Assembly: GCA_023957375.1 (NCBI GenBank) | Contig: JAMLHB010000002.1 | Span: 372,001-436,000 of the forward strand | Source of the DNA: Flavobacteriales bacterium | Lineage (GTDB): Bacteria > Bacteroidota > Bacteroidia > Flavobacteriales_F > PHOS-HE28 | DNA length: 64,000 nt | Reading direction: 5' to 3' | Part shown: piece after piece, positions 1 to 64,000 of the stretch | Position numbering within the stretch: the first letter of the stretch is position 1 | Layout of the letters: the number at the start of each line of letters is the position of its first letter | Notes under the pieces: generated by a model | The model's input: the letters and a program-made list of their open reading frames with translations, nothing else | Told to the model about the DNA's origin: nothing | Database searches by the model: none | Made by a program: the position numbers and the translations under genes

Positions 1-1
1 C

Positions 2-1054
2 ATCCACCTTCTTTTTGCGGCAGCAGGCGTGGCCTGTGCCACCACCTTGGCCGCGCAGCTTCCCCGCATCGTGGTGGACGGCCAGGGAGCACCGATGGTG
101 TTCAGCGACCTTGGTGCGGCCATGCTGGCCGCACCGGCGAACAGCAACCTGTACCTCAGTGGCGGCAGCTTCTTTGTTGAGGGCGGTTTCGCCTTGAGCA
201 AGCCCCTGCACTTCATCGGCGCAGGCATGCACCCGGACAGCACCAATGGCACGGGGGCCACCAACATCTGCACCACGGGCAGCGGCAAGTTCGCCTTGAT
301 CTCGGGCGCGTCCGGCACTTCCTTCACCGGGATCATGTTCACCAACGAGGCCTCGCCCACGATCTCATTCGGCACCTTCTCCGGGAACCAGTTCGTAACC
401 GACGTGGACTTCCTGCGCTGCATGTTCAGCAACGGCGTGAACTTGGGCGTGGAGGAGCCGAGCGGCACCACCAGTTCCTTCACCGAGTGCATATTCCATG
501 GCACCTTCGCGGGGTACGGCGGCACGAGCGTGGTGAACCGCTGCATCTTCGACTACACACCTGGCACCGGGGGCATGATCACCATTTTCCGGCCCACGGG
601 CCTCTACATGTTGAACAGCGTAGTGCTGGGCGGCAAGCTTGATCATTGCCTGAATGCGTCCATCGCGAATTGCGTGTTCACGCACATGGGCGGCGCGATC
701 TGGCAGAGCCAGGATGCGCAGGTGAGCAATTGCCTGTTCTCCGACACCTTGATCTTCAGCAACTGCACCGGCCTGGAGGAAAATAATGTGTTCGGCATAC
801 CTGCGGACGCCATCTTCGTGAATGAACTTGACGGCAAGTATCAGTTCACGGACGACCTGCACCTGGCCGGGTCAAGTCCAGGTGCCGGGGCCGGAAATGA
901 TGGCACCGACATCGGCATCTATGGCACGGATTCGCCCTACAAGCCAGGAGGTGTGCCGCACACCCCCCACTACAGGCGGATCGAAGTGGCCACCGGCACC
1001 GATGCTTCAGGCAATCTGCCCGTGAACGTGCGCGTGGCGGCGCAGCCGGATTGA
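2..1054 (+). CDS. Secreted parallel beta-helix protein, 5' end outside window
   Basis: The reading frame is already open at base 2 and the first residues look like the end of a signal peptide (hydrophobic, then ATTLAAQ). The true start therefore lies a few codons upstream of the window. The mature part begins LPRIVVDGQGAP and is rich in short beta-strand repeats with regularly spaced Asn, Cys and Phe, as in right-handed beta-helix (pectate-lyase-like) folds. It is a clear paralog of the protein at 5704-6810: both share LPRIVV near the N-terminus, LHFIGAG.HPDS, DDLH.A and a C-terminus close to PVNVRVAAQ. I see no T9SS sorting domain and no catalytic motif, so the enzymatic role is unknown. A hairpin terminator follows. 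Alternative: a non-enzymatic surface protein. Confidence 0.75.
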   Translation: MHLLFAAAGVACATTLAAQLPRIVVDGQGAPMVFSDLGAAMLAAPANSNLYLSGGSFFVEGGFALSKPLHFIGAGMHPDSTNGTGATNICTTGSGKFALISGASGTSFTGIMFTNEASPTISFGTFSGNQFVTDVDFLRCMFSNGVNLGVEEPSGTTSSFTECIFHGTFAGYGGTSVVNRCIFDYTPGTGGMITIFRPTGLYMLNSVVLGGKLDHCLNASIANCVFTHMGGAIWQSQDAQVSNCLFSDTLIFSNCTGLEENNVFGIPADAIFVNELDGKYQFTDDLHLAGSSPGAGAGNDGTDIGIYGTDSPYKPGGVPHTPHYRRIEVATGTDASGNLPVNVRVAAQPD

Positions 1055-1078
1055 TCTTCGTATTCAGTTGGAAGCACC

Positions 1079-1112
1079 ACGCCCGTCCTGGAAAACCGGG
1101 GCGGGCGTTGTT
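1079..1112 (+). terminator. Rho-independent-like terminator after the beta-helix gene
   Basis: A GC-rich stem (ACGCCCG at 1079-1085 pairing with CGGGCGT at 1102-1108, extended by CC/GG inside) has a short A-rich loop and a T-rich tail. An almost identical hairpin sits at 7782-7815, also just before a MuiA-like sequence, which supports duplication of the whole block. The following 140 bases contain an imperfect inverted repeat (GTTGGTTGT ... ACAACCAAC, about 1130-1175) of unknown role. Confidence 0.7.
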
Positions 1113-1252
1113 GCTTGGGGCGGTTCGTTGTTGGTTGTCCGTTGTTCGGCCTGTCAATTGGCAACAACCAACGGAACCCTCGCGTCCAAAGCGTGTACTG
1201 CATGGAAACGGCACATTCCCTGTCCCTTCCGTTGCAACACCAACCCGGCGCC

Positions 1253-1615
1253 ATGCACCTCCACTCCCTGCTGCTTCCCGCCCTGCTCACCGCTACCCTT
1301 GCGGCGTTCGCCGGCGACAACGAAAAGAGCCTTCCGTCCACCCGCACCTCCGCCAAGGCCTTCCTGCAAGGCGCACAGATCACGCGCACGGCCAGCGCCT
1401 CCATTGCGGCGGGAGCCAGCACTATCGTCTTCACCGGGCTGTCACAGCACTTGAACCCGCAAAGCCTGCAAGTGACCGGAAAGGGCGCCTACACCATCCT
1501 GAGCGTGAACCAGCGGATGAACTACCTGAGTGAAAGCCCGAAGAAAAAGGAACTGGACGGGTTGCTGGCCCGGATGAAAAAGTTGGACCAGGACGTCGCC
1601 ACGGGCGTGCACTGA
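1253..1615 (+). pseudogene. Truncated DUF4139 (MuiA-like) gene remnant
   Basis: This 120-residue frame has a signal peptide and then matches the first ~120 residues of the intact protein at 7933-9531 nearly residue for residue (FLQGAQ.TRTASASIAAGA, SLQVTGKG.YTILSVN, YLSESPKKKELD). It stops at a premature TGA just after the start of the coiled coil, so about three quarters of the protein is missing. The DNA in the shared part is also close to the intact copy, so this is a fairly recent duplication that was truncated or recombined. It could still be expressed as a short secreted peptide, but the DUF4139 C-terminal domain is absent. The next ~200 bases (1616-1822) hold no gene I can recognise. 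Confidence 0.75.
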
Positions 1616-1822
1616 GTGAACACCGGGGCAGCTAATGAACGGATCGTGCAGCGCACCAGCGCAATCAACTGGGTCAACGCCGGGGCTCTCATGGGCCCGG
1701 CCCTGAGGGCTAAGGTCGGCACAGCCACCGGCAGGCCTCGAACACAACGCTACCACGTGAAGGTCCATCTTGGTTTCCGGGGTGGGCCTTTCCATTTCCG
1801 CCTGTCCTATCTTGCCGTTTCG

Positions 1823-4800
1823 ATGCGACACGTGCTCACCATGGCAGGCGCGGTCCTGGTACTCCAGGCGGCGGGTGCACGCCCTCTGCTCTTCCAGCAC
1901 TTGTCCACCGCGAACGGCTTCACCGATAACTCCATCACGGCACTCCATCAAGACCGCGACGGATTCCTATGGGTGGGCACCGAGAACGGCCTGAACCGGT
2001 ATGACGGGCAACATGTGTGGACCTGGCAGCACCACGAAGGGACGGACGCCTCATTCGTTACCGGGATCACCCAAGCACGGGACGGGCGCATCTACGCATG
2101 CTATGGCGAAGGTGCCGTGGCCGTGTTCAACAGCCATGGCATGCTGGAACACGTGTACCACGCATTGCCACAACCCATCCACTTCACCTGCGTGTACGAC
2201 CTGAACGACACCACGCTGCTGGTTGGCGGGCGGATCATTCCGCTGTCCTTCATGGACAAGCGGAGCGGGCGCTTCACCTTCTGGAACGGGACAGGCCCGG
2301 TTCATCCGGCTTTGGCGCGCACGAGCCTACCGGACAGCATCGGCCCGTGGTGCCATTATTTGCTTCCGGTGGACGGGCAGCGCTTTGCCATTGGTTTCCT
2401 GCATTATTTCAAGCAAGTGATGGTCGACCGGAACAGCGGCCGCATCCTGGGCCGTACGTTCACCGAGTTCCCTGGGGACCAGACCATCTCCTCGGCATTG
2501 GTCATGGACCAGCGCATGATCGGGGCGGGATGGCAGCACAGACTGCACCTTCATGCACTGGCCGATGGCGCAGGTACTGATGCCGCAGTGGCGGTCCCGG
2601 ATGAATGCACAGCCTTGGCCGATGCGGGCAGCGGCATGCTTTGGGCCGGAACGCGCAGCATGGGGTTGCTGCAAGTGGACCCGGCCACGGGCCACTGGCG
2701 CCAGTTCCGCCACCGGCCGTACGACCTGCGTTCGCTTGCGGACGACCGGGTGCAGGCCCTGTTGGTTGACCGCGACGGCCAACTATGGGTAGGTACGCAG
2801 CAAGGGCTGGACATGGCCGCACCCGGCAGGGAGCTGTACGAGGCCGTGCCCATCCGTGCCGATGACCTGCCCGATCTGCAGGACACACGCATCATCGCCC
2901 TTCCCGGCCATCCCTTGATGATCGGCACCACCGAAGGGGTGTATGTACGGCAGGCCGGATCTTTCAAGCACCATCCGCTCACCTGCGGCACACGGCGTTT
3001 GAAGGTGAATACGGTGGTTCCCTATGGCGATCAATATCTGGTAGGGGCGGAAGAAGGCATCTATACCTGGGACGGAAAAGGCGATCGGGCCGACGCATTG
3101 GGAACCGGATGGACCCCCCGCAACGCATCCACGTCCACCAACGAGGATGGGAGCCTTCCCGACCTGTTCCAAGTCCGCTCCATCCTGCTGGACACCCTGC
3201 ACGGGCAGCCGGTGGTGATCTTGGGCGTGTTGGGTTACGGCATGGTCATCATGGACCCCTCCAAGCGTGAGCTGTGGGATTGTGCCTTCCGGCCTGATGA
3301 GCCTGCCAGCCTGGGGAACAATTTGGTGCGGATGATGGTGCGTGCCAGCGACGGGCAAACCTGGCTCGCCACCCAGGGCGGCCTGTACCGCTGGACCGGC
3401 CGCGGCCTCTCCGACCCGAACCGTTTCCAGGCCTTCCGGAACGATGCGGGTGAGGGGACCCTTCCCGGAAATGACGTGCTCGCCTTGTTGGCGGATCCGG
3501 CCGGAGGGGTCTGGGCGGGCCTGCGCAACGGGTGGCTGGTTCATTCGGATGGGAGGTCCATGCGGCAGATCCCATGCACGGATGCCGCATGCAGCCGTAT
3601 CCATGCGCTGCTGCACGATGGGCAAGGCCGTATCTGGTGCGCCACGCATGGAGGGTTCAACGTGTACGATCCACGCAATGGCTCGTGGGCCCACCTGCCC
3701 ATTCCTTCGGCAACTACCAGCGAAACCGTACCCCATGCCCCGGCCCCGATGGAGGATGGCACGATCGCCTTCGCCTCCGGCAACTCCTTGGTACTCCTTG
3801 ACCCGGCGAGCACGCCGCAGGTAACGCCCGTACCCCTTCCGTACCTGATCGGCCTACAGGTGGACGGCAAACCCGGGCCGACGAACCTTGCGGCCGGGAC
3901 ACTGAGCCTTGCGGTCAACCAGATGATCCTGGAAGTGCAGCTGAGCGCCCTGTCGCTTTCCATGCCGGGCGGCTTGCGCTTCACCTTGCGCTTGGACGGG
4001 GTGGACCCGGGGCCCCGCCCCACCAATGCAGACGGGTCGTTGTCCTACGCGGGCATGCCTCCGGGCACGCATGCGCTGTGGGCACAAGCCATTTCCCCCG
4101 ACGGACGCATGAGCCCTCCTGTGCTGGTAGCCACGATCATCAAGGCCGCCCCGTACTGGCAACGTCCGTGGTTCTACCTGCTGGTGGCCCTGTTCGCGGG
4201 TGCGGTTGCTTACGCCATTGCCCGTTCACGGTACCGGCAACGCTTAGAGGTGCAGGCCGTGCGCAACCGCATCGCCGACGACCTGCACGACGAGGTAGGC
4301 TCTTCCCTCAGCTCCATCACCTTGGGTTCGCAACTGGCGCGGCAGCTCAGCGATGGCCGGAACGAACAGATCACCGAGATCCTCACGCGCATCGGCGAGG
4401 CCAGCAGCACCAGCATGCGGAACATCAGTGACATCGTTTGGGCCATCGACCCAAAGAACGACCAAGGCAGGTTCTTGGTGAAGCGCATGCAGCGCACCGC
4501 GGACGAACTTCTGTCCAGCAAGGGGGTGGAAGTGGAGTACCGGACCGGCCGGGGCCTGGAGGAACTGAAACTGTCCATGGCACTGCGCAAGGAGCTGCTG
4601 CTGATCTTCAAGGAAGCAGCGCACAATGCCAGTAAGCACAGCGGGGCCACCCATGTGCGGATAAGCCTGGAAAGCGCGGGGAACAGGCTTACCATGGGCC
4701 TCAGCGACAACGGCCGGGGGTTCGACACCCGCCTGTACCGCGACGGGCACGGTTTGGGGAGCATGCGGCGGCGGAGTGACGCCTTGGGCGCGCGGTTCAC

Positions 4801-4861
4801 CCTGCGCTCATCACCCGGCCAAGGCACCAGCATCCTTGTGGATGTTCCGCTTGGTGGATAG
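1823..4861 (+). CDS. Hybrid-type sensor histidine kinase with two-component propeller repeats
   Basis: The 1012-residue protein is a periplasmic sensor plus cytoplasmic kinase. The chosen ATG gives a signal peptide (MRHVLTMAGAVLVLQAAGA); an in-frame GTG at 1616 would add 69 residues without signal character. The N-terminal ~650 residues contain Reg_prop propeller repeats (for example GFLWVGTENGLNRYDG, QLWVGTQQGLDM, QTWLATQGGLYRW). A Y_Y_Y-like beta domain follows, then one membrane helix near residue 780. A HisKA_3 dimerisation domain has the phospho-acceptor His822 in DLHDEVG, and a HATPase domain ends the protein (EAAHNASKHSG, DNGRGFD). This is the NarX/DegS-like kinase class, which pairs with LuxR-type regulators; such a regulator follows at 4989. 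In Bacteroidota, propeller kinases usually sense oligosaccharides, but the ligand here cannot be read from sequence. Confidence 0.9.
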   Translation: MRHVLTMAGAVLVLQAAGARPLLFQHLSTANGFTDNSITALHQDRDGFLWVGTENGLNRYDGQHVWTWQHHEGTDASFVTGITQARDGRIYACYGEGAVAVFNSHGMLEHVYHALPQPIHFTCVYDLNDTTLLVGGRIIPLSFMDKRSGRFTFWNGTGPVHPALARTSLPDSIGPWCHYLLPVDGQRFAIGFLHYFKQVMVDRNSGRILGRTFTEFPGDQTISSALVMDQRMIGAGWQHRLHLHALADGAGTDAAVAVPDECTALADAGSGMLWAGTRSMGLLQVDPATGHWRQFRHRPYDLRSLADDRVQALLVDRDGQLWVGTQQGLDMAAPGRELYEAVPIRADDLPDLQDTRIIALPGHPLMIGTTEGVYVRQAGSFKHHPLTCGTRRLKVNTVVPYGDQYLVGAEEGIYTWDGKGDRADALGTGWTPRNASTSTNEDGSLPDLFQVRSILLDTLHGQPVVILGVLGYGMVIMDPSKRELWDCAFRPDEPASLGNNLVRMMVRASDGQTWLATQGGLYRWTGRGLSDPNRFQAFRNDAGEGTLPGNDVLALLADPAGGVWAGLRNGWLVHSDGRSMRQIPCTDAACSRIHALLHDGQGRIWCATHGGFNVYDPRNGSWAHLPIPSATTSETVPHAPAPMEDGTIAFASGNSLVLLDPASTPQVTPVPLPYLIGLQVDGKPGPTNLAAGTLSLAVNQMILEVQLSALSLSMPGGLRFTLRLDGVDPGPRPTNADGSLSYAGMPPGTHALWAQAISPDGRMSPPVLVATIIKAAPYWQRPWFYLLVALFAGAVAYAIARSRYRQRLEVQAVRNRIADDLHDEVGSSLSSITLGSQLARQLSDGRNEQITEILTRIGEASSTSMRNISDIVWAIDPKNDQGRFLVKRMQRTADELLSSKGVEVEYRTGRGLEELKLSMALRKELLLIFKEAAHNASKHSGATHVRISLESAGNRLTMGLSDNGRGFDTRLYRDGHGLGSMRRRSDALGARFTLRSSPGQGTSILVDVPLGG

Positions 4862-4902
4862 TACGTTGGGGACCGCCACATCACCATCGCAATAATTTGC
4901 CA

Positions 4903-4933
4903 TTGACGGAACCGGGGCAGGCGGGGATCTTTG
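4903..4933 (+). promoter_or_regulatory. Bacteroidota-type promoter of the LuxR regulator gene
   Basis: TTG at 4903-4905, a 20-base spacer and GATCTTTG at 4926-4933 fit the Bacteroidota sigma-ABfr consensus TTG-N(17-23)-TAnnTTTG with one mismatch. The start codon is at 4989, so the leader is about 50 bases. Confidence 0.5.
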
Positions 4934-4988
4934 CGCACTCTGATCCATGGGGTTTTCCCGCCCCGCCCATTGCATAACCAGGTCCACC

Positions 4989-5642
4989 ATGGCCCCCTTC
5001 GCCCCGATCCGCGTGATCGCCTTCGACGACAGCAAGGACCTGCGTGAAATGCTGCGCCTGCTGGTGGATGCCCAACCGGACATGGTGTGCGTGGCGGTAC
5101 ACCCGGACCTGAGCCAGATGATGCGCGACATCGATGCCGCGAAGCCCGACGTGATCGTGATGGACATCCAGATGCCGGGGATGAACGGCATCGAAGGGGT
5201 GAAGGCGATACGGACGCGTTGGCCCCAGGCGCGTATCCTGATGCAGACCGTGTTCGAGGATGATGCCAAGGTATTCGACGCCATCTGCGCCGGTGCCAGC
5301 GGTTACATCCTGAAGACCGCCAGTATGGATGAGGTGGTGAAGGCCATCCGCGACGTGTACCAGGGCGGCGCCCCAATGACGCCAAGCATCGCCACCAAAG
5401 TACTGGCCTGCTTTCGCCGGATGGAAGCCGTGCCCGGGACTTCCACCGGCTACCGCCTCAGTGAGCGGGAGCGGGAAGTCCTGGGGCTGCTGGTACACGG
5501 CAAGAGCTACAAGATGATCGCCGCTGAACTGGCCATCAGCTTCCACACCGTGAACAGCCACATCCGCAACATCTACGACAAACTCCACGTGGGCAACTGC
5601 ACCGAGGCCGTGAGCAAAGCCCTCAAGGATGGGCTGGTATGA
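4989..5642 (+). CDS. NarL/FixJ-family response regulator
   Basis: The 217-residue DNA-binding response regulator has an N-terminal receiver domain (acidic pocket FDDSKDL, phospho-acceptor Asp59 in VIVMDIQMPG, conserved Lys in LKTASM). Its C-terminal LuxR helix-turn-helix is LSEREREVLGLL then FHTVNSHIRNIYDKL. It lies 127 bases after the HisKA_3 propeller kinase, which is the matching kinase class, so the two probably form one phosphorelay. The ATG at 4989 is preferred to an in-frame upstream ATG at 4947, because the receiver domain begins at once after it and the putative promoter lies at 4903-4933. Targets are unknown; the nearby secreted beta-helix and T9SS proteins are candidates. Confidence 0.92.
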   Translation: MAPFAPIRVIAFDDSKDLREMLRLLVDAQPDMVCVAVHPDLSQMMRDIDAAKPDVIVMDIQMPGMNGIEGVKAIRTRWPQARILMQTVFEDDAKVFDAICAGASGYILKTASMDEVVKAIRDVYQGGAPMTPSIATKVLACFRRMEAVPGTSTGYRLSEREREVLGLLVHGKSYKMIAAELAISFHTVNSHIRNIYDKLHVGNCTEAVSKALKDGLV

Positions 5643-5703
5643 ACATCGGCGCAAATGAGGCAAGGATCCACTTGAACAACAACAACCCAAGAACATTTAC
5701 ACC

Positions 5704-6810
5704 ATGAGACATGCCATCCTCCTACTGGCCGGCGGTTTGGCCGCTAGCACCTCCACCGCCCAACTACCCCGCATCGTGGTGCAGGGTGCCGGTGCACCGC
5801 AGGTCTTCACCGACCTTACCGCAGCCATTGCCGCCGCCCAGCCCAACGACGTGCTGTACTGCAGCGCGGGCACCTTCTCCTACACCGGGGGCCTGCAGAT
5901 CGACAAGTCGCTGCACTTCATCGGCGCCGGTATCCACCCGGACAGCACGGCGGCCACCGGCACCACCTCCTTCTACCGGAGTGGCGGCGGTAACGACCCG
6001 CTGTACATCCTGCAATCCGCCTCGGGCAGCACCTTCACCGGTATCTACTTCGATAACAACGGGGGAGGTAACACCAATTGGAGGATGATCGCATACGGCA
6101 CGGACGCAACCAACGATCAGGCGGGCAATATCCTCTTCCAGCGGTGCCGCTTCAGGAGCAGCAGGATCAATCTGGCCTTCGAACCTTCGAACAGCTCTCC
6201 GGCCATGGCGGGCCTGACAACCACCTTCGACGAATGCGTCATCAGCGCCGTTATCTATGGGGGCAACCGGGGCGTCGTGGCCACCCGCTGCATCCTTGAC
6301 CAAGCAGGGACGATCACGGCCAACAATGCGGGCTTTACCACCGTGGACCACTGTGTGTTCCTCGGCCCAAGCTTAGGCGATTGCTATACGGCACAGATCA
6401 GCAACACCATCTTCACCGGGTACCCGCCGGGCAACTGGGACTTTTTCTGCGGGGACTGCGGCGGCGCCACCGTGACCAATGTGCTGAACGGCTTCGCCCA
6501 TTGGGCCTACGGAGGAAACAACACCATGACCCTGGTGAACAGCCAACAGCTCACGGATGCTTCCACCCTCTTCGTTTCGGAAAGCAATTACCAGTACGAA
6601 TTCTCCGACGACCTTCACCCGGCAGCGAACAGCCCGGCGATCGGCTTTGCCAACGACGGCACGGATGCGGGCATCTACGGCTCCTCATCCCCCTACAAGC
6701 CGGGGGCCGTGCCCTACAACCCGCACTTCCTGCAAAGCACCATCGCCCCGGCCACCAACAGCAATGGCGCATTGCCGGTGAACATCAAGGTGGCCGCCCA
6801 AACGCATTGA
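5704..6810 (+). CDS. Secreted parallel beta-helix protein
   Basis: The 368-residue protein has a clear signal peptide (MRHAILLLAGGLAASTSTAQ). Its mature part is repetitive and beta-rich and resembles pectate-lyase/right-handed beta-helix folds: FTDLTAAIAAAQPNDVLYC fits the first turn that orients such folds, followed by many short strands with Asn and Cys ladders. It is the full-length paralog of the gene cut by the window start. There is no T9SS C-terminal domain and no recognisable active site. It lies 3 bases upstream of a T9SS cargo gene, so the two are probably co-transcribed. Possible roles are polysaccharide binding, polysaccharide cleavage or adhesion; none can be proved from sequence. 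Confidence 0.75.
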   Translation: MRHAILLLAGGLAASTSTAQLPRIVVQGAGAPQVFTDLTAAIAAAQPNDVLYCSAGTFSYTGGLQIDKSLHFIGAGIHPDSTAATGTTSFYRSGGGNDPLYILQSASGSTFTGIYFDNNGGGNTNWRMIAYGTDATNDQAGNILFQRCRFRSSRINLAFEPSNSSPAMAGLTTTFDECVISAVIYGGNRGVVATRCILDQAGTITANNAGFTTVDHCVFLGPSLGDCYTAQISNTIFTGYPPGNWDFFCGDCGGATVTNVLNGFAHWAYGGNNTMTLVNSQQLTDASTLFVSESNYQYEFSDDLHPAANSPAIGFANDGTDAGIYGSSSPYKPGAVPYNPHFLQSTIAPATNSNGALPVNIKVAAQTH

Positions 6811-6813
6811 GCC

Positions 6814-7758
6814 ATGAAGACCGCCTTGCTCAGCCTGCTGCTGCTTGCTCCGGCCCTTGCCGGCGCCCAGCAGATCGACGCCTACCGCTACTGGTACGAT
6901 GACAATGCGGCCAGCGCCACCACCTCCGCCGTGGCCGCCACCCCGCTGCTGCACCTCAACACCAACTTGCCCACGGGCAGCCTTGGGGCCGGCTACCACC
7001 GGGTAAGCCTGCAGGTGCGCGACACCTCCGGCACCTGGTCCGTACCGCGCACCTCCGCATTCGTGCGCACCAGCGGCTTAGTGAACAGTTACCGCTACTG
7101 GCTGAACGACGATCCCGCCACCGTGGCCACGGCTTCCATCGCGCCAGGCGCCACCTTCAGCTTGGTCAACGACCTGGCCACAAGCTCCTTGGAGCGCTTC
7201 TTCAACCTGGTCACCATCCAGTTCCGCGAAAGCGACGGCCGCTACAGCGTGCCCGTTACCAAGCCCTTCGTGCGCGGCAGCGGTGCGGTGAACGGCTATG
7301 AGTATTGGACCGACGATGCCATCGCCGACCGCGTCAGCGGCGCCATTGGCCCCAACAGCGTGGTAAACCTGATCGCCGACCTGGAGGTGCCGCCGGACAC
7401 CGGGTCCCACATCTTCACCATCCGCTTCAGCAGCGTGAACACGAGCTGGTCCGTCCCCTTGAGCAGCACCTACAGCTACTTCACCGGGATTGATGAGCTG
7501 CCCGGCATCACCGACCTGTTGTTGTTCCCCAACCCCGCCACGGAGCAGCTCGGCCTTCGGTTGAACAGCGATACGGGCCGCACGTTGCAACTGGAAGTGG
7601 TGGACCTGACCGGTCAGCGCGTGTTGGACTTAGGTTCCTGGGCCGTGCTCGGAAGCGCTTGGCGCAATTGGGACATCAGCGGGCTGGCTAACGGCGCCTA
7701 CCTGCTGCGCGTTACCGGCGAAAAAAGCACGTGGAACACCCGCTTCATGAAACAATAG
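6814..7758 (+). CDS. T9SS-sorted protein with three internal YxYW repeats
   Basis: The 314-residue protein starts with a signal peptide (MKTALLSLLLLAPALAGAQ). Three ~69-residue repeats begin at about residues 24, 93 and 162 with YRYWYDD, YRYWLND and YEYWTDD, and each ends near a W-S-V-P strand. This looks like a tandem beta-sandwich or lectin-like module. From about residue 235 it has a type A T9SS sorting domain (LLLFPNPATEQ ... GAYLLRVTGEKS), so it should cross the outer membrane by the type IX system and become surface-attached or released. It lies immediately after the beta-helix gene and ends at a strong hairpin. The repeat function is unknown; adhesin or carbohydrate binding is an inference. 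Confidence 0.8.
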   Translation: MKTALLSLLLLAPALAGAQQIDAYRYWYDDNAASATTSAVAATPLLHLNTNLPTGSLGAGYHRVSLQVRDTSGTWSVPRTSAFVRTSGLVNSYRYWLNDDPATVATASIAPGATFSLVNDLATSSLERFFNLVTIQFRESDGRYSVPVTKPFVRGSGAVNGYEYWTDDAIADRVSGAIGPNSVVNLIADLEVPPDTGSHIFTIRFSSVNTSWSVPLSSTYSYFTGIDELPGITDLLLFPNPATEQLGLRLNSDTGRTLQLEVVDLTGQRVLDLGSWAVLGSAWRNWDISGLANGAYLLRVTGEKSTWNTRFMKQ

Positions 7759-7781
7759 AACGTTGGTTTCGTGTGGCTTGC

Positions 7782-7815
7782 AACGCCCGTCCCGGAGTTC
7801 GGGGCGGGCGTTTGC
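7782..7815 (+). terminator. Rho-independent terminator after the T9SS repeat protein
   Basis: AACGCCCGTCCC at 7782-7793 pairs with GGGGCGGGCGTT at 7801-7812 (one G.T pair), with a 7-base loop and a T-rich tail (TTTGCTTTT). It is nearly the same hairpin as at 1079-1112. Confidence 0.8.
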
Positions 7816-7932
7816 TTTTGGGGAGCCAATCCGCACAAACTTGCCTAGGATCCGTGAACGCTTGCCGACATTCCGTGTACAGCACCCCAAGACGGCACGA
7901 TCCTTGACCTTCCTTTGCACCAAGAACATCCC

Positions 7933-9531
7933 ATGCAGCTTCGCCACCTTCTGATCCCCGCACTGTTTGCAACCCTTACCGCCACTGCGGCGGACAACGG
8001 GAAAAACGTTCCGTCCACGCTCAGCTCGGCCAAGGTCTTCCTGCAGGGCGCACAGCTCACGCGCACGGCCAGTGCCTCCATCGCGGCAGGTGCCAATACC
8101 ATCGTATTCACGGGGCTGTCGCAAAACCTGGACCCGCAGAGCCTGCAAGTGACCGGCAAGGGCGGCTACACCATCCTGAGCGTGAACCATCGGATCAACT
8201 ACCTGAGCGAAAGCCCAAAGAAGAAAGAGCTCGATGAGTTGGAGGCGCGGATGAAGAAGATGGATCGGGACATCGCAAACGAGAACGCGATGTTGGCCGT
8301 GTGGAACAACGAGGAACAGTTGCTGATCAAGAACAGCAGCGTGGGCGGCCAGCAGAACGGCGTAACGCTGAGCCAGCTCACTGCGGTGAACGACTACATC
8401 CGCGAACGGCTGCGCGCGGTGAAGGCCGGCCAGCTGGCCCAGCAACAAAAGCTCGCCGACCTGCAGGAGGACAATATCAAGTTGCAACTGCAGATTTCCC
8501 AACTACAGGCCCTGGGGCAGCGCCCCACCAGTGAAGTGGTCGTGGAGATCAGCAGCCCGGCCGCCGTTAGCGCCAGCTTCACGCTTACCTACTTCGTGAA
8601 CCGGGCGGCATGGAGGCCCGCGTACGACCTGCGCGCCAGCGGCACGGGCAAGCCCATCGACCTGCTGATGAAGGCCGCCCTAACCAACAACACCGGGGAG
8701 GACTGGGACCGCGTGGAACTTTCGCTGAGCAGCGGCAACCCCACCTTGGGCGGGGTGATGCCTGCGCTACAGCCATGGACACTCTTCACTTGGCGGCCTG
8801 AGCCCGTATATCGGAATGCTGGCGCAGCCGCACCTTCCATGGCGAAGAATTCGGAAGCCCTGTCCGAAACGGCCGGCATGGCAGATGCCCTCCGCGGCCC
8901 TGTGGTGAACGTGAGCCAGCAGGCCACCACGGTGGAATACGCCATTGCCACGCCCTTCAGCGTGCCCAGCGACGGGCAGCCGCACACGGTGGCCGTGCAG
9001 GAGCACACACTGCCGGCCACCTACACCTGGATCGCCACGCCCAAGCTGGACAAGGACGCTTTTCTCTATGCGCGCACCACAGGCTGGGAAGACCTGAACC
9101 TGCTGAGCGGCGAGGCCAACGTGTTCTTCGAGGGTACCTACGTGGGCAAGAGCCAGCTGGACCTGAGCGTTCCGAAAGACACCCTGGAATTCAGCCTGGG
9201 CCGCGACAAGGGCGTGGTGGTGGAACGCGTGAAGCGCAAGAGCACCAATGAAAAGGCTGTGATCGGCGGCAAACGCACGGTGACTATCGGGTGGGACATT
9301 ACGGTGCGTAACACCAAGGGCACCGCGGTGAACCTGGAGCTGCGCGACCAGTACCCGCTGAGCCCGCAAAGCGAGATCGAGGTGAAGCTCACCGACGACG
9401 GCGGTGCCGCCCTGGACAAGGACACCGGCATGCTCACCTGGAAGCTCAACTTGGCGCCCAAGGAGACCAAGAAGCTGGGCTTTGCCTACAGCGTGAAATA
9501 CCCGAAGGACCTGCCGGTGGTGCTGGAGTAG
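7933..9531 (+). CDS. DUF4139 domain protein (mucoidy inhibitor MuiA family)
   Basis: The 532-residue secreted protein has a signal peptide, then a DUF4140-like N-terminal domain (VFLQGAQLTRTASASI). A long coiled coil runs from about residue 90 to 190 (NENAMLAVWNNEEQ ... KLADLQEDNIKLQLQ). A C-terminal DUF4139 domain of mixed beta strands follows (YDLRASGTGKPIDL, YTWIATPKLDKDAFLYART, GWDITVRNTKGTAVNLELRD). The family is named after a Streptomyces factor affecting mucoid growth; its biochemical role is unknown. The ATG at 7933 is chosen because the signal peptide begins there; a TTG at 7915 is less likely. TTCCTTTG at 7910-7917 is a plausible -7 element. The truncated copy at 1253-1615 is its paralog. 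Confidence 0.85.
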   Translation: MQLRHLLIPALFATLTATAADNGKNVPSTLSSAKVFLQGAQLTRTASASIAAGANTIVFTGLSQNLDPQSLQVTGKGGYTILSVNHRINYLSESPKKKELDELEARMKKMDRDIANENAMLAVWNNEEQLLIKNSSVGGQQNGVTLSQLTAVNDYIRERLRAVKAGQLAQQQKLADLQEDNIKLQLQISQLQALGQRPTSEVVVEISSPAAVSASFTLTYFVNRAAWRPAYDLRASGTGKPIDLLMKAALTNNTGEDWDRVELSLSSGNPTLGGVMPALQPWTLFTWRPEPVYRNAGAAAPSMAKNSEALSETAGMADALRGPVVNVSQQATTVEYAIATPFSVPSDGQPHTVAVQEHTLPATYTWIATPKLDKDAFLYARTTGWEDLNLLSGEANVFFEGTYVGKSQLDLSVPKDTLEFSLGRDKGVVVERVKRKSTNEKAVIGGKRTVTIGWDITVRNTKGTAVNLELRDQYPLSPQSEIEVKLTDDGGAALDKDTGMLTWKLNLAPKETKKLGFAYSVKYPKDLPVVLE

Positions 9532-9565
9532 GCTTGCGCGTTTGAAAGAAGGGGAGCATGGCAAA

Positions 9566-9598
9566 TTTGGAATTGCCCCCCCCCCGCGCCCACCTTCG
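9566..9598 (+). promoter_or_regulatory. Promoter with a ten-C homopolymer in its spacer
   Basis: TTTG at 9566-9569 and CACCTTCG at 9591-9598 (near match to TAnnTTTG) are 21 bases apart. The spacer contains ten consecutive C residues (9576-9585). The ATG at 9604 begins 5 bases after the -7 element, so the mRNA would be leaderless or nearly so. Slippage in the C tract would alter promoter spacing. Confidence 0.45.
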
Positions 9599-9603
9599 CA
9601 GCA

Positions 9604-10485
9604 ATGCAAGGCAATCTGTTCCATCGGATAGTGCTGCTGAGCCTGCTGCCGGTCATGGCATTGGCCAGCACAAGGGCACAAATACCCAACGCAAGTTTTG
9701 AAAACTGGGTGGATCACAGCGGTTACATCGAGCCGGAAGGCTGGATCACTTACAACGACACGTACACGCCCCAGGGCTATTTCACCACGGTGGAACCCGG
9801 TTATCCCGGCGCGGCCGGCAATTCGTACGCTTGGATCCAATCGCGCACAACGCCTTCGGGCAGCACCATTCAAGGATGGATGTCCGCAGCCCCTGCCGGG
9901 CACGGAGAACCGGCGGGATTCCCGTACTCCGCACGGCCTGCTGAACTCACCGGCCAGTGGCAGTACGGCATCCAGCCGGGCGATACGGCGGAAGTGCTCG
10001 TTGCCCTGGGCTTGGTGGATGACCAAGGCAACTTGGACCCCGTGGCGCTGGGCACCTTGGAGGTAACCGGCCAGCAGAATGGCTGGACCACATTCACGGT
10101 ACCCTTGACCTACTACAGCGAAACGGTCCCTGATCGCGCTTTCATCATGTTTTCAGCCAGCAAGGATTTTGCGGCGCCGGTAGCGGGCAGCTTTCTGAAA
10201 GTGGATGATCTGGTATTTGCCGGATGGGCCGGCGTGGACGAACACGCCGTCATGCACAACCTTCTGCTCTATCCAACACCCACCACAGGCGCTTTGCACG
10301 TGCAGGGCAGCGCACCGATGAAACGAATTACCGTGCTGGATGCCGCCGGGCGGGCATTACTGGATAAGGGTATCCGGGGCGAAACCGCCCAGATCGATGT
10401 TCCCCTGCTTGCCCCCGGCGTGTATTTCCTGGCGGTGGAATGGGCCAGCGGGGAAAGACGCATTCAGCGCTTCCTGAAGTTGTGA
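9604..10485 (+). CDS. T9SS-sorted secreted protein, N-terminal carbohydrate-binding-like domain
   Basis: The 293-residue protein has a signal peptide up to about residue 22 and a mature start IPNASFENWVDHSGYIEPEGW. This N-terminal pattern (N.SFENW ... P.GW) is typical of secreted Bacteroidota proteins with a PCMD-like or jelly-roll carbohydrate-binding domain. The last ~75 residues are a type A T9SS sorting domain (LLLYPTPTTGALHV ... GVYFLAVEWASGERRIQRFLKL). It is transcribed alone, with the unusual poly-C promoter in front. No catalytic residues are recognised. The T9SS assignment is secure; ligand binding is an inference. Confidence 0.75.
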   Translation: MQGNLFHRIVLLSLLPVMALASTRAQIPNASFENWVDHSGYIEPEGWITYNDTYTPQGYFTTVEPGYPGAAGNSYAWIQSRTTPSGSTIQGWMSAAPAGHGEPAGFPYSARPAELTGQWQYGIQPGDTAEVLVALGLVDDQGNLDPVALGTLEVTGQQNGWTTFTVPLTYYSETVPDRAFIMFSASKDFAAPVAGSFLKVDDLVFAGWAGVDEHAVMHNLLLYPTPTTGALHVQGSAPMKRITVLDAAGRALLDKGIRGETAQIDVPLLAPGVYFLAVEWASGERRIQRFLKL

Positions 10486-10575
10486 CCGGTGCCGGGCCGC
10501 CACTCATTGCGCACTACGCCGTTCCGGGCTTAAACTCGCGGTATTAATACCACGTCGTCTTTCAAAATCGCCCGA

Positions 10576-10606
10576 TTGATTCATGGTTGCCGCAGGATTT
10601 CCTTTG
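10576..10606 (+). promoter_or_regulatory. Promoter upstream of the CotH gene
   Basis: TTG at 10576-10578, a 20-base spacer and TTCCTTTG at 10599-10606 fit the Bacteroidota consensus with one mismatch. A perfect 12-base palindrome GGTATTAATACC at 10540-10551 lies about 25 bases upstream of the TTG and could be an operator. Confidence 0.45.
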
Positions 10607-10669
10607 GAAGACCGCTGCGGAAGTTAGGGGGGGTGTGAATGACGAATTGATACTAACGGCAACGCACCC

Positions 10670-12754
10670 ATGCACGGCACCCGGATCTTCCAACCATTGG
10701 CGACCATTCTCCTGTTCACCCCATTCCTGGCCGGTGCACAAACCTTCACGGGTGCCGGGGCTGCGATACCGGACAATGGGAACACCCTGAACATACCCTT
10801 GGGCGTAACCGGATTGGCGGCGAATTTGGACGTGGCGAACTTCGGGTTGGAACAAGTGTGCGTGAGCATCACCCACAGCTGGTTGAGCGACCTCCACGTG
10901 AGCCTGGTGGCACCGGACGGCACGGTGGTGCTACTGGCCTCGGAACAAGGCGGCAACAGCGATCACTTCAGCAACACGTGCTTCCGGCAGGATGCCCCTG
11001 TTTCCATCATGCAGGGCGCCCCCCCCTATTCCGGCACGTTCCGTCCCCAAGGGGACCTGGGCTTCATCAACAACGGGCAGAACGGCAATGGGGAGTGGCA
11101 CTTGCGTGTGCTGGACACTTACCCGTTTTCCGACCAGGGCAGCGTGATCGCCTGGAGCATCACCTTCGGCAACAACCCCGCCGCGCCATTCGTCCTCACC
11201 TCCTCCAACCTGCCGATCGTGGTGATCAACACCAATGGGCAATCCATTCCGAACGACGTGAAGATCACCGCGCAGATGGGCATCGTGGACAATGGCACGG
11301 GAAGTGTAAACCATCCCTCCGATCCCTATACGGATTACGACGGCACGATCGGGATCGAGGTTCGCGGGAACAGTTCGGACGGCATGTCGCCAAAGAAGTC
11401 CTATAGCGTGGAACTTCGGGATGCCTTCGGACAGGACCTGGACGCACCCCTGCTGGGCATGCCCAGCGAAAGCGACTGGGTGCTGCTGGCCAACTACTTC
11501 GACAAGTCGTTGATGAACAACTCGCTGAGCTTCCACTTGGCGCGCGCCATGGGCCGCTATGCACCCCGCACGCGCGATGTGGAAGTGATCCTCAACGGCG
11601 AATACATCGGGGTGTACAACTTTGTGGAGCGGATCAAGCGCGGGCCCAACCGGGTGCCCATTGCCAAGCTGCAACCCGATGAGACCGTCGGCGACGACCT
11701 TACCGGCGGGTACATCCTCAGCGTGGACCGCTACGATGGGCCCGGAAGCGGATTCACCTCCCCCTACCCTCCCGCCGAGGACGGCGAGGGGCAAACCACT
11801 TTCTTCCAATATCGCTACCCCAAGCCGGACAACATCGCAGCGCAACAGCAGGTCTACATTCAAGCCTATGTGGACAGTTTTGAAACGGCGTTGGCGAGCC
11901 CCGGCTTCGCCGACCCTGCCACGGGCTACCGCGCTTTCGCCAACGACTCCTCATTCATCGACCTGTTGCTGCTCAACGAGATCAGCCGCAACGTGGACGG
12001 CTACCGGCTAAGCACCTATCTGTACAAGGACAAGTACAGCAACGGGGGCAAGCTGCACGCCGGCCCGGCTTGGGATTATGACATCGCCTGGGGCAATGCG
12101 AATTACTGCTCGGGTTCGGACCCGGCGGGTTGGGCGTACGACTTTGGCGATGTTTGCCCGATCGACGGCGAACAGGTGCCGTTCTGGTGGAAGCGTTTCC
12201 AGGAAGACAGCAACTTCGTGAACAGCGTGCGGTGCCGGTGGAATGAATTGCGGGGCAATGTGCTGTCCCCGGCCAACATAGCCGCCTACTGCGACTCCGT
12301 GGCCATCCTGCTCAGTGGGGCGCAGCAGCGCAATTTTTACCGTTGGCCCATCCTGGGCATACCCGTGTGGCCAAACCCCATGCCCGTGCCCACCACCTAT
12401 GCCGGGGAAGTGCAGGAACTCAAGGACTTTATGAACGCCCGCTGGGCCTGGTTGGATGCCAATCTGCCCGGCACCTGCGGTGTCAGCACCGGCATGGCCA
12501 CCACCACGCCCACCATGGCCGCCCCCTACCCCAATCCCTTCAGCCGGGAGGTGCACTTCCGAACGGCCACGGACGAGCCGGTGATGGTTGGAGTGCTTGA
12601 TGCGTTGGGCCGCACCGTGCATGCAGCGGGGCCATTCAGCGGGCGGGGTGTTGCACACAGACTGGAAATGCCGGCGGATCTTGCTCCGGGAACCTATCTG
12701 TTCCGGGCCACCGGCAGTTCCGGTACCCGCTCCACGTTCCGCCTGCAGCACTGA
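10670..12754 (+). CDS. P-domain / CotH kinase-family protein with T9SS sorting domain
   Basis: The 694-residue secreted protein has, in order: a signal peptide; a proprotein-convertase P domain (about residues 25-165: SITHSWLSDLHVSLVAPDG, NGEWHLRVLDTYPFSDQG); a CotH domain (about 185-560); and a type A T9SS sorting domain (from about 620, YPNPFSREVHF). The CotH part shows IEVRGNSSDGMSPKKSYSVE, SDWVLLANYFDKSLMNNSLS and the catalytic-type motif GPAWDYDIAWGN. CotH proteins are atypical secreted protein kinases known from Bacillus spore coats; many Bacteroidota carry T9SS-secreted versions of unknown substrate. A P domain on the N-terminal side is less usual, since P domains commonly follow protease domains. 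The gene converges on the desaturase gene with 16 bases between them. Confidence 0.88.
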   Translation: MHGTRIFQPLATILLFTPFLAGAQTFTGAGAAIPDNGNTLNIPLGVTGLAANLDVANFGLEQVCVSITHSWLSDLHVSLVAPDGTVVLLASEQGGNSDHFSNTCFRQDAPVSIMQGAPPYSGTFRPQGDLGFINNGQNGNGEWHLRVLDTYPFSDQGSVIAWSITFGNNPAAPFVLTSSNLPIVVINTNGQSIPNDVKITAQMGIVDNGTGSVNHPSDPYTDYDGTIGIEVRGNSSDGMSPKKSYSVELRDAFGQDLDAPLLGMPSESDWVLLANYFDKSLMNNSLSFHLARAMGRYAPRTRDVEVILNGEYIGVYNFVERIKRGPNRVPIAKLQPDETVGDDLTGGYILSVDRYDGPGSGFTSPYPPAEDGEGQTTFFQYRYPKPDNIAAQQQVYIQAYVDSFETALASPGFADPATGYRAFANDSSFIDLLLLNEISRNVDGYRLSTYLYKDKYSNGGKLHAGPAWDYDIAWGNANYCSGSDPAGWAYDFGDVCPIDGEQVPFWWKRFQEDSNFVNSVRCRWNELRGNVLSPANIAAYCDSVAILLSGAQQRNFYRWPILGIPVWPNPMPVPTTYAGEVQELKDFMNARWAWLDANLPGTCGVSTGMATTTPTMAAPYPNPFSREVHFRTATDEPVMVGVLDALGRTVHAAGPFSGRGVAHRLEMPADLAPGTYLFRATGSSGTRSTFRLQH

Positions 12755-12770
12755 CCGGGGCGCGTGCCCT

Positions 12771-13847
12771 TCAGCTTGCCAACCCCATGCGCCGCAAGTG
12801 CAGCAAGTGGCTGCGCAGCGCGCTGCGCATGGAGGGAAACTCGCGGTATTTCACATTGAACTCCGCACACACCTGCTTGAGCCGCTTGTTCAGTTCCGGG
12901 TAGTGGATGTGGCTGATCTTGGGGAACAAGTGGTGTTCCACCTGGAAATTCAACCCGCCGAAGAGCCAGTTCCACACCTTGTTGTGCGTGGCGAAGTTCA
13001 CCGTGGTGTTCACCTGGTGCACGGCCCACTCGCACTCCACCGTACCCGGGCCTGTGGTGGCATCCACGAAATCAATGTCCTCCACCACGTGGGCCAACTG
13101 GAACACCACGGCAATGAACAGGCCGGTAACAAAGACCATCACCCCGTAGCCCACTAGCGTGGGCACCACCCCGGCGAAAAACATGGGCAGCACCAGGAAA
13201 ACCGCCGTGTAACCCAGCTTGGTGGCCCAGAACACCACGTGGTCCCGCAGGCCCATGGGCTTCATGCGGGTGTTGTCGGAGATCTTGCCGGTGAAGTACT
13301 TCCGCAGGTCGTTGTAATAGATCCAGAACAGGTAGGTGAGCCCGTACAGCAACAGGCCGTAGATGTGCTGGAAGCGGTGGAACCAATAGCGCTTCTGCCC
13401 GGGGTGGACCCTGACGAACGGCCGGATGTCGATGTCGTCGTCCATACCTTCCACATTGGTGAAGGTGTGGTGGTTCTCATTGTGCTTCATCTTCCAGAAC
13501 TTCACGCTGCCGCCCAGCACGTTGAGGCAGGAGCCCATGAGCTCGTTCACCCATTTGCGGCTGCTGTAGCTGCCATGCGCCCCATCGTGCATCACGTTGA
13601 ACCCGATGCTGGCCAACACCAGGCCCAGCAGGGCGCACAAGCCCAATGCCAGCCACGTGTTCGCCGGCGTGAAGAAGACCAGCACCACGTACAGGACCAC
13701 CATGGCGGAAAGCAGGATGGCGGTTTTGCGGTACAGCCTACCGTCTCCGGTTTTTTTCAGTTGGTTTTCCTTGAAGTAGGCCTCGGTCACGGCCCTCATC
13801 CGTTGGAAGAACACGGGCGGTGTTTGGGCGAAATAGGCTTGTGCCAT
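12771..13847 (-). CDS. Membrane fatty-acid desaturase (acyl-CoA/front-end type)
   Basis: The 358-residue integral membrane desaturase introduces a double bond into acyl chains using a di-iron centre. All three histidine boxes are present: HDGAH (87-91), HNENHH (122-127) and QVEHH (302-306). The Q in the third box marks the linoleoyl-CoA/front-end desaturase subfamily, but there is no fused cytochrome b5 domain. Four to six membrane helices surround the boxes. The start at 13847 is chosen because an in-frame upstream ATG (14063) would lie inside the divergent regulatory region and past the promoter. A perfect -7 element TACATTTG lies 28 bases upstream. Adaptation of membrane fluidity is a reasonable role, and fits the divergent cold-shock-like RNA-binding protein. 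Confidence 0.92.
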   Translation of the reverse strand: MAQAYFAQTPPVFFQRMRAVTEAYFKENQLKKTGDGRLYRKTAILLSAMVVLYVVLVFFTPANTWLALGLCALLGLVLASIGFNVMHDGAHGSYSSRKWVNELMGSCLNVLGGSVKFWKMKHNENHHTFTNVEGMDDDIDIRPFVRVHPGQKRYWFHRFQHIYGLLLYGLTYLFWIYYNDLRKYFTGKISDNTRMKPMGLRDHVVFWATKLGYTAVFLVLPMFFAGVVPTLVGYGVMVFVTGLFIAVVFQLAHVVEDIDFVDATTGPGTVECEWAVHQVNTTVNFATHNKVWNWLFGGLNFQVEHHLFPKISHIHYPELNKRLKQVCAEFNVKYREFPSMRSALRSHLLHLRRMGLAS

Positions 13848-13875
13848 GGCATTGGTGCGGTTATCGGGCAAGGCG

Positions 13876-13883
13876 CAAATGTA
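13876..13883 (-). promoter_or_regulatory. -7 promoter element of the desaturase gene
   Basis: Read on the minus strand this is TACATTTG, a perfect match to the Bacteroidota TAnnTTTG element. The desaturase ATG (13847) begins 28 bases downstream. Confidence 0.6.
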
Positions 13884-13968
13884 CCGGCGGGCCGGTCCGG
13901 GCCACCTTTTCGGGCGGAGTTCCCGCCCCGTGCCCCCCGGGGGGGGCAGAAAAAAAAACAGGGACTGG

Positions 13969-13998
13969 TTGCACGTATTGGGGATCCCACTACTTTCG
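13969..13998 (+). promoter_or_regulatory. Promoter of the RNA-binding protein gene
   Basis: TTG at 13969-13971, a 19-base spacer and TACTTTCG at 13991-13998 (one mismatch to TAnnTTTG) form a good Bacteroidota promoter. The leader before the ATG at 14076 is about 70 bases, unusually long for this window. A GC palindrome (TGCCCCCC/GGGGGGCA, 13931-13948) followed by an A9 tract lies just upstream and may act as an UP-like or structural element. Confidence 0.55.
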
Positions 13999-14075
13999 CC
14001 CCGCTTAAAGCCAACCGTTCTTTGGCGAGAACCCGGGCTGAGGGCCAAACTCAAATCACTCACTCAGTTGAACTC

Positions 14076-14435
14076 ATGAACATTTACGTCGCCAACATTG
14101 CGTACTCCGCAAAGGACCAGGACCTCCGCGAGCTTTTCGAAGCATACGGTGAAGTGACCTCGGCCAAGATCATCATGGACAAGGCCACCAACCGCAGCCG
14201 TGGCTTCGGTTTCGTGGAAATGTCCGACGATAACAGCGGACGCGCTGCCATCGAAGGCACCAACGGAAGCAGCTTCCACGGTCGTGACCTGGTGGTGAAC
14301 GAGGCCCGCCCGCGCACCGAGAACTCGGGCTTCCGCGGCGGCAACGACCGCGGCGGTTACCGTGAGCGCAGCGACCGCGGTGATCGCGGTGGCTACCGCG
14401 AGCGCAGCGAGCGCGGCTACCAGGACGATCATTGA
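14076..14435 (+). CDS. RRM-domain RNA-binding protein with RGG-like tail
   Basis: The 119-residue protein has a single RNA-recognition motif: RNP2 is IYVANI (3-8) and RNP1 is RGFGFVEM (42-49). An Arg/Gly-rich tail follows (FRGGNDRGGYRERS repeated, about 85-115). Small RRM proteins of this kind occur in cyanobacteria and Bacteroidota, where they are often cold- or stress-responsive RNA chaperones. The start is at MNIYVANI because the RRM fold begins there. It has its own promoter, a long leader that could allow post-transcriptional control, and a strong terminator, so it is monocistronic. It is divergent from the desaturase, another typical cold-response gene. The specific RNA targets are unknown. 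Confidence 0.93.
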   Translation: MNIYVANIAYSAKDQDLRELFEAYGEVTSAKIIMDKATNRSRGFGFVEMSDDNSGRAAIEGTNGSSFHGRDLVVNEARPRTENSGFRGGNDRGGYRERSDRGDRGGYRERSERGYQDDH

Positions 14436-14458
14436 TCAGCCCCTGTTGGCATTTGGAG

Positions 14459-14488
14459 GCCCCCCGGAGAAATCCCCGGGGGGCTTTT
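14459..14488 (+). terminator. Rho-independent terminator of the RNA-binding protein gene
   Basis: GCCCCCCGG (14459-14467) pairs with CCGGGGGGC (14476-14484) around an 8-base loop and is followed by TTTT. Confidence 0.88.
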
Positions 14489-14577
14489 CATTGCCGTCCT
14501 GTTCGCACCCCGGCCAAATAGTCGGGCTAAAAAAGGCAAAAACATCGCATCTGCCGGGCTGTCCGCAACGGCGCCGG

Positions 14578-14585
14578 TACCTTTG
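14578..14585 (+). promoter_or_regulatory. -7 promoter element 8 bases before the TonB-type receptor ATG
   Basis: TACCTTTG is a perfect match to TAnnTTTG. The ATG is at 14594, so the predicted transcript has almost no leader. No clear TTG is seen at the -33 distance. Confidence 0.5.
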
Positions 14586-14593
14586 GGGCCATC

Positions 14594-17083
14594 ATGCCAA
14601 AACACCTTGTTCTGCTGTTTTTGGGCCTGATGGGATTCAACCCTTTGCCCGCCCAGCGCGGACCGGGCGGCATGCAGCCCACAGGCCAGGCCTACGGACG
14701 CCTGATGGACAGCAACCGCAAGCCGGTGCCCTTTGCCAGCATCAGCATCCTGCGGGGCGATAGCGTGGTAGGCGGCGTGCTGGTACAGGAGAACGGCGAC
14801 TTCAACATACCCCGGTTGCCGTTGGGCAAATTGCGGCTGCGGGCCGTGGCGATGGGCTATTCACCCCTGGACACCAGCTTTACCCTGTCGGCGCAACAGC
14901 CCGCGCGCGATCTTGGCAACCTGCGCTTGGCCACCGATGCGGTGGTGCTGCAAGCAGCCGAGATCACCAAGGAGCGCGCCACCCAGGTACTTCAGGTGGA
15001 CCGCCGGGTGTACAACGTGGAGAAGGACATCAGTGCGGCAGGAGGGGATGCCACCGACGTGATGAGGCGCATCCCCGGCCTGAGCGTGGATGCCGACGGC
15101 AACGTGGAGATGCGCGGCAAGAGCCCGCGCGTGTTCGTGGACGGGCGGCCCAGCACCCTCACCCTGGAGCAGATCCCGGCGGCGGACATCGAACGCGTGG
15201 AGGTGATCACCAACCCCAGCGTGATCTTCGACGCCGATGCCACGGGCGGCATCGTGAACGTGGTGTTGAAGAAATCCTTGCGACCGGGGTTCAGCGGACA
15301 GCTGCAAGCGGGCATAGGCACCGATGAACGGTACAATGCCAACGGCAACTTCCAGCTTCGCCAAGGACGCAATGCCTTCAACATCGGGCTGGGCTTGGGG
15401 CACGGCGCCTCGCCGGGCCGGAGCTACAGCCGCCGCACCGACCTGGCCGACGACTTGCCCACGGGTTACTTCAACCAGGACGCCACACAGGTGAACAATC
15501 GCATGCGCTACAACGCGCGCATCGGTTGGGACCACAACTTGAGCGTGCGCAACACACTTAGCCTGATGCAAAGCATGTCCATGGGGGAGCGCGGCGGCAC
15601 CGAGGACCAGGAATACACCAGCCGGGACGGTGCGCACCTGCTCAACGGTTGGGGCACCCAGCGCAACGCCACGGAAGGGAAGTTCTCCAACTATACCTCC
15701 CGCGCCGGGTTCAAGCGCAGCACCCTGAAGCCAGGCAAGGAATGGAGCACCGACCTCACCGTGAACTTCAGCGACCGCACTTCGCCCTCCAGCACTGAAC
15801 AACACAATTTTGGCAGCGGGGCAGCCGTGGCATACAGCCTGCAGAACCGTGATTCCCAAGTGAAGGAACAGGAATGGACCTGGCAGTTCGACGTGGCCGA
15901 CGCCTACGCGGACAACCGCAAGCTTGAATGGGGGTTCAAGGCCAACCTGGACCAACAGCGATCCACCATGGACGTCACCTTCGGCAACGATACCATCGCC
16001 GGGCTGCTGCGCGACACGTCGTTGAGCAATGCGTACCTGATCCGCACCTTGGTGAATGCCGCATACGTGAACTGGACCACGAAGCTCAACGCGCACTGGT
16101 CGATGCAGGCGGGCCTGCGGTTGGAGCAGAACGGCATGACCGCCGAACGGACCGACCTGCAGCAATCCTTCAGCTACAATTACCCCAGCGGGTTGAACGA
16201 CCTGGGGCGCATCCTCTTCCCCGGGGTGTACCTGAGCCACAAGTGGGATGCTGAGGAAGGCCGCTTGCAGCGCGAACTGCAGGTAAACGTATCGCGCAAG
16301 GTAAACCGGCCCAACCATTGGCAAATGATGCCCTACCTGATGCCGGTGGATGCGCGCAGCTACCGGATGGGGAATCCCACGTTGAGGCCCGAGATGAGCA
16401 CCATCCTGGAGGTGAACCACCTGCTGCCATTGGGTGAAAAGGGGAACTGGCTCTCCTCGGTGTACGCCCGCTTCACCACGGACGTGATCACCAGCTACAA
16501 CCTGCCGATGGCCAATGACCCCAATATCTTGTTGGCCAGCTATGTGAACGGTGACGGCAACCAAGGCTACGGCTGGGAGAACACCATCAAGCTCACCGTG
16601 TGGGAGGGCCTTGAGGCAACGCTGAACGGCAATGTGCAATGGGTGCAGATCGGCCTGAGCCAGGGTGGCAGGTCGTTCAACAACACCGGGGTGAACTTCG
16701 ACGGCAAGATCAATCTCTCCCAGAAGCTGCCCAAGGGCTTCACCGTGCAAGTGAACAGCGATTACGACAGTCCCCGTGTGATCCCCCAGGGGCACACGCT
16801 GGAGCGCTATTCGTTGGACATCTCCGCCCGCAAGGAGTTCGGCAAGAACCTCTCCGTCACGGCCAGCGCCGACAATCTGCTGGATTCACGCGGCTGGGGA
16901 TCTTACTACGACACGCCCACCTTCGTGCAGGAGAGCTTCCGCACGTGGGGCACCCGGTCGTTCCGGATCACGGCCTCCTGGCGGTTCGGCAAGCAGGATA
17001 CGCAGCTGTTCAAGCGCAAGGCCAGCCCCGGCGAACGCCGTGTGCCCGGCACCGGCGGGGGTGACGAGGGCGGCGGCGAGTGA
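14594..17083 (+). CDS. TonB-dependent receptor-type outer-membrane protein
   Basis: The 829-residue outer-membrane transporter has a signal peptide (to about residue 22), then a carboxypeptidase-regulatory-like domain (GRLMDSNRKPVPFASISIL, about 35-115). A TonB plug domain follows (VMRRIPGLSVDADGNVEMRG, PRVFVDGRPST, IERVEVITNPS, ATGGIVNVVLKK), and a long OMP_b-brl_3-type beta-barrel ends the protein with RITASWRFG and a short Arg/Gly-rich tail. Receptors of this subgroup lack the close SusC features, and no SusD is nearby. Their substrate is usually metal chelates or small organics, and is unknown here. It is a single gene between the RNA-binding protein and a convergent HmuY-like lipoprotein gene only 5 bases away. 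Confidence 0.9.
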   Translation: MPKHLVLLFLGLMGFNPLPAQRGPGGMQPTGQAYGRLMDSNRKPVPFASISILRGDSVVGGVLVQENGDFNIPRLPLGKLRLRAVAMGYSPLDTSFTLSAQQPARDLGNLRLATDAVVLQAAEITKERATQVLQVDRRVYNVEKDISAAGGDATDVMRRIPGLSVDADGNVEMRGKSPRVFVDGRPSTLTLEQIPAADIERVEVITNPSVIFDADATGGIVNVVLKKSLRPGFSGQLQAGIGTDERYNANGNFQLRQGRNAFNIGLGLGHGASPGRSYSRRTDLADDLPTGYFNQDATQVNNRMRYNARIGWDHNLSVRNTLSLMQSMSMGERGGTEDQEYTSRDGAHLLNGWGTQRNATEGKFSNYTSRAGFKRSTLKPGKEWSTDLTVNFSDRTSPSSTEQHNFGSGAAVAYSLQNRDSQVKEQEWTWQFDVADAYADNRKLEWGFKANLDQQRSTMDVTFGNDTIAGLLRDTSLSNAYLIRTLVNAAYVNWTTKLNAHWSMQAGLRLEQNGMTAERTDLQQSFSYNYPSGLNDLGRILFPGVYLSHKWDAEEGRLQRELQVNVSRKVNRPNHWQMMPYLMPVDARSYRMGNPTLRPEMSTILEVNHLLPLGEKGNWLSSVYARFTTDVITSYNLPMANDPNILLASYVNGDGNQGYGWENTIKLTVWEGLEATLNGNVQWVQIGLSQGGRSFNNTGVNFDGKINLSQKLPKGFTVQVNSDYDSPRVIPQGHTLERYSLDISARKEFGKNLSVTASADNLLDSRGWGSYYDTPTFVQESFRTWGTRSFRITASWRFGKQDTQLFKRKASPGERRVPGTGGGDEGGGE

Positions 17084-17088
17084 ACCGG

Positions 17089-18057
17089 CTACAACGGTAC
17101 CACCTCGAACGTCGGCGAGCCCCGCAGGCCCTGGTCGTCGTAGTAGTCCACGAAGTGGAGCTTGAAGAAGTAGCCCTCGCGGTCCTGCACGATGTAGACC
17201 TTGTTGCTGTACACTTCGTACAGGCCGCTATCGAAGGAGTATTCCTTCCAATCGTAGCCAATGGCATCCTGATCGGTGGTGAAGGGGTGGGCCAGTGTAT
17301 CGGCCAGAGTGACCTCGTTGAAGTTGCCTGTGAGCTTGGCTACGCGTACTCCGCTGAAGCCGTTCACGGCGCCGGTTACCAGGTAGGCCTGGTAAGGGTC
17401 GGGCGGGCGGAATTGCTCGGTGTACTGGCTGAACACCATGTCGTACGTGCCCAACGGCGGAGCAATCTGCACTGTACCGCCCGCTTGCAGACTGAAGTGC
17501 ACATAGGCCCTTGCCGCATCTTTTTGCACCGTGAACACGTGCTCGTCCGTGCCACCCAAGTTCGCCGTGCGGAACTGGAAGTTGTCGGCATCCACGCTGG
17601 TGAACTGCACCTTGCGCAGGCCCATGGGCTGGCCGCTGATGTCGTAGCCCATGTCCAAAACAAAGATGGGGTTGCCCTGGCGCCAATCGCCGAAGGCCAA
17701 GCTGTCCGTGCTCCCGTTGGGCAGGTCGATCTTCCAGGTGTTGCCGAAGCCGTTGGAATCGGCGGCCTGCTCCCAGGGAACGTTGCTGTGGTGCGCACGC
17801 ATCAGGCGTGCATAGTTCAGCCGCACCTGCCAGCCTCCGTCGCCGCATTCGAAGGCGAGGTCCCAGTCCATTTTGCTGTTCATGGCCACCACGCTGTACG
17901 TGCCCAGGTCGAACCACAGCTGGCGGTCGTAGCCGGGGCCAACGGGTGCCACGCACTCCACGGCACCGCCGCGTGCGTGTTTGGGCACCGGCAACTCTTC
18001 TTTCATGCATCCGCCCAATGCAATAGCTGCTACCCCCATGGCATGGATCGCCTTCAT
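17089..18057 (-). CDS. HmuY-like lipoprotein
   Basis: The 322-residue lipoprotein has a signal peptide with lipobox ALGGC (Cys17). The mature part contains repeated beta-rich HmuY-type segments (WDLAFECGDGGWQVRLNYA, DMGYDISGQPMGLRKVQFT, FFKLHFVDYYDDQGLRGSPTFE). The HmuY family contains haem-binding lipoproteins of Porphyromonas and related but uncharacterised homologs. The ATG overlaps the stop of the TonB receptor upstream (ATGA), so the two are translationally coupled. The start at 18057 is chosen over upstream in-frame ATGs because the signal peptide begins there. Haem as ligand is an inference from family and context; the classical haem-coordinating His residues of HmuY cannot be assigned by eye. 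Confidence 0.8.
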   Translation of the reverse strand: MKAIHAMGVAAIALGGCMKEELPVPKHARGGAVECVAPVGPGYDRQLWFDLGTYSVVAMNSKMDWDLAFECGDGGWQVRLNYARLMRAHHSNVPWEQAADSNGFGNTWKIDLPNGSTDSLAFGDWRQGNPIFVLDMGYDISGQPMGLRKVQFTSVDADNFQFRTANLGGTDEHVFTVQKDAARAYVHFSLQAGGTVQIAPPLGTYDMVFSQYTEQFRPPDPYQAYLVTGAVNGFSGVRVAKLTGNFNEVTLADTLAHPFTTDQDAIGYDWKEYSFDSGLYEVYSNKVYIVQDREGYFFKLHFVDYYDDQGLRGSPTFEVVPL

Positions 18058-20336
18058 GGCCGGTCTAGTTTGGATTTCCCTTTGATGTCTGCCGCCAAAC
18101 GGATGAAAAAAGTGCGCCCGGTGGCCATCGGAATGCTGCCGGACGAAGGCCCGGTGTGCGCCCCGCCATTGCCCACCGTAGCGTTCAGGTCGGTGATGTC
18201 CAACAGGTTCTTGCAGCCCGCCTGCACGGTAAGCCGGTTGTTCCACAGCGACTTGGACACGGATGCATCGGCCATCAGGTAGGGCTCAATGTGGCCGCGT
18301 GCCAGTTCATCCTCCCCCACATAGATGTAGCTCTGCTGCCGCCCCTGATACTTGGCGAAGAGGTTGATGCTCCATGCCTGTTTGCGCCAGTGGCGAGTGA
18401 TGCCCAAGTTGGCCGATGGCGAGTGGTCGTAGGCATCACCGCCGGTGCGCACCCCCAGGGTGTCATACCTTCCGGTGAGCGCCCCACCGGCCTGCACCGA
18501 CCAGTGGCCCGATTCCCAGCCCATGCCGATGCTTCCGCCCAGCGTTCGGTATTCGCCCACATTGATGTACCGGTACAAGGTGGCGCTCTCCTCGGCCAGG
18601 GTGATCAAGTTGTGCACCCGGTCGTGGTACAAGGAGGCCTCCCCGCGCAGTATGCCGTGTTCCAGCGGCTTGCGGTAGTTGAGCGAGAGGGAGTAATTGT
18701 TGGAGTTTTCCGCGAGCAGGTCGGGGTTGCCGTGGATGTCGTGGTTCACGTCCACAAAGTAGAGGAAGAGCTCCTTGAGCGAAGGTGCCCTGAAGCCTTG
18801 GGCATAGGCTGCCCGCAGCACCCAGGCGGTGTCCAACTGCAGGCGCAGGTCCACCGAAGGCACCACCGGGGCGCGGTAACGCGTATTGTGGGCGTAACGG
18901 GCGCCGGGCCGCAACACCACGTTGCCCACCGGGCTCCATTGCATGCTGGCAAAGGCGGCATAGTCGCCGATCTGCTGGGGCGTGCCGTCGGCAATGCGCA
19001 CGCCCTCCCCTGTTTCCAGGTTCAGGTCCATGCCGGCCTCGTATCCGATGCGCGCGCTGTCCGGCAGGCCGGAAAAGGTTGCCCGCACATTGGTGAGGGT
19101 GAAGCGCGAGTCATCTTCCTGTCCGGGCACGGGCTTGGCCTGCAGCGTGGTGAGGTCGCGCAGCCATTGGCTCCGGATGCGCTGGTATCGGTCGTGTGCC
19201 ACCAAGGCATTGAAGCGCCGCCCCTTGGCGAGGTTGGCGGTGGTGAACACCGCATTGTCCAGCCGCCGGGTGTTGAACTCCGAGTCGAAGGCGGATTCAT
19301 TGTAGGGTGCGCGTGGTCTTCCGCGATCGATGATGCGGTCCTCCATCAGTTCACCCTTGTAGCTCAGGCTCCACTCCTTGGAAAGGTCGAAGCGATAGTT
19401 GGCGCGGGCGAAGTATTGCTCCCTGGGCTTCCAGGTTTGGTAGCGGGAGGAATCGGCCAGTTGCTTGCCGAAGGCGTATGTGGAGGCCTGACCCGGCGCC
19501 CAACCTCCGAAGTAATTCCGGCCGAGGGTAAGCAGCAGATCGCTTTTTCCGAAGCGTTTTCCGGCTGCCGCCGACAGGTTGAGCCTGCCGATCTGTTCCG
19601 CATAGGCCACTGCCTTCAGGGAGGTGGCCGGGCCGGTTCCCTTGCGGGTGATGAGGTTGATGGTGCCCGCCAGCGCGTTGGTGCCGTAGTTCACGCTCAA
19701 GGGCCCTTCCAGGATCTCCACGCGATCAATGCCGGTCAGGTCGATCTGGGCGAGGTCCAGGTTGCCGTCCTGCCGGCCGATGACGGGTACCCCGTCCACG
19801 AGGATCTTCACGTTCTCGCCTCCGAGGCCGCGCATGCTCAGGGAGGTCCCCAGCATGTTGTCCTGCGCCAGGCGCATGTTCAGTTCCTGGCCGAGCACAT
19901 CCCCCAGGTTCTGTGCCGCCATGCGTTGGATCTGCTCGGCATTCACCACGTGCATGCGCTGCACGGCCCGGTCCGCCCGGGTAGGTTTGTACTGGCCGGT
20001 CACCACCAGTTCATCCAGGTTGAAAGCTGCTGCGCGGCGCAGCATGAAGGTGCGCGGGGCCAAGGTGAACAGGGTATCCCGGACCGGTTCATATCCGATG
20101 AAGTCGATGCGGACGGCGAGGCCCTTTTCCACCTCCGCCTGGTGTACCGGCAGGGTGCACTTCCCTTCCGGTCCGGCCACCGTCAATCCCTTGGCCTGGG
20201 TCTGCAGCACCGTCCAGGTGGCATGGGCATAGCCCACCGGCTCATGCGATCCGGCCTCTCGCACAGTGATCTCCACCTGTGCCTTCATCCCCGTGGCAAG
20301 CAGTGCGGCCAGCCCGATGGCTGCAAAACGTTTCAT
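18054..20336 (-). CDS. TonB-dependent receptor, HmuR-like
   Basis: The 760-residue outer-membrane receptor has a signal peptide (to about residue 20), a short carboxypeptidase-regulatory-like domain, a TonB-box-like segment (DELVVTGQYKPT), a plug domain (GDVLGQELNMRLAQ, VKILVDGVPVIGRQDG, IDRVEILEGPLSVNYGTNA, GTINLITRKG) and a 22-strand-type barrel. The plug resembles BtuB/HmuR-type receptors for cobalamin, haem or metals more than SusC. The gene sits between two HmuY-like genes on the same strand. It starts 64 bases after the upstream gene and overlaps the downstream lipoprotein by 4 bases. The operon context supports haem or another iron-containing ligand, but the substrate is not proved. 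Confidence 0.9.
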   Translation of the reverse strand: MKRFAAIGLAALLATGMKAQVEITVREAGSHEPVGYAHATWTVLQTQAKGLTVAGPEGKCTLPVHQAEVEKGLAVRIDFIGYEPVRDTLFTLAPRTFMLRRAAAFNLDELVVTGQYKPTRADRAVQRMHVVNAEQIQRMAAQNLGDVLGQELNMRLAQDNMLGTSLSMRGLGGENVKILVDGVPVIGRQDGNLDLAQIDLTGIDRVEILEGPLSVNYGTNALAGTINLITRKGTGPATSLKAVAYAEQIGRLNLSAAAGKRFGKSDLLLTLGRNYFGGWAPGQASTYAFGKQLADSSRYQTWKPREQYFARANYRFDLSKEWSLSYKGELMEDRIIDRGRPRAPYNESAFDSEFNTRRLDNAVFTTANLAKGRRFNALVAHDRYQRIRSQWLRDLTTLQAKPVPGQEDDSRFTLTNVRATFSGLPDSARIGYEAGMDLNLETGEGVRIADGTPQQIGDYAAFASMQWSPVGNVVLRPGARYAHNTRYRAPVVPSVDLRLQLDTAWVLRAAYAQGFRAPSLKELFLYFVDVNHDIHGNPDLLAENSNNYSLSLNYRKPLEHGILRGEASLYHDRVHNLITLAEESATLYRYINVGEYRTLGGSIGMGWESGHWSVQAGGALTGRYDTLGVRTGGDAYDHSPSANLGITRHWRKQAWSINLFAKYQGRQQSYIYVGEDELARGHIEPYLMADASVSKSLWNNRLTVQAGCKNLLDITDLNATVGNGGAHTGPSSGSIPMATGRTFFIRLAADIKGKSKLDRP

Positions 20337-20400
20337 GTGGCAAAATCCGTTGCCGGCCGCAAGCCGGCCATACCGGTCTCTCAGAGGTTGAATGCGGGGA

Positions 20401-21627
20401 TTATTGCACCACCAACTTGCCGGTGGCTACCGCTTTGTCCGCTTCAAACCGCAAGGTGTACACACCGGCGGCCAGGTCCTTCACGTCCAAAGCAAGCACT
20501 CCTGTGGCCTGGTTCCATTGGTGCACGGCAACTTGCCGTCCGGCGGCGTTGAACACCCTCAGCGTTCCCCGGACTTGCGGCAATTCCAATTGCACTTGCG
20601 CCTGGCTTCCCTCCACCGGATTGGGCCATGCGTGCAGCGCGGCCTGATGTACGGCAACTTCGCTTACGGCCGCCGGGCTCATCAATTCCTGGTTGAAGTT
20701 CATGTCGCCGGTGGCGCTTCCGCCGAAGCCAGTGAAGACCATCTTCCATACGCTGCCCGCACGGTCCTTCACAAAGTAGGTGGTGTCCGGCGCGATCACA
20801 TAGCTTCCGCTGTACCGCTTCCAATCCGAACCGATGATGTTGATGTCGCTGCTGAAATCACCTCCCCACCAGTCGGCCTGGTCCGTGGGCACGCCGTCCA
20901 CCTCCAAGGCGGTGACGTTGCGGTTCTGCAGCACGCCGGTCACATTGTAAGGCGTGGGCACGAAATCGGTGTACTTGGTGAAGAGCAGGTCCCAGGTGGC
21001 GGATGCGGGTTCGCGGTCCATGGCCGCATTGGTGCCGAAGGACCAGTAGGCGAAGTTCTTTCCGGTGTAGTTGGCCTTGTTGATGCTGGCATCGTGGCTG
21101 TCGGTGCCGTCCAAGTTGGCGTACGTGAAGCTGAACACCCCGCTGATCACGGAATTGATGCGGAGCTTTTTCCAGGTATCGTCCGGGAGCAGCACGGCAT
21201 ACACCTTGTTTCCGATCATCTGGTGGGTGACGGAGTTGTAGTTGCCCCAACCCACGTTAAAGCCATCGGGGTCATCCATGTTGTTGCCGTGGTTGAGCGC
21301 GCCCATGTCCCAACGGGCCACATCGTTGTCGATGCGGGTCCATGCCGCTTCATCGGGCGCGTTAAGCTGGTCCCACGTGCCGAATGTGAACGGGGTTTCG
21401 TACACCACCGACCCCTTTGCGGTGTTCACCCGCACACCTGCGGTAAGGCCAGTGAGCTCGAACGCCAGGTCCCACTCATGGAGGGGTGCGCGGCCCACCT
21501 CGCCGTTCTGGAAGCTGTACCAGACCTGGTCGGTATAGGTGGGCGAGATGGAAACCGTGACGGGAGTTTGTGCCTGAAGCCCTGCTGTCAGACCGATCGT
21601 TGAAAGAAGAAGGATAGTTTTTTTCAT
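20401..21627 (-). CDS. HmuY-like protein with T9SS sorting domain
   Basis: The 408-residue protein has a signal peptide (MKKTILLLSTIGLTAGLQAQ), two HmuY-type beta domains (VWYSFQNGEVG, WDLAFELTGLTAGVRVNTA; SATWDLLFTKYTDFV, VWKMVFTGFGG) and a type A T9SS sorting domain at the end (AWPNPVEGSQAQVQLELPQ ... GVYTLRFEADKAVATGKLVVQ). It should therefore be exported across the outer membrane and act at the surface or be released. It is the first gene of the operon with the HmuR-like receptor and the HmuY-like lipoprotein. GTCCTTTG on the minus strand (21635-21642) is a possible -7 element 7 bases before the ATG. A surface-exposed ligand scavenger that hands over to the receptor is the natural inference. 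Confidence 0.82.
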   Translation of the reverse strand: MKKTILLLSTIGLTAGLQAQTPVTVSISPTYTDQVWYSFQNGEVGRAPLHEWDLAFELTGLTAGVRVNTAKGSVVYETPFTFGTWDQLNAPDEAAWTRIDNDVARWDMGALNHGNNMDDPDGFNVGWGNYNSVTHQMIGNKVYAVLLPDDTWKKLRINSVISGVFSFTYANLDGTDSHDASINKANYTGKNFAYWSFGTNAAMDREPASATWDLLFTKYTDFVPTPYNVTGVLQNRNVTALEVDGVPTDQADWWGGDFSSDINIIGSDWKRYSGSYVIAPDTTYFVKDRAGSVWKMVFTGFGGSATGDMNFNQELMSPAAVSEVAVHQAALHAWPNPVEGSQAQVQLELPQVRGTLRVFNAAGRQVAVHQWNQATGVLALDVKDLAAGVYTLRFEADKAVATGKLVVQ

Positions 21628-21833
21628 GGCGGTGCAAAGGACAGCAGAAATGGCTTTCCGGTGATACCCCGATCACGGTATTCAGGGGCGTTTCCGTCAT
21701 GGAATTGTGATTTCGCACGTTTGCCTCCCCGGGCCGGCACCTGCGTTGCCCGCTGGCCTTTGGTGCCAAGAGCTGTGAAGCTTCCCGCGCACGGCAGGGC
21801 CATTGCTTAACATTGCCTTGCTTTCACCGCCCC

Positions 21834-23180
21834 ATGCGCCGCCGCACCCTTGGCCCCTTGGTCCTGTTGGCCACCTTGAGCGTGGCCGGGGTCGTTTCCA
21901 CGCAAGTGGTCTGGTTGAAGCGCGCGCAGCAGTATGAGCGGGAACAGGTGACGCTGCAGCAGCAGCACCAGGAGCAATTAGACAAGCAGTTCAACGATCG
22001 CGTGGTGATCGCGCTCACCGAGGTCACCGAACGGATCTTGTCGATCACCAAGGACCCCAGCGACCTGTTCGATGCCGTGAAGCAGGAGCGGCCGAACTAT
22101 TTCGTGGCCAGCATCAACGACACGATCCACCCCTACCTACTGGAATCGCTGCTGGAGCAGGAGTTCAGGCGGCGCAACATCAACGAGGATTTCGAATATG
22201 GCATTTACGACTGTTTCACGGACAGCATCGTGTACGGCAACTATGTGAGCGTGGGCGACACCATGCGCACCGATTCCACGCGGCACAGCCACTTGCTGAA
22301 GTTGGACAAGGACGGGCACTATTTCGGGGTGTTCTTCCCGCGGCGCACCTCCGCCCTGTGGGCGCCCGCCGAAGGAAGCACGATCAATTGGATCTATCCC
22401 GCCGTGGTCACCTTCATTGTATTCGCCTTCTTCGTGTACAGCATGTGGGTGATCCTGCGGCAGAAGCGGTTGGACGAGATGAAGAACGACTTCATCGGGA
22501 ACATGACGCATGAGCTGAAGACGCCCATCAGCACCATTGCGCTCAGCAGCGCAGTGCTCACCGACCCGGACATCGTGAAAGAACCGGACCGGCTCCACAC
22601 CTACGCGAAGATCATCCAGTCCGAAAACGAGCGTCTGCGCCAACAGGTGGAGCGCGTGCTTCAATTGGCCACCATGGAAACAGGCGAAAGCAAGCTTCGC
22701 ATGGAACCGGTGGACGTGCACGAGCTGCTGCGGGAGACGGTCGGCTCCTTCGGCCTGATCCTCACCGAACGCTCCGGGGAATGCACGTTGGACCTTCGCG
22801 CCGGCAATGCGGTGGTGCAAGGAGACCGCGTCCACTTGGGCAACGTGCTGTTCAACCTGGTGGACAACGCGGCGAAGTACTCCAAGGGGGCACCGCGACT
22901 GCGGATCGCCACACGCAATGCGGGCCAATGGCTGGAAGTGGCCATAGCCGACCGCGGCATCGGCATCCGCAAGGAAGACCTGCGCAACATCTTCGAGCGC
23001 TTCTTCCGCGTGCATACCGGCAACGTGCACGATGTAAAAGGGTTCGGCCTGGGGCTGCACTACGTGGCCGGCATGGTTCGCGCCCACGGTGGCAAGGTGC
23101 GGGTGGAAAGCACCCCGGGAGAAGGCAGCACCTTTACTTTGGAACTTCCCTTGGCAGGGACACAGAACAAGATCCGATGA
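21834..23180 (+). CDS. rprX: Sensor histidine kinase, RprX-like
   Basis: The 448-residue membrane kinase has an N-terminal membrane helix (about 6-24), a ~160-residue periplasmic domain, and a second helix (about 187-208, WIYPAVVTFIVFAFFVYSMW). HisKA carries His226 in FIGNMTHELKTPIST. HATPase_c follows with N box NVLFNLVDNAAKYS, G1 ADRGIGIRKEDL, F box FERFFR and G2 GFGLGL. The order and the paired OmpR-type regulator resemble RprX/RprY of Bacteroides and Porphyromonas; the symbol is by resemblance only. The ATG at 21834 is preferred to the one at 21813 because the membrane anchor follows at once. Its stop overlaps the regulator's start (ATGA). Confidence 0.88.
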   Translation: MRRRTLGPLVLLATLSVAGVVSTQVVWLKRAQQYEREQVTLQQQHQEQLDKQFNDRVVIALTEVTERILSITKDPSDLFDAVKQERPNYFVASINDTIHPYLLESLLEQEFRRRNINEDFEYGIYDCFTDSIVYGNYVSVGDTMRTDSTRHSHLLKLDKDGHYFGVFFPRRTSALWAPAEGSTINWIYPAVVTFIVFAFFVYSMWVILRQKRLDEMKNDFIGNMTHELKTPISTIALSSAVLTDPDIVKEPDRLHTYAKIIQSENERLRQQVERVLQLATMETGESKLRMEPVDVHELLRETVGSFGLILTERSGECTLDLRAGNAVVQGDRVHLGNVLFNLVDNAAKYSKGAPRLRIATRNAGQWLEVAIADRGIGIRKEDLRNIFERFFRVHTGNVHDVKGFGLGLHYVAGMVRAHGGKVRVESTPGEGSTFTLELPLAGTQNKIR

Positions 23181-23896
23181 ACATGAAAACTGAACCATCC
23201 CCGGCCAGCAAGGGTGTCCTGCTCTACGTGGAGGATGATGAGAACCTCGGCTTCGTGGTACAGGACACCTTGAAACGCCACGGTTACACGGTACACTTGT
23301 TCCGCGATGGCAAGGATGGCCTGAAGCATTTCAACCAGAACCATTACGACCTGTGCCTGCTGGACGTGATGCTTCCCGACAAGGACGGCCTGAGCCTGGC
23401 CGAGGACATCCGGATCACCAACAGCAAGGTGCCCATCATTTTCCTTACGGCGAAGGGCCAGCCCGAGGACCGCATTGCAGGCTTCAGGGCCGGTGGGGAC
23501 GACTACATCGCCAAGCCCTTCAGCACCGAGGAGCTGCTGCTTCGCATCGATGCGATCTTGCGCCGCACCCGCGAGCAAGCCCACGATCCAGCCGGCCACG
23601 ATGTGTACACCATCGGGGAATTCACCTTCGACAACCGGAACAAGGTACTGGAGCACGCTGTTGAAACGCGGCGCCTCACCAAGAAGGAGGCTGCCGTGCT
23701 TCGCCTGCTGGCCATGCACCAGGACCAGGTGCTTCCCCGCGAACTGCTGCTGAACATGGTGTGGGGCGATGACAGCTATTTCCTGGGCCGCAGCCTGGAC
23801 GTGTTCATCAGCCGCCTGCGCAAATACCTGAGGCATGACGAGCGCGTGCGCATCGTGAACGTGCACGGCATCGGGTTCAAGATGCAAGTGGCCTAG
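23177..23896 (+). CDS. rprY: OmpR-family response regulator, RprY-like
   Basis: The 239-residue regulator has a receiver domain (acidic pair VEDDENLG, phospho-acceptor Asp63 in LLDVMLPDKDGL, FLTAKGQ, Lys in IAKPFSTEEL) and a winged-helix DNA-binding domain (RRLTKKEAAVLRLLAMHQDQV, RSLDVFISRLRKYL). The start codon overlaps the kinase stop, so the pair is translationally coupled; a second ATG two codons later is possible. It ends 73 bases before the convergent yqeY-like gene. RprY in relatives responds to oxidative and envelope stress; that function is inferred by family only. Confidence 0.92.
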   Translation: MNMKTEPSPASKGVLLYVEDDENLGFVVQDTLKRHGYTVHLFRDGKDGLKHFNQNHYDLCLLDVMLPDKDGLSLAEDIRITNSKVPIIFLTAKGQPEDRIAGFRAGGDDYIAKPFSTEELLLRIDAILRRTREQAHDPAGHDVYTIGEFTFDNRNKVLEHAVETRRLTKKEAAVLRLLAMHQDQVLPRELLLNMVWGDDSYFLGRSLDVFISRLRKYLRHDERVRIVNVHGIGFKMQVA

Positions 23897-23969
23897 GTTC
23901 GGGCCCAAAGCGGCAGCGACGCGCACTTTGCAGTGCACGCCGCCACCGTTCCCTACCCAATAATGCCGC

Positions 23970-24425
23970 TCAGCCCGCGCCGAGCATTGCCTTCACGGCA
24001 GAAGCAATGGCACTGCCATCCGCCTTGCCGGCCAATTTTGCGTTCACGGCCTTCATGGCACGGCCCATGTCGGCCATGGAGGTGGCACCGATCTCCGCCA
24101 GCACCTCCTTCACCACTGCCCCGATCTCCGCGTCATCCATTCGCGCAGGCAGGTAAGCCTCGATCACCTTGGCTTGGGCCTCCTCTTCCGCAGTCAGGTC
24201 CGGGCGGCCTTGCTCTTTGTAGATCGCTGCTGCCTCGGTGCGCTGTTTGTGCAGTTTCTGCAGGATCTTCAGCGCAGCCTCCCCGCTCACCTCGTGTGTG
24301 CCGCCCTCCTTGGTGAGCTCCAGCAGCAGGGCGCTCTTGATGGCTCGCAGCACGTTGAGGCGGTCCTTGTCGCGCGCCAGCATGGCGGCTTTGATGTCGC
24401 TGTCGATCCGTTGTTGGAGGTCCAT
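23970..24425 (-). CDS. GatB/YqeY domain protein
   Basis: The 151-residue cytoplasmic helical protein matches the YqeY/GatB-tail family over its whole length (LQQRIDSDIKAAMLARDK, LRAIKSALLLELTKEGG, EEAQAKVIEAYLPARMDDAEI, MADMGRAMKAVNAKLAGKADG). The domain is related to the tRNA-binding tail of GatB, but the free-standing protein has no settled function. It starts 18 bases after ftsZ and is the last gene of the dcw operon, a position seen for yqeY in other Bacteroidota. Confidence 0.93.
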   Translation of the reverse strand: MDLQQRIDSDIKAAMLARDKDRLNVLRAIKSALLLELTKEGGTHEVSGEAALKILQKLHKQRTEAAAIYKEQGRPDLTAEEEAQAKVIEAYLPARMDDAEIGAVVKEVLAEIGATSMADMGRAMKAVNAKLAGKADGSAIASAVKAMLGAG

Positions 24426-24443
24426 GGCAGTACAATCTCCCGA

Positions 24444-26033
24444 TCAATCCACGTTGTCGTGCAGGAAGGGATTGTTGCGGCGCAGCTCCACCTGGTGCCC
24501 CCCGGTCTCATTGGTTCCTTCGGCCAGGGTGTAGCGGCTGACGTTGCTGTCCGTGCTGTGCGGCCCTTCGTTCAGTTCCACGTTGCGGCGCTTGAAGGCG
24601 GGCTCCCGCTCCATCGCCGCCAACCCGGCGGGGGTGCGCAACTGCATGCTCATTTCGCGCATGTGCGCCAGCCGGTTCTCCACGCGCAGCTGGTGTTCGG
24701 CGTGGGAAAGCTGCGCGGTCACGGGACCTTCTTCCGGGGCGTTGGCGGGTGCTTCCCCGTGCGGCTCGTGGGCAACGCTTCCTTGCGGGGCTTCATGCAG
24801 GTTGTGGACCACCTTGGTTTCCTGCGGCGCAGGTTCGGCTTTCGGCCGCGCAGGCAATGGCGCAGGCTCGAACTGCAGGCGCGGTTGTGCCGGCACCCCG
24901 TTGGCTTCCGCAGGTTTCAGGTAGGGTTCACTGATTTCCGGGGCCGGCGCCGGTGCTTGTTGCACCATTCCTTGCAGCGGGCTTGAAATGGGGGCCGTGA
25001 TCATGGTGGGCAGCTCGGTGTTGAGGCTGGTCACCTTCTTTTCGGGGATACGCTGCTCGAGGTTGGCGGTGATCTCGTTCTGGTTGAACCCGGTGGCGAT
25101 CAAGGTGATCCGGATGCGGTCGCCGAGCGACTCGTCCGTGCAATAGCCCCAGATCACGTCGGCCGTGCTGCCCGCGGCATCCTGGACGTATTCGTTCACC
25201 TCGGTCATCTCGTCCATGGAGATGTTCTGGCTTCCGATGGCGAAATTGAGCAAGATGTACTTGGCTCCCCTGATATCATTGTCATTGAGCAGGGGCGAGG
25301 AGAGGGCTTCTTCGGCGGCCCGCATGGTGCGTCCCTCCCCTTCCGCTTCGCCGATGCCCATGATGGCCACGCCGCTACCGGTCATCACCGTGCGCACATC
25401 CTCGAAATCCACGTTGACCTTGCCCGTTTTATTAATGATCTCGGCGATGCCCCTGGCCGCGGTGGTCAGCACGTTGTCCGCATGGGCAAAGGCCTGGTCC
25501 ATCTCCAAGTTGCCGTAGAGGTCCCGCAGGCGGTCATTGTTGATCACCAACAGCGTGTCCACGGCTTGGCGCATTTCCTCCACGCCTTGTGCCGCCTGGT
25601 TCTTACGCCTGCGGCCTTCCCATTGGAAGGGCATGGTGACGATGCCCACGGTAAGCACGCCCATGTCGCGGGCCGCCCTGGCGATCACCGGCGCGGCCCC
25701 GGTACCGGTGCCCCCGCCCATGCCGGCGGTGACGAACACCATTTTGGTGCGGTTGCCGAGGAGTTCGCGGATTTCCTCGATGTTTTCCTGCGCAGCAGCC
25801 GAGCCGCGCTCGGGGATGCTGCCGGCCCCCAGGCCATCATTGAGGTTGGAGCCCAACTGTAGTTTCACGGGCACCGGGCTGATGTCCAGGGCCTGTTTGT
25901 CGGTGTTGCAGATGATGAAGTCCACGCCTTGGATGCCCTGGCCGTGCATGTGGTTGACGGCATTGCTGCCGCCACCGCCTACACCGATCACTTTAATGAT
26001 GGACGAGATCTCGCTGGGAAGGTCGAATTTCAT
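24444..26033 (-). CDS. ftsZ: Cell division protein FtsZ
   Basis: The 529-residue tubulin homolog forms the Z ring. The GTPase signature GGGTGTG is at 106-112, with N-terminal VIGVGGGGSNAV and NTDKQAL. The conserved core ends near residue 320. A ~150-residue Pro/Ala/Glu-rich linker follows, then a C-terminal peptide near RRNNPFLHDNVD that is typical of Bacteroidota FtsZ and binds FtsA. The start at MKFDLPSEISSI is chosen because the fold begins there; the frame is open further upstream without homology. It lies 50 bases after ftsA in the dcw operon. Confidence 0.98.
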   Translation of the reverse strand: MKFDLPSEISSIIKVIGVGGGGSNAVNHMHGQGIQGVDFIICNTDKQALDISPVPVKLQLGSNLNDGLGAGSIPERGSAAAQENIEEIRELLGNRTKMVFVTAGMGGGTGTGAAPVIARAARDMGVLTVGIVTMPFQWEGRRRKNQAAQGVEEMRQAVDTLLVINNDRLRDLYGNLEMDQAFAHADNVLTTAARGIAEIINKTGKVNVDFEDVRTVMTGSGVAIMGIGEAEGEGRTMRAAEEALSSPLLNDNDIRGAKYILLNFAIGSQNISMDEMTEVNEYVQDAAGSTADVIWGYCTDESLGDRIRITLIATGFNQNEITANLEQRIPEKKVTSLNTELPTMITAPISSPLQGMVQQAPAPAPEISEPYLKPAEANGVPAQPRLQFEPAPLPARPKAEPAPQETKVVHNLHEAPQGSVAHEPHGEAPANAPEEGPVTAQLSHAEHQLRVENRLAHMREMSMQLRTPAGLAAMEREPAFKRRNVELNEGPHSTDSNVSRYTLAEGTNETGGHQVELRRNNPFLHDNVD

Positions 26034-26083
26034 GGGGAAAGGGATTTTCGGGTTCTGGGAACGGTATGGTCTGTTGGTCGGGT

Positions 26084-27373
26084 TCAGGCTTCGTCGTCGC
26101 GGAAGATGTCGGATGCGCCACTGATCACCGCGGAAAAGAAATTGCCGACCCTGGATGTGCTGTGGCTCTTCACCTTGGGCTCCAGTCCGGACAGCTTGTT
26201 CTGCTGGCGGTCGAGGTAATCGAACCCGCGCAGCACTAAGCCCACGCCGGTGGCGAAAAGCGGGCTGGTGACGGCTTCCACTTTGCTGTTGGCCAAGTGC
26301 TCGTTGGGGTATCCGATGCGTGTGCTCATGCCGGTGACGTACTCGGTGAGCTGCCGGAGGTGCTTTAGCTGCGCCCCGCCGCCCGTTAGCACAATGCCCC
26401 CGCTGAGCTGTTTTTCCAGGCCGCTGTTTTTGATCTCGAAGTAGACATGTTCGAGGATCTCCTCCATGCGGCTTTGAATGATGTTGGCCAGGTTCTTCAG
26501 GCTGATCTCCTTGGGATCGCGGCCGCGCAACCCGGGGATGCACACCACTTCATTCTCCTTGTTTTCGCTGGCCAGCGCGCTGCCGAACCGGCTCTTGAGC
26601 AGTTCGGCCTGGTCGCGCAGGATGGCACAGCCCATCTTGATGTCGTCGGTGATCACATTGCCACCAAAGGGGATCACGGCGGTGTGGCGGATGATGTGGT
26701 CGCTGAAGATGGCGATGTCGGTGGTGCCGCCTCCGATGTCCACCAGCACCACGCCCGCCTCCTTCTCCTCGGAGCTCAGCACCGCATCCGCACTGGCCAA
26801 GGGTTCCAAGATCAACTCGGTAACCGTCAGCCCGGCGCGTGCCACGCACTTATTGATGTTGCGCGCGGCGGTGACCTGGCCGGTGATGATGTGGAAGTTG
26901 GCTTCCAGCCGCACGCCGCTCATGCCGATGGGGTCCTTGATGCCCTGCTCGCTGTCCACGATGTATTCCTGCGGCAGCACGTGGATGATCTCCTCCCCGG
27001 GCACCATGGCCAACTTGTACATGTCGTCGATCAGCTGGTCGATGTCCTGCTGGCGGATCTCCTCCTCGAGGCTTTGGCGGGTGATCATGCCGCGGTGGTG
27101 CATGCTGCGGATGTGCTGGCCGGCGATGCCCACGTTCACGGTGGTGATCTCCACGCCGGCGCTGTTCTCGGCCTCCTGCACGGCGGCCTTGATGCACTCC
27201 ACCGTTCGCTGGATGTTGGTCACCATGCCGCGGGTCACGCCATCGCTGCGGCTCTTGCCCATGCCCATGACCTCCAGCTTGCCTTGTTCGTTCTTGCGCC
27301 CCACGATGCAAGCGATCTTGGTGGTGCCTATGTCAAGGCCTGCGACAATATCCTCGTTGTGCTCCATGTTCAT
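26084..27373 (-). CDS. ftsA: Cell division protein FtsA
   Basis: The 429-residue actin-fold ATPase anchors FtsZ to the membrane. It shows the phosphate-1 loop GLDIGTTKIACIVG, the FtsA-specific 1C domain, phosphate-2 VVLVDIGGGTTDIAIF and the adenosine motif IVLTGGGAQLKHLRQL. The C-terminus (ISGASDIFRDDEA) is short, as in other Bacteroidota. It lies between ftsQ and ftsZ in the usual dcw order. ATG at MNMEHNED; a second in-frame ATG two codons later is possible. Confidence 0.98.
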   Translation of the reverse strand: MNMEHNEDIVAGLDIGTTKIACIVGRKNEQGKLEVMGMGKSRSDGVTRGMVTNIQRTVECIKAAVQEAENSAGVEITTVNVGIAGQHIRSMHHRGMITRQSLEEEIRQQDIDQLIDDMYKLAMVPGEEIIHVLPQEYIVDSEQGIKDPIGMSGVRLEANFHIITGQVTAARNINKCVARAGLTVTELILEPLASADAVLSSEEKEAGVVLVDIGGGTTDIAIFSDHIIRHTAVIPFGGNVITDDIKMGCAILRDQAELLKSRFGSALASENKENEVVCIPGLRGRDPKEISLKNLANIIQSRMEEILEHVYFEIKNSGLEKQLSGGIVLTGGGAQLKHLRQLTEYVTGMSTRIGYPNEHLANSKVEAVTSPLFATGVGLVLRGFDYLDRQQNKLSGLEPKVKSHSTSRVGNFFSAVISGASDIFRDDEA

Positions 27374-27414
27374 TGTTCCGGCGTTCGGGCAGTTTTTATC
27401 GTTGGTATCAGGGG

Positions 27415-28221
27415 TTATTGGGGGGATCGCTTGGTGGCCACCACCTGGTCGTCAAAGCGCAGGTCCACGGTGCTGTACCTGCGCCAATCCGCCTGTGGCA
27501 AGCCTTGTTGGTAGAATAGCTTGAGCTTGTCCAGCCGTTGGGCCAGGTGGCTTCCATCGCCGACCCGCACTTGCATCATGCCCACATTGGGCACCAGGGT
27601 GAACTCGCCTTGGGCGTCCACCACGGCCTGTCCGAAAAGCGCGCTCCAGAAGGGATTTTTGCGCAAGGTGGTGGCCAGGGCATGTATGGCTGCGCAGTGG
27701 GAGTGCATGGCCAACGAATCATTTCCGGAGGTCACATTCACCGGGGCCTGCATCCCGAAGGGTTCCTGGAGCATGCCCGTCACCACCATCACGCGGGCGG
27801 TGTAGTTGGGGTCCAGGGGCATGGTCCAGCCTTCCTTATCGATGTAGAAGCCGGTGCCATCCGCGTTCACCACGCGTACGATGGGCTCGCGCTGCCGCGC
27901 GTTGACGTGCAGCACTCCGTCCATGGTGTGGTACACATCGGCCTCCGCCACGCAAGGGATGGCACGCAGGTGTTGCTCGATGGCGGTTTCATCCAGCTTG
28001 TTCACGGGGGTTCCGATCACGGGCCCCGTGCCCGTGGCCACCTGCAGCTTCAAAGCTTCGGCATCGATGAAATGCACGTCTCCCGCAGGTGCCAGGTTCA
28101 CGCGCACTTCCCGCACGGGCACGTTGTTACCGCGCTGCTCCACGAAGCCCAGCACCGCGATCACGGCACAGGCCGCGGCGAACTTCGCCGCCAGGCGCAG
28201 GGTCTTTTTCACACGGCTCAT
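27415..28221 (-). CDS. ftsQ: Cell division protein FtsQ/DivIB
   Basis: The 268-residue bitopic divisome protein has a short cytoplasmic N-terminus, one membrane helix (about 10-27) and a periplasmic POTRA and beta domain (LDETAIEQHLRAIPCVAEADVYHTMDGVLHVNARQREPIV). Sequence conservation in FtsQ is low, but its position between murC and ftsA and its topology are diagnostic. Its ATG overlaps the murC stop by 4 bases. Confidence 0.9.
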   Translation of the reverse strand: MSRVKKTLRLAAKFAAACAVIAVLGFVEQRGNNVPVREVRVNLAPAGDVHFIDAEALKLQVATGTGPVIGTPVNKLDETAIEQHLRAIPCVAEADVYHTMDGVLHVNARQREPIVRVVNADGTGFYIDKEGWTMPLDPNYTARVMVVTGMLQEPFGMQAPVNVTSGNDSLAMHSHCAAIHALATTLRKNPFWSALFGQAVVDAQGEFTLVPNVGMMQVRVGDGSHLAQRLDKLKLFYQQGLPQADWRRYSTVDLRFDDQVVATKRSPQ

Positions 28222-29597
28222 GGGTTGGCGTTGAGCATGGTTGCAATGGCGGGGACCAGCCTGTCGACATCCCCCGCTCCAAGGGTCAGCAAGATGTCCA
28301 CATCACGGGCCTTCAACAGCGGCACCAGTTGCTCCTTTGTGCACAGGGTGGTGTTAGTCCCAATGATGCGCTTGGCCAACCAGGCGGAGGTGATGCCGGG
28401 GAGGGGTTCCTCCCGGGCCGGATAGATGTCCAACAAGATCAATTCATCCAGCAGGGCCAGGCTGTGGGCAAATCCATCGGCCAAGTCGCGGGTACGGCTG
28501 TACAAGTGGGGCTGAAAAATGCCGGTGATCGTGCGGCCGGGATAGAGCTCGCGTACGCTGCGGATGCAGGTTTCCAGCTCGGTGGGATGGTGTGCGTAGT
28601 CGTCGATGAACAGGCTTTTGGATGTGCGCGCCCGCACCTCAAAACGCCTTCTGACGCCTTGGAAGGAGGCTAAGCCCTTGCGCACCGCCTCGGGGTTCAT
28701 GCCGGCGTGCACGGCCATAGCGGCGGCGGCCACCGCGTTTTCCACGTTGTGCCTCCCTGGCATGCCCAGGGTGAGCCCTCGCAGCACGGTGCCGTTGAGC
28801 ACCAGGTCGAAGTGGTACTTGCCATCACCTACGGCAACATGCTCTGCATGGGGTCCGTCCACCTCGTCGATCCCGTAAGGCACGGCATCGCGCAAGTTGG
28901 TGACGTGCTGCCGCAGCCGGTCCATCACCCGGCGGTGGACCAGGATCCTGCCTTGTACCAGCGCGGCGAAATCGGCGTAGGCGCGGTACATGGCCTCCGC
29001 ATCCCCATAGATGTCCAAGTGGTCCGGGTCCATGGCGGTGATGACGGCGTCGGCCGGGTGCAGGGCGAGGAAGCTGCGGTCATACTCGTCCGCTTCCACC
29101 ACGTTGAGCACGGCGTTGGTATTGAGCAGCACGTTGGTGTCATAGTTGGTGCTGATCCCGCCGAGGAAGGCATTGCAGGGCACCCCTCCCTGCGTGAGCA
29201 GGTGGGCGAGCATGGTGCTCACGGTGGTTTTGCCGTGCGTGCCCGCCACGGCCAAGGTGCGCCGGTCGCGGGTAACCAGGCCGAGCACCTCGCTGCGTTT
29301 CTTGATGACGGCCCCGCGTTGCTCCCAATAGGCGATCAGCGGGTTGTCCAAGGGTACGGCCGGGGTGCGCACCACCAGCAGCTTCGCCGGATCCGCCACG
29401 CGGAATTCCCCGGGAATGTTGCGCGGGTCGGTGCTGTAGCTCACATCGATGCCTTCGTGGGCGAGTTGCGCGGCCACCTCACCCGGAGTTTTGTCGTAGC
29501 CGGCCACGGTGGCGCCTTGGCGGCGGAAATAGCGGGCAAGGCCGCTCATGCCGATGCCTCCGATGCCAATGAAGTAGATCAGTTCCGGGCGTTCCAT
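28218..29597 (-). CDS. murC: UDP-N-acetylmuramate-L-alanine ligase
   Basis: The 459-residue cytoplasmic Mur ligase adds L-alanine to UDP-MurNAc. It has a Rossmann-type N-terminus (YFIGIGGIGMSGLARYF), the ATP-binding motif GTHGKTTVSTMLAHLL and central ligase residues (EADEYDRSFLALHP). The C-terminal domain has DDYAHHPTELET, ITGIFQPHLYSRT and LTLGAGDVDRL. It sits two bases after murG and overlaps ftsQ by four. Confidence 0.98.
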   Translation of the reverse strand: MERPELIYFIGIGGIGMSGLARYFRRQGATVAGYDKTPGEVAAQLAHEGIDVSYSTDPRNIPGEFRVADPAKLLVVRTPAVPLDNPLIAYWEQRGAVIKKRSEVLGLVTRDRRTLAVAGTHGKTTVSTMLAHLLTQGGVPCNAFLGGISTNYDTNVLLNTNAVLNVVEADEYDRSFLALHPADAVITAMDPDHLDIYGDAEAMYRAYADFAALVQGRILVHRRVMDRLRQHVTNLRDAVPYGIDEVDGPHAEHVAVGDGKYHFDLVLNGTVLRGLTLGMPGRHNVENAVAAAAMAVHAGMNPEAVRKGLASFQGVRRRFEVRARTSKSLFIDDYAHHPTELETCIRSVRELYPGRTITGIFQPHLYSRTRDLADGFAHSLALLDELILLDIYPAREEPLPGITSAWLAKRIIGTNTTLCTKEQLVPLLKARDVDILLTLGAGDVDRLVPAIATMLNANP

Positions 29598-29599
29598 GG

Positions 29600-30730
29600 C
29601 TATGCGTTGCTATTGTCGTCATCCGTTGCCGGCAAGGCGATCCGCAGAACCTCGGCCGCTATGGCCGCCGCCGCATTGCCCATGCCTATCGTGGCCATGG
29701 CTTCCCTGAGGCGTTGGCGCTCCCCGGGGTCGGCGACCAGGCGCAGCAGCGCCGGGCCCAAGTGTTCCACCGCCCCGGCATCCTTCACCAGTACGGCCGC
29801 ACCTATGTCGGCGAGCGCGCGTGCATTGCTCGTCTGGTGGTCTTCGGCGGCCGTGGGCAGCGGCACCAGGATGGAGGGCAGCTGGTTCAGGCAGAGTTCG
29901 CTCACGCTGATGGCGCCGGCGCGCGCCACCACCACATCGGCAATGGCATAAGCCAGGTCCATGCGGTTGATGAAGGCCTGTACGCGGGCGCCGGTGTACG
30001 CCGCGCGCTGCACCGCCGCTTCCGCTTCGGCAAGGAAGGGGGTTCCGGTTTGCCAAATGAGCTGCACACCCCGGTCCCTGAGCTGTTCAAGTGCGGCCAT
30101 TACCCCGAGGTTGATGCCGCGCGCGCCCAAGCTGCCCCCGGTAACGAAAACCACCGGTGCCCCATCCTGCAAGTTGAAGTGTTCAAAGCCTCGCGGACGC
30201 TTTCCCGCAAGGCGCACCATGTCCTGGCGCACGGGGTTGCCGGTCAGCCTGATCTTCTCCTTGGGGAAAAAGCGGTCCATCCCGGAGTAGGCCACGCAAA
30301 TGATCGAAGCCCGTTTGGCCAGCATGCGGTTCGTGGCGCCGGCATGGCTGTTCTGCTCCTGGATGAGGGTGGGCACCCCGGCGCGCTGGGCAGCGGCGAT
30401 CACCGGGCCGCTCGCATAGCCGCCTACGCCCACGGCCACCTGCGGCTTGAAGGTGCGCACGATGCGGCGGGCCTTCCACATGCTCCTGAGCAACCGCCAA
30501 GGCAGGCCGATGTTCTTCCACAGGGCCTTGCGCTGGAACCCGCGGATGGGCAGGCCGGCGATCTCGTATCCCGCTGCGGGCACCTTCTCCATCTCCATCT
30601 TCCCTTCCGCGCCCACGAACAGAAAACGTGCATCGGGCACGCGTTCCTTCACCGCATTGGCGATGGCGATGGCCGGGAAGATGTGCCCCCCCGTGCCTCC
30701 CCCGCTGATCATGACCTTAAGCTGCGGCAT
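29600..30730 (-). CDS. murG: Undecaprenyl-PP-MurNAc-pentapeptide GlcNAc transferase
   Basis: The 376-residue GT28 enzyme makes lipid II from lipid I at the inner face of the membrane. It starts MPQLKVMISGGGTGGHIFPA, with the glycine-rich loop used for lipid I binding. GGYASGPVIAAAQ and the C-terminal UDP-GlcNAc region (VTGGSLGARGIN, RAGAISVSEL, PTAAEDHQTSNA) follow. The start at 30730 overlaps the end of ftsW by 14 bases; an in-frame ATG at 30745 is an alternative. Confidence 0.97.
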   Translation of the reverse strand: MPQLKVMISGGGTGGHIFPAIAIANAVKERVPDARFLFVGAEGKMEMEKVPAAGYEIAGLPIRGFQRKALWKNIGLPWRLLRSMWKARRIVRTFKPQVAVGVGGYASGPVIAAAQRAGVPTLIQEQNSHAGATNRMLAKRASIICVAYSGMDRFFPKEKIRLTGNPVRQDMVRLAGKRPRGFEHFNLQDGAPVVFVTGGSLGARGINLGVMAALEQLRDRGVQLIWQTGTPFLAEAEAAVQRAAYTGARVQAFINRMDLAYAIADVVVARAGAISVSELCLNQLPSILVPLPTAAEDHQTSNARALADIGAAVLVKDAGAVEHLGPALLRLVADPGERQRLREAMATIGMGNAAAAIAAEVLRIALPATDDDNSNA

Positions 30731-31916
30731 GGGCACCTGATGCATGGGGATTCCCGGCCTTGGCGTTGGCTGGATCGTCGTATACACTGCGGCTTACACT
30801 GAGGATGATGCCGATGGCCAGGCAGGTGAACCACATGCTGGTGCCGCCCATGCTCACCAAGGGGAGCGGCTGGCCGGTCACGGGCACCAGGTTTACGCCA
30901 ACGGCCATGTTCACCAGCGCCTGCATCACCAAACCCAACGCCAGGCCGATGGCCACCAGCGAGCCGAACGGCTTCTCGCAGCGGTTGGCGATTCGCCTGG
31001 CACGCGACAGCAGGATCACATACAGCAGCAACACGCCCAGCCCGCCGATGATCGAACCGTACTCCTCGATGATGAAGGCGTAGATCATGTCGCTCTCGGG
31101 GTGCGGCATGTAGTTGCGTGAAGTACCCGTTCCGGGGCCGTTGGGCAGGAAGCCGCCGTGTACAATCGCGATCTTCGCCTTGTTCACCTGGTAATTGGCG
31201 TCGCTATCGGTGCCTCCATGGCTTTCGATCCGCGCCTGCCATGTTTGCAACCGGGGCAACAGTTCCGGGTTGGCCTTGGAGAGGAGCAGCAACAGGGCAA
31301 AGCCGCCCGCAGCTACGCCGCAGATGCCCAGCAGATGCTTCATTGGCACCCCGCCGATGAACATCAGCACCATGCAGGTGGCGAAGAGCAGGGCCGCGGT
31401 GGAAAAATTGGCCGGCAGGATGGCGGCGGCCACGGCACCCACAGGAAGCATCAGGCGCAGCAGCACCTCGCGGAAGGTCCATGGTTCGCCATGCCGCCGA
31501 GCCAACACGCGGGCCGTGTAGGCGATAATGACCACGCGGGCCAGGTCGCTCGTCTGAAAGGTGAGCCCGATGCCCGGAATGGCCAGCCACCGCGAAGCAC
31601 CGTTCACATTGCTGCCCACCAGCAGGGTAAGGACAAGCAACGCCACGGTGGCGCCCAAGAACACTTGCGACAGTTTGGAATACACCGTGTAGCGCAGCTT
31701 GCTGGCGGCATACATGATACCCCCTCCCCCGGCCAGCATCAAAGCATGCTTCACCAGGATCCTGAACGTGCCGCCGGTATCGCGCCAGCCCATCCACGAG
31801 GAGGCGCTATATACCGCCAACAGGCTGGTAACGGCCAACAGCAAGGCCACCATCCAAATGGTGCGGTCACCTCGTAGGTGCCGGTCCAGCAAAACATTCA
31901 TCCGTGGGTTGTACAT
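30717..31916 (-). CDS. ftsW: Septal peptidoglycan polymerase FtsW
   Basis: The 399-residue SEDS-family protein has about ten membrane helices. It polymerises lipid II at the septum together with FtsI. Conserved segments include LAVYSASSW, QTSDLARVVIIAYTARVLARRH, TGTSRNYMPHPESDMIYAFIIEEYG and VPVTGQPLPLVSMGGTS. A second ATG five codons in (31901) is also possible. Its start is 10 bases after the MurD-CTD-like gene. Confidence 0.96.
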   Translation of the reverse strand: MYNPRMNVLLDRHLRGDRTIWMVALLLAVTSLLAVYSASSWMGWRDTGGTFRILVKHALMLAGGGGIMYAASKLRYTVYSKLSQVFLGATVALLVLTLLVGSNVNGASRWLAIPGIGLTFQTSDLARVVIIAYTARVLARRHGEPWTFREVLLRLMLPVGAVAAAILPANFSTAALLFATCMVLMFIGGVPMKHLLGICGVAAGGFALLLLLSKANPELLPRLQTWQARIESHGGTDSDANYQVNKAKIAIVHGGFLPNGPGTGTSRNYMPHPESDMIYAFIIEEYGSIIGGLGVLLLYVILLSRARRIANRCEKPFGSLVAIGLALGLVMQALVNMAVGVNLVPVTGQPLPLVSMGGTSMWFTCLAIGIILSVSRSVYDDPANAKAGNPHASGAHAAA

Positions 31917-31926
31917 GGCGCGGGGG

Positions 31927-32415
31927 TCAGAGGTCTTTCAAGGCAAGTCTGTATTCCTTCCCGGAACCCGCACTGCTCCCCGTTTCCTGCAAGGCAGGGC
32001 CATCTGGGCAAAAGAGGACCTTCCCCCCTTGCACAGCCAGTTCACGCGCGGTGAAGACGGCCGTGCGGAGGTCGGGGGTGAAATAGGCCAGCTCCGATCC
32101 GGCGCTCCACGCATCCACCAGTGCGGGATCGGCCTTGCCATGGAACACTACGGCATCCACGTGCGCATGGAGGAGCTCCATCACACGTTCGTCCAAGGAA
32201 CCGGCCACGCCCGCATCCGCGATCCACACCAGGGGCTTGCCCAGCCCGGAGATGGCCTGAAGGGTTCCGTCCAACGTTGCCCCGGCGGAAAGCTCCATGT
32301 AATCCACGCCGGCAATGGAGGCCACGGTGCCCAACACCCCCGTCACCCGGGGCGTCCGATCGCGCGCGGAAGCCAATTGCTCCGCCCATTGTGCCATGGT
32401 CTTGCCTGCTGACAT
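31927..32415 (-). CDS. Free-standing MurD C-terminal-domain paralog
   Basis: This 162-residue protein lies between murD and ftsW, 25 bases after the murD stop and 10 before ftsW, so it belongs to the dcw operon. Its residues ~20-162 align end to end with the C-terminal domain of the neighbouring MurD: GVDYMELSAGATLDGT matches [29 protein letters not shown] matches [25 protein letters not shown] matches [12 protein letters not shown], and GGKVLFCPDGPALQ matches [14 protein letters not shown]. The residues typical of the ligase active site ([15 protein letters not shown]...RG) are lost, and the N-terminal UDP-binding and central ATPase domains are absent. It is therefore unlikely to be a ligase. 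No signal peptide or membrane helix is seen. A regulatory or structural role in the Mur/Fts complex is an inference. Confidence 0.8.
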   Translation of the reverse strand: MSAGKTMAQWAEQLASARDRTPRVTGVLGTVASIAGVDYMELSAGATLDGTLQAISGLGKPLVWIADAGVAGSLDERVMELLHAHVDAVVFHGKADPALVDAWSAGSELAYFTPDLRTAVFTARELAVQGGKVLFCPDGPALQETGSSAGSGKEYRLALKDL

Positions 32416-32440
32416 GGGGTCCGAGATTTCCACGGTTGGC

Positions 32441-33793
32441 TCAGAGCGCACGCACCGCTGCCTTGAACTTGCGGCCGCGGTCCTCGTAATTTTCAAACAG
32501 GTCGAAGCTGGCACAAGCGGGGCTGAGCAACACCACATCGCCGGGTTCGCCCAGTTCGTATCCCTTGTTCACGGCTGCTTCCGCCGAATCCACGTCGGTT
32601 ATCGAACCTACGATGTCGCCGAAGGCCTGGTGGATCTTTTCATTGTCCACGCCCAAGCAGATGATGGCCTTCACCTTGCGGCGTACCAGGTCGCGCAATT
32701 CCGAATAATCATTTCCCTTGTCCACACCGCCCACCACCCAGATCACGGGCTGCTCCATGCTCTCCAGGGCGAACCAGGTGCTGTTGACGTTGGTGGCCTT
32801 CGAGTCGTTGATGAACTCCACGCCGTTCACCGTGCCAACGCGCTCCAGGCGGTGCTCCACATTGCGGAAATCGGCCAGCGCATCGCGCAGCACATCGCTG
32901 CGCACGTCCAGCACACGCGCCGCAATGCCCGCCGCCAGGGAGTTGTACACATTGTGTTTGCCTTGCAGGGCTAGTTCCAGGATGCTCATGGTGAAGGAGG
33001 ATTGGTTGGTGTTGATGTGGATGTTTTCGTTTTGGAGGAAGCCGCCCTGTTCCACTTGGGTGCGGATGGAGAAGGGCCAATGGCGTGCGCGCACCGTATG
33101 GCGTTTGAGGCCTTCCCGGGTTTGGGGGTCGTCGGCACAGAAGATGAAGTGGTCTTCGGGCCCCTGGTTCATGGCGATGCGGAACTTGCTGGCCACATAG
33201 TTCTCCATGCGGTGGTCGTAGCGGTCCAGGTGGTCCGGCGTGATGTTGGTGATCACGGCAATGCGGGGCTTGAGGGTGCTGGTGCCGTCCAACTGGAAGC
33301 TGCTCAGCTCGAGCACCAGGATGTCATGCCGCTCCTTGGCTACCAGCCCTGCGAAGGAGGTGCCCACGTTTCCTGCGAGCCCGGCGTCCATGCCGGCCTT
33401 GCGGAGGATGTGGTGCACCAGGAGCGTGGTGGTGGTTTTTCCATTGCTTCCGGTGATGCCGATGATGGGCACGGTGACATGGCGCGACGCGAACTCCACC
33501 TCCGCGATCACCGGCACGCCCTTGCTGCGCAGCGCCTTGACCACCGAGGCCGTGTCGGGGATTCCCGGGCTTTTGACCACCTCGTCGGCCGCGAGGACCC
33601 GGTGCAAGGTGTGCCCGCCCTGCTCATGCCCGATGCCAGCTTCCTCCAAGCGTTTCCGGAACGGCTCCGCGATCAGGCCGGCATCACTGACAAAGACCGG
33701 CACGCCGAGCTTCTTGGCCAACAGGGCAGCCCCCACGCCGCTCTCCCCCGCGCCCAGCACCACCAGCTCTTTTGCCTTGCCCGCCGCGTTCAT
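32441..33793 (-). CDS. murD: UDP-MurNAc-L-alanine:D-glutamate ligase
   Basis: The 450-residue cytoplasmic Mur ligase adds D-glutamate. The N-terminal UDP-binding domain has [18 protein letters not shown], and the ATP loop is [17 protein letters not shown]. The central domain has [20 protein letters not shown] and the C-terminal domain [18 protein letters not shown] with [19 protein letters not shown]. The start overlaps the mraY stop by 4 bases. Its C-terminal domain is duplicated as the next gene. Confidence 0.98.
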
Positions 33794-35037
33794 CGCAGTT
33801 TCAGTGTTACCAGGGTGGCCACGGCGAGCATCACGCCCACAATGAGGAAGCGGGTGACGATCTTGCTTTCGTGGTAGCCGAGTTTTTGGAAATGGTGGTG
33901 CAAGGGGGCCATTTTGAAGATCCGGCGTCCCTCGCCATAGCGTTTGCGGGTGTACTTGAACCAGGACACCTGCATCATCACGCTCAGGTTCTCCACCACG
34001 AACACGCCGCAGAGCACGGGGATCAGGAGTTCCTTGCGCACCAGGATGGCCAGTGCGGCGATCACTCCGCCCAAGGCGAGGCTGCCGGTGTCGCCCATAA
34101 AGACCTGCGCGGGATAGGCGTTGTACCAGAGGAAACCGATGCAGGCCCCCAGCAACGCCCCCACGAACACCACCAGCTCGCCGATGCCCGGGATGTACAT
34201 CACGTCCAGGTATTGGGAGAAGATGATGTTGCCGCCGATGTAGGTGAGCACCCCCAGTGCCAGCACGATGATGGCACTGGTGCCCGCGGCCAGCCCATCG
34301 ATGCCGTCGGTGATGTTGGCCCCATTGCTGACGGCGGTGATGATGAAGACCACCACCAGCACGTACAGCACCCAGGTGTATTTGCGGGCCTCGCGGCCGA
34401 AGAGCCCCATCACCGAGGAGTAGTTCAGCTCATTGCCCTTCACAAAGGGGATGGTGGTGTTGGGCTGCCTCCGGTCCAGCAGGTAGTGCTTGGTGCCGCT
34501 GTCCTCGGTGAACACGCTGATCTCGGCCGGGTCGAACTGCTCGGCGATCACTTGGGGCACTTCCACCTTGGTGCGGATCGCCGGGTGGAAATACACGGTC
34601 AGCCCAATGACCAGGCCGATGCCGATCTGGCCGATGACCTTGAACATGCCGGCCAGGCCCCGTTTGTCCTTTTTGAAGACCTTGATGTAATCGTCGATGA
34701 AGCCGATGGTGCCCAACCACACCATGGCGATGAGCATGAGCAGGATGTAGATGTTGTCCAACCGGGCGAACAACAGGGTGGGCGCGATGGTGGCCAGAAT
34801 GATGATGAGGCCGCCCATGGTCGGCGTTCCCTGTTTTGCCACCTGGCCCTCGAGGCCGAGGTCCCGCACGGTCTCGCCCACCTGCTTTCGCTGCAGCAGC
34901 CTGATGATGCCCTTGCCCCACCACAGGGAGATCATCAGGGAGGCGATCAAAGCCATGCCGGCCCGGAAGCTGATGTAATCGAACACACCGCTTCCGGGGA
35001 AGGCCAGGTGGAACCCGTTGATGAGGTGGTAGAACAT
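33790..35037 (-). CDS. mraY: Phospho-MurNAc-pentapeptide translocase
   Basis: The 415-residue polytopic membrane enzyme transfers phospho-MurNAc-pentapeptide to undecaprenyl phosphate, giving lipid I. It has about ten helices with conserved signatures [55 protein letters not shown] and the HHH-type APLHHHFQK. It includes a ~40-residue loop rich in charged residues ([20 protein letters not shown]), a known Bacteroidota insertion. The start shares one base with the murE stop. Confidence 0.98.
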
Positions 35038-36500
35038 TACTTGCCGAGGAGTTCAAGGGTTTCCTTCATTACCTCCACATCACTGAAGTGGTGGCGCACG
35101 CCGTGCACCTCCTGGTAGGTTTCATGGCCCTTTCCGGCCACCAGCACCACATCGCCCGGGGCGGCCATGCCCAAGGCCTGGCGAATGGCCTCGCGGCGGT
35201 CGGCATTGACGAATGCCCGTGCCTGGTCCGCGGGCAACAAGCCCTTGCGCATATCATCGATGATGGCCATGGGCTCCTCACTGCGCGGGTTGTCGCTGGT
35301 GAGGATCACCGTTCTGCTCAAGCCTGCGGCAATGGCGGCCATCAGCGGCCGCTTGGTCTTGTCGCGGTCGCCGCCGCAGCCTACCACGGAGATCACGCGG
35401 TCGCGGTCGCCGCATACGGCGCCGATGGTGTTGAGCACATTCTTCAATGCATCGGGCGTGTGCGCGTAATCCACGATGCCGATCACGCCGCCCCGCCCCC
35501 TGACCACTTGGAAGCGCCCCGGCGGCGGCTCGAGGCTGCTCAGTGCCGTAAGCACTTCCACCTGCGGCTGGCCCAGCAGCACGGCCGCCGCATACACGGC
35601 CAACAGGTTGCTGGCGTTGAACTCGCCCACCAACTTGGAGTACACCTCATGGCCGTCGATGTTGAGCTGCAGACCGGCGAGCTGGTTCTCGATGATGCGT
35701 GCGCGATGGTCGGCCAGGTTGCGCACGGCATAGGTGCTTTTGGCAGCCTTGGTGTTCTGCACCATCACTGCGCCATGCGGGTCGTCCGCGTTCACCAAGG
35801 CATGTGCTTCCGCCGGCAAGGCATCGAAGAATCCCTTCTTGGCCCGGATGTAGTTGTCGAACGTGCCGTGGTAATCCAGGTGGTCATGGGTGATGTTGGT
35901 GAATATGCCGAGGGCGAACTGGAGCCCTGCGACCCGTTCCTGCACCACGGCATGGCTGCTCACCTCCATGAAGCAGTGGGTGGCGCCCCGTTCCACCATT
36001 TCGGCGAGCAGCTCGTTGATGCGCAACGGGTCCGGCGTGGTGTGGGTGGCCGGCAACACCTCGTTGCCCATGCGGATCTCCACCGTGGAGATCAGTCCGC
36101 AGGTGTAGCCCAGCGCGGTAAAAAGCTCGTGCAGCATGGTGGCCACGCTGGTCTTTCCGTTGGTGCCGGTAACACCGGCCAACCTCAGTTTCCGATCGGG
36201 ATGGTCGTGGAAATTCCCGGCCATGATCGCCAAGGCGTGCCGGCTGTCGGCCACGCGCACATAGGTCACGCCCTCCTTCATTTCGCCGGGCAGTTTCTCG
36301 CAGATCACGGCCACTGCGCCCCTTTCCACTGCGGCCTGGATGAAGGCATGCCCGTCGCTGTGGGTGCCGCGCACGGCCACGAAGGCGCCCGCCGGCCCGG
36401 CCCACCGGCTGTCGAAGGCGATGGATGCGATGGGTGTACGCGTATCACCGGCCACTTCTTCCAGGCGCGTGCGGTACAGGAGGTCCTTCAGCAGTTTCAT
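35037..36500 (-). CDS. murE: UDP-MurNAc-tripeptide synthetase, meso-DAP type
   Basis: The 487-residue cytoplasmic ligase adds the third amino acid of the stem peptide. It has the ATP loop [31 protein letters not shown], a central carbamylated-Lys region, and the C-terminal substrate motif [14 protein letters not shown] is the established signature for meso-diaminopimelate specificity, so the peptidoglycan is of the A1gamma type. It overlaps ftsI by 4 bases. Confidence 0.97.
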
Positions 36501-38614
36501 ATCGCCAGTTCCAGGGTTACGGTGGTTCCCTTTAAAGAGCGCTCCCCCGGCATGGGCGCCTGCCGCTTCACCATGCCGCTTCCGGTAAAGCGCACGCGCA
36601 TGCCGTGGTTTTCCAGGATGTAGAGGGCATCACGCAGGCCCATGCCCAGCACGTTCGGCACCATGGGCGTGCCGGGGTCCGGCACTGCCCGCGGTCCTAC
36701 CATCACCACGCTGTCGGTTGCGCTGGTGGAGGCCCACTCCCCGTCACCCTCCACGTTCACGGGCACCTTCAGCGCATCGAGCACCGTCAGCAGGTCGGCC
36801 CGGTTGCCGCCGAACGAGACGGGCGTGCGGAACACGGTATCGGCCTGGGCCGTGGCCGGGGCCTGCATTTCCAGGCGGTTGCTGTAGATCTTGTCGGCGA
36901 TCTCGCGGAAGACAGGTCCGGCAACCACATTGCCGTAGATGCCCTTCTGGGTGGGGGAGCTCACCACCACAATGCAGGTGTAGCGCGGCGCATCGGCTGG
37001 GAAATAGCCCACGAAGGAGGCTTGATAGCTTTTGCCGTTCACCTTGTAACCGGCCTTGTCCGCAGCGATCAGCGCGGTGCCTGTCTTGCCGGCGATGCGG
37101 AAGTGCGCGCTGCGCAGGTTGGTCGCGGTGCCTGAATCCACCACTGCTTCCAGCACGCCACGCAATTTGGCCAAGGTGGCTTCCCCGCAGATGCGCTCCT
37201 TGAGCGCGACCGGTTCAAAGCGCTCGGTGACCTTCCCTTCGCGGGTGATCTGGCGGACCAGTTGGGGCTGCATCATCCGCCCTCCGTTCGCAATGGCGTT
37301 GTAGAAGGTGAGGATGCGCATGGGCGTTACGCTCACCTCATAGCCGATGCTCATCCACGGCAGGGAGACCCCGCTCCACAGCTTTTTATCCTCGGGCCCG
37401 CGCAGCACCGGTATGCCTTCCCCGGGAAAGCGCAGGCCCAGTGTGCTTCCAAAGCCCAGGTTGCGCAGGCCCTCCACGAACTTGGCCGGGTCCGTCCGGT
37501 ACGCTTGGTCGATGGCCTGCGAAATGCCGGTGTTGCTGCTCAGTTCCAAGGCTCTTCCCAAGGTGATCAGGCCGTAGCCTCCGTCATGGGAGTCGATCAT
37601 GGTCCGGTCGTAGAACCGGCGCTTCCCGCCACGGGTGTCCACCACTTGGTCCAGGGAAACGCGCCCGTCTTCCAGGGCCACCATCAGGGCGGCGGTCTTG
37701 AAGGTGCTTCCCGGCTCGGTGCTGGCCCCGATGGCGTAGTTGTAATCCTCGGCGTAGGAGCTGTCCGGCTGCAGGGTAAGGTTGCTGATGGCCTTGATGT
37801 AGCCGGTCTTGGTTTCCATCACCACCACGCAGCCATGGTGTGCGCCGTTGCGGCGCAGCTGGGTGGCCAGGGCGTTGTCGGCCACGTCCTGCAGGTTCAT
37901 GTCGATGGTGGTGTGCACATCACTGCCCGGCACGGGTTCCTTTCCTTCGCCGCCGTCCACGGGCATCCACACGCCACCGGTCAGCCTCCTTTCGAGGCGC
38001 TTTCCCGAAACGCCTTGCAACCATGGGGCAAAACCGGCCTCCAGGCCCACGGCAGAGCTGTCCTTGAGCAGGTAGCCCACGGTGCGGGAGGCTAAGCGGC
38101 CAAAGGGCCGTATGCGGATCATGTACTTGTCCGCGATGAAGCCGCTCTTGTTGCGCCCCAACCGGAACAGGGGCATTTTGCGCAGGGCCTGCAACTGTTC
38201 GTGGTCGCACCGGCGCTTGATCAAATGGTAGCGTTCACCCCTCTCCCTGGCACGCACTAAGCTTTGGCGGTATTCCTGCATGGTGCGGTCGCCGAAGAAC
38301 TGGGAGAGGCTCCATGCCAGTGAATCGATGTTGGCTTGGAACAGCGCGTCGGTCAGGCCGTCGGCCTGCATGTCCATGCGGATCTCGTACATGGGCACGC
38401 TGGTTGCCAGCAGTCGGTCGTCATCGCTGAAAATGTGGCCTCGTTCGGAGCTCACCGTGCGCATGGCCGTGGCCACGTTTTCGGCCCGCTCGCGCCACTG
38501 GTCGCCTTCGAGCAGCTGGATGCTGAAGAGCTTCACGGCAATGGCGGCACTGAAAAGGATCAGCACGGCATACACCACCCCCATGCGCACTTGGTATGGG
38601 TTTCCGGCGTTCAT
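36497..38614 (-). CDS. ftsI: Septal penicillin-binding protein FtsI (PBP3) with PASTA domain
   Basis: The 705-residue transpeptidase is anchored by one N-terminal helix (about 12-32). A pedestal domain is followed by the penicillin-binding domain with all three motifs: the SxxK serine in STEPGSTFKTAA, SSN in ELSSNTGIS, and KTG in IAGKTGTALIA. A single PASTA domain ends the protein (MVPNVLGMGLRDALYILENHG ... [12 protein letters not shown]), as is usual in Bacteroidota. It acts with FtsW in septal wall synthesis. It overlaps both ftsL (4 bases) and murE (4 bases). Confidence 0.97.
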   Translation of the reverse strand: MNAGNPYQVRMGVVYAVLILFSAAIAVKLFSIQLLEGDQWRERAENVATAMRTVSSERGHIFSDDDRLLATSVPMYEIRMDMQADGLTDALFQANIDSLAWSLSQFFGDRTMQEYRQSLVRARERGERYHLIKRRCDHEQLQALRKMPLFRLGRNKSGFIADKYMIRIRPFGRLASRTVGYLLKDSSAVGLEAGFAPWLQGVSGKRLERRLTGGVWMPVDGGEGKEPVPGSDVHTTIDMNLQDVADNALATQLRRNGAHHGCVVVMETKTGYIKAISNLTLQPDSSYAEDYNYAIGASTEPGSTFKTAALMVALEDGRVSLDQVVDTRGGKRRFYDRTMIDSHDGGYGLITLGRALELSSNTGISQAIDQAYRTDPAKFVEGLRNLGFGSTLGLRFPGEGIPVLRGPEDKKLWSGVSLPWMSIGYEVSVTPMRILTFYNAIANGGRMMQPQLVRQITREGKVTERFEPVALKERICGEATLAKLRGVLEAVVDSGTATNLRSAHFRIAGKTGTALIAADKAGYKVNGKSYQASFVGYFPADAPRYTCIVVVSSPTQKGIYGNVVAGPVFREIADKIYSNRLEMQAPATAQADTVFRTPVSFGGNRADLLTVLDALKVPVNVEGDGEWASTSATDSVVMVGPRAVPDPGTPMVPNVLGMGLRDALYILENHGMRVRFTGSGMVKRQAPMPGERSLKGTTVTLELAI

Positions 38615-39006
38615 GGCTTGCTGCGGAGCTTTGTCAGTTCCTTCTGTTCCACGGCGATCTTCGCAGGCGGCACCCGGCTTTCACGCAGGCCCAGCCCGCT
38701 GATGTCGTCCGCCACTTGGCTCTGGCTTTCGGTGCGTTCCAGCAGGCTGCGCACGGTGATGTATTCCGACCGCATTTCCTTCAGTTCGCTGCTGGTGCGG
38801 TCCAATTCGCGCACGGTGCGCTCGGTCCAGTAGCCGTAGCCGATGTAGAAGAGCATGAGCCCGGCCACAAAGAGCAGGAAAGGCATGTTGGCCAGCACCT
38901 TTTCGCGGGTGAGGAACGTGCCGTTCAGCACGTTCACCAGCCCACGCGGGAACGTGCGCCGCCGTTTTTCTCCTTCCTGCCGGGGCATGTCCTTGCGCTT
39001 GTTCAT
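38611..39006 (-). CDS. ftsL: FtsL-like divisome protein
   Basis: The 131-residue bitopic protein has a basic cytoplasmic tail (KRKDMPRQEGEKRRR), one membrane helix (about 41-59, PFLLFVAGLMLFYIGYGYW) and a periplasmic coiled coil (RTVRELDRTSSELKEMRSEYI). Primary sequence conservation is weak, but size, topology and position between rsmH and ftsI match FtsL of Bacteroidota. It overlaps both neighbours by 4 bases. Confidence 0.88.
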   Translation of the reverse strand: MNKRKDMPRQEGEKRRRTFPRGLVNVLNGTFLTREKVLANMPFLLFVAGLMLFYIGYGYWTERTVRELDRTSSELKEMRSEYITVRSLLERTESQSQVADDISGLGLRESRVPPAKIAVEQKELTKLRSKP

Positions 39007-39917
39007 CGCCTTGTTGCGGTTCTCATCCGCGCGCTTCGGGCACGCGGGTTGCGGTCCATCTCTTCTTCCGATGCCTGCACGGCTTTGCCGCCCACCGGAC
39101 TGAACGGGCGCAGGCTGTTTCCGTACAGGTCTTTTTGCTCATGCCCTTCCATGTTGCCGGCCCGCATCCAGTTTTTCACCAGGCGGTCCTCCAGACTGTG
39201 GTAGCTGATCACTACCAAACGGCCGCCCGGCCTGATCATCCGGGCGCTGTCGTGCAGCAGCTGGCGCAGCGCACCCAGTTCATCGTTTACGGCGATGCGC
39301 AAGGCTTGGAACACCTGCGCGAGGAATCCATGCTCGTCGCCCCTCCGTGCAAGCGGGCGCAGCAGAGCAGCCAGTTGGCCCGTGGTGGCAATGGACGCAC
39401 GGGCGCGCTCCGCAACGATCGCCCGGGCCGCGCGGCGTGCCTGGGCCACCTCGCCATAGTCCTTGAAGATCTTGGCCAGGTCCGCTTCATCCAAGGTGTT
39501 CAGCAGGTCCGCGGCGGAACGCTTGGCGCCTTGGTTCATCCGCATGTCCAGGGGCGCATCGAACCGGAAGCTGAACCCTCGCTCCGGCGTATCAAACTGG
39601 TGGCTGCTTACGCCGAGGTCGGCCAGCAGCCCGTCCACAGGCCACTTCCCCAGGAAGCGCAATTGGTTGGCCACCCATCGAAAATCCGAGGCCACCAGGG
39701 TGAAGCGCGGATCAATCGGGGCATTGGCCCTGGCATCGGCGTCGCGGTCAAATGCGATCAAGGCGCCTTGTGCCCCGAGCCGGGCCAGGATGGCGCGGCT
39801 GTGCCCACCTCCTCCGAACGTGGCATCCACATAGGTGCCTTGCGGGTCGATGACGAGGGCCTCAACGCTCTGCTGCAACAGGACCGGCTCATGGTATGTG
39901 GCTTGGGCCGTCATCAT
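39003..39917 (-). CDS. rsmH: 16S rRNA (cytosine1402-N4) methyltransferase
   Basis: The 304-residue enzyme methylates C1402 of 16S rRNA with S-adenosylmethionine. The N-terminus is YHEPVLLQQSVEAL, SAM binding is DATFGGGGHSRAIL, and GLLADLGVSSHQFDTPERGFSF and VISYHSLEDRLVK are the conserved catalytic-region blocks. It overlaps mraZ by 29 bases. The second of two tandem ATGs (39914) is equally possible. Confidence 0.98.
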   Translation of the reverse strand: MMTAQATYHEPVLLQQSVEALVIDPQGTYVDATFGGGGHSRAILARLGAQGALIAFDRDADARANAPIDPRFTLVASDFRWVANQLRFLGKWPVDGLLADLGVSSHQFDTPERGFSFRFDAPLDMRMNQGAKRSAADLLNTLDEADLAKIFKDYGEVAQARRAARAIVAERARASIATTGQLAALLRPLARRGDEHGFLAQVFQALRIAVNDELGALRQLLHDSARMIRPGGRLVVISYHSLEDRLVKNWMRAGNMEGHEQKDLYGNSLRPFSPVGGKAVQASEEEMDRNPRARSARMRTATRR

Positions 39918-40365
39918 TGCCCAGGCTGCCCATTACTTCTTCCGCCAATGCGGAGAGGTTCACCTTTTCGCGGCGCATCCGCGCATAACCCTCTTTGCTC
40001 CACACCTCCACCCGGTCGCCCAAGCACACCAGCTTGAGGTCCTTGCCCAGCTTCGGATCGTCCATTAGTGCCTTGGGCAGCAGCAAGCGCCCGCTTCCAT
40101 CGAGTTCCAAATGCGTGGCCCCCGAAGTGAACCGCCGGATGAACTCCATGTTCTTCTCCACGAAGCGGTTCAACCGGCCCAGCATGCGGCTGGTCTGATC
40201 CCACACCGCGTGCGGATAGAGCACCAAGCAGGGCTGGAACACGTCGCGGTTGACCACGAAGCCCTTTGAGAGGGCGCTCTCCAACTGCTTCTTCAGTCCG
40301 GCAGGCAGCACTAAGCGCCCTTTCGCATCCAAGCGGACCTCGTATTCGCCGAGCAGGTTGAGCAT
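39889..40365 (-). CDS. mraZ: Transcriptional regulator MraZ
   Basis: The 158-residue protein has two AbrB/SpoVT-like swapped-hairpin domains (GEYEVRLDAKGRLVLPAGLKK; THLELDGSGRLLLPKALMDD). MraZ is the dcw autorepressor and binds direct repeats of GTGGG with 5-base spacers. Such an operator is present upstream (40411-40435). The start at MLNLLGEYEVRLD is chosen from family alignment; the upstream in-frame ATG at 40425 would lie inside the operator. It is the first gene of the dcw operon. Confidence 0.97.
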   Translation of the reverse strand: MLNLLGEYEVRLDAKGRLVLPAGLKKQLESALSKGFVVNRDVFQPCLVLYPHAVWDQTSRMLGRLNRFVEKNMEFIRRFTSGATHLELDGSGRLLLPKALMDDPKLGKDLKLVCLGDRVEVWSKEGYARMRREKVNLSALAEEVMGSLGNDDGPSHIP

Positions 40366-40392
40366 GGGTGGCCATCGGGGGACTTGTGGCGG

Positions 40393-40400
40393 CGAAAGTA
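40393..40400 (-). promoter_or_regulatory. -7 promoter element of the dcw operon
   Basis: On the minus strand this reads TACTTTCG, one mismatch from TAnnTTTG and identical to the element of the RNA-binding protein gene. The mraZ ATG is 27 bases downstream. The -33 region falls inside or next to the MraZ boxes, as expected for repression. Confidence 0.55.
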
Positions 40401-40410
40401 GGCCCTTTGT

Positions 40411-40435
40411 CCCACTTTCATCCACATAACCCCAC
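40411..40435 (-). promoter_or_regulatory. MraZ operator, three GTGGN boxes
   Basis: On the minus strand the sequence is GTGGG, five bases, GTGGA, five bases, GTGGG: three boxes at an exact 10-base period. This is the arrangement MraZ is known to bind in E. coli and Mycoplasma. It covers about -15 to -40 relative to the predicted start. Confidence 0.8.
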
Positions 40436-40738
40436 TTTGTTCAAAACTATTGCCCGACAAACGTAATTCAATTTCCATTAAGTGTACAAATTGCAGGCGC
40501 CATCTATAGATTTCCATGGTGGGGGAAAGTGGGAAAAACATATTCACAAGCCCCACCGGAGTGCTATCGGCTCCGCGCCTGGCCCATGCCCCTTCCGCAG
40601 CGGGCGGGCCGACAGTTTGTACGCTGGCTCCGCCAGTTCATGGTGCCGTACGTGAAGGAACCCGGCCTCTTGCCGGAACTGAACCTGCGGAGCCACGGTC
40701 TCGTTGCAGTGGCCGGGTTTCATAGATTGCCCGACGCG
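40436..40738. other. Divergent intergenic region between mraZ and the ubiA-like gene
   Basis: About 300 bases separate the MraZ boxes from the plus-strand ATG at 40739. The mraZ-proximal half is AT-richer than its surroundings (about 40440-40515). It contains the second MraZ-like box pair. The half nearer 40739 is GC-rich and open in the frame of the ubiA-like gene, but shows no homology or signal features. No clear -7 element for the plus-strand operon was found. Confidence 0.5.
40519..40533 (+). promoter_or_regulatory. Second MraZ-like box pair facing the plus-strand operon
   Basis: GTGGG, five bases (GGAAA), GTGGG on the plus strand: the same 10-base period as the mraZ operator, about 85 bases away and in the opposite orientation. 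It may allow MraZ to act on the divergent polyprenyl-arabinose operon or to loop between sites. Confidence 0.5.
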
Positions 40739-41638
40739 ATGCAACCCACCAGGCCCCAAGCACTGTTCAAGCCAAGCATCCTTCCACGCCTTCTGCGGCT
40801 TCCCCAGTGGCTGAAGAACGGCTTCGTGTTCTTTCCGGCCTTCTTTGCCGGGGTTCTCTTCCAAGCCGACGTGATCGGGCGGTTGTTGGCGGGCTTTCTG
40901 AGCTTCAGCTTAGTGGCCTCGGCCATCTACCTGGTCAACGACCTGCGTGATGTGGAGCAAGACCGGTTGCACCCGGTGAAGCGCCTCCGTCCTATTGCCG
41001 CCGGCGAGGTGGACCCTGCCTTGGTGCCCTGGGCAAGTGCGTTGCTGGCCTTGGCCGGATTGGGCTGGGCCTGGTTAACGGACATACACTTTGCCATGGT
41101 GCTGGCGGCCTACGCGGCCCTGAACCTGCTGTATTCGTTCCGGCTCAAGCACATCCCCATCGTGGATGTGGCCATCATCGCGATCGGCTTTTTACTGCGC
41201 GTCCACTCGGGCGGCATCCTGGCCCATGTGCCCAATTCGAAATGGATCCTGTTGGTCACCTTCCTGCTCGCCCTCTTTCTGGCCTTGGCCAAGCGCCGCA
41301 ATGACCTGGTGCAGGCCAACGGCGGCACGGATCTGCGTGCAAGCTTGCGCGGCTACAACCTGCCGTTTGTCGACGCCTCCATGATCACCTTGGCCGCCTT
41401 GGTCGTGCAGTCCTACATCCTGTATACCGTCAGTGAGGATGTCATCGAGCGGCTGGGCACGGACCGGGTGTACATCACCAGCGGATTCGTAGTACTGGGC
41501 ATGATGCGCTACTTCCAGCTCACCTTGGTGGAGCACCGGACCGGCGACCCCACCAAACTAGTGTTCAAAGACCGGCCCATCCAATTGATCATTCTTGCAT
41601 GGGCGATCTCATTCGGTATCATCCTCTATGCGGGCTGA
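40739..41638 (+). CDS. UbiA-family phosphoribosyl-polyprenol synthase (DPPR synthase-like)
   Basis: The 299-residue polytopic membrane prenyltransferase has about eight to nine helices. The Mg/diphosphate-binding motif NDLRDVEQD is at 67-75, followed by HPVKRLRPIAAGE, which matches the DPPR synthase (Rv3806c-like) branch of the UbiA superfamily rather than quinone or haem prenyltransferases. A second Asp-containing loop (AKRRNDLVQANGG) is present. It would join phosphoribosyl-PP to a polyprenyl phosphate. The context settles the choice: the next gene is a DprE1-DprE2 fusion, overlapping by 11 bases, and a HAD phosphatase follows. The ATG at 40739 is chosen because the family's N-terminus begins there. 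Confidence 0.88.
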   Translation: MQPTRPQALFKPSILPRLLRLPQWLKNGFVFFPAFFAGVLFQADVIGRLLAGFLSFSLVASAIYLVNDLRDVEQDRLHPVKRLRPIAAGEVDPALVPWASALLALAGLGWAWLTDIHFAMVLAAYAALNLLYSFRLKHIPIVDVAIIAIGFLLRVHSGGILAHVPNSKWILLVTFLLALFLALAKRRNDLVQANGGTDLRASLRGYNLPFVDASMITLAALVVQSYILYTVSEDVIERLGTDRVYITSGFVVLGMMRYFQLTLVEHRTGDPTKLVFKDRPIQLIILAWAISFGIILYAG

Positions 41639-43730
41639 GCACGGCAGATGGACGAACTGGGGCCTCTTCCCCGAGGTGCCCGGCACGCTATGGCGGCCGC
41701 AAAGCATTGCGGAGGCGCAGCGGCTCACCACTGAACACCAGGGATTGGCCCCGCACGGCAATGGCCGCTCATACGGCGATGCCTCCTTGGGCAAGCGCAT
41801 GATCAGCGGGCTGGGGCTCAGCGAGGTGTTCGAGCTCGACCAGGCGCACGGCACCCTGCGCTGCAGTGCGGGCCTGCTGCTGGACGAGATCCTGCTGCGG
41901 ACCGTGCCGCTCGGTTTCTTCCTTCCGGTCACACCCGGCACCCGGCTGGTGAGCGTCGGCGGGGCCATCGCCGGGGACATCCATGGCAAGAACCACCATG
42001 TGGACGGCAGCTTTTCGGCATTCCTTGAGGAGGTGGTCCTGATCATTGGAGACGGGCGGGTTGTGCGTTGCTCCCGCACGGAACTCCCCGACCTGTTTTG
42101 GGCCACTTGCGGCGGCATGGGCCTCACCGGTTTCATGGTGGAGGCCACCATCCGCCTCAAGCCGATCACCTCTTCCTATATCCGCCAACGTGCGATCAAG
42201 TGCCGCCACCTGGATGAATTGTTCGAGCGCTTCGAAGCGCACAAGGAAACCACGTACAATGTGGCCTGGATCGACCTGATGGCCGGCGGGCACCATCAAG
42301 GGCGCTCGGTGCTGCTGCTGGGCGAGCATGCGGATGCCTCGGAGCTGAAGGGCGCCCGATCCAGGAATCCTTTGCGCCCGCATGGCAAGGTGCGGGCCAA
42401 GGTGCCTTTCTTCTTCCCCGGGTTTGTGCTCTCTCCGCTCGCGGTGAAGGTGTTCAACTTCTTCTACTACCTCAAGGCAGGCACCTCCGATGCCGGGAGC
42501 TACGTGCACTATGCGCCCTACTTCCATCCCTTGGACGCGGTGGGCGGCTGGAACAAGATCTACGGCCGGCGCGGTTTCGTGCAATACCAGTTCGTGGTGC
42601 CCCTCCGGGAAGGGCGCCGGGTGATGGGCGAAGTGCTGGAGGAATTGCGCACGCATGGCATGGTGAGCTTTCTGGCGGTGCTCAAGCGGTTCGGCCCCGA
42701 GGCGCAAGGGCCGCTGATCAGCTTCCCCATGGAAGGCTATACCTTGGCCTTGGACATCCCGCTGCGCAAGGGCACGTTGGAGGTGCTGAACCGGCTGGAC
42801 CGCCTGGTGGCCGATGCCGGCGGGCGGATCTACCTGGTAAAGGATGCGCGGATGTCCGCGGGCATGCTGGAGCTGACCTATCCACAGCTGGGGGACTTCC
42901 GCCGCATTGCTGCCATCTATGGCCAAGGCCGCTTCAACACGGCTCTTTCCGAGCGCCTCAACCTGCTCGGAAACGCGCCTCGCGAAATGAAGTACGATCC
43001 ACAACGGGTGCTGATCCTCGGGGCCAGCTCGGGCATCGCCACTGCGCTGGCATGGAAGTTCGCAGGCCAAGGGCATCCACTGACGTTGGCAATGCGCAAC
43101 ACGGATGCGGGTGCGGCGTTGGCCGAGGCGATCCGCAGGGAGGCGGGCGTGGATTGCAGGGCGGTCCATTTCGATGCCGAGGCCACGGCGGAACATGCCG
43201 CCTTCTACTCGGCACTTGACCCGCGTCCGGGCATCGTGGTATGCGCCTTCGGCATACTGCCGGACCAGGTTGCGGCGCAGGACGGGCCCGGCGCCGGATT
43301 GCGCTCCATCGCGGTGAACTACACCAGCGCGGTGAGCATCCTGGAGGAAGCCGCACGCGACTTGGAGGAGCGGGGCTGCGGCACCATCATCGGGATCTCT
43401 TCGGTGGCGGGCGACCGCGGCCGGGGCAGCAACTATTTCTATGGTAGCGCCAAAGCCGGCTTCACGGCCTACCTCAGCGGCCTGCGCAACCGGCTATACC
43501 GGTCGGGCGTGCACGTCCTCACGGTAAAACCCGGATTCGTGCGCACGCGCATGACGGAGGGCCTGCCTTTGCCCGCCCCGCTGACGGCAACGGCCGAACA
43601 AGCCGCACGCCTCATCTTCCGCGCCTACCGGAAAAAGCGCAACACGGCATACGTGCTGGGCCGTTGGCGCTGGGTCATGCTCATCATCACCCTGCTTCCG
43701 GAGGGCGTGTTCAAGCGGTTGCGCCTATGA
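41628..43730 (+). CDS. dprE1-dprE2: DprE1-DprE2 fusion: polyprenyl-phosphoribose 2-epimerase, both subunits in one chain
   Basis: This 700-residue protein joins two enzymes that are separate in mycobacteria. Residues 1 to ~450 are a DprE1-like FAD oxidase: HGNGRSYGDAS (43-53), FAD pyrophosphate loop VTPGTRLVSVGGAIAGDIHG (101-120) with KNHH (121-124), substrate region RFGPEAQGPLISFPMEGY (354-371) and YLVKDAR (402-408; Lys405 corresponds to the essential Lys418 of M. tuberculosis DprE1). Residues ~455-700 are a DprE2-like short-chain dehydrogenase: GASSGIA (465-471), VNYTSAVS (563-570), catalytic YGSAK (605-609), and the hydrophobic tail WVMLIITLLPEG. Together they oxidise then reduce C2 of polyprenyl-phospho-ribose to the arabinose form. 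The position of M. tuberculosis Cys387, the covalent benzothiazinone target, is Ala374 here. The stop overlaps the next start (ATGA). Confidence 0.9.
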   Translation: MRAEHGRWTNWGLFPEVPGTLWRPQSIAEAQRLTTEHQGLAPHGNGRSYGDASLGKRMISGLGLSEVFELDQAHGTLRCSAGLLLDEILLRTVPLGFFLPVTPGTRLVSVGGAIAGDIHGKNHHVDGSFSAFLEEVVLIIGDGRVVRCSRTELPDLFWATCGGMGLTGFMVEATIRLKPITSSYIRQRAIKCRHLDELFERFEAHKETTYNVAWIDLMAGGHHQGRSVLLLGEHADASELKGARSRNPLRPHGKVRAKVPFFFPGFVLSPLAVKVFNFFYYLKAGTSDAGSYVHYAPYFHPLDAVGGWNKIYGRRGFVQYQFVVPLREGRRVMGEVLEELRTHGMVSFLAVLKRFGPEAQGPLISFPMEGYTLALDIPLRKGTLEVLNRLDRLVADAGGRIYLVKDARMSAGMLELTYPQLGDFRRIAAIYGQGRFNTALSERLNLLGNAPREMKYDPQRVLILGASSGIATALAWKFAGQGHPLTLAMRNTDAGAALAEAIRREAGVDCRAVHFDAEATAEHAAFYSALDPRPGIVVCAFGILPDQVAAQDGPGAGLRSIAVNYTSAVSILEEAARDLEERGCGTIIGISSVAGDRGRGSNYFYGSAKAGFTAYLSGLRNRLYRSGVHVLTVKPGFVRTRMTEGLPLPAPLTATAEQAARLIFRAYRKKRNTAYVLGRWRWVMLIITLLPEGVFKRLRL

Positions 43731-44317
43731 GGACCATCGCCTTCTTCGACCTGGACGGCACCATCACCAAGGCGGACGCCATGCTGGAGTTCATCGCTTT
43801 CTGCCATGGCCGGCCCAGGCTGTACCTGCTGCTGGCATCGGTATTTCCGGCATGGCTGCTGGCAAAAGCCGGTTTGGCCCCGCAGGACGCCGCGAAGAAA
43901 GCGGTGGTACGGCGCGTGTTCTCGGGCGGGCAGGTGGCCATATGGAATGAACGCGCCGTGCGCTTCACGCAGGAACGCATGCCCCGGTTGTTGCGCCCTG
44001 CGGCCATGGACTGCATTGCGGCCCACCAGCGGCAAGGCCACGAGGTGGTGGTGGTCACCGCTTCGTGCACCCTATGGGCAGCGCCATGGTGCGCCAGCCA
44101 CAACATCCCGTGCATCGCCACCGGGCTGGAAGAACGTGATGGCCGCTTCACCGGACGGTTGGCAACGCCCAACTGCAAGGGTCCGGAGAAGGTTCGGCGC
44201 ATCAGGGAACTGTTCGGGCCGTTGGATGATGCACGGCTGTACGCCTACGGCGACACGCCTGATGACAGGCCCATGTTGGCCATGGCCTCGGACCCGCATT
44301 ACAAGCCATTTCGCTAA
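43727..44317 (+). CDS. HAD-IB family phosphatase
   Basis: The 196-residue HAD hydrolase has motif I FFDLDGTITK (nucleophile Asp8, acid/base Asp10), a helical C1 cap rich in hydrophobics (LYLLLASVFPAWLL), motif II VVVTASC, a Lys in KGPEKVRRI and motif III YGDTPDDRPML. It is of the SerB-like HAD-IB class. Its ATG overlaps the DprE1-DprE2 stop. In the pathway, polyprenyl-phosphoryl-5-phosphoribose must lose its 5-phosphate before DprE1 acts; mycobacteria are thought to use a PAP2-type enzyme. A HAD enzyme here is the obvious candidate, an inference from context. The hydrophobic cap would fit a lipid-linked substrate. Confidence 0.85.
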   Translation: MRTIAFFDLDGTITKADAMLEFIAFCHGRPRLYLLLASVFPAWLLAKAGLAPQDAAKKAVVRRVFSGGQVAIWNERAVRFTQERMPRLLRPAAMDCIAAHQRQGHEVVVVTASCTLWAAPWCASHNIPCIATGLEERDGRFTGRLATPNCKGPEKVRRIRELFGPLDDARLYAYGDTPDDRPMLAMASDPHYKPFR

Positions 44318-44327
44318 ACACCTGCAC

Positions 44328-44777
44328 ATGACCGGCTTGCACCACACGTTCAAGGCGCCCCCGTTCAAGTGGCTGCTCATCGGCTTGGTGCTGGCGTTGG
44401 CGATCTCCGGTGCCGGGGCCATCCGGTTGGCCTGGCCCGTTGTTCCCCGCCAAGCGCTTGTTGGCTCCTATCACCGGGCGTCCCCTTTCCTCCTGCCCGT
44501 TGGCGGCACACCGGCCACCTTGGCACTGGGTGCGGACGGCACGCTGCTGTTGGAAGGTGATGCCCCCGGGCTGCCATTCCACGGAACATGGACATGGGAC
44601 ACACAGGAACGCATCGTGCGCACGGACAACCCGCTTTGGGACCGCCGCATCCGCCTGCGCAGCACCATTACCGGGCCGAGGTTGAGCATGCGGATCTGCG
44701 GCACACCATTCAGCAAGGACGATGAGGAAAGGGATGAGGAGGTGGATTATATCAAAACAACTCCTTCAGGCGACTGA
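44328..44777 (+). CDS. Small membrane-anchored protein of unknown function
   Basis: The 149-residue protein has one strong N-terminal hydrophobic segment (about residues 14-32, KWLLIGLVLALAISGAGAI), either an uncleaved anchor or a signal peptide. A beta-rich, probably periplasmic domain follows (LLPVGGTPATLALGADGTLL, GTWTWDTQERIVRTDN), with an acidic tail (SKDDEERDEEVD). I do not recognise the family. It lies 10 bases after the HAD gene and its stop shares a base with the next start (TGATG), so it belongs to the operon and is probably needed near the GT-C-like protein. Confidence 0.7.
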   Translation: MTGLHHTFKAPPFKWLLIGLVLALAISGAGAIRLAWPVVPRQALVGSYHRASPFLLPVGGTPATLALGADGTLLLEGDAPGLPFHGTWTWDTQERIVRTDNPLWDRRIRLRSTITGPRLSMRICGTPFSKDDEERDEEVDYIKTTPSGD

Positions 44778-46435
44778 TGGCCCCATTGCCCTTGGAACAG
44801 CGCCAGGCCCGGCGGCAGCTCGCCGCCATGGCGGTCCTCATGCTCCTGTACATGCTCGTGCTGGCGTTGATCCCCGCCCTGAGGGCGGTGGCCGGCCTTG
44901 AACGCGGGTCCACCATCGACCTTCACCGCGACGAGGCCTTCGTGCGTGCGCTGTTGGAAGGACATTACGGGGAAGACCCCGCCTACCTCGGTGGTGGCAT
45001 GTGGTACACGCCCCTGATCACTTGGCTGGAAGCAGCGGTGGCCTGGCTCACCGGCCTGCCCGCGAGCCAGGTGATCGTGCAGCTGGGGCCGTTCGCAAAC
45101 CTGCTCGCACCGATCTCCTTCTTCACCATGTGCTGGTATTTCGTGGGGCCGGTGCGCGCCGTGGCCTGCACCGCCATCTTCCTGTTCTTCTCCATCGGGC
45201 AGGAACCCGGCTGGGTGGTGGCCACGTATTCGCATCGCCTGATCCCCGTGTCGTTCAGCCAATCCTTCTTTTACCTGGACCTCATTTTGATCGATCACGC
45301 CTTCCGCAGGCAACGACCCGTTCCAGCGCTGCTCGCAGGCTCCCTGATGGGCATCACGTTCCTCGCACATGCCGGCCCAGCCATTATCGCCGTACTGCTT
45401 GTTGCCGTGCTGACCATGTGGGAAGTATCCTCCGCGCTGCTCCGCCAAGACCGGAAAGCCGCGTGGAGCAACGCACGCACCGCCTTGCTGGCCGCAGCCG
45501 CCTTTATCGTCGCCTCCCTGCCGCTTACCTGGCACCTGCTCACCGGTAACCTCCACGTGGCCAACCGCGCGGGTTTCCTCTTCACTTATTATGCCCTGTC
45601 GCTGCACGGCATCAACGTGTTCCTGTACCACAACTTGGCCCTGGTCAATTTATTGGCCGCAGCCGGCATCATGGCCGTTTGGCACAACCGCGCCTGGGCC
45701 GGTGGATCGCCTTATACCCGCAAACTCCTTTTTGCGTGGGCCGCGCTTGCGATGTTGCTCTTCGCATACAGCTACCTTGCGTCGTTGCTGCAAACGCATT
45801 ACGGCATCTCCTTGCCGTTGCTGCTTCCCTCGTTCCACTTTTACTTCTACACCAGCGCAGTGCTATCGGTATTTGCCGGATTGGCCGTGGTGGAGATCTT
45901 GAAATGGACCTGGACCCGGCGCGGGAGCCCCGGCGCAAACGGGTACCGCAGCGAACAGCCCGGGTTGGTCTTTGTCTTTTTCCTGCTGGTCGCTGCCGCT
46001 TGTACCGCCCGCTATCCCTCGTATGCCACCCGCCGCGACATCGCCATCGTGCGCAACCGCGACCTTGCTTTCAAAAGCGACACGGCGGGCAGCCAGGCAG
46101 AGCAGGCGATCCACCGGCTCGTGCCGTGGAACGGCGTGGTGCTCTGCGAACCGGAGTTCAGCGCCTGGCCCATGTTGGCCACTGCACGCCATGTGGTTGC
46201 CACGGAAAGCACCATGGGCAATCCATACTTGGACCATGCCCAGCGCGAACGGGACAATGCGGAGCTGCTGCAAGGCATGGCCCGGTCTTTGCCAGGCACA
46301 GCCGGTTTGATGGGCAAATACGGCGTCACGCACCTGTTGGTCAGTCCGCAGGAACTGGCCCGGATGCCCAAGGCCGTGCACTGGTTTCCGGTGCGCCTGT
46401 TCCAAAATCAACAGTACGTGCTGCTGGCGCGTTGA
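44777..46435 (+). CDS. Polytopic GT-C-like membrane glycosyltransferase candidate
   Basis: The 552-residue integral membrane protein has about eleven hydrophobic helices and an N-terminal first loop with the acidic motif IDLHRDEAF, as in the first periplasmic loop of GT-C glycosyltransferases that use polyprenyl-phospho sugars. A soluble C-terminal domain (~100 residues, LVPWNGVVLCEPEFSAW ... GKYGVTHLLVSPQELARM) resembles the periplasmic domains seen at the end of such enzymes. As the last gene of the operon, it is the natural user of polyprenyl-phospho-arabinofuranose. I cannot assign it to a named GT family by eye. A flippase or polymerase is possible. The acceptor (LPS, capsule, protein or other) is unknown. 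Confidence 0.65.
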   Translation: MAPLPLEQRQARRQLAAMAVLMLLYMLVLALIPALRAVAGLERGSTIDLHRDEAFVRALLEGHYGEDPAYLGGGMWYTPLITWLEAAVAWLTGLPASQVIVQLGPFANLLAPISFFTMCWYFVGPVRAVACTAIFLFFSIGQEPGWVVATYSHRLIPVSFSQSFFYLDLILIDHAFRRQRPVPALLAGSLMGITFLAHAGPAIIAVLLVAVLTMWEVSSALLRQDRKAAWSNARTALLAAAAFIVASLPLTWHLLTGNLHVANRAGFLFTYYALSLHGINVFLYHNLALVNLLAAAGIMAVWHNRAWAGGSPYTRKLLFAWAALAMLLFAYSYLASLLQTHYGISLPLLLPSFHFYFYTSAVLSVFAGLAVVEILKWTWTRRGSPGANGYRSEQPGLVFVFFLLVAAACTARYPSYATRRDIAIVRNRDLAFKSDTAGSQAEQAIHRLVPWNGVVLCEPEFSAWPMLATARHVVATESTMGNPYLDHAQRERDNAELLQGMARSLPGTAGLMGKYGVTHLLVSPQELARMPKAVHWFPVRLFQNQQYVLLAR

Positions 46436-46465
46436 ACAAACCGCCCATTGTTCGGTACCAGCCCC

Positions 46466-46473
46466 TACATTTG
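46466..46473 (+). promoter_or_regulatory. -7 promoter element of the alpha/beta hydrolase gene
   Basis: TACATTTG is a perfect match to TAnnTTTG, 16 bases before the ATG at 46490. It marks the hydrolase as a separate unit from the preceding operon. Confidence 0.55.
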
Positions 46474-46489
46474 GGCATCCACGGCAAGC

Positions 46490-47251
46490 ATGGGGAACGA
46501 GCTGAAGGAAGCGGGGGAGTTCAAGTACATCGACGTGGGAAGCGGCACCCCCCTGCTCTTTCTGCACGGGTTGTTCGGGGCATTGAGCAACTTCAGCGAC
46601 ACCACGGAACACTTCCGCGACAAGTACCGGGTGGTGATGCCCATCCTTCCGCTGTATTCATTGCCCATGCTCAATACCAACGTAAAAGCCTTGGCGGTGT
46701 TCCTGGACCGGTTCATCGGCCATCTCGGCCTGAAGGACATCAACCTTTTGGGCAACTCGCTGGGCGGCCATGTGGCCTTGGTGTACACCAGCAAGCACCC
46801 GGGCATGGTGCGCACGCTCACGCTTACGGGCAGCAGCGGGCTTTATGAAAATGCGTTCGGTGGAAGCTTTCCCCGCAGGGAGGACAAGGAGTTCATCCGC
46901 AAGAAGGTGGCCGTCACCTTTTACGACCCCAAATTTGCCACGGACGAGCTGGTGGATGAATGCTTCGTAACGGTGAACGACCGCGCCAAGTTGATCCGCA
47001 TCCTGTCGCTGGCCAAGAGCGCCATCCGGCACAACATGGCCGCGGAGCTGCCCAAGCTGAAGATGCCCACCTGCCTGATCTGGGGCAAGCAGGACACCAT
47101 AACCCCGCCCCATGTGGCCGAGGAGTTCCACACGCTCATCCCGCACAGCGAGCTGTTCTGGATCGATCGCTGCGGACACGCCGCGATGATGGAACAGCCG
47201 GCGGAGTTCAACCACATCCTGGACGGATGGTTGACGAAAACACTGGCGTAG
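46490..47251 (+). CDS. Alpha/beta-fold hydrolase
   Basis: The 253-residue cytoplasmic hydrolase has the oxyanion-hole segment LLFLHGLFGALSNF, nucleophile elbow GNSLGGH, acid in IWGKQDTITPP and the catalytic His in IDRCGHAAMMEQP. The full triad is present. The start at MGNELKEAG is chosen because the upstream in-frame residues precede the promoter. The gene is found next to engB and the mraZ/dcw region in other flavobacteria, as I recall. Its substrate is unknown; the nearest characterised relatives are esterases and C-C hydrolases. Confidence 0.9.
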   Translation: MGNELKEAGEFKYIDVGSGTPLLFLHGLFGALSNFSDTTEHFRDKYRVVMPILPLYSLPMLNTNVKALAVFLDRFIGHLGLKDINLLGNSLGGHVALVYTSKHPGMVRTLTLTGSSGLYENAFGGSFPRREDKEFIRKKVAVTFYDPKFATDELVDECFVTVNDRAKLIRILSLAKSAIRHNMAAELPKLKMPTCLIWGKQDTITPPHVAEEFHTLIPHSELFWIDRCGHAAMMEQPAEFNHILDGWLTKTLA

Positions 47252-47309
47252 CCCGTGGCTCTTGGCTGGCAGCAAGCTGTGGGGGCAAAGGGCAGCGTCC
47301 GTCGCCGGT

Positions 47310-47351
47310 CACCAGTCACAGTTCACCAATCACCAGTCACAGTTCACCAAT
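47310..47351 (+). repeat. Two tandem copies of a 21-base repeat before engB
   Basis: CACCAGTCACAGTTCACCAA plus T is repeated exactly twice (47310-47330 and 47331-47351), with partial matches at the edges (GGTCACC, CACCGATCG). It fills most of the hydrolase-engB gap (47252-47404). No function is evident. Confidence 0.85.
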
Positions 47352-47404
47352 CACCGATCGCCTGCGGAACGTGACCAAGCATCCGACGGCAGTATTCCAG
47401 CAGC

Positions 47405-48028
47405 ATGCATAACCTGAAGGCGCAGCACCTCGGCAGCGGCCGCGAGGCCAAGCACTGGCCCAAGCCCACCTTGCCGGAATATGCGTTCATCGGCAGGAGC
47501 AACGTGGGCAAGAGCTCGTTGATCAACATGTTGGTGGGCATCCACCGGTTGGCCCGTGTGAGCACCACACCGGGACGAACGCGCAATGTGGAACACTTCA
47601 AGGTGGAGGCCCCCAAGCGCTCCGGTCCCGACTGGCTTCTTGCGGACCTTCCCGGCTACGGCTTTGCGAAGGCTGCCAAAAGTGAACGTGCCGCATGGCA
47701 AACCATGATCCAGGCCTATCTGCGTGAGCGCGAAAACCTGCAATGCGTATTCCTGCTGGTGGACGTGCGGTTGGACCCTCAACAGAACGACCTGGACATG
47801 ATCCAGTGGTTGGGCACGGAAGGCATTCCGTTCGTCATCGTGTTCACCAAGGCTGATAAGCTGAAGCAACCTTCCATTGTCAGCAATGTGGCTTTCTACA
47901 AGCGCACGTTGAAGAAGACCTGGGAAACGCTTCCCCACTTGATCATCACTTCATCGGAAAGCGGCACGGGGCGCGAGGAACTGCTCGAATTCATCGCCGA
48001 GGTGAATGGGAGGTGGCAGAATGGCTGA
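47405..48028 (+). CDS. engB: Ribosome-biogenesis GTPase EngB (YihA/YsxC)
   Basis: The 207-residue TRAFAC GTPase acts in large-subunit assembly. It has the P-loop GRSNVGKSSLINML, switch region STTPGRTRNVEHF, G3 DLPGYGFAK, G4 FTKADK and G5 TSSESG. Length and motifs are those of the family. It is followed by a large inverted repeat array separating it from the convergent gldC. Confidence 0.97.
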   Translation: MHNLKAQHLGSGREAKHWPKPTLPEYAFIGRSNVGKSSLINMLVGIHRLARVSTTPGRTRNVEHFKVEAPKRSGPDWLLADLPGYGFAKAAKSERAAWQTMIQAYLRERENLQCVFLLVDVRLDPQQNDLDMIQWLGTEGIPFVIVFTKADKLKQPSIVSNVAFYKRTLKKTWETLPHLIITSSESGTGREELLEFIAEVNGRWQNG

Positions 48029-48040
48029 TTGGTGGTTTGT

Positions 48041-48289
48041 AAGTCGGGAGTCCTGAAGTCCTAAAGTCCGGAGTCCGGAGTCCGGAAGTCGGGAGTCTGG
48101 GAGTCGGGAGTCTGGGAGTCGGGAGTCTAGGAGTCGGGACTCACGACTTCAAGACTGAAGGACTCACGACTTCAACACTGAAGGACTCACGACTTCAAGA
48201 CCGAAGGACTCACGACTTCAAGACCGAAGGACTCACGACTTCAAGACTGAAGGACTCACGACTTCAAGACTAAAGGACTCACGACTTCT
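48041..48289. repeat. Inverted arrays of short tandem repeats between engB and gldC
   Basis: The left part (about 48041-48136) is built of AGTC-rich units (14-base unit GAGTCGGGAGTCTG repeated about three times, plus variants). The right part (48137-48289) has six copies of a 23-base unit starting GGACTCACGACTTCAAGACT, plus a partial seventh. The two parts are roughly reverse complements (AGTC.GGAGTC versus GACTC.CGACTT), so the region can form large hairpins. The last partial unit supplies the final Ser codon and the TGA stop of gldC. It may work as a bidirectional terminator between convergent genes. No spacers, so it is not a CRISPR. Confidence 0.9.
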
Positions 48290-48614
48290 TCTTCAGCTCG
48301 GGCAGCATGTGCTCGGCGAAATAGGCAGCGAAATCGCGCATTTGGGCGGCCATCTTCTCTTCGTTGGTCGCTCGCTCGAAGGTGTCCGCCAGCGTGAGGA
48401 TGTTCTGATGGAAGAAGGCTTTCATCTCATCGGTGGTCATCTCCTTCGTCCACAGGTCGATCCGCAGCGTATTCAGGTCTTCGGCGTCCCAAAAGCTCAA
48501 CAGCATGGCTCTGGACACCCCTTCCCCCCCGCCGTCGTCGGCTTTCCATTCAATGTTCTCCGGCACGTGGTTTTCGTCCAGGTGTACGCGGATGGTGATG
48601 TCCGTCTCTTTCAT
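48279..48614 (-). CDS. gldC: Gliding motility protein GldC
   Basis: The 111-residue cytoplasmic protein matches the GldC family (ITIRVHLDENHVPENIEWKA, AMLLSFWDAEDLNTLRIDLWTKEMTTDEMKAFF). GldC supports gliding in Flavobacterium and is often next to gldB, as here (16 bases downstream). The stop codon and last Ser lie inside the first copy of the repeat array. The exact role of GldC in the T9SS/gliding machinery is not settled. Confidence 0.95.
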   Translation of the reverse strand: MKETDITIRVHLDENHVPENIEWKADDGGGEGVSRAMLLSFWDAEDLNTLRIDLWTKEMTTDEMKAFFHQNILTLADTFERATNEEKMAAQMRDFAAYFAEHMLPELKKKS

Positions 48615-48630
48615 GTGGAAGCAAGGAAAT

Positions 48631-49656
48631 TCAGCGTGGTTTGTAATACTTCAGAATGGCTTGGGGGTCATGCATGGCGAAAAGCTCGGCAAAGGTCACC
48701 TTGGGGTTGGCCCGCAGATAGCTGTCCACCATGCGGTAGCCGATCCATTCGCCGAGGTGCCCGGGGCTTTCCTGGGGCAACCCCTGGGTGAATGGCCCGT
48801 CGTTCAGGAATCGGTCGATCTCCTTCGGGTCCTTGGAATAGAGCAGCTGCTTGGCCACGATCTCCCGCCAGATATTGAACTCATGGTCCTCGCACCATTT
48901 CAACTGGGCCGGGGTGAATGCAAACCGCAGGCTGGCATCGGTCCCCGGCAACAGCGCGTCCAGCAGCGCCATCACCTTGCCGATGACCACCAGGTTGGTG
49001 AGCAGGTCCTCGCCACGGACGTCGCGTGTGTAATGGACCTGCAGCCAACCTTTTACCACACTGGGCACCAGCATTTCCGGCCGCATGCGGTCCTTGCGGT
49101 ACTGGGGGAACACCTCGGGCGAGAGGTATTGGACAACTGGGCTGTTCTTGCCCACGAACCACTCCACGCCAAAACCCAGCACGCTGTCCGTGGGCAGCAC
49201 GCCGTAATTGAACCCGGAATTGTAGGCAATGATGCGCGGTATGAGGCTGTCGGGAAAGAAAGCCTTCAAGCGGCCAAAGGCTTCATTGAAATCGGCCTCC
49301 TGCCCGGCCATGTCACCGAGCGTACTGTCGGCCAGTTGCTGCAATCGGCTCCAGTCCGGATCGTGCGTGAACTGGATCAAGGCCATCGGCAACCGGGGGT
49401 CGTCATAGGCCGCAGCCTGCAACACGTGCTCCACATAAAGCTTATAGAACGGGCCGTACGCTGCATACAGCGACTGGCTGAAATTGCCACTGCTGTCACT
49501 TGCGGCCCGGAACAGGTCCCGGTCCAGCCGCTCGATGCGGATGTGCGTGTCCACCGGCACGGTCTTTCGCGTGGCGGTCTCCCCCCCGCAACCCATCGTG
49601 GCCGCAAGGGCAGCTCCCGCCACTATGCCGATACCGCGCTTACCTTTGGCCATCAT
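48631..49656 (-). CDS. gldB: Gliding motility lipoprotein GldB
   Basis: The 341-residue lipoprotein has a signal peptide with lipobox around TMGC (Cys23 from the first ATG; a second ATG follows directly). The mature protein starts IRIERLDRDLFRAA, a typical GldB opening, and contains FPQYRKDRMRPEML and CEDHEFNIWREIVAKQLLYS, with a C-terminal GEWIGYRMVDSYL. GldB is required for gliding and T9SS function in flavobacteria. It is adjacent to gldC and divergent from the PorT-like gene, with 20 bases between the start codons. Confidence 0.95.
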   Translation of the reverse strand: MMAKGKRGIGIVAGAALAATMGCGGETATRKTVPVDTHIRIERLDRDLFRAASDSSGNFSQSLYAAYGPFYKLYVEHVLQAAAYDDPRLPMALIQFTHDPDWSRLQQLADSTLGDMAGQEADFNEAFGRLKAFFPDSLIPRIIAYNSGFNYGVLPTDSVLGFGVEWFVGKNSPVVQYLSPEVFPQYRKDRMRPEMLVPSVVKGWLQVHYTRDVRGEDLLTNLVVIGKVMALLDALLPGTDASLRFAFTPAQLKWCEDHEFNIWREIVAKQLLYSKDPKEIDRFLNDGPFTQGLPQESPGHLGEWIGYRMVDSYLRANPKVTFAELFAMHDPQAILKYYKPR

Positions 49657-49676
49657 CCCAAACTGCCTGCAAACCT

Positions 49677-50345
49677 ATGAAGAAGGTCTCCGCCATCCTT
49701 TGCGTGCTCGCGCTTGCTACGGCCACTGCGCAAGCCCAGGACAAATCCGTCCGTTTCGGCATCAAGGTCGCACCCAACTTCGGGTGGATCAACCCCGACA
49801 CCAAGGAATTGAAGAATGATGGGGCCCGCTTTGGGTACACTTTCGGCCTGATGGGTGATTTCATGATCGGCGCCAACCAGAACTACGCCTTTGCCACCGG
49901 GCTTTTCCTGAACAACGTGGGAGGTAAGTCCACGTACCCTTCAGACAAGCAAAACCTGATCACGGAATCCAAATACCAGTACATCGAACTGCCGCTCACG
50001 TTGAAGCTGAAGACCAACGAGATCGGCTACATGACCTACTACGGCCAGATCGGTTTCGGTACGGCCTTCAACATCAGGGCCAAATCCGATCTTGACACCT
50101 TCAACGAGCGCGGCGAGATCGTCCGTGTAACCGATGAGGACATCATGGACAACACGCAGCTGTTCAAGGCCTCACTGATCGTGGGTGCGGGCCTGGAGTT
50201 CAACTTCAGCGGCAACACTTCGGCGATGATCGGCGTGACGTACAACAACGGCTTCACCAACATCAACAAGGACATCAAGGTGGGCGACAAGGAACTGAAG
50301 GCCAAGCAGAACTACTTGGAGCTTTCATTGGGCGTATTCTTCTGA
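49677..50345 (+). CDS. Outer-membrane beta-barrel protein, PorT-like
   Basis: The 222-residue barrel protein has a signal peptide (MKKVSAILCVLALATATAQA) and alternating beta strands of the OMP_b-brl_2 type ending in a terminal strand LELSLGVFF. PorT of Porphyromonas and its homologs belong to this family, and the gene lies beside gldB, so a T9SS role is plausible but not proved; many PorT-family proteins have other functions. A candidate -7 element TACCTTTG (49641-49648) lies within the start of gldB. A hairpin terminator follows the gene. Confidence 0.78.
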   Translation: MKKVSAILCVLALATATAQAQDKSVRFGIKVAPNFGWINPDTKELKNDGARFGYTFGLMGDFMIGANQNYAFATGLFLNNVGGKSTYPSDKQNLITESKYQYIELPLTLKLKTNEIGYMTYYGQIGFGTAFNIRAKSDLDTFNERGEIVRVTDEDIMDNTQLFKASLIVGAGLEFNFSGNTSAMIGVTYNNGFTNINKDIKVGDKELKAKQNYLELSLGVFF

Positions 50346-50360
50346 GCCGAACGACCTGCT

Positions 50361-50396
50361 GCCGTGCTCCCTGTAAAGGGGGCGGGGCTTTTCTTT
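50361..50396 (+). terminator. Terminator between the PorT-like gene and nadE
   Basis: GCCGTGCTCCCT (50361-50372) pairs with AGGGGGCGGGGC (50377-50388) with one mismatch and a GTAA loop, followed by TTTTCTTT. The T tract also forms TTTCTTTG, which resembles a -7 element 4 bases before the nadE ATG; the two readings compete. Confidence 0.75.
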
Positions 50397-50401
50397 GTAC
50401 C

Positions 50402-51199
50402 ATGCTGAACGTACAGGGCACCATCACGCACATCACCGGATGGCTGCGCGATTATTGCACTACCAACCGGCAGCAGGGCTTCGTGTTAGGCATCAGCGGC
50501 GGCGTCGACAGCGCGGTGGTCAGCACGCTGTGCGCCCGCACCGGCCTGCCCGTGCTCTGTGTGGAGATGCCCATCCATCAGGCGCCTTCGCAGGTGGACC
50601 GCGCGCAGGAACACATGGCATGGCTGCGTGCGCAGTTCCCCAACGTGGAGGAAGTCCGCACGGACCTGACGCCGGTATTTGATGCGTTCACCCAAGCATT
50701 GCCGCCAGATCCGGACAGCCCCGTGCTGCACCTGGCCCTGGCCAACAGCCGCGCCCGCCTGCGCATGACCACACTGTATTATTTCGCCGGCATCCGCCGC
50801 GCGCTGGTGGCCGGCACAGGCAACAAGGTAGAGGACTTCGGCGTGGGCTTCTTTACCAAATACGGCGACGGTGGCGTGGACCTCAGCCCCATTGCGGACT
50901 TGATGAAGAGCGAGGTGTTCGCACTAGCGAAAGCACTGGGCATTGTGGACAGCATCCAACAAGCCAAGCCCACCGACGGCCTCTTCGGCGACAACCGCAG
51001 CGACGAAGACCAGCTTGGCGCCAGCTATCCCGAGCTGGAATGGGCCATGGCGCTGCGTGATAGTGCAAGCGAAGTGAACGAAGGCAGCCTTAGCCCGCGC
51101 CAACGCAAGGTGCTCGCCATCTATGACCGCCTACACGCCGCCAACGCGCATAAGTGGAATGCGATACCGGTGTGCGTGATACCGAATCACCTGCGATAG
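50402..51199 (+). CDS. nadE: NAD+ synthase
   Basis: The 265-residue enzyme makes NAD+ from nicotinate adenine dinucleotide using ATP and ammonia. The PP-loop is GISGGVDSAVVS, with GTGNKVEDFGVGFFTKYGDGG and KPTDGLFGDNRSDEDQLGASY downstream. There is no N-terminal glutaminase domain, so it is the short ammonia-dependent form. It starts a few bases after the terminator hairpin of the PorT-like gene. It belongs to the gldC-gldB-nadE neighbourhood common in flavobacteria. Confidence 0.96.
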   Translation: MLNVQGTITHITGWLRDYCTTNRQQGFVLGISGGVDSAVVSTLCARTGLPVLCVEMPIHQAPSQVDRAQEHMAWLRAQFPNVEEVRTDLTPVFDAFTQALPPDPDSPVLHLALANSRARLRMTTLYYFAGIRRALVAGTGNKVEDFGVGFFTKYGDGGVDLSPIADLMKSEVFALAKALGIVDSIQQAKPTDGLFGDNRSDEDQLGASYPELEWAMALRDSASEVNEGSLSPRQRKVLAIYDRLHAANAHKWNAIPVCVIPNHLR

Positions 51200-51207
51200 A
51201 TCATGTG

Positions 51208-51228
51208 CCACCGGCTTCCAGCCGGTGG
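51208..51228. terminator. Small palindrome between convergent nadE and korB
   Basis: CCACCGGC (51208-51215), loop TTCCA, GCCGGTGG (51221-51228): a perfect 8-base stem in the 38-base gap between converging genes. It may terminate both transcripts. Its CCGGCTTCCAGCCGG core resembles the hairpins in the MITE-like element at 60.6 kb. Confidence 0.5.
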
Positions 51229-51237
51229 GATAGAACC

Positions 51238-52311
51238 TCAATTGATCGTCCACACGTTCTCCCCGCGCAGCAACGCATCCAGATCTCCCGGGCCCCTCTT
51301 CTCCTTGGCCATGGCCACCTGGGCGTTCATCTTGGTCTCGTGGGTGTGGCGGTCGTTCACGTAAAACACGCCGAAGGGCCGGGGCAGCGCTCCTTCCCGG
51401 TGCGGGTCGTCGAAGAGGCGCACGAGGATGCTGGCCTTGAAGCTGTCCCGCTCATCATGCACCCACACCTCGTCCACGCCGTGCTTCCCTTCTGCAAGGT
51501 CAATGATCACGGGCGTAAAGCCGTCGAGTTTGATACCCTTGGTACCATTGGCGAAAAGCAGGGGTTTGCCGTGCTCCACGAACACCGTGTGGAGCGCCTT
51601 GCTGGCCTTCTCGGTGAAGATCTCGAAGGCCCCGTCGTTGAACACGTTGCAGTTCTGGTAGATCTCCACCATGCTGGTACCGCGGTGGGCCTCGGCGCGC
51701 AGCAGTACTTCGCGCAGGTGCTTGGGGTCGCGGTCCATGCTGCGGGCCAAGAAGGTACCATCGGCGCCCTTGCACAGGGCAAGCGGATTGAAGGGATGAT
51801 CGGTGCTGCCCATGGGCGTGCTCTTGGACACGGCGCCTTCGGGCGAAGTGGGCGAGTACTGGCCTTTGGTAAGGCCGTAGATCTCGTTGTTGAAGAGCAG
51901 CACGTTGAGGTCCACGTTGCGGCGCAGCAGGTGGATCAGGTGGTTGCCGCCGATGCTGAGCGAATCGCCGTCGCCGGTGATCACCCACACGCTGATGTCG
52001 GGCTGCACGCTGCGCAGGCCACTGGCGATGGCCGGTGCGCGCCCGTGGATGCCGTGCATGCCGTAGGTGTCCAAATAATACGGGAAACGCGAGGAGCACC
52101 CGATACCGCTGATGAAGACGATCTCTTCCTTGGGCCGGCCATGGTGCTGCAGCACGCTCTCCACCTGCTTGAGGATGGAATAATCGCCGCAACCAGGGCA
52201 CCAGCGCACCTGCTGGTCGCTCGCGTAATTGATCTTGTCATTCCGGCCTTGAGCCGGCAATGCGTCATTCCGGCCTTGGGCCGGAATCCCGGTTGTGTTC
52301 CCCGTGCTCAT
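51238..52311 (-). CDS. korB: 2-oxoacid:ferredoxin oxidoreductase, beta subunit
   Basis: The 357-residue subunit carries the thiamine diphosphate and iron-sulfur site: CxxC in RWCPGCGDYSIL, GIGCSSRFPYY, the TPP motif GDGDSLSIGGNH ending near LLFNNEIYGLTKGQYSPTS. It oxidises 2-oxoglutarate (or a related 2-oxoacid) to acyl-CoA with reduction of ferredoxin. Its ATG overlaps the alpha-subunit stop by 4 bases. The N-terminus contains two tandem 9-residue repeats (residues 8-16 GIPAQGRND and 17-25 ALPAQGRND) encoded by a palindromic DNA repeat, which is absent from family members as I know them. Confidence 0.94.
   Translation of the reverse strand: MSTGNTTGIPAQGRNDALPAQGRNDKINYASDQQVRWCPGCGDYSILKQVESVLQHHGRPKEEIVFISGIGCSSRFPYYLDTYGMHGIHGRAPAIASGLRSVQPDISVWVITGDGDSLSIGGNHLIHLLRRNVDLNVLLFNNEIYGLTKGQYSPTSPEGAVSKSTPMGSTDHPFNPLALCKGADGTFLARSMDRDPKHLREVLLRAEAHRGTSMVEIYQNCNVFNDGAFEIFTEKASKALHTVFVEHGKPLLFANGTKGIKLDGFTPVIIDLAEGKHGVDEVWVHDERDSFKASILVRLFDDPHREGALPRPFGVFYVNDRHTHETKMNAQVAMAKEKRGPGDLDALLRGENVWTIN
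52237..52290 (-). repeat. Two 27-base palindromic repeats inside korB
   Basis: Units at 52237-52263 and 52264-52290 each read GTCATTCCGGCCTTGRGCCG on the plus strand and then continue. Each contains the inverted repeat ATTCCGGCC/GGCCGGAAT with a short centre. At 27 bases each they keep the korB frame and add nine residues per copy. This looks like a REP-type element that has entered a coding region. Confidence 0.85.
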
Positions 52312-54200
52312 GATTTCAACAGATCGATTACCCCGGCCTTGATCTCCGCCGAGGTGAAGGGCATGCCCTGGATCTTGTTCAGCCCTTGTGCGTCCACCAA
52401 GTATTCCGCGCGCAGCAGCTGGCGCAGTTGTCCGCTGTTCATTTCGGGCACCAGCACCTTCTTGTAATTCTTCAGCAGGCCGCGCAGCCCCTTGTTCATG
52501 GGGAACATGTGGCGCAGGTGGACGTGGGCCACGCTGTGGCCTTCCTGCTGCAGTTCCAGTGCTGCGGTGCGGATGGCCCCGTAGGTGGAGCCCCAGCCCA
52601 CGATCAGCAGGTCGCCCTCGGGCGGGCCACTGTCCAAGCGGATGGGCCGGTACGTATCGGCAATGCGCTGCACCTTCTCGCCACGCAGGCGCACCATCAG
52701 TTCGTGGTTTTTCGGGTCGTAGCTGATGTTCCCGGTCTTGTCCTCCTTTTCGATGCCGCCGATGCGGTGTTGCAGGCCGGCCATGCCGGGCACGGCCCAA
52801 GGGCGGATGCCGCGCTCATCGCGTGCATACGGCTGGAACTTGCCTTCGCTGTCGTGGAAAGCTGCCGGATCCATGGCCGAACCGTTGGCGAACGGCGGGA
52901 TGATGGGCCGCAGGTCCTTGGCCTCCGGGAAACGCCATGGCTCCGCGCCATTGGCGATGTAGCCGTCGCTGAGCAGGATCACAGGCGTCATGTGTTCCAC
53001 GGCGAGCTTTGCCGCTTCGTACGCCATTTCAAAACAGTCCGTGGGGCTGCTGGCGGCGATCACCGGAATGGGCGCTTCGCCATTGCGGCCGTGCAATGCC
53101 TGGAAGAGGTCCGCCTGCTCGGTCTTGGTGGGCATGCCGGTGCTGGGCCCGCCGCGCTGCACGTTCACCACCACCAAGGGCAGTTCCAGCATGCAGGCCA
53201 GGCCCAGTGCTTCCCCTTTCAGTGCGATGCCCGGCCCACTGCTGGCGGTGGTGCCCAAGGCCCCGCCGTAGCTGGCACCGATGGCCGAGCACACGGCGGC
53301 GATCTCGTCCTCCGCCTGGAAGGTCTTCACCCCGAAATGCTTGTTGCGCGAGAGCTCGTGCAGGATGTCGCTGGCGGGCGTGATGGGATAGCTGCCGTAG
53401 AAAAGTTCCAGGCCGGACTTCTGCGCGGCGGCGATCAGGCCGATGGCGATGCCCTGGTTGCCGGTGATGTTGCGGTAGGTGCCCTTGGGCATGGGCGCGG
53501 GCTTCACCTCGAAGCGGGTGGTGAAGGTTTCACTGGTGTCGCCGAAGTTGTACCCCGCCTGCAGCACGCGCAGGTTGGCCTCCAGCAGGTCGGGCTTGTT
53601 CGCGAACTTCTTGGCTAAGAAGGCGCGCGAGCGGTCCAGCTTGCGGCTGTACATCCAGTGGATGAAGCCCAGCACGAACATGTTCTTGCTACGGTCCTTC
53701 TCCTTCATACCCAGCTTGGTGCCCTCGAGCGCGTTGCGGGTAAGCTTCGTGATATCCACGCTCTGCAGCACGTAGTTGTCCAAACTGCCGTCGGTAAGCG
53801 GGTTCTCCACGTCTGGATAGCCCGCCAGGCGCAGGTTCTTGGCATCGAAGCCGTCGCTGTTGGCGATGATGATGCCGCCGTTCTTGAGCTTACCGAGATT
53901 GGCCTTCAGTGCGGCGGCGTTCATCACCACCAGCACGTCGCAGGTGTCGCCCGGCGTAAACACGTCCACACTGCCGAAGTGCAACTGGAAGCCGCTGACG
54001 CCTGCCAGGGTGCCCTGCGGCGCACGGATCTCCGCCGGGTAATTGGGGAATGTGCTCACGTCGTTGCCGAAGAGCGCATTGCTGTCCGTGAACTGTGCGC
54101 CGGTGAGCTGGATGCCGTCGCCGCTGTCGCCAGCGAAGAGGATCACGACTTTCTCCCGGGCTTCCACCTTTTTGGGCGGAAGCGTTGTGGTTGTGTCCAT
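52308..54200 (-). CDS. korA: 2-oxoacid:ferredoxin oxidoreductase, alpha subunit (gamma-alpha fusion)
   Basis: The 630-residue subunit has an N-terminal POR-gamma domain (VVILFAGDSGDGIQLTGAQF, about 15-190) fused to the alpha pyrimidine-binding domain (GNQGIAIGLIAAAQKSGLELFYGSYPITPASDILHEL, about 220-450) and a transketolase C-like domain. This gamma-alpha fusion is typical of KorA in Bacteroidota. It forms a two-gene operon with korB. The start at MDTTTTLPPK lies 9 bases after the promoter -7 element. The exact 2-oxoacid is not fixed by sequence; 2-oxoglutarate is most likely. Confidence 0.95.
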   Translation of the reverse strand: MDTTTTLPPKKVEAREKVVILFAGDSGDGIQLTGAQFTDSNALFGNDVSTFPNYPAEIRAPQGTLAGVSGFQLHFGSVDVFTPGDTCDVLVVMNAAALKANLGKLKNGGIIIANSDGFDAKNLRLAGYPDVENPLTDGSLDNYVLQSVDITKLTRNALEGTKLGMKEKDRSKNMFVLGFIHWMYSRKLDRSRAFLAKKFANKPDLLEANLRVLQAGYNFGDTSETFTTRFEVKPAPMPKGTYRNITGNQGIAIGLIAAAQKSGLELFYGSYPITPASDILHELSRNKHFGVKTFQAEDEIAAVCSAIGASYGGALGTTASSGPGIALKGEALGLACMLELPLVVVNVQRGGPSTGMPTKTEQADLFQALHGRNGEAPIPVIAASSPTDCFEMAYEAAKLAVEHMTPVILLSDGYIANGAEPWRFPEAKDLRPIIPPFANGSAMDPAAFHDSEGKFQPYARDERGIRPWAVPGMAGLQHRIGGIEKEDKTGNISYDPKNHELMVRLRGEKVQRIADTYRPIRLDSGPPEGDLLIVGWGSTYGAIRTAALELQQEGHSVAHVHLRHMFPMNKGLRGLLKNYKKVLVPEMNSGQLRQLLRAEYLVDAQGLNKIQGMPFTSAEIKAGVIDLLKS

Positions 54201-54209
54201 TTCGAGGTA

Positions 54210-54217
54210 CAAAGGTA
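54210..54217 (-). promoter_or_regulatory. -7 promoter element of korAB
   Basis: On the minus strand TACCTTTG, a perfect TAnnTTTG, 9 bases before the korA ATG at 54200, so the mRNA would be almost leaderless. A TTACTTTG on the plus strand (54297-54304) is a candidate for the divergent phosphatase gene. Confidence 0.6.
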
Positions 54218-54321
54218 GTGGGGGCAAGGAGGGGTCGAACTGATGGGGGTCAGGGGCCTTCCAACCCGGCAGGTATTCACCACTGCATGGAACCCGTTAC
54301 TTTGTCCATCAGATCCACAGC

Positions 54322-55134
54322 ATGCACAAGCACATCCAACCTGGCGTTTTCCTGCTTCTGTTCTTGGCGATCGGCTGCCGTACACAATCCCCGGTGGCCA
54401 CGCAGCTGCCGCAGCTGTCCCCAGCCGCCCAACTCGCCCAGCAGAACGTGGATGCCACCATCTACCAGAACATGTCCGCCGAGGTGTACCGCCTGTTCCA
54501 ACAGGGCTATGAGCTGGCCAAGATCCGCCTGGACGCCAACTTGGCCCGGCCGCACACGCTGCCACCGGCGGTGATCGTGGACATTGACGAGACCGTGCTG
54601 GACAACAGCCCCTACCAAGTGACCAACGCCGCGAGCGGCCGCACGTATTCCCCGGAAACCTGGAAGCAATGGACCGCCAAGGCGAGCGCCAAGGCCCTGC
54701 CCGGCGCGGTGGAGTTCCTGAACTATGCCGCTGGCAAGGGCTGTGCGATTTACTACATCAGCAACCGCGAAACGGATGAACTCGGGCCCACCCTGCGGAA
54801 CCTGGCGAGCGAAGGCTTTCCCATGGTGGACACTGCCCACGTGATACTGATGCACGGCACCAGCGATAAAACAACGCGGCGCGCCCAAGTGGCCGCAACA
54901 CACTACATCGCCCTGTTGGCCGGCGACCAGCTCCGCGACTTTGACGAGAGTTTCAAAAACCGCAGCGTGGACCATGGCAAGCCACTGGTGGACGCACAAC
55001 GCGATACCCTGGAGCGTTACTTCATCATGCTGCCCAATTCCATGTATGGAACCTGGCTGGACGCGGTAAGCGGCAAACCGCTGGAAGGCAAGCCAGTGAA
55101 CAAGGGAGCCGTACTGAAGAAGAACGCCAACTGA
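54322..55134 (+). CDS. 5'-nucleotidase/acid phosphatase, lipoprotein e(P4) family
   Basis: The 270-residue lipoprotein has a signal peptide with lipobox AIGC (Cys19). The HAD motif I is VDIDETVLDNSPY, with further conserved blocks TWKQWTAKASAKALPGAVEFL, YYISNR and LLAGDQLRDFDESF. Members dephosphorylate nucleotides such as NMN and 5'-NMP at the outer membrane, helping salvage of nucleosides. It is divergent from korA and shares a base (TGATG) with dtd. Confidence 0.93.
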   Translation: MHKHIQPGVFLLLFLAIGCRTQSPVATQLPQLSPAAQLAQQNVDATIYQNMSAEVYRLFQQGYELAKIRLDANLARPHTLPPAVIVDIDETVLDNSPYQVTNAASGRTYSPETWKQWTAKASAKALPGAVEFLNYAAGKGCAIYYISNRETDELGPTLRNLASEGFPMVDTAHVILMHGTSDKTTRRAQVAATHYIALLAGDQLRDFDESFKNRSVDHGKPLVDAQRDTLERYFIMLPNSMYGTWLDAVSGKPLEGKPVNKGAVLKKNAN

Positions 55135-55586
55135 TGCGTGCCGTGGTGCAACGGGTGCGGGAAGCCTCGGTACATATTCGCGGCACCGAGCATGCGCACA
55201 TTTCCAAGGGCTTGTTGGTGTTGCTGGGGATCGAAGCAGGCGATACGGCCGAGGACCTGGAATGGCTCTGCGGCAAGGTGGCGCGCATGCGGCTCTTCGC
55301 GGATGCGGAAGACGTAATGAACTTGGACATCAACGAGGCCCAGGGCGAATTGATGTTGGTGAGCCAATTCACCCTGCACGCCAGCACCCGCAAGGGAAAC
55401 CGGCCCAGCTACATCCGCGCGGCGCGCCCGGAGGAGGCCATTCCACTTTATCTGCGTGCCAAACAGCTCTTCAGCGTGCTGGTGCACAACCACGTGCGCA
55501 GCGGCGAGTTCGGCGCCGACATGCAGGTGGAATTGGTGAACGACGGACCGGTGACCATTGTGATCGACAGCAAATTGAAAGAGTGA
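55134..55586 (+). CDS. dtd: D-aminoacyl-tRNA deacylase
   Basis: The 150-residue cytoplasmic enzyme hydrolyses D-aminoacyl-tRNAs. It starts MRAVVQRVREASV and has the signature SQFTLHASTRKGNRPSY and the Gly-cisPro-type motif NDGPVTIVID at the end. Length is exactly that of the family. Start shared with the upstream stop. Confidence 0.97.
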   Translation: MRAVVQRVREASVHIRGTEHAHISKGLLVLLGIEAGDTAEDLEWLCGKVARMRLFADAEDVMNLDINEAQGELMLVSQFTLHASTRKGNRPSYIRAARPEEAIPLYLRAKQLFSVLVHNHVRSGEFGADMQVELVNDGPVTIVIDSKLKE

Positions 55587-55600
55587 AAATTCCAAACACC

Positions 55601-55954
55601 ATGGAAGGAAGACCGGGAACGGCAGGCGGCGAAGTGGCCACCTTGCAACGCGAGGTGGAGGGGTGGATCACAACGGTGGGCGTACGCTACTTCAACGAGC
55701 TCACCAACATGGCGATCCTCACCGAGGAGGTGGGCGAAGTGGCGCGCATCATGGCCCGGCGCTACGGTGAGCAGAGCGAAAAGGAGAGCGACAAGGGCAA
55801 GGACCTCGGCGAAGAGCTGGCCGATGTGCTGTTCGTCGCCCTGTGCATTGCCAACCAAACCAACACCGATCTGCAGGCTGCGTGGCGGAAGAAAATGGAA
55901 AAGCGCACCAGCCGCGATGCGCAGCGGCACGGGCAGAACCCGAAGTTGAAGTAG
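55601..55954 (+). CDS. MazG-like nucleotide pyrophosphohydrolase
   Basis: The 117-residue protein has the all-alpha MazG fold: ELTNMAILTEEVGEVARIMARRYGEQS with the metal-binding EExxE, then ELADVLFVALCIANQTNTDL with the second ExxD. The core (VRYFNELTNMAILTEEVGEVAR...) is highly conserved among Bacteroidota. It probably removes pyrophosphate from abnormal nucleoside triphosphates. An alternative GTG start at 55583 would overlap the dtd stop and add six residues; ATG at 55601 is kept. Confidence 0.9.
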   Translation: MEGRPGTAGGEVATLQREVEGWITTVGVRYFNELTNMAILTEEVGEVARIMARRYGEQSEKESDKGKDLGEELADVLFVALCIANQTNTDLQAAWRKKMEKRTSRDAQRHGQNPKLK

Positions 55955-55964
55955 CGAGGACTCA

Positions 55965-56007
55965 AATGGGCACCGATGGACGCGGAAGGCGTCCATCGGT
56001 GCCCATT
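55965..56007. terminator. Perfect 19-base inverted repeat between convergent genes
   Basis: AATGGGCACCGATGGACGC (55965-55983) and its exact reverse complement (55989-56007) surround the loop GGAAG. It lies between the MazG-like gene stop and the waaA stop, so it should work as a strong bidirectional terminator. Confidence 0.85.
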
Positions 56008-56014
56008 ACACCTC

Positions 56015-57283
56015 CTATCGCATTACCGCCAACACCGTGCCTGCCACCCGCCCGGCCCCGCCTTTCCGCTCGTTCACATAGCGGGCCGCTGCCTCGGAAG
56101 CTTTCCTCAGCGCCTGCGGATCATTCAGCCAACGGCCCAGCGCCCCCTGCAATTCCGCCGAGTTCCTTACCTCCTGCCCTGCCCCTGCATCAATCAAGCC
56201 CTGCACTTCGGGAAATTTCTTGTGCCGCGGCCCCACGATCACCGGCACGCCCCAGGCCGCTGCTTCCAGCACGCTGTGGATGCCGTCCGTGAACCCGCCA
56301 CCCACGTATGCCACGCTGCCATAGCGGTACAAGCGGGCCAGCAAGCCCATGCGGTCCACCAGCAGTGTGCCCTGCAGCGCTGCGCCCAACATGGTTTCCA
56401 CGCTTTCTACCGGGCTTTGCTCCAATTCGCTCCAGCAGGCCAAGGGTTTGGGGAAATCGCGTTCGATGGCCGCCAGTTGTGCCTCGTGCAGCTCATGCGG
56501 CACGGCCATGCACTTGGGCGCACCCACACCCATGCCGCGCAGCGCCTCGGCTAGGAGCGCTTCATCCTTGGGCCAAGTGCTGCCGCACACCAGCACGGGC
56601 CCATTGCCGGCGAAGGCCCGGGCCAAGGGCAATTCCTCCTTGCCTGCAGCGATCGCCGCTACACGGTCGAACCGTGCATCACCACCCACCGCTACATGTC
56701 GTACTCCAACACCCTCAAGCAGCTTCAAGGAAACTTCATCCTGCGTGAAGATCTGCTTGAAGCAGCCCAGCATGCTGCGCCATGCGCCGCCATACCACCG
56801 GAAAAAGGGTTGGTCCTCGCGGAAAAGGGCGGAAACAAGGAATACCGGCACTTTCCTGCGCTCAAGGGCGTGCAAGTGGTGGTACCAGAACTCGTACTTC
56901 ACGAAGATCGCCACAGCGGGGTTCACCAAGCCCAGCAGCCGCTTTGCATGGGCCGGGCTGTCCGGCGGCAAGTACTCCACATGCGTGGCCAGCGGCTCGT
57001 TCTTGCGCGCTTCGTATCCGCTGGGACTGAAGAAGGTGAGCAGCACCGGCAGTTCCGGGCGCTGGGCCTTGATGGCCTCCAGCACGGGCCTGCCCTGTTC
57101 AAACTCGCCCACGCTGGCGCAGTGCATCCATAGGCAACCTTGCAGTTGCGGGGCCACCTGTTCCAGCCGGTCCCAGCATTCATTCCTGCCTTGCACCCAT
57201 GCCTTGGCCTTTGGGTTCCATGCGGCCGCAAGCCGGATGGCCGCATGGTATGCCCCGATGCCCAAGTCGTACAGCAAGGGCAT
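56015..57283 (-). CDS. waaA: 3-deoxy-D-manno-octulosonic acid (Kdo) transferase
   Basis: The 422-residue inner-membrane glycosyltransferase (GT30) adds Kdo to lipid A precursor from CMP-Kdo. It has an N-terminal helix (GIGAYHAAIRLAAAW), WMHCASVGEFEQGRPVLEAI, the catalytic-Glu region in that block, TFFSPSGYEARKN, VGGDARFDRV and GSTWPKDEALL, then C-terminal AYVGGGFTDGIHSVLEAAAWGVPVIVGPR. Its presence shows the organism makes lipopolysaccharide. It shares one base with the upstream outer-membrane protein gene. Confidence 0.96.
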   Translation of the reverse strand: MPLLYDLGIGAYHAAIRLAAAWNPKAKAWVQGRNECWDRLEQVAPQLQGCLWMHCASVGEFEQGRPVLEAIKAQRPELPVLLTFFSPSGYEARKNEPLATHVEYLPPDSPAHAKRLLGLVNPAVAIFVKYEFWYHHLHALERRKVPVFLVSALFREDQPFFRWYGGAWRSMLGCFKQIFTQDEVSLKLLEGVGVRHVAVGGDARFDRVAAIAAGKEELPLARAFAGNGPVLVCGSTWPKDEALLAEALRGMGVGAPKCMAVPHELHEAQLAAIERDFPKPLACWSELEQSPVESVETMLGAALQGTLLVDRMGLLARLYRYGSVAYVGGGFTDGIHSVLEAAAWGVPVIVGPRHKKFPEVQGLIDAGAGQEVRNSAELQGALGRWLNDPQALRKASEAAARYVNERKGGAGRVAGTVLAVMR

Positions 57284-58041
57284 CAGCGGTAGTATTCACG
57301 GGTGTCGCGCGTCTTGTAGATGGGCAGCGTCCAGCCGAAGCGGAACCCGGTAAGGCCGTCCACGTGGGTATCCCCATCGCTGCGGCCCTTGTCGAACTGA
57401 TAGGGGTGCATGGACTTGGTGAAGGCCACTTGCAGCTCGAACCCGCCCATGAAGTTGATGAACCGGTTGTTTCCCAAATGCTGGTATCCCACGAAGAACA
57501 TGCCTACCGGCCCCGCGGCAAGGCGGTCATAGCCCTTGAGGTAGTCACCTTCCAAGGCCGGCACCACGTCGTTCTGGTGCTGGATCAACACTTTGTGTGC
57601 GAGGTAACCTCCGCCCAATTTCAGCAGGATGCCGCTGTTGGGGTTGGGCCCCACGATGGGGATCACCTTACCGGCAAAGGCCATCACCGTAAAGCCCCGC
57701 TCGAACAGCAGGATGCTGGCCGGCTCGCCGTCCTGGTTCACCACCACTCCGTTTGCCGTGGTCATGGCCCGCAGCATGCTGCGATCGATCACCTTGTCGC
57801 CGAACAAATAGCCACCTTCCAGGCCCAGCGAATAATTGCTTTTGAACTTCACCGAGGCGCTGAGCCCCAAGTTGCTGTTGGCGCCGAAGCGTTGGGCCAT
57901 GTCACCGCTGGGCAGCTGGTAGGCATAGCTGACGGTAAGAGGCACCAAGGTGATGGAGGTGTCCTGGATGCCGCTTTGGGCCCAAATCGGCCCGGAGAGG
58001 ACGAACCCGATAACGGGTAGTAGATTCCGCGTTTGGCCCAT
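57283..58041 (-). CDS. Outer-membrane beta-barrel protein of unknown function
   Basis: The 252-residue protein has a signal peptide (MGQTRNLLPVIGFVLSGPIWAQ) and alternating amphipathic strands with Gly/aromatic pairs (LGLEGGYLFGDKVI, GILLKLGGGYLAHKV, RFGWTLPIYKTRDTREYYR). A conserved Bacteroidota family of unknown role often precedes waaA, as I recall. It is the first gene of the two-gene operon with waaA. TACCTTCG lies 6 bases before its ATG. Confidence 0.8.
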   Translation of the reverse strand: MGQTRNLLPVIGFVLSGPIWAQSGIQDTSITLVPLTVSYAYQLPSGDMAQRFGANSNLGLSASVKFKSNYSLGLEGGYLFGDKVIDRSMLRAMTTANGVVVNQDGEPASILLFERGFTVMAFAGKVIPIVGPNPNSGILLKLGGGYLAHKVLIQHQNDVVPALEGDYLKGYDRLAAGPVGMFFVGYQHLGNNRFINFMGGFELQVAFTKSMHPYQFDKGRSDGDTHVDGLTGFRFGWTLPIYKTRDTREYYR

Positions 58042-58047
58042 GCCGCG

Positions 58048-58055
58048 CGAAGGTA
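58048..58055 (-). promoter_or_regulatory. -7 promoter element 6 bases before the barrel gene ATG
   Basis: On the minus strand TACCTTCG (one mismatch to TAnnTTTG), then six bases to the ATG at 58041, which suggests a leaderless mRNA. The rest of the 292-base divergent gap to 58334 shows no gene. Confidence 0.5.
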
Positions 58056-58333
58056 CTTCCGTGAACCCATGCCTGAGCAGGGGTGATGGATGATCGACGC
58101 TCCGGAAGGCTCATCGCGGGGTGGACATGGGACCATTGCATCCTTCCCTGGTAGCCACGTACTGCCCGGGCATTGAGCCTGGCTGGCCCATGGCCTGCAT
58201 TTACCGACGGCCACCTCTAGGCATGCACGTGCGGCGCCACCGGTCCGGAAGCCGCTGCATGCAGGCTTGTCCGCATCTTCCGGCTGCTTCATTCAGCGGA
58301 TTATTTGGCGATCTTGGCCCACCCCTTCGCATG

Positions 58334-60298
58334 ATGCGCTTCCTGTCATTGGTGTGCATAGTTCTGCTTGGCCTGCCCTGCCTGAAAGCCCAGGACGCCA
58401 CCATGGTCTCCGCTTTGCTGTCCACGTACCGGAGTGCCGGTTCCGATAGTGCGCGGGCAGTGGCATTGGCCCGCATTTCCTTCCACCTGATCCGCTCCGA
58501 CCCGGACAGTGCACGGCTTACCGGCCAACAGGCGCTCAGGTTGGCCTCGAAGGGCGGGTCGCAGAGTGCAGCAGGCCATGCGTACAACAGCTTGGGCTGG
58601 CTGGATGCCGAACAGGGACGGCTGGACAGCGCCGAGTACAAGCTGCAACGGGCCCTGGCCATTTTTACCCGGCTACAGGACGGGTCCGACCAGGCCGCAG
58701 TTCTGCTCAACCTTGGCTGGTTGGCCGAGAAGCGCGGGGATGACGCCGCATCCCTAAAGCACTTCCTGCAAGCCCTAGGCAAGGCCGAAACGGCACGGGA
58801 CAGCATCAAGGAAGCCACCATCACCTACTCCATCGGCGTGAGCTACCGCAAGATGGGCGAATATGCCCAAGCGGCCGACTACCTGCAGCGTGCCTTGCGC
58901 ACGGAAACCGCATTGGGCCGGAAACAGAAAATGGCAAACTGCCTGCTGGCACTGGCCAACACCCGCCGCGAATCCGGCGACGTGCCCACAGCCCTGTCCG
59001 ACTATGAGCGGGCCGCCCACCTCTTTGCCGAAGTGAAGGATGCGGCCGGTCAAGGGCTTGTGCAGGAAAACCTCGGCGACCACTTCGCCGAGCATGAACC
59101 AGCCAAGGCCCTGTTCCATTACCAATTGGCCCTGGACCTGTACGACATCAGCGGCGGCATGCTGGACAAAGCGTATGCATTGCTCGCCATCGGCAAGGTG
59201 CGGCTGAAGCTGGGTCAACATGCGTTGGCGGAAGAAGCACTGAAAGAAGCCTCATCCTTAGCCGCACAAACCCGCTCGGGGGCCTTGGGCATGGCAGTGG
59301 AGCGCAGCCTGGCCGATCTGGCGAAGGCCAGGAATGATGCCAGTGGGGTATATGGCCACTTGGAACGTTACCTCTTCCTGCGGGACAGCTTGAAAGGCGA
59401 AGCCAACCAGCGGGAACTTGCCCGGCTGCGCACCCTGTTTGAGACCGAGCGCAAGGAGCGCGAGAACACCGAGCTTCGCGCAGAGAACATGTCCCAGCAG
59501 GAACGCCTGAAACGGCGGAAGATCCTGCTCTTTGGCAGTATGGCACTGGCCATTCTGGCCTCGGCGGCCATGATGCTGACCTGGCGCAACTACCGGCAAA
59601 AAAAGAAGTACTCCAGGGTGTTGGAGAAACTCAACGATGAGCTGGGGCACAGCAACGCGGACATCTCGGAGATGAACGGCCTGTTGGAGATGCGCCTGCT
59701 GCGCAGCCAGATGAACCCCCACTTCATCTACAATTCGCTGGCCAGCGCGGCACAATTGGTACAGACCGGCAAGCAGGCCGATGCCTTGGCCTATGTGCAG
59801 GGCTTTGCCCGCCTGCTGCGCATGGTGCTTGAATTCAGCGTGCGGGACCGCATCCCGTTGGAAGAGGAGATGGAATTCCTGGAGCTCTACCTGAAGCTGG
59901 AATCGCACCGCATACCCGGATTGCTTTACACGGTGGAGGCCGATGCCAAGCTCATCGATGAGGAGGTGATGGTGCCCGGCATGCTGGTACAGCCCTTCGT
60001 GGAGAACGCCATCTGGCACGGACTGGCCAAGCACGAAGGAATGCGCGTGCTGGGCATCCGTTTCTCCTCTACCGCGCGGGGCGGCGTGCATTGCACCGTA
60101 ACCGACAACGGTGTGGGGCGGGAAACGGCCGCCCGCGAAAACAAGGGCGATACCCACCGCTCATTGGGCATGGACCTTACCGGCCAGCGGCTTCGCCTGT
60201 TGGCGCGGCGCTTGGGCAACAACAATCACTACACCGTGAAAGACCTGCGCAACGGCGAAGGCCGGCCCCAGGGCACAGAGGTGAACCTGGAGCTGTGA
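58334..60298 (+). CDS. LytS-type sensor histidine kinase with TPR sensor domain
   Basis: The 654-residue kinase has a signal peptide (MRFLSLVCIVLLGLPCLKAQ), then about eight tetratricopeptide repeats in the periplasm (AYNSLGWLDAEQGRLDSAEYKLQRAL; ATITYSIGVSYRKMGEYAQAADYLQRAL), a coiled coil, a membrane helix (about 397-417) and the His_kinase domain of the LytS class (RLLRSQMNPHFIYNSLASAA, phospho-acceptor His463). HATPase follows with PFVENAIWHGLAKHEG and VTDNGVGRETA. Kinases of this type pair with LytTR response regulators; one is at 63315, separated by three kilobases. An ATG three bases upstream (58331) is equivalent. Confidence 0.92.
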   Translation: MRFLSLVCIVLLGLPCLKAQDATMVSALLSTYRSAGSDSARAVALARISFHLIRSDPDSARLTGQQALRLASKGGSQSAAGHAYNSLGWLDAEQGRLDSAEYKLQRALAIFTRLQDGSDQAAVLLNLGWLAEKRGDDAASLKHFLQALGKAETARDSIKEATITYSIGVSYRKMGEYAQAADYLQRALRTETALGRKQKMANCLLALANTRRESGDVPTALSDYERAAHLFAEVKDAAGQGLVQENLGDHFAEHEPAKALFHYQLALDLYDISGGMLDKAYALLAIGKVRLKLGQHALAEEALKEASSLAAQTRSGALGMAVERSLADLAKARNDASGVYGHLERYLFLRDSLKGEANQRELARLRTLFETERKERENTELRAENMSQQERLKRRKILLFGSMALAILASAAMMLTWRNYRQKKKYSRVLEKLNDELGHSNADISEMNGLLEMRLLRSQMNPHFIYNSLASAAQLVQTGKQADALAYVQGFARLLRMVLEFSVRDRIPLEEEMEFLELYLKLESHRIPGLLYTVEADAKLIDEEVMVPGMLVQPFVENAIWHGLAKHEGMRVLGIRFSSTARGGVHCTVTDNGVGRETAARENKGDTHRSLGMDLTGQRLRLLARRLGNNNHYTVKDLRNGEGRPQGTEVNLEL

Positions 60299-60589
60299 GG
60301 AAAACAGGGAGAGTTCCCGTAGGCGCGAAAACCTGAACGGCCCGCCGGAAGCAAGCCGGGACCGATGCCGTGCCAACAGAGAAGGTACCCGTTCTTCCGC
60401 AGCACCTGCTGCTACCACGCGGCTGCTCCTTCGATCCAGCGCCGTTCGATCAACAAGTACAATTTCTTCACCGTCTCCAGCCTTGCTCCGTTCCAGGCGA
60501 TCATCCACCCTGGGCAGATCCTTCTTCCGCAGTCGCACTCTTTCCGCCCCATTCAACCTATGGGCCTTGTTGGCGGCTGGGACTGGCTG
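60299..60589. other. Intergenic stretch without a recognisable gene
   Basis: After the kinase stop, nearly 300 bases carry several short overlapping open frames on both strands, none with a signal peptide, homology or promoter I can recognise. Together with the MITE-like element and the following fragment it looks like decayed DNA. Confidence 0.5.
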
Positions 60590-60597
60590 GCTCGCGG

Positions 60598-60732
60598 CCA
60601 ATGTCATTAAGTTGAGGAAGCATTTATCAACTGAGCATGGTCTGCAGGCTTGCAGCCTGCGATGTGGTCGTTCCACAGGCTGGAAGCCTGTGCTACAACA
60701 GTGCTCTTCCTCCCTTAACTGAATGACATTGG
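60598..60732. mobile_element. MITE-like element with terminal inverted repeats
   Basis: About 135 bases bounded by inverted repeats: CCAATGTCATTAAGTTGAGG at the left end and its imperfect reverse complement (ending ACTGAATGACATTGG) at the right. Directly outside are GCTCGCGG and GTTCGCGG, a 7-of-8 match that looks like a target-site duplication. Inside are two hairpins (GCAGGCTTGCAGCCTGC and ACAGGCTGGAAGCCTGT). There is no coding capacity, so it would need a transposase from elsewhere. Confidence 0.7.
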
Positions 60733-61170
60733 GTTCGCGGCTGCTCCGAGATCGGCAGGCACTGGAACTATGGGCCGCGCATCGGAGGTGGATTTCATAA
60801 GTCCGATCGCCACGGGCACGGAACCCCTCATGGCGGGCAACGGGTACATGGTCTTCTCGAAATCCTCCACCAGTCCGGACTTTAATTGGGAACTCACCCT
60901 GGTGGACGCAACCTCGTTGGTGCCGCAATGGAGCACCACCGTGGCCCAAGCACCGGGGGTGGTACCATTCTTCGGCCGCGAGCCGCTCTTCCGGTTAGGC
61001 GGAGACGACCTGCCGGTGCCGACCTCCACCCCCCCGGACCGATATGATGCGGCCCCGGCAGCTTGGCCTGGGGCCCAACCCTCTCGCAGGGCGGCAACGG
61101 CGACTTTGCCGCTTGCTCGAATCCTTGCCGCTTGCTCGATCATGCTGGGCGATCACATGTGCAACCCGCT
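60733..61170 (+). pseudogene. Possible decayed gene fragment after the MITE-like element
   Basis: The frame from about 60733 reads GTGTMGRASEVDFISPIATG, then NGYMVFSKSSTSPDFNWELT and LVDATSLVPQWSTT, with residue composition closer to a secreted beta-propeller protein than the other frames. It lacks a signal peptide and a start upstream, and runs without a stop into the next real gene. It is probably the remnant of a longer gene interrupted at the MITE-like insertion. Evidence is weak. Confidence 0.25.
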
Positions 61171-61225
61171 GCTTTACGGGCGGAATTTACCGTGTAAGTC
61201 CGCCAAGCGAACAACGAAAAACCAC

Positions 61226-61771
61226 ATGATCATGACAAAAACCAAACGACCAACCATCGGAAGCGTGCTCGGCATGGGCCTAGGCATGCTGTTGCTGATC
61301 CCCCATGGAGCGGCTGCGCAAAGCACCGTGAATGCATCGGGCCACAGCGGCACCATCGCAGGGAACACCTTCGCCTACTCCATCGGTGAAATGACCGTGG
61401 TGAGCACGGTCGTTGCGGAGACCTTCCTGGTGACCCAGGGGGTGATGCAGGCCGGCCCCGACGCCACGATCGGCGTGCAGGAGCTGGACAACGCGGCGGC
61501 GCAGATCACCCTCTATCCCAACCCGGTTAGCGACCGCCTGTACTTGCACCCGGAGCTCAGTGCAGGTAGTGGCCTCCTCATCCGGCTGTTGGATGTGGAC
61601 GGCCGCCTGTTGATGGAACGCCAAGCCCGCCTGGGCACCGGCAGCGAAGAACAGGAGATCGACATGGCCCCCTACGCCGAAGGCTCCTACCTGCTTCAGG
61701 CCGTGGTGCGCCACAACGACCATGAATTCCAAAAAACATTCCAAGTGCTGAAGGCAGCCGTCCGCCGCTGA
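61226..61771 (+). CDS. Small T9SS-sorted secreted protein
   Basis: The 181-residue protein has a signal peptide (IGSVLGMGLGMLLLIPHGAAAQ), a ~55-residue N-terminal part (STVNASGHSGTIAGNTFAYS, IGEMTVVST) seen in other Bacteroidota T9SS proteins, and a type A sorting domain (ITLYPNPVSDRLYLHPE ... GSYLLQAVVRHNDHEFQKTF). A second ATG two codons in is possible. It is followed after 50 bases by the S74 protein gene, so they may be co-transcribed. The frame is open far upstream, but the internal signal peptide fixes the start. Confidence 0.8.
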   Translation: MIMTKTKRPTIGSVLGMGLGMLLLIPHGAAAQSTVNASGHSGTIAGNTFAYSIGEMTVVSTVVAETFLVTQGVMQAGPDATIGVQELDNAAAQITLYPNPVSDRLYLHPELSAGSGLLIRLLDVDGRLLMERQARLGTGSEEQEIDMAPYAEGSYLLQAVVRHNDHEFQKTFQVLKAAVRR

Positions 61772-61821
61772 ACTGCACACGCCCTTGAAACAAAAACAAC
61801 CAAGATCAACCCAAGAACACC

Positions 61822-63141
61822 ATGAAGATCCATTCACTCCTTCTGGTCGGTGCCCTAGGCCTGGCCACTTCCATGCAGGCGCAAGCTCCGCAGAAATTCA
61901 ACTACCAGGGCATTGCGCGCAACACCTCCGGGCAGCCGCTGGCCAACCAGGCCCTTGGCCTGAGGATCAGCATACTGGACGGCACCACTGCCCAATATGT
62001 GGAGACCCACAACGTAACCACCAACAACTTCGGCCTGTACGACGTGCAGATCGGTGGTGGCACGGTGGTGAGCGGCACCATGGGCGCCGTTACCTGGGCC
62101 AGCGGCACCAAGAACATCAAGGTGGCCATTGACCCGAATGGAGGCACCAGCTATGTGGACATGGGCACCACGCAGCTGCTCAGCGTGCCGTATGCGCTGC
62201 ATGCGGCCACCAGTGCAGGCGGCGGCGGGGCCAACATCAATGGTGATGTGAACAAGTTGGTGAAGTTTACCGGCACCACGGCCGGCGGCAACTCACAGAT
62301 CTTTGATGACGGCACCAAGGTGGGCATAGGCACCATCACGCCAGGGGCCAAGCTGGAGATCAAGAGCACCGGCAATGCGATCAGCCCCCAACTGCGCCTG
62401 ATGCAAAACGGAGGAGATGGCTATGCACGCCTGCATTTCCAAAACTCAAACACGGGAGCATGGGTATTGGCGGGAAATAAAGGTGCTGATGCCGCCGCCT
62501 CCGTCTTCAATGTGTATTACAGCGCCAATGCGGACGGGCAAATCCCAGGCAAGGATATCCTCAGGATCTCCGGCCAAGGAAAGGTTGGGGTGAATAGCGG
62601 CGCCATCACAACCATTAGCACCTCCGACGGTATGCTGCAAGCACAACAAGCAGGCGTCATCGATGCCCTCACGCTTTACGACGCCAGCGCCTCGAACAAA
62701 TGGGGGTTCTATGCATCTACCAATATGAACCTCTATAAAAACGGCAACTATTGCGGGTTTTTCGATGGCACCTCGGGCGCTTACAGCGCCACTTCCGACC
62801 TTCGCCTGAAGGAGAACATCGTGCCCGCAGGCAGCGTGCTCAGTCTGTTGAAAGAGGTGCAAGTGAAGCGCTACACCTACAAGGCCGATGACACCCATCG
62901 CCCGCAGCTGGGCTATATCGCGCAGGAACTGGAGAAGCAGTTCCCCGAGTTTGTGAACAAGCCCGAAGTGGTGGAAGGCAAGGACGTGGCCTACACGGTG
63001 AACTACGCTGGCATGAGCGCCGTGGCCATCAAGGGCATTCAGGAGCAGCAGGAGATGATCGAGGCCCAGGCCAAGACCATCGCCACGTTGCAGGATAACA
63101 TGGCGAGGCTGCAACAGCGCTTGGAGCAGTTGGAGCGCTGA
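61822..63141 (+). CDS. Secreted protein with C-terminal peptidase S74 chaperone domain
   Basis: The 439-residue protein has a signal peptide (MKIHSLLLVGALGLATSMQA), an N-terminal domain common in Bacteroidota surface proteins (FNYQGIARNTSGQPLANQAL, LLSVPYALHAATSA), a central repeat-poor region, and a C-terminal S74 domain starting near TSDLRLKENIV. Ser in SDLRLK is the expected autocleavage nucleophile with the following Lys. It ends in a coiled coil (EAQAKTIATLQDNMARLQQRLEQL). S74 domains are intramolecular chaperones known from phage tail spikes: they trimerise, fold the upstream part, then cut themselves off. There is no T9SS domain. A fibre-like surface protein is the likely product. Confidence 0.87.
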   Translation: MKIHSLLLVGALGLATSMQAQAPQKFNYQGIARNTSGQPLANQALGLRISILDGTTAQYVETHNVTTNNFGLYDVQIGGGTVVSGTMGAVTWASGTKNIKVAIDPNGGTSYVDMGTTQLLSVPYALHAATSAGGGGANINGDVNKLVKFTGTTAGGNSQIFDDGTKVGIGTITPGAKLEIKSTGNAISPQLRLMQNGGDGYARLHFQNSNTGAWVLAGNKGADAAASVFNVYYSANADGQIPGKDILRISGQGKVGVNSGAITTISTSDGMLQAQQAGVIDALTLYDASASNKWGFYASTNMNLYKNGNYCGFFDGTSGAYSATSDLRLKENIVPAGSVLSLLKEVQVKRYTYKADDTHRPQLGYIAQELEKQFPEFVNKPEVVEGKDVAYTVNYAGMSAVAIKGIQEQQEMIEAQAKTIATLQDNMARLQQRLEQLER

Positions 63142-63153
63142 TCATTGCGTAAG

Positions 63154-63195
63154 GCTGGAAGTCCGGTTCACCAAGTGGTGGGCCGGACTTCCGGC
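63154..63195 (+). terminator. Hairpin after the S74 gene
   Basis: GCTGGAAGTCCGG (63154-63166) pairs with CCGGACTTCCGGC (63183-63195), with one G.T pair and a 16-base loop. It has only a weak T tail. It separates the S74 gene from the response regulator. Confidence 0.65.
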
Positions 63196-63314
63196 ATTCT
63201 ACCCCGTGATGACCACAACGTCCTCGTTTCGGCAAGGGTGATGCTTTTGCCTGCTAACGATCAACCCGACCTGACGAACGCTCCCGACTAAGGTGTTCAC
63301 CGTATCTTGTCGCC

Positions 63315-64000
63315 ATGTACCGCGCGCTCCTTGTGGACGACTGTCCGCGCAACCGCGAATACCTGCGAACGCTTCTGGAACAATACGGGAATGGAGTTGC
63401 CGTGATGAGCGAAGCGGGGGACATTGAAGCAGCGGAAGCCGCCCTTGGCACAGATTCCCCCGATATCGTCTTTTTGGATGTGGAGATGCCGGGGGGCAGC
63501 GGCTTCGACCTGTTGCGCAAAATGGGTACTTGGTCGTTCGACGTGGTATTCACCACAGCCTTCGACCACTATGCCATCCAGGCCATCCGCTTCAGCGCGC
63601 TGGATTACCTTTTGAAGCCCGTGCAACCCGATGAGCTCGCCTCCGCCCTCCAGCGTTTCAAAGAGAGACGTGGTAACACCTCCATGCAAGAAGCGGTGCA
63701 AGAACGGTTCATCAGCAACTTGGCCCAGGCCGATGAACAGGGGCTGAAACTCACGCTCACCCGGGGCGATCGTTGCTATTCAGTGGGCCCGGCGGAGATC
63801 AGCCATTGCGTAGCCGACGGCAACTACACTGAGCTGTACAAGGCAGACGGCAGCCGCTTCATCAGTGCCCGAACGCTAAAGGACTACGAGGAGATGCTTC
63901 GTCCGTGGGGATTCGTGCGCGTACATCGCTCTGCACTCGTGAACCGTGCCAAGGTGGCTCGGATGACCAATGGCCATGTGACCTTAGAGAGCGGATTGGA
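63315..64000 (+). CDS. LytTR-family response regulator, 3' end outside window
   Basis: The visible 228 codons give a receiver domain (ALLVDDCPRNREYL, phospho-acceptor Asp55 in IVFLDVEMPGGSGFD, FTTAFDHYAIQAI, Lys in YLLKPVQPDEL) and most of a LytTR DNA-binding domain (ADGNYTELYKADGSRFISAR, WGFVRVHRSALVNRAKV). The stop lies beyond base 64000. This class pairs with LytS-type kinases; the nearest one is at 58334-60298. No other gene lies between it and the S74 protein. Confidence 0.93.
   Translation, partial: MYRALLVDDCPRNREYLRTLLEQYGNGVAVMSEAGDIEAAEAALGTDSPDIVFLDVEMPGGSGFDLLRKMGTWSFDVVFTTAFDHYAIQAIRFSALDYLLKPVQPDELASALQRFKERRGNTSMQEAVQERFISNLAQADEQGLKLTLTRGDRCYSVGPAEISHCVADGNYTELYKADGSRFISARTLKDYEEMLRPWGFVRVHRSALVNRAKVARMTNGHVTLESGL

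Follow-up and report, generated by a model that had tools for sequence, protein, structure and literature searches.

A conserved operon that joins a T9SS-exported and a lipid-anchored HmuY-like protein to one TonB-dependent receptor: a probable haem-uptake system of Bacteroidota

Introduction

Why would a single operon make two HmuY-like proteins and send them out of the cell by different routes? The question is raised by three genes at positions 17089-21627 of a 64,000-nucleotide stretch of Flavobacteriales DNA (hereafter the window), which covers positions 372001-436000 of its contig in a genome of 3.83 Mb. They lie on the minus strand, as do all operon features given below, in the order P0002, P0003, P0001. 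A sequence-only reading had taken them to suggest a relay from a released or surface-fixed scavenger to a lipoprotein and on to a receptor, and had set this against a single HmuY lipoprotein working with HmuR in Porphyromonas. The contrast was drawn too simply: according to the accessible part of PMC12106395, the genomes of several Porphyromonas species contain genes for two or three HmuY proteins.

We propose that the operon is probably an iron-regulated, more precisely iron-repressed, haem-uptake system composed of one receptor and two HmuY-like proteins that are delivered by different routes. The basis for this proposal was computed: protein families, folds, conservation of the set, export signals, a haem-receptor signature and an operator common to iron and haem genes.

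Results

Both Flanking Proteins Resemble HmuY and Are Internally Duplicated

The coordinates and strand of the operon proved exact, and the presence of two HmuY-like proteins, one of the T9SS type and one with a lipobox, was confirmed by Pfam and by inspection of the sequence. The first gene encodes P0002, the T9SS-exported HmuY-like protein (20401..21627, 408 aa; assigned by Pfam and NCBIfam, model and fold match), the second P0003, a TonB-dependent receptor with plug and TonB barrel by Pfam (18054..20336, 760 aa), and the third P0001, the HmuY-like surface lipoprotein (17089..18057, 322 aa; assigned by PF14064, model and lipobox). The receptor stop and the lipoprotein start overlap in an ATGA read at 18054..18057, which bears out the translational coupling that had been claimed for this pair, and the same 4-nt overlap is present in many relatives.

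P0001 matches the HmuY family PF14064 well above the cut-off of 27 (56.8 bits) and was the sole match in a scan of the whole genome, and P0002 barely exceeds the cut-off (28.0 bits). A BLASTP comparison shows the two to be homologues (8e-18, 24% identity). P0001 found nothing in PHROGs, no family in NCBIfam and nothing in a single-sequence search of the PDB, and a profile search against the PDB returned HmuY matches. Structure prediction, the check that the sequence-only reading had put forward, spoke clearly for both proteins. AlphaFold models built on alignments of 50 and 53 sequences reached a mean pLDDT of 93.8 for P0001 and 91.1 for P0002, and for each model the top eight PDB chains (3u22, 6r2h, 3h8t, 4gbs, 8b6a, 6ewm, 6eu8 and 8b61) belong to the HmuY family, with best Z scores of 15.6 and 13.4, respectively. 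P0001 aligned with the HmuY structures over 135-159 residues (Z 15.6-12.2, rmsd 2.5-3.6), all other rows of its fold table having Z of 5.4 or less; P0002 aligned over 129-139 residues (Z 13.4-11.0, rmsd 2.7-3.5). As judged from these models, both proteins have the HmuY fold, and the fold comparison thus settles the assignment of P0002, which its score close to the cut-off had left marginal.

The 129-159 aligned residues are scattered across nearly 300, implying that P0001 and P0002 exceed in size the HmuY proteins whose structures are solved. Comparing profiles of the first and second half of each protein gave E values of 1.4e-6 for P0001 (best of 40 column shuffles, 0.01) and 3.1e-7 for P0002 (best of 40, 0.0022), and unrelated segments used as controls gave 0.02 or worse. 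With these values well below those of the shuffles, each protein contains two related HmuY-like modules, which in P0002 span approximately residues 20-318.

The Two Proteins Carry Signals for Different Delivery Routes

P0002 begins with a signal peptide, recognized by eye, and ends in a T9SS type A C-terminal sorting domain (20404..20628, residues 334-408). This domain is matched by PF18962 (Por_Secre_tail; 33.6 bits, cut-off 27), by TIGR04183 (39.8 bits, cut-off 23) and by the solved sorting domains 8qb1 (Z 10.6) and 8glk. The genome also encodes SprA (SprA_N, 539.9 bits), so that P0002 combines the features of a type A cargo, a type A domain in a genome with SprA, and its export is predicted. 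The idea that P0002 is a mere sorting-domain protein was ruled out by its HmuY fold match.

P0001 has the lipobox ALGG|C and a predicted mature N-terminus C-M-K-E-E, which matches the signal for surface-exposed lipoproteins; the accessible text of PMC5080379 defines this signal as C-X-K-(D/E)2 for Capnocytophaga. The lipobox cysteine is kept in all 72 aligned lipoproteins, and a regular expression for C-X-[KR]-[DE]2 matched 52 of 73. The lipobox expression misread three loci (L118, L096 and L076) that are regular by eye; applied to the T9SS members, the pattern detected no lipobox. Sequence signals therefore support the view that the two routes of delivery are conserved jointly.

The Receptor Has a Haem-Receptor Signature

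P0003 contains FRAP at residues 515-518, His532, NPDL at 537-540 and His727. (F/Y)RxP and NxxL, separated by exactly 18 residues and enclosing an invariant histidine (His532 in P0003), occur in 75 of 75 aligned receptors of the operon's relatives, and His727 is kept in 72 of them. The FRAP/NxxL pair with histidine is described as a signature of haem receptors in the portion of PMC9331221 that was available, and P0003 shows it, as a receptor of HmuR type would. In the NCBIfam comparison, P0003 stayed below both haem-receptor cut-offs (TIGR01785, 111.7 of 316.85; TIGR01786, 119.1 of 323.75). It thus lies outside these two families and, to judge from its motifs, may work in the manner of HmuR. 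We consider haem or an iron porphyrin the likely substrate, and with similar conviction we take the lipoprotein to be the partner of this receptor.

Which residues might hold the haem? A search for haem-ligating residues, suggested along with the original relay idea, gave a divided answer: conserved candidates were found, and none stands at a clear HmuY position in the window's proteins. His135 of P0002 is kept in 80 of 81 aligned T9SS proteins and is, the start methionine aside, the only position with His, Met or Cys conserved above 60%; Met86 of P0001 is kept in 67 of 72 aligned lipoproteins. By conservation, these two are the best candidate ligands. Profile alignments and residue conservation revealed no obvious HmuY-like ligand pair in P0001 or P0002 of the window. 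A weak profile alignment places His166 of HmuY opposite Phe275 of P0001, and when the halves of the proteins were aligned with HmuY chains of solved structure, only parts of them were covered. A methionine near the site matching His166 is found in 40 of 81 T9SS proteins and is absent from the window's P0002. Ligands to the haem iron are not universal in the HmuY family, some members using methionine or none, as far as PMC12106395 could be consulted.

The lack of a canonical ligand pair in the window's copy, together with its 28.0 bits to HmuY, would fit a T9SS protein that no longer binds haem and acts as an HmuY-derived adhesin or decoy for surface display. We regard this as very improbable, given the near-invariance of His135 and the conservation of the operon and its order.

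The Three Genes Are Conserved Together

How widely is the arrangement kept? In a family sample of 45 genomes, all from one genus, 40 contained a nearly full-length match to P0002. Inspection of 41 stretches from the genus, the window and 40 others, found all three genes in the same order in 39, and the remaining two are cut by contig edges. Wider relatives were collected from genomes of named species. In the best 80 of 106 loci with the T9SS protein, it is accompanied by the receptor in 77 and by the lipoprotein in 73. Retention of gene order in the genus and in many of these wider relatives indicates that the grouping is not due to chance; chance similarity and an oddity of a lone assembly were likewise discarded on account of this conservation. 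Partial proteins under the length limits were excluded from alignments, and L070, a near-duplicate of L044, from alignments and genus motif counts.

The closest relatives among these 80 of 106 loci come from Flavobacteriales metagenome-assembled genomes, and Taibaiella soli and Salibacter halophilus are also among them. Of the seven loci without lipoprotein, six are at the end of a contig or stretch; the seventh, L151, lacks both receptor and lipoprotein despite 10 kb of free flank. Six loci (L137, L140, L143, L145, L148 and L149) have the order receptor, lipoprotein, T9SS protein. The assembly of isolate SJ123 holds two copies of the operon, L085 on contig 169 and L096 on contig 221.

The figure of 73 in 80 overstates the frequency in the phylum, because the scan ranks the closest relatives first, and an even sample of 345 genomes gives a fairer one. 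There, a full-length T9SS protein is encoded by 17 genomes, of which 10 have the lipoprotein gene no more than about 5 kb away, five times on the opposite strand, whereas in four no lipoprotein was detected. At least 19 of the 345 have the lipoprotein and lack a full T9SS protein.

It is conceivable that the two proteins serve as parallel inputs without any relay, the lipoprotein being a permanent lid of the receptor and the T9SS protein an independent scavenger of another source (haem proteins or porphyrins), which, on the surface or released, would deliver to the receptor itself. The separate occurrence of each protein in the phylum sample is in line with this view, and so is the difference between the best-kept candidate ligands, His135 and Met86. 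Near-universal pairing in closer relatives and the common operon, however, suggest cooperation, and we rate parallel inputs as a credible minority view. Serial transfer from the secreted protein to the lipoprotein, as originally proposed, we put forward tentatively, as a step whose chances fall somewhat short of even.

Neighbouring Genes and Promoter Elements Suggest a Link to Iron and Haem

An 18-bp palindromic operator, ATACCGTGATCGGGGTAT, is predicted at 21664..21681, 36 bp ahead of the first start codon. Upstream of it lies a conserved element, ATTCCATGACGGAAA, with the core TTCCATGAC (21691..21705), and downstream the hexamer CTTTGC (21634..21639), a probable -7 region, which we take to be that of a Bacteroidota promoter of the TAnnTTTG type. 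Of 38 upstream regions from the genus, 37 have TTTGC-like sites and 24 have the core TTCCATGAC, its fifth position being A or G, again upstream of the palindrome; by itself, the ATTCCATGACGGAAA element did not rise above chance in the window at two mismatches.

The GATC-centred palindrome, allowing up to one mismatch, has three sites in the genome versus none for a reversed control, and one of them precedes feoA-feoB, at a comparable distance from a TTTGC element. Of 44 genomes from the genus, 38 contain the palindrome, compared with 2 for the control pattern. In 30 palindrome loci inspected, one per genome, six adjoin feoAB and five the HmuY operon. Ten neighbouring first genes were scanned, nine from other palindrome loci and one at the third site of the window's own genome: they comprise two hemS genes and one gene each for a TonB plug, a solute-binding and an NADH dehydrogenase-type protein, besides two PAP2 genes and three without a match. 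The PAP2 phosphatase genes stand behind the iron-type palindrome in two members of the genus (L168:743-1396 and L176:1585-2229). The wider pattern ATACC-N8-GGTAT without a fixed GATC centre was not enriched in the genome (three sites, three for the control).

Beyond the genus, 21 of 42 upstream regions contain a Fur box with no more than 2 mismatches in 16 positions (shuffles, 0.0), and 18 of 42 a palindrome ATACC-N5..9-GGTAT (shuffles, 0.05); for the six receptor-first relatives, the Fur-box count used the region upstream of the receptor. This Fur box was examined by EMSA in Riemerella, as reported in the section of PMC5609570 at hand. Within the genus, none of 38 regions ahead of the operon has such a box, and the palindrome may thus serve another iron regulator there. 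Taken together, gene context and promoter sequences point to iron and haem.

A Variable Slot Holds Candidate Haem-Processing Genes

Extra genes are inserted between the first gene and the receptor in 32 of the best 80 of 106 loci. By labels that derive from single-query phmmer searches, with 20 slot proteins also run against Pfam, the slot holds HemS in 7 loci, a CbiX-like protein in 16, DUF6607 in 6, a hemerythrin-like protein in 2 and another TonB-dependent receptor in 1. Five of the seven HemS slots also encode an ABC system of periplasmic binding protein, FecCD permease and ATPase. The CbiX-like genes are mostly followed by one for a PepSY-type membrane protein. All five CbiX-like N-termini that were read (L119:11270-12238, L112:11249-12208, L113:11246-12235, L132:11193-12200 and L142:11339-12244) have a signal and a lipobox. 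To judge from their sequences, these lipoproteins of the sirohydrochlorin chelatase family are possible extracytoplasmic haem de-chelatases. The six DUF6607 proteins (L108, L111, L123, L128, L138 and L147) score 356-375 bits to PF20311, and their replacing HemS or CbiX suggests a haem-processing role for this family of unknown function. The hemerythrin-like proteins are of RIC/YtfE type (L122:6819-7583 and L125:12246-12998), and the slot of L125 contains an additional unclassified ORF of 321 aa.

The 16 CbiX-like genes, and the slot ABC permease, which scores best with BtuC models, leave some room for another tetrapyrrole as substrate (a corrinoid, a sirohaem-like compound or a metal-free porphyrin) rather than haem that supplies iron; on the evidence of the consulted part of PMC12106395, certain HmuY proteins bind without any ligand to the iron. 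The same slot, however, holds HemS and, in Salibacter, an ATPase of 269.9 bits that passes the curated heme ABC cut-off of 261. With an operator common to feoAB and hemS, the Fur boxes and the HmuY fold also against it, we find a different tetrapyrrole improbable.

No CobN-type HmuS was found among the proteins scanned. In the window's genome, HemS gave no match, and neither did DUF6607, for which the result is weak since no control genome gave a match; the one FecCD permease of this genome is unlinked to the operon.

Discussion

How might such a system work? We envision that iron limitation releases the operator, whereupon P0002 would leave the cell through the T9SS and, outside the cell or loosely held on its surface, bind haem or strip it from haem proteins. 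P0001, as a HmuY-type surface lipoprotein positioned over the TonB receptor, would take up haem directly or from the secreted protein, and P0003, by means of His532 in the FRAP/NxxL loop and His727, would pass it into the periplasm. Further processing would fall, in relatives, to an HmuTUV-like ABC transporter with HemS, to a CbiX-like lipoprotein chelatase or to DUF6607. A still broader scheme, in which two-stage capture by a T9SS haemophore and a duplicated-HmuY lipoprotein is widespread and is coupled in many relatives to CbiX-like de-ironing outside the cytoplasm, with DUF6607 as the alternative, we consider unlikely.

Several observations count against the haem reading: Phe275 at the position of His166 and no methionine near it in the window's P0002, receptor scores below TIGR01785 and TIGR01786, the missing HemS, the genus without Fur boxes (0 of 38), the lack of enrichment of ATACC-N8-GGTAT, and a lipoprotein nearby in only 10 of the 17 phylum genomes with the T9SS protein, in five of them in opposite orientation. 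To these may be added the growth of a Flavobacterium columnare mutant: without its T9SS HmuY, the strain reportedly grows like the wild type under iron limitation (PMC9618737, accessible part).

A close point of comparison is HmuY/HmuR of P. gingivalis, which shares with the window the HmuY fold and Pfam family and a surface lipoprotein encoded beside a receptor of FRAP/NxxL type; a surface complex of lipoprotein and barrel is described for this species in the available portion of PMC12578637. The window's operon differs in having two HmuY-like proteins per receptor, one of them T9SS-exported, each of about 300 residues and internally duplicated, in the order secreted protein, receptor, lipoprotein. 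By eye, hmuSTUV genes are absent from the neighbouring ORFs of the window, and the His166 position is apparently not kept. HfpR/HfpY of Flavobacterium psychrophilum likewise has a receptor gene ahead of a HmuY-like gene. According to what could be consulted of PMC9331221, it is iron-repressed and its HmuY relative binds haem and has low similarity to other HmuY proteins; unlike the window, it has a single HmuY-like protein and a DoxX-family gene in between, and loop L7 of HfpR is extended, with the motif only partly kept.

A T9SS-exported HmuY on its own is already known from F. columnare, where C6N29_01035 combines a HmuY domain with a Por_Secre_tail in one protein; it stands alone, and the consulted sections of PMC9618737 show neither a receptor nor a HmuY lipoprotein encoded in its operon. 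The hmu operon of P. endodontalis places a gene for a protein with a T9SS type A sorting domain, POREN0001_0445, upstream of hmuY, but the accessible text of PMC11208336 does not report it as HmuY-like and calls its relatives orphan genes. The literature searched, which was largely without subscription papers and preprints, yielded no report of an operon that combines a T9SS HmuY with a receptor and a HmuY lipoprotein, and none of the duplication within each protein or of a processing slot that varies. The arrangement is found again in many relatives and seems to have been little described.

If the proposed reading is correct, free-living Bacteroidota scavenge haem with a HmuY pair, one secreted and one anchored, that acts as a unit. 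One operon would then unite TonB-dependent uptake with T9SS export and surface lipoproteins and make a haemophore relay directly testable, and the variable slot offers a first functional hypothesis for DUF6607 and the CbiX-like lipoproteins. It would also show how competition for haem proceeds in environmental species; so far, work on this theme has dealt mainly with bacteria of the mouth, the gut and fish.

Divergent from the operon, a pair of genes identified by eye as sensor histidine kinase and response regulator occupies 21813-23896 of the window (plus strand). A further outer-membrane barrel gene (14594-17083, plus strand) converges on the operon and ends 5 bp from the lipoprotein stop, and a similar convergent gene adjoins the operon in many members of the genus.

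Follow-up and report, generated by a model that had tools for sequence, protein, structure and literature searches.

Few bacterial gene sets are as well studied or as conserved as the dcw cluster; in E. coli, the murD and ftsW genes within it overlap by one base. Mur ligase enzymes consist of three domains, PF01225, PF08245 and PF02875 (PMC3060825). In MurD, domain 3 comprises residues 299–437, and D-Glu is held by Lys348, Thr321, Ser415 and Phe422 (PMC3527612). MurD opens and closes as its domain 3 rotates, a motion in which Arg302 participates (PMC4816537). A search of the open-access literature, with subscription papers outside its scope, found no description of an extra dcw gene, or of a MurD C-terminal domain that stands alone or occurs as a paralogue.

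The gene between murD and ftsW

The window analysed, a 64 000 nucleotide stretch of contig JAMLHB010000002.1 from a Flavobacteriales bacterium (GenBank assembly GCA_023957375.1), carries an additional gene, here termed X, in a dcw cluster that is otherwise complete from mraZ to ftsZ (Table 1). The names of the dcw genes other than murD were read off the translations. An alternative start codon for X is the ATG at 32397. The initial annotation described X as fitting tightly between murD and ftsW, and the gaps were found to be 25 nt from the murD stop codon to X and 10 nt from X to the ftsW start. It also stated that the codon use of X resembles that of the neighbouring genes, which was borne out only in part. 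In a codon model the X frame scored best of the six frames, but its score of 0.125 compares with 0.31–0.51 for nine neighbours, and its codon use is the weakest in the operon (GC3 of 0.74 versus 0.81–0.89 in the neighbours).

Long spurious ORFs are frequent in this GC-rich DNA, and the X ORF by itself is therefore little proof of a gene; X is taken to be a real gene because it is conserved across dozens of relatives. A chance ORF was ruled out by this conservation together with the codon model, and a frameshifted or truncated murD was ruled out as the adjoining MurD is complete. The genome of the window carries a single copy of X.

Table 1. Features of the dcw region in the window
Feature	Coordinates	Strand	Basis
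X, stand-alone MurD domain-3 paralogue, 162 aa	31927..32415	-	ATG at 32415, stop codon ending at 31927; profile, BLASTP, fold, selection
X segment homologous to MurD domain 3, residues 28–162	31927..32334	-	alignment with MurD 316–450; model residues 27–162 on 7sy9 309–447
X N-terminal 27 residues	32335..32415	-	predicted helix 7–19, weakly conserved, low pLDDT
murD, complete, parent-type enzyme, 450 aa	32441..33793	-	TIGR01087, E 3.6e-122
ftsW	30717..31916	-	agrees with ftsW in the E. coli gene order
dcw cluster: mraZ, rsmH (mraW), ftsL-like, ftsI, murE, mraY, murD, X, ftsW, murG, murC, ftsQ, ftsA, ftsZ	24444..40425	-	

X matched the MurD profile TIGR01087 with an E-value of 1.3e-8 (X residues 28–139 on profile positions 308–419). 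Its score of 34.3 bits is far below the equivalog cut-off of 211.95, so X does not classify as a MurD; the first X-family member of set A2 scored 126.6 bits against the same cut-off. TIGR01087 was matched by all 24 X tested, and no other NCBIfam model was. For PF02875, the window copy scored 17.7 bits (E 0.0068), under the gathering cut-off of 28.4 bits, and 21 of 24 X-family members matched at E ≤0.001, member 1 at 30 bits. In BLASTP, X and the adjoining MurD shared 20% identity over 137 positions (E 8e-6). With PF02875 alone in its 162 aa, X does not have the three-domain organisation of a Mur ligase.

An AlphaFold2 model of X, built on an alignment of five X sequences from which MurD was left out, had a mean pLDDT of 77.9. 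When this model was used in a Foldseek search, the six top PDB matches were all MurD chains, and it superimposed on MurD residues 309–447 (7sy9) with a Z score of 15.1 over 132 residues (rmsd 2.8 Å), compared with Z scores of about 9–11 for MurC, MurE, MurF, Mpl, MurT and cyanophycin synthetase. As MurD chains rank above the other Mur-type folds, the modelled X is a MurD-type domain 3, with the predicted alpha/beta fold of the PF02875 domain, in agreement with the structural relationship proposed in the initial annotation. The proposed alignment over the whole length of X held for residues 28–162, but not for the first ~27, which match no more than the final helix of the MurD central domain. 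In other X proteins, the N-terminal stretch is equivalent to this helix.

The Foldseek search also matched X to a chain of ~200 residues in the plastid-encoded RNA polymerase complex (8qma_O, E 2.9e-4; 8ras_Q, E 4e-3), which is possibly another stand-alone Mur-ligase-like domain.

Distribution and inheritance of X

X and MurD were not separable by profile score (both ~1e-55), and frame length and position were used instead, members of the X family being stand-alone domain-3 genes located between murD and ftsW, as in the window. In the window's genus, the only one of its order in the genome collection, X was found at the murD locus in 43 of 45 genomes, which is every genome with that locus assembled. 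The other two genomes (82% and 69% complete) had no murD match either and are uninformative. An even draw from the class comprised 396 genomes, and 64 of the 376 outside the genus had at least two matches, an upper value, since split murD genes appear to account for three or four of them. The order murD–X–ftsW was present in all 30 fully read loci, from 16 further families of the class, bringing the families with X to at least 17 with that of the window, and X was immediately before ftsW in all loci checked. The gene that the initial annotation suggested seeking between murD and ftsW in related genomes is thus widespread. The named relatives bearing X (L031–L035) are MAGs labelled Flavobacteriales, except one labelled Bacteroidetes.

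In 20 loci of the class that lack X, ftsW begins 2–90 nt after murD with nothing between them. X was also absent from Bacteroidales, Muribaculaceae, Saprospirales and Sphingobacterium records, where ftsW directly follows murD, and from a Rikenellaceae record, where no ftsW was seen beside murD. X was not found in 89 genomes from other classes of the phylum, the sole second match there resembling a split murD.

Unusual arrangements were seen in a few genomes. In G085 (L129, G085:C2:61500-70500; coordinates 2993–4762, minus strand), X and ftsW are paired, 6 nt apart, and murD is on another contig (L132); this is the sole case seen of X located apart from murD and beside ftsW. A locus from family f74 (L089; coordinates 1764–2841, plus strand) carries two strongly diverged copies, X1 and X2, in tandem between murD and ftsW. 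Families f4 and f42 have a second, unlinked X-like gene encoding about 180–205 aa (L052, L053, L055; L130, coordinates 3871–4488, minus strand), which in f4 adjoins MerR-like and sigma-factor-like genes and encodes SPAS instead of SPAC. In the window's genus, genome G039 (L131; coordinates 3670–4278, minus strand) has a third MurD-C-like copy, outside the dcw cluster, with a zinc-ribbon-like N-terminus (CxxC..CxxC). A scaffold gap of 100 N cuts X in L032 (coordinates 5357–5878, plus strand), and the odd C-terminus of this X is probably an effect of assembly.

In a maximum-likelihood tree of 38 X and 44 MurD C-domains, the two groups separated except for two copies from family f11, and the X sequences of one family mostly clustered together, a pattern that vertical inheritance would predict. 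The window X was within the genus X clade (support 100/100), grouping with other X and not with its own MurD, which rules out a recent local duplication. A tree with X constrained to one clade was 4.07 lnL better than the free search (p-AU 0.577). Repeated independent duplications are therefore disfavoured, though the f11 copies, found among the MurD C-domains in the free tree, may reflect a second origin or a conversion there. In a MurD plus FtsW tree, genomes with and without X interleave, with ten changes, which, taken with a single X lineage, points to one gain and several losses; on these trees a single origin followed by several losses is not rejected. As X groups by family, no sign of horizontal spread was seen. 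X is best explained as an ancient copy of MurD domain 3, passed down for the most part vertically, that turned into a separate dcw gene without catalytic function in one large group of Bacteroidia.

Residues and selection

Residues were counted in 75 X and 85 MurD sequences, the literature numbers being the translated-protein numbers minus one. Lys348, the lysine that holds D-Glu, is retained in 4 of 75 X versus 82 of 85 MurD, and the GGxDKGND loop is gone from nearly all X, loss of this GGxDKG lysine loop being what nearly all of them have in common. Three residues found in all 85 MurD, Asp317, Ser415 and Arg302, are retained in 68, 61 and 43 of the 75 X, respectively. The face toward ATP and the central domain is mostly kept in the family (NDS..T, SPAC.S and RG, with N316, S318 and P included), and the family has signature changes of its own, L410F (85%), A330S and F315Y (E. 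coli numbering with Met). The X of family f11 (L061, L079), placed among MurD C-domains in the tree, keep nearly all motifs including the lysine.

Judged on these positions, the window copy is at the extreme of the family and among its most eroded members. It has kept none of the D-Glu contacts Lys348, Thr321, Ser415 and Phe422, lacks the H, E, N, D, T, S, C, S, Y and R at positions retained by most X, and has G, E, L, A, C, G, A, S and S where most other X are conserved, so that much of the face is lost. Y422 is absent from all nine members of the window clade; outside this clade, most X retain D317, S415 and Y or F at 422. Motifs quoted from the window copy therefore under-represent the family. 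The replacement of catalytic segments reported in the initial annotation (ELSAGATL for NDSKATN and CPDGPALQ for SPACASFD) is correct for the window copy, but most of the family keeps NDS..T and SPAC.S.

X is under purifying selection. Pairwise NG86 ω values for X were 0.05–0.5 overall and mostly 0.05–0.3. In a branch-specific codon model written for this analysis, ω = 1 was rejected for the window X branch (2ΔlnL 17.76), showing that X is kept by selection and is not in the neutral decay that the initial annotation considered. The ω of this branch was 0.21 versus 0.137 for the background, a difference that is not significant (2ΔlnL 0.93), and these values are rough, as the branch is long with synonymous sites near saturation and only the rejection of neutrality is reliable. 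Relaxed selection on the window branch, indicated by NG86 values of 0.35–0.51, was discarded because the codon model estimate does not differ from the background. Under the same model, the corresponding ω values for murD were 0.042 and 0.057.

Possible roles of X and comparison with known systems

As X is without the UDP-binding and ATP-binding domains, it cannot perform ligation alone, and it is a pseudoenzyme domain paralogue. The stand-alone, non-catalytic duplicate of MurD domain 3 recognised in the initial annotation is thus upheld, with residues and two further domains for catalysis missing. Sensing of UDP-MurNAc-peptides, one of the roles then suggested, is unlikely and was ruled out, because MurD binds the UDP part through its N-terminal domain (PMC3527612), which is absent from X.

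The explanation favoured here, with a probability of about 0.4, is that this non-catalytic duplicate is a candidate docking mimic that modulates MurD. X would be produced together with MurD and, as a mimic of domain 3, would dock on the ATP/central-domain face exposed in open MurD (or another Mur ligase), tuning the activity or stability of the ligase while performing no chemistry itself. Conservation of the inward face combined with loss of the D-Glu lysine is the pattern expected of a docking mimic, and the fixed place of X between murD and ftsW, in the 30 loci outside the genus and in the genus loci, also argues for this role. Branch rates within the genus lean the same way, with X following MurD given FtsW (partial correlation 0.60) more than FtsW given MurD (0.24), though the difference falls short of significance (95% interval -0.74 to 0.04), and outside the genus the comparison is undecided. 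However, the window copy has lost much of the conserved face, Arg302, which is central to closure, is present in only 43 of 75 X, and in G085 X stays with ftsW, far from murD. X has also been lost several times, indicating that any control it exerts is dispensable and its role accessory. It is a more tentative and rather doubtful proposal that X represents an unnamed family, at least as old as the large Bacteroidia group, of trans-acting pseudo-domains that would control the opening and closing of MurD and thus the flux of D-Glu addition; in that case a Mur ligase would come with its own built-in regulatory protein.

The main rival to a MurD mimic is a scaffold on the FtsW side, where X would be a structural adaptor on the FtsW/MurG side, a soluble domain keeping MurD or the enzymes that make lipid II close to FtsW and leaving catalysis unaffected. 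In another bacterium, MurG has been reported to act as a scaffold for Mur enzymes (PMC6420597), and X is just before ftsW everywhere checked, including in G085. However, G085 is one split genome in which the break may have landed between murD and X by chance, what is conserved in X is its core and active-site face rather than an obvious new surface, and the genus rates track MurD rather than FtsW, albeit not significantly; an adaptor is possible but unlikely. That X is a dispensable relic under weak constraint, folded, tolerated and expressed through its operon position, with little function and disappearing in many lineages, would fit the several losses, the eroded window copy with its weak codon bias and a rate about twice that of MurD in the genus (tree length 13.9 versus 6.9). 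It is nevertheless improbable, given the rejection of neutrality on the window branch, the mostly low pairwise ω, the retention of X in 43 of 43 assembled genus loci and the clade motifs SPACPSGNGFANYEERG, which are invariant or almost so among 31 genus members.

Retention of D317, S415 and Y/F at 422 in most X outside the window clade might indicate a small-molecule sensor of precursor supply that can still bind some of the MurD ligands (ADP/phosphate or D-Glu). We consider this quite improbable, as 71 of 75 X have lost the D-Glu lysine, Y422 is missing from the window clade, and X has neither the central domain, which provides most of the grip on the nucleotide, nor the N-terminal domain, which binds the UDP part (PMC3527612). 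Least probable is a split or swapped enzyme, with X providing domain 3 in trans for MurD or some other Mur-type ligase. The f11 X, with its near-complete motifs and 94% conservation between two genomes in which MurD has 69%, would suit such a role, but wherever a complete murD was read, f11 included, the adjoining MurD carries its own intact domain 3, and X outside f11 is without the lysine.

X is an additional dcw member in at least 17 families without a family model of its own, as no X-specific model was found in NCBIfam or Pfam, and existing annotation probably lists it as a MurD fragment or a hypothetical protein. To our knowledge, no protein inhibitor of MurD, itself a drug target, has been described. 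If X acts on MurD, a natural mimic of domain 3 would show how the cell restrains MurD and would offer a handle on the regulation of precursor supply. If X instead binds FtsW, it would physically link precursor synthesis to septal polymerisation.

Among known systems, domain 3 of MurD is the closest to X, sharing its fold, order of elements, clear sequence homology and gene neighbourhood. X differs in being domain 3 alone, without the UDP-binding and ATPase domains, in the loss from nearly all X of the loop with the D-Glu lysine, and in the changes at positions 410, 330 and 315. The same domain fold is found in the C-terminal domain of Mpl (3mvn) and in MurC, MurE, MurF, FolC and cyanophycin synthetase, but these domains are parts of multidomain ligases and match X less well than MurD does. 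In GatD/MurT, MurT is a Mur ligase relative that has been recruited to a new complex, where it acts with a partner and is not a classical Mur ligase, and its C-terminal domain (6gs2) is a fold match to X (Z 9.5). However, MurT is an active, ATP-dependent subunit that contains the Mur middle domain, whereas X is without this domain and is predicted to have no ATP-dependent activity.

Follow-up and report, generated by a model that had tools for sequence, protein, structure and literature searches.

A five-gene unit with a natural DprE1-DprE2 fusion in a Flavobacteriales bacterium probably makes a polyprenyl-phosphate-linked D-arabinofuranose donor for surface glycosylation

The mycobacterial DPA pathway comprises the UbiA-family DPPR synthase Rv3806c, the phosphatase Rv3807c, DprE1 (Rv3790), DprE2 (Rv3791), and the AftA/Emb transferases, among which AftA is the DPA-dependent arabinosyltransferase that initiates the mycobacterial arabinan. 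We take the active-site positions of Mycobacterium tuberculosis (Mtb) DprE1 to be Y60, H132, K134, Q334, Q336, Y415, and K418, and C387 to be the target of benzothiazinones (BTZ). Both DprE1 and DprE2 serve as drug targets in tuberculosis; they co-purify as a complex, and channelling between them has been proposed as the keto intermediate is unstable, but the complex and its proposed channel have proved hard to study because DprE2 aggregates (PMC9993113). Outside actinobacteria, synthesis of a D-Araf donor has been published for Pseudomonas, Citrobacter-type O-antigen loci, and rhizobia (PMC11127046, PMC5080398). The Gram-negative three-component pentofuranose systems, such as those of Citrobacter youngae O1/O2 (GT136) and of Pseudomonas pilin arabinosylation, have a polyprenyl-phospho-ribose synthase (PPPRS), a flippase, and a GT-C user, together with an epimerase step and a HAD-type 5'-phosphatase; in Citrobacter, this activity is ascribed to the HAD domain (PMC11127046). 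In the rhizobial noeCHOP operon, polyprenyl-phospho-arabinose genes accompany a transferase of their own, NoeP, in the arabinosylation of Nod factors (PMC5080398).

The locus described here lies in a contiguous stretch of 64,000 nucleotides (the window) and consists of five genes:

40739..41638, + strand: UbiA-family polyprenyl-phosphate 5-phosphoribosyltransferase (DPPR synthase type), 299 aa
41628..43730, + strand: DprE1-DprE2 fusion, 700 aa (residues 1-448 FAD oxidase, a linker of ~12 residues, residues 457-700 SDR reductase)
43727..44317, + strand: HAD-IB phosphatase, putative 5'-phosphatase of polyprenyl-phospho-5-phosphoribose, 196 aa
44328..44777, + strand: small bitopic membrane protein, putative GT-C partner, 149 aa
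44777..46435, + strand: GT-C-type glycosyltransferase, putative arabinofuranosyltransferase, 552 aa

All five ORFs are present on the + strand, in the order given by the first-pass annotation, which had read 40739-46435 as a single operon, and their ranges translate free of stop codons. The UbiA gene overlaps the fusion gene by 11 nt and the latter overlaps the HAD gene by 4 nt; a 10-nt gap separates the HAD and small-protein genes, and the last two genes overlap by 1 nt. A Pfam scan of the unit returned UbiA, FAD_binding_4 and adh_short within one protein, and HAD, and gave no family match for the small protein or the GT-C candidate. An alpha/beta hydrolase gene (46490-47251) was considered as a sixth member and rejected, because 44 of the 45 congeners have it, whether or not they carry the unit. 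The unit is divergent from an mraZ-rsmH-ftsL-type cell-wall cluster, and in this genus it is inserted on the mraZ side of that cluster. This dcw-type cluster (mraZ, rsmH, ftsL-like, PBP, murE, and further mur/fts-like genes) occupies positions 28218-40425 of the window on the - strand.

Compared with the mycobacterial pathway, the unit has a homologous synthase, oxidase, and reductase with their catalytic residues, and a GT-C user of AftA-like fold. It differs in that DprE1 and DprE2 form a single polypeptide, a HAD protein replaces the Rv3807c phosphatase, the residue corresponding to Mtb C387 is an alanine, the genome has no GtrA-type (Rv3789) flippase, and no arabinogalactan is known. With the Gram-negative three-component systems (PMC11127046) it shares the synthase, the HAD-type 5'-phosphatase, an epimerase step, and a GT-C user, but here HAD is separate from UbiA, the epimerase is the fused DprE1-DprE2, the GT-C protein has no Pfam match, and the unit contains no MATE flippase. 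The noeCHOP operon (PMC5080398) is likewise a Gram-negative operon joining donor genes to a transferase, but its genes are separate and its acceptor is a lipo-chitooligosaccharide. Split UbiA-DprE1-DprE2-HAD operons of Bacteroidota (L133, L134, L137, and L138 among others) have the same gene order and encode close sequence relatives, and differ in having two polypeptides and other GT-C-like neighbours. The first-pass annotation had expected a new system; this was not confirmed, as the donor pathway is published in Gram-negatives and split operons are common in Bacteroidota. What looks new here is the natural DprE1-DprE2 fusion, not the pathway. No report of such a fusion was found in the open-access literature searched, and the same literature yielded no report of a D-Araf donor pathway in Bacteroidota and none of arabinose in Bacteroidota glycans, which PMC12871550 does not mention.

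The only solved-structure relatives of the UbiA protein were decaprenyl-phosphate phosphoribosyltransferases (8j8j/8j8k, E 6e-42, phmmer). The protein also passed the NCBIfam DPPR-synthase model NF008978 (215 bits, cut-off 207) and scored only 28 bits against the heme O synthase model, thus matching DPPR synthase over quinone or heme prenyltransferases. On the evidence of the PDB relatives and of NF008978, a quinone-type UbiA, a grouping that the first-pass annotation had seen as fatal to its reading, was rejected. The HAD protein scored 132 bits against TIGR01490 (cut-off 98). In many loci of Bacteroidota and other bacteria, a phosphatase accompanies UbiA, whether as a separate HAD protein, within a long HAD-UbiA-type frame, or in the form of a PAP2-type protein, and this recurrence fits a role of HAD as the 5'-phosphatase. 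At one locus (L142:10359-10772), a divergent PAP2 (DUF212) protein lies between UbiA and DprE1, where other loci carry HAD, which suggests that HAD and PAP2 5'-phosphatases are interchangeable.

The description of the 700-residue protein as a DprE1-DprE2 fusion was upheld by the best solved relatives of both halves and by their catalytic residues. Residues 7-447 matched DprE1 (4aut, E 3e-73) and residues 457-698 matched DprE2 (21gq_C, E 2e-31; next SDR 1e-15) in phmmer searches, E values which, with that of UbiA against DPPR synthase, exclude a chance similarity. An assembly artefact was rejected, the fusion being in frame with the same junction in eight species of the genus. The catalytic and FAD-site residues of DprE1 are kept (Y60 as Y49, H132 as H119, K134 as K121, Q334/Q336 as Q319/Q321, Y415 as Y402, and K418 as K405), as is the Ser-Tyr-Lys triad of the SDR half (S592, Y605, and K609). 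Across 8 fused and 25-28 split homologues, these residues of both halves do not vary, those of DprE1 being kept in all 8 fused and 28 split rows. Among the checked active-site positions, only Mtb N385 and C387 are replaced, by a threonine and an alanine that most Gram-negative relatives also have. The AlphaFold model of the protein reached a pLDDT of 93.9, with a pTM of 0.71 that leaves the relative placement of the halves unfixed, and its best Foldseek match was Mtb DprE1 (E 5.5e-42).

Sequence identity between the oxidase half and Mtb DprE1 is ~30%, and both domains, like their presumed Gram-negative orthologues, fell below their curated NCBIfam cut-offs (396 vs 500 bits for NF053785 and 191 vs 250 for NF053786). 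The reductase domain passed the broader NF005489 (295 vs 267), as did DprE2-like reductases of Bradyrhizobium and Bacteroidota. Since presumed Gram-negative DprE1 orthologues (Bradyrhizobium, Acinetobacter, and other Bacteroidota) also failed NF053785, with scores of 343-423, whereas a Mycolicibacter control passed it with 802, this cut-off looks tuned to actinobacteria. In a tree with a single outgroup, a GlcD-type oxidase that is distant and very long-branched, the fused oxidases grouped as one clade (99) within Bacteroidota DprE1. They were separate from the GlcD-type FAD oxidase of the same genome and thus not among unrelated FAD sugar oxidases. On these sequence comparisons, the oxidase half is described here as a DprE1-like orthologue.

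We consider it probable that the operon makes polyprenyl-phosphate-linked D-arabinofuranose and uses this donor for surface glycosylation. The donor-synthesis half of this reading is strongly supported, in agreement with the first-pass claim that the operon makes the same donor as mycobacteria: UbiA, DprE1, and DprE2 have the expected best solved relatives, and UbiA and the fusion have an identical distribution, in the same 8 of the 45 species of the genus. UbiA would form polyprenyl-phospho-ribose-5-phosphate from PRPP, and HAD would remove the 5'-phosphate. The DprE1 half would then oxidize the 2'-hydroxyl with its FAD and the DprE2 half, using NAD(P)H, would reduce the resulting ketone to give the arabino epimer, the tethered halves offering the labile keto intermediate a shorter path. 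Some flippase would bring the lipid to the periplasm, where GT-C and its small membrane partner would transfer arabinofuranose to an envelope glycan or glycoprotein. The pathway had also been called complete, and this was not supported: of the parts of a three-component system, PPPRS and GT-C are present, but no flippase was found within the five-gene unit, and a family search detected no GtrA/Rv3789-type protein in the genome.

The fused and split forms were surveyed in 395 genomes sampled across the phylum, with DprE1 called at E below 1e-76. DprE1 was present in 81 of them, and, own genome excepted, all frames were too short for a fusion; among the 80 loci of the GTDB scan, only two were fused, both from this genus. 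The UbiA-DprE1-DprE2-HAD order recurs in many split Bacteroidota loci, often beside a predicted membrane protein of 7-10 spans. A second sample of 395 genomes, at class level, added three fusions (G449, G655, and G684, of 695, 673, and 673 residues), all immediately preceded by UbiA, and a confinement of the fusion to this genus was thus rejected. The split form is widespread, and the fused form is known from the eight species of this genus plus three further genomes of Bacteroidia. In a DprE1 tree including these genomes, the eight genus members formed one clade (100) with G684 as its sister (93), and G449 and G655 were placed elsewhere. Mapping the fused/split label on this tree required three changes, two of them forced by strongly supported branches, which suggests that the fusion arose at least two, and probably three, times in Bacteroidia. 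In the relatives of G655 the two genes are separate and overlap by ATGA, and its own fusion results from a single inserted base, which could be a sequencing error in a draft that is 70% complete.

To an ordinary case we give a real chance, although one short of even: the unit would be a copy of the published Gram-negative pathway, compatible with the chemistry proposed above, in which a trivial start/stop fusion has no functional meaning. Split operons are common, neighbouring E1 and E2 genes overlap or nearly touch so that a single indel fuses them, and in Mtb the two enzymes associate in a complex without being fused (PMC9993113). Against a trivial fusion stand its retention across eight species down to 55-59% domain identity, its recurrence in independent lineages, and the lack of any natural fusion in the open-access literature searched. 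Recurrent fusion is expected if DprE1 and DprE2 act in contact, and it supports, short of proof, a channelling of the keto intermediate inside the single polypeptide, which we regard as plausible. A wider reading can be put forward only tentatively, in which a Bacteroidota D-Araf donor is made by tethered, channelling DprE1-DprE2 enzymes in several lineages, and an AftA-like GT-C with a dedicated small membrane partner arabinosylates a glycan or glycoprotein of the envelope that is as yet undescribed. The contact model gains support from the natural single-chain enzymes of several lineages, which also provide ready-made proteins for structural and kinetic work. The survey implies that a D-arabinofuranose donor for undescribed glycans could be made by many Bacteroidota, possibly by a fifth of the genomes sampled.

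The identity of the last gene as GT-C-like, proposed in the first-pass annotation, was corroborated by its predicted fold. The AlphaFold model built with 16 homologues (pLDDT 86, pTM 0.88) had AftA (8if8) as its first Foldseek match (E 1.5e-10) and as its first match by VIA (Z 20.6, 3.9 A over 490 residues), a Z score tied with the 20.5 of oligosaccharyltransferases (OST), AftA having the lower rmsd; PglB and ArnT were also among the fold matches. A profile search among PDB structures found no sequence relative, AftA included, for either the GT-C or the small protein. GT-C_A enzymes have an essential aspartate at the tip of juxtamembrane helix 1 (PMC12041299). In the GT-C protein, the corresponding helix tip carries D48 and R51-D52, which are invariant among the 16 homologues; in the model, D48 lies at the start of the helix formed by residues 47-60, the place of the essential aspartate in GT-C_A enzymes. 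The small protein has one N-terminal helix (about residues 16-34) followed by a soluble domain, and matched no Pfam or NCBIfam family. It is conserved in 4 congeners (41-53%), and a homologue adjoins almost every GT-C homologue of the same clade in the genus. Its single helix led us to reject it as an Rv3789-like flippase. One congener (G419; L124:9455-10492) shows a second fusion of genes of the unit, with a single open frame of 346 codons encoding both the HAD phosphatase and the small membrane protein.

All eight species of the genus that bear DprE1 carry the fusion. Six of them (own genome, G411, G412, G425, G427, and G428) have the unit between mraZ and the alpha/beta hydrolase gene, whereas G419 and G422 have it at another genomic location, and mraZ and the hydrolase gene are only ~350 bases apart in G414, G417, and G436, which thus display the empty site. 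GT-C proteins of the cassette type were found in 6 of the 8 donor genomes against 1 of the 37 others (p 2e-5, relatedness ignored). G428 and G422 have the donor genes without this GT-C, the former at the same mraZ site, and paralogous small-protein/GT-C pairs are found in genomes without UbiA or DprE1 (G417 and G431). As each part occurs without the other, the unit consists of a separable donor module and a transferase module. Since the pair exists without donor genes, we infer, rather than observe, direct use of the donor by the GT-C protein.

The pair could thus be a passenger acting on another lipid-linked sugar while a different transferase uses the polyprenyl-phospho-arabinofuranose made by the donor module. 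The pairs of G417 and G431, the G428 site devoid of any GT-C of the family, and the other GT-C-like proteins adjoining split operons are in line with this view, which we nevertheless consider unlikely: the cassette-type GT-C tracks the donor genes in the genus, the split operon of an unrelated genus (L134) has a homologue next to it, AftA ranks first among the fold matches, and the genes overlap. The first-pass statement that the operon uses its donor at once is favoured by the AftA-like fold of GT-C and weakened by the pairs of donor-less genomes; on balance, GT-C likely uses the polyprenyl-phospho-arabinose made by this operon. A second small-protein/GT-C pair, of a second type, is present in the same genome (C1:1182752-1184356; L150:8750-10791), beside metal-efflux-type genes and without UbiA/DprE. 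Because similar pairs are found in DprE1-less congeners, this second-type pair probably represents a general glycosyltransferase module of two genes that uses other donors.

It is quite improbable that the final sugar is not arabinofuranose, made by some other 2'-epimerase/oxidoreductase of a polyprenyl-phospho-pentose or with the lipid used directly in its keto or ribofuranosyl form, for although the oxidase is distant from Mtb DprE1, both domains miss their curated cut-offs, and sister systems make ribofuranose or xylofuranose donors, the catalytic residues are kept in both halves, the reported xylofuranose system has a single SDR epimerase rather than DprE1/E2, and DprE1/E2 homologues are found with Araf-containing glycans (PMC11127046).

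Several class-level genomes (L189-L205) have DprE1 homologues, often beside UbiA, with no DprE2 homologue nearby. In family f4, whose nearest named relative is Chishuiella (Weeksellaceae), three loci (L137, L140, and L188) carry the split UbiA-DprE1-DprE2-HAD genes, adjoining housekeeping genes in L137 and L140, and the other f4 genomes seen also have DprE1; the donor pathway looks like core metabolism in this family.
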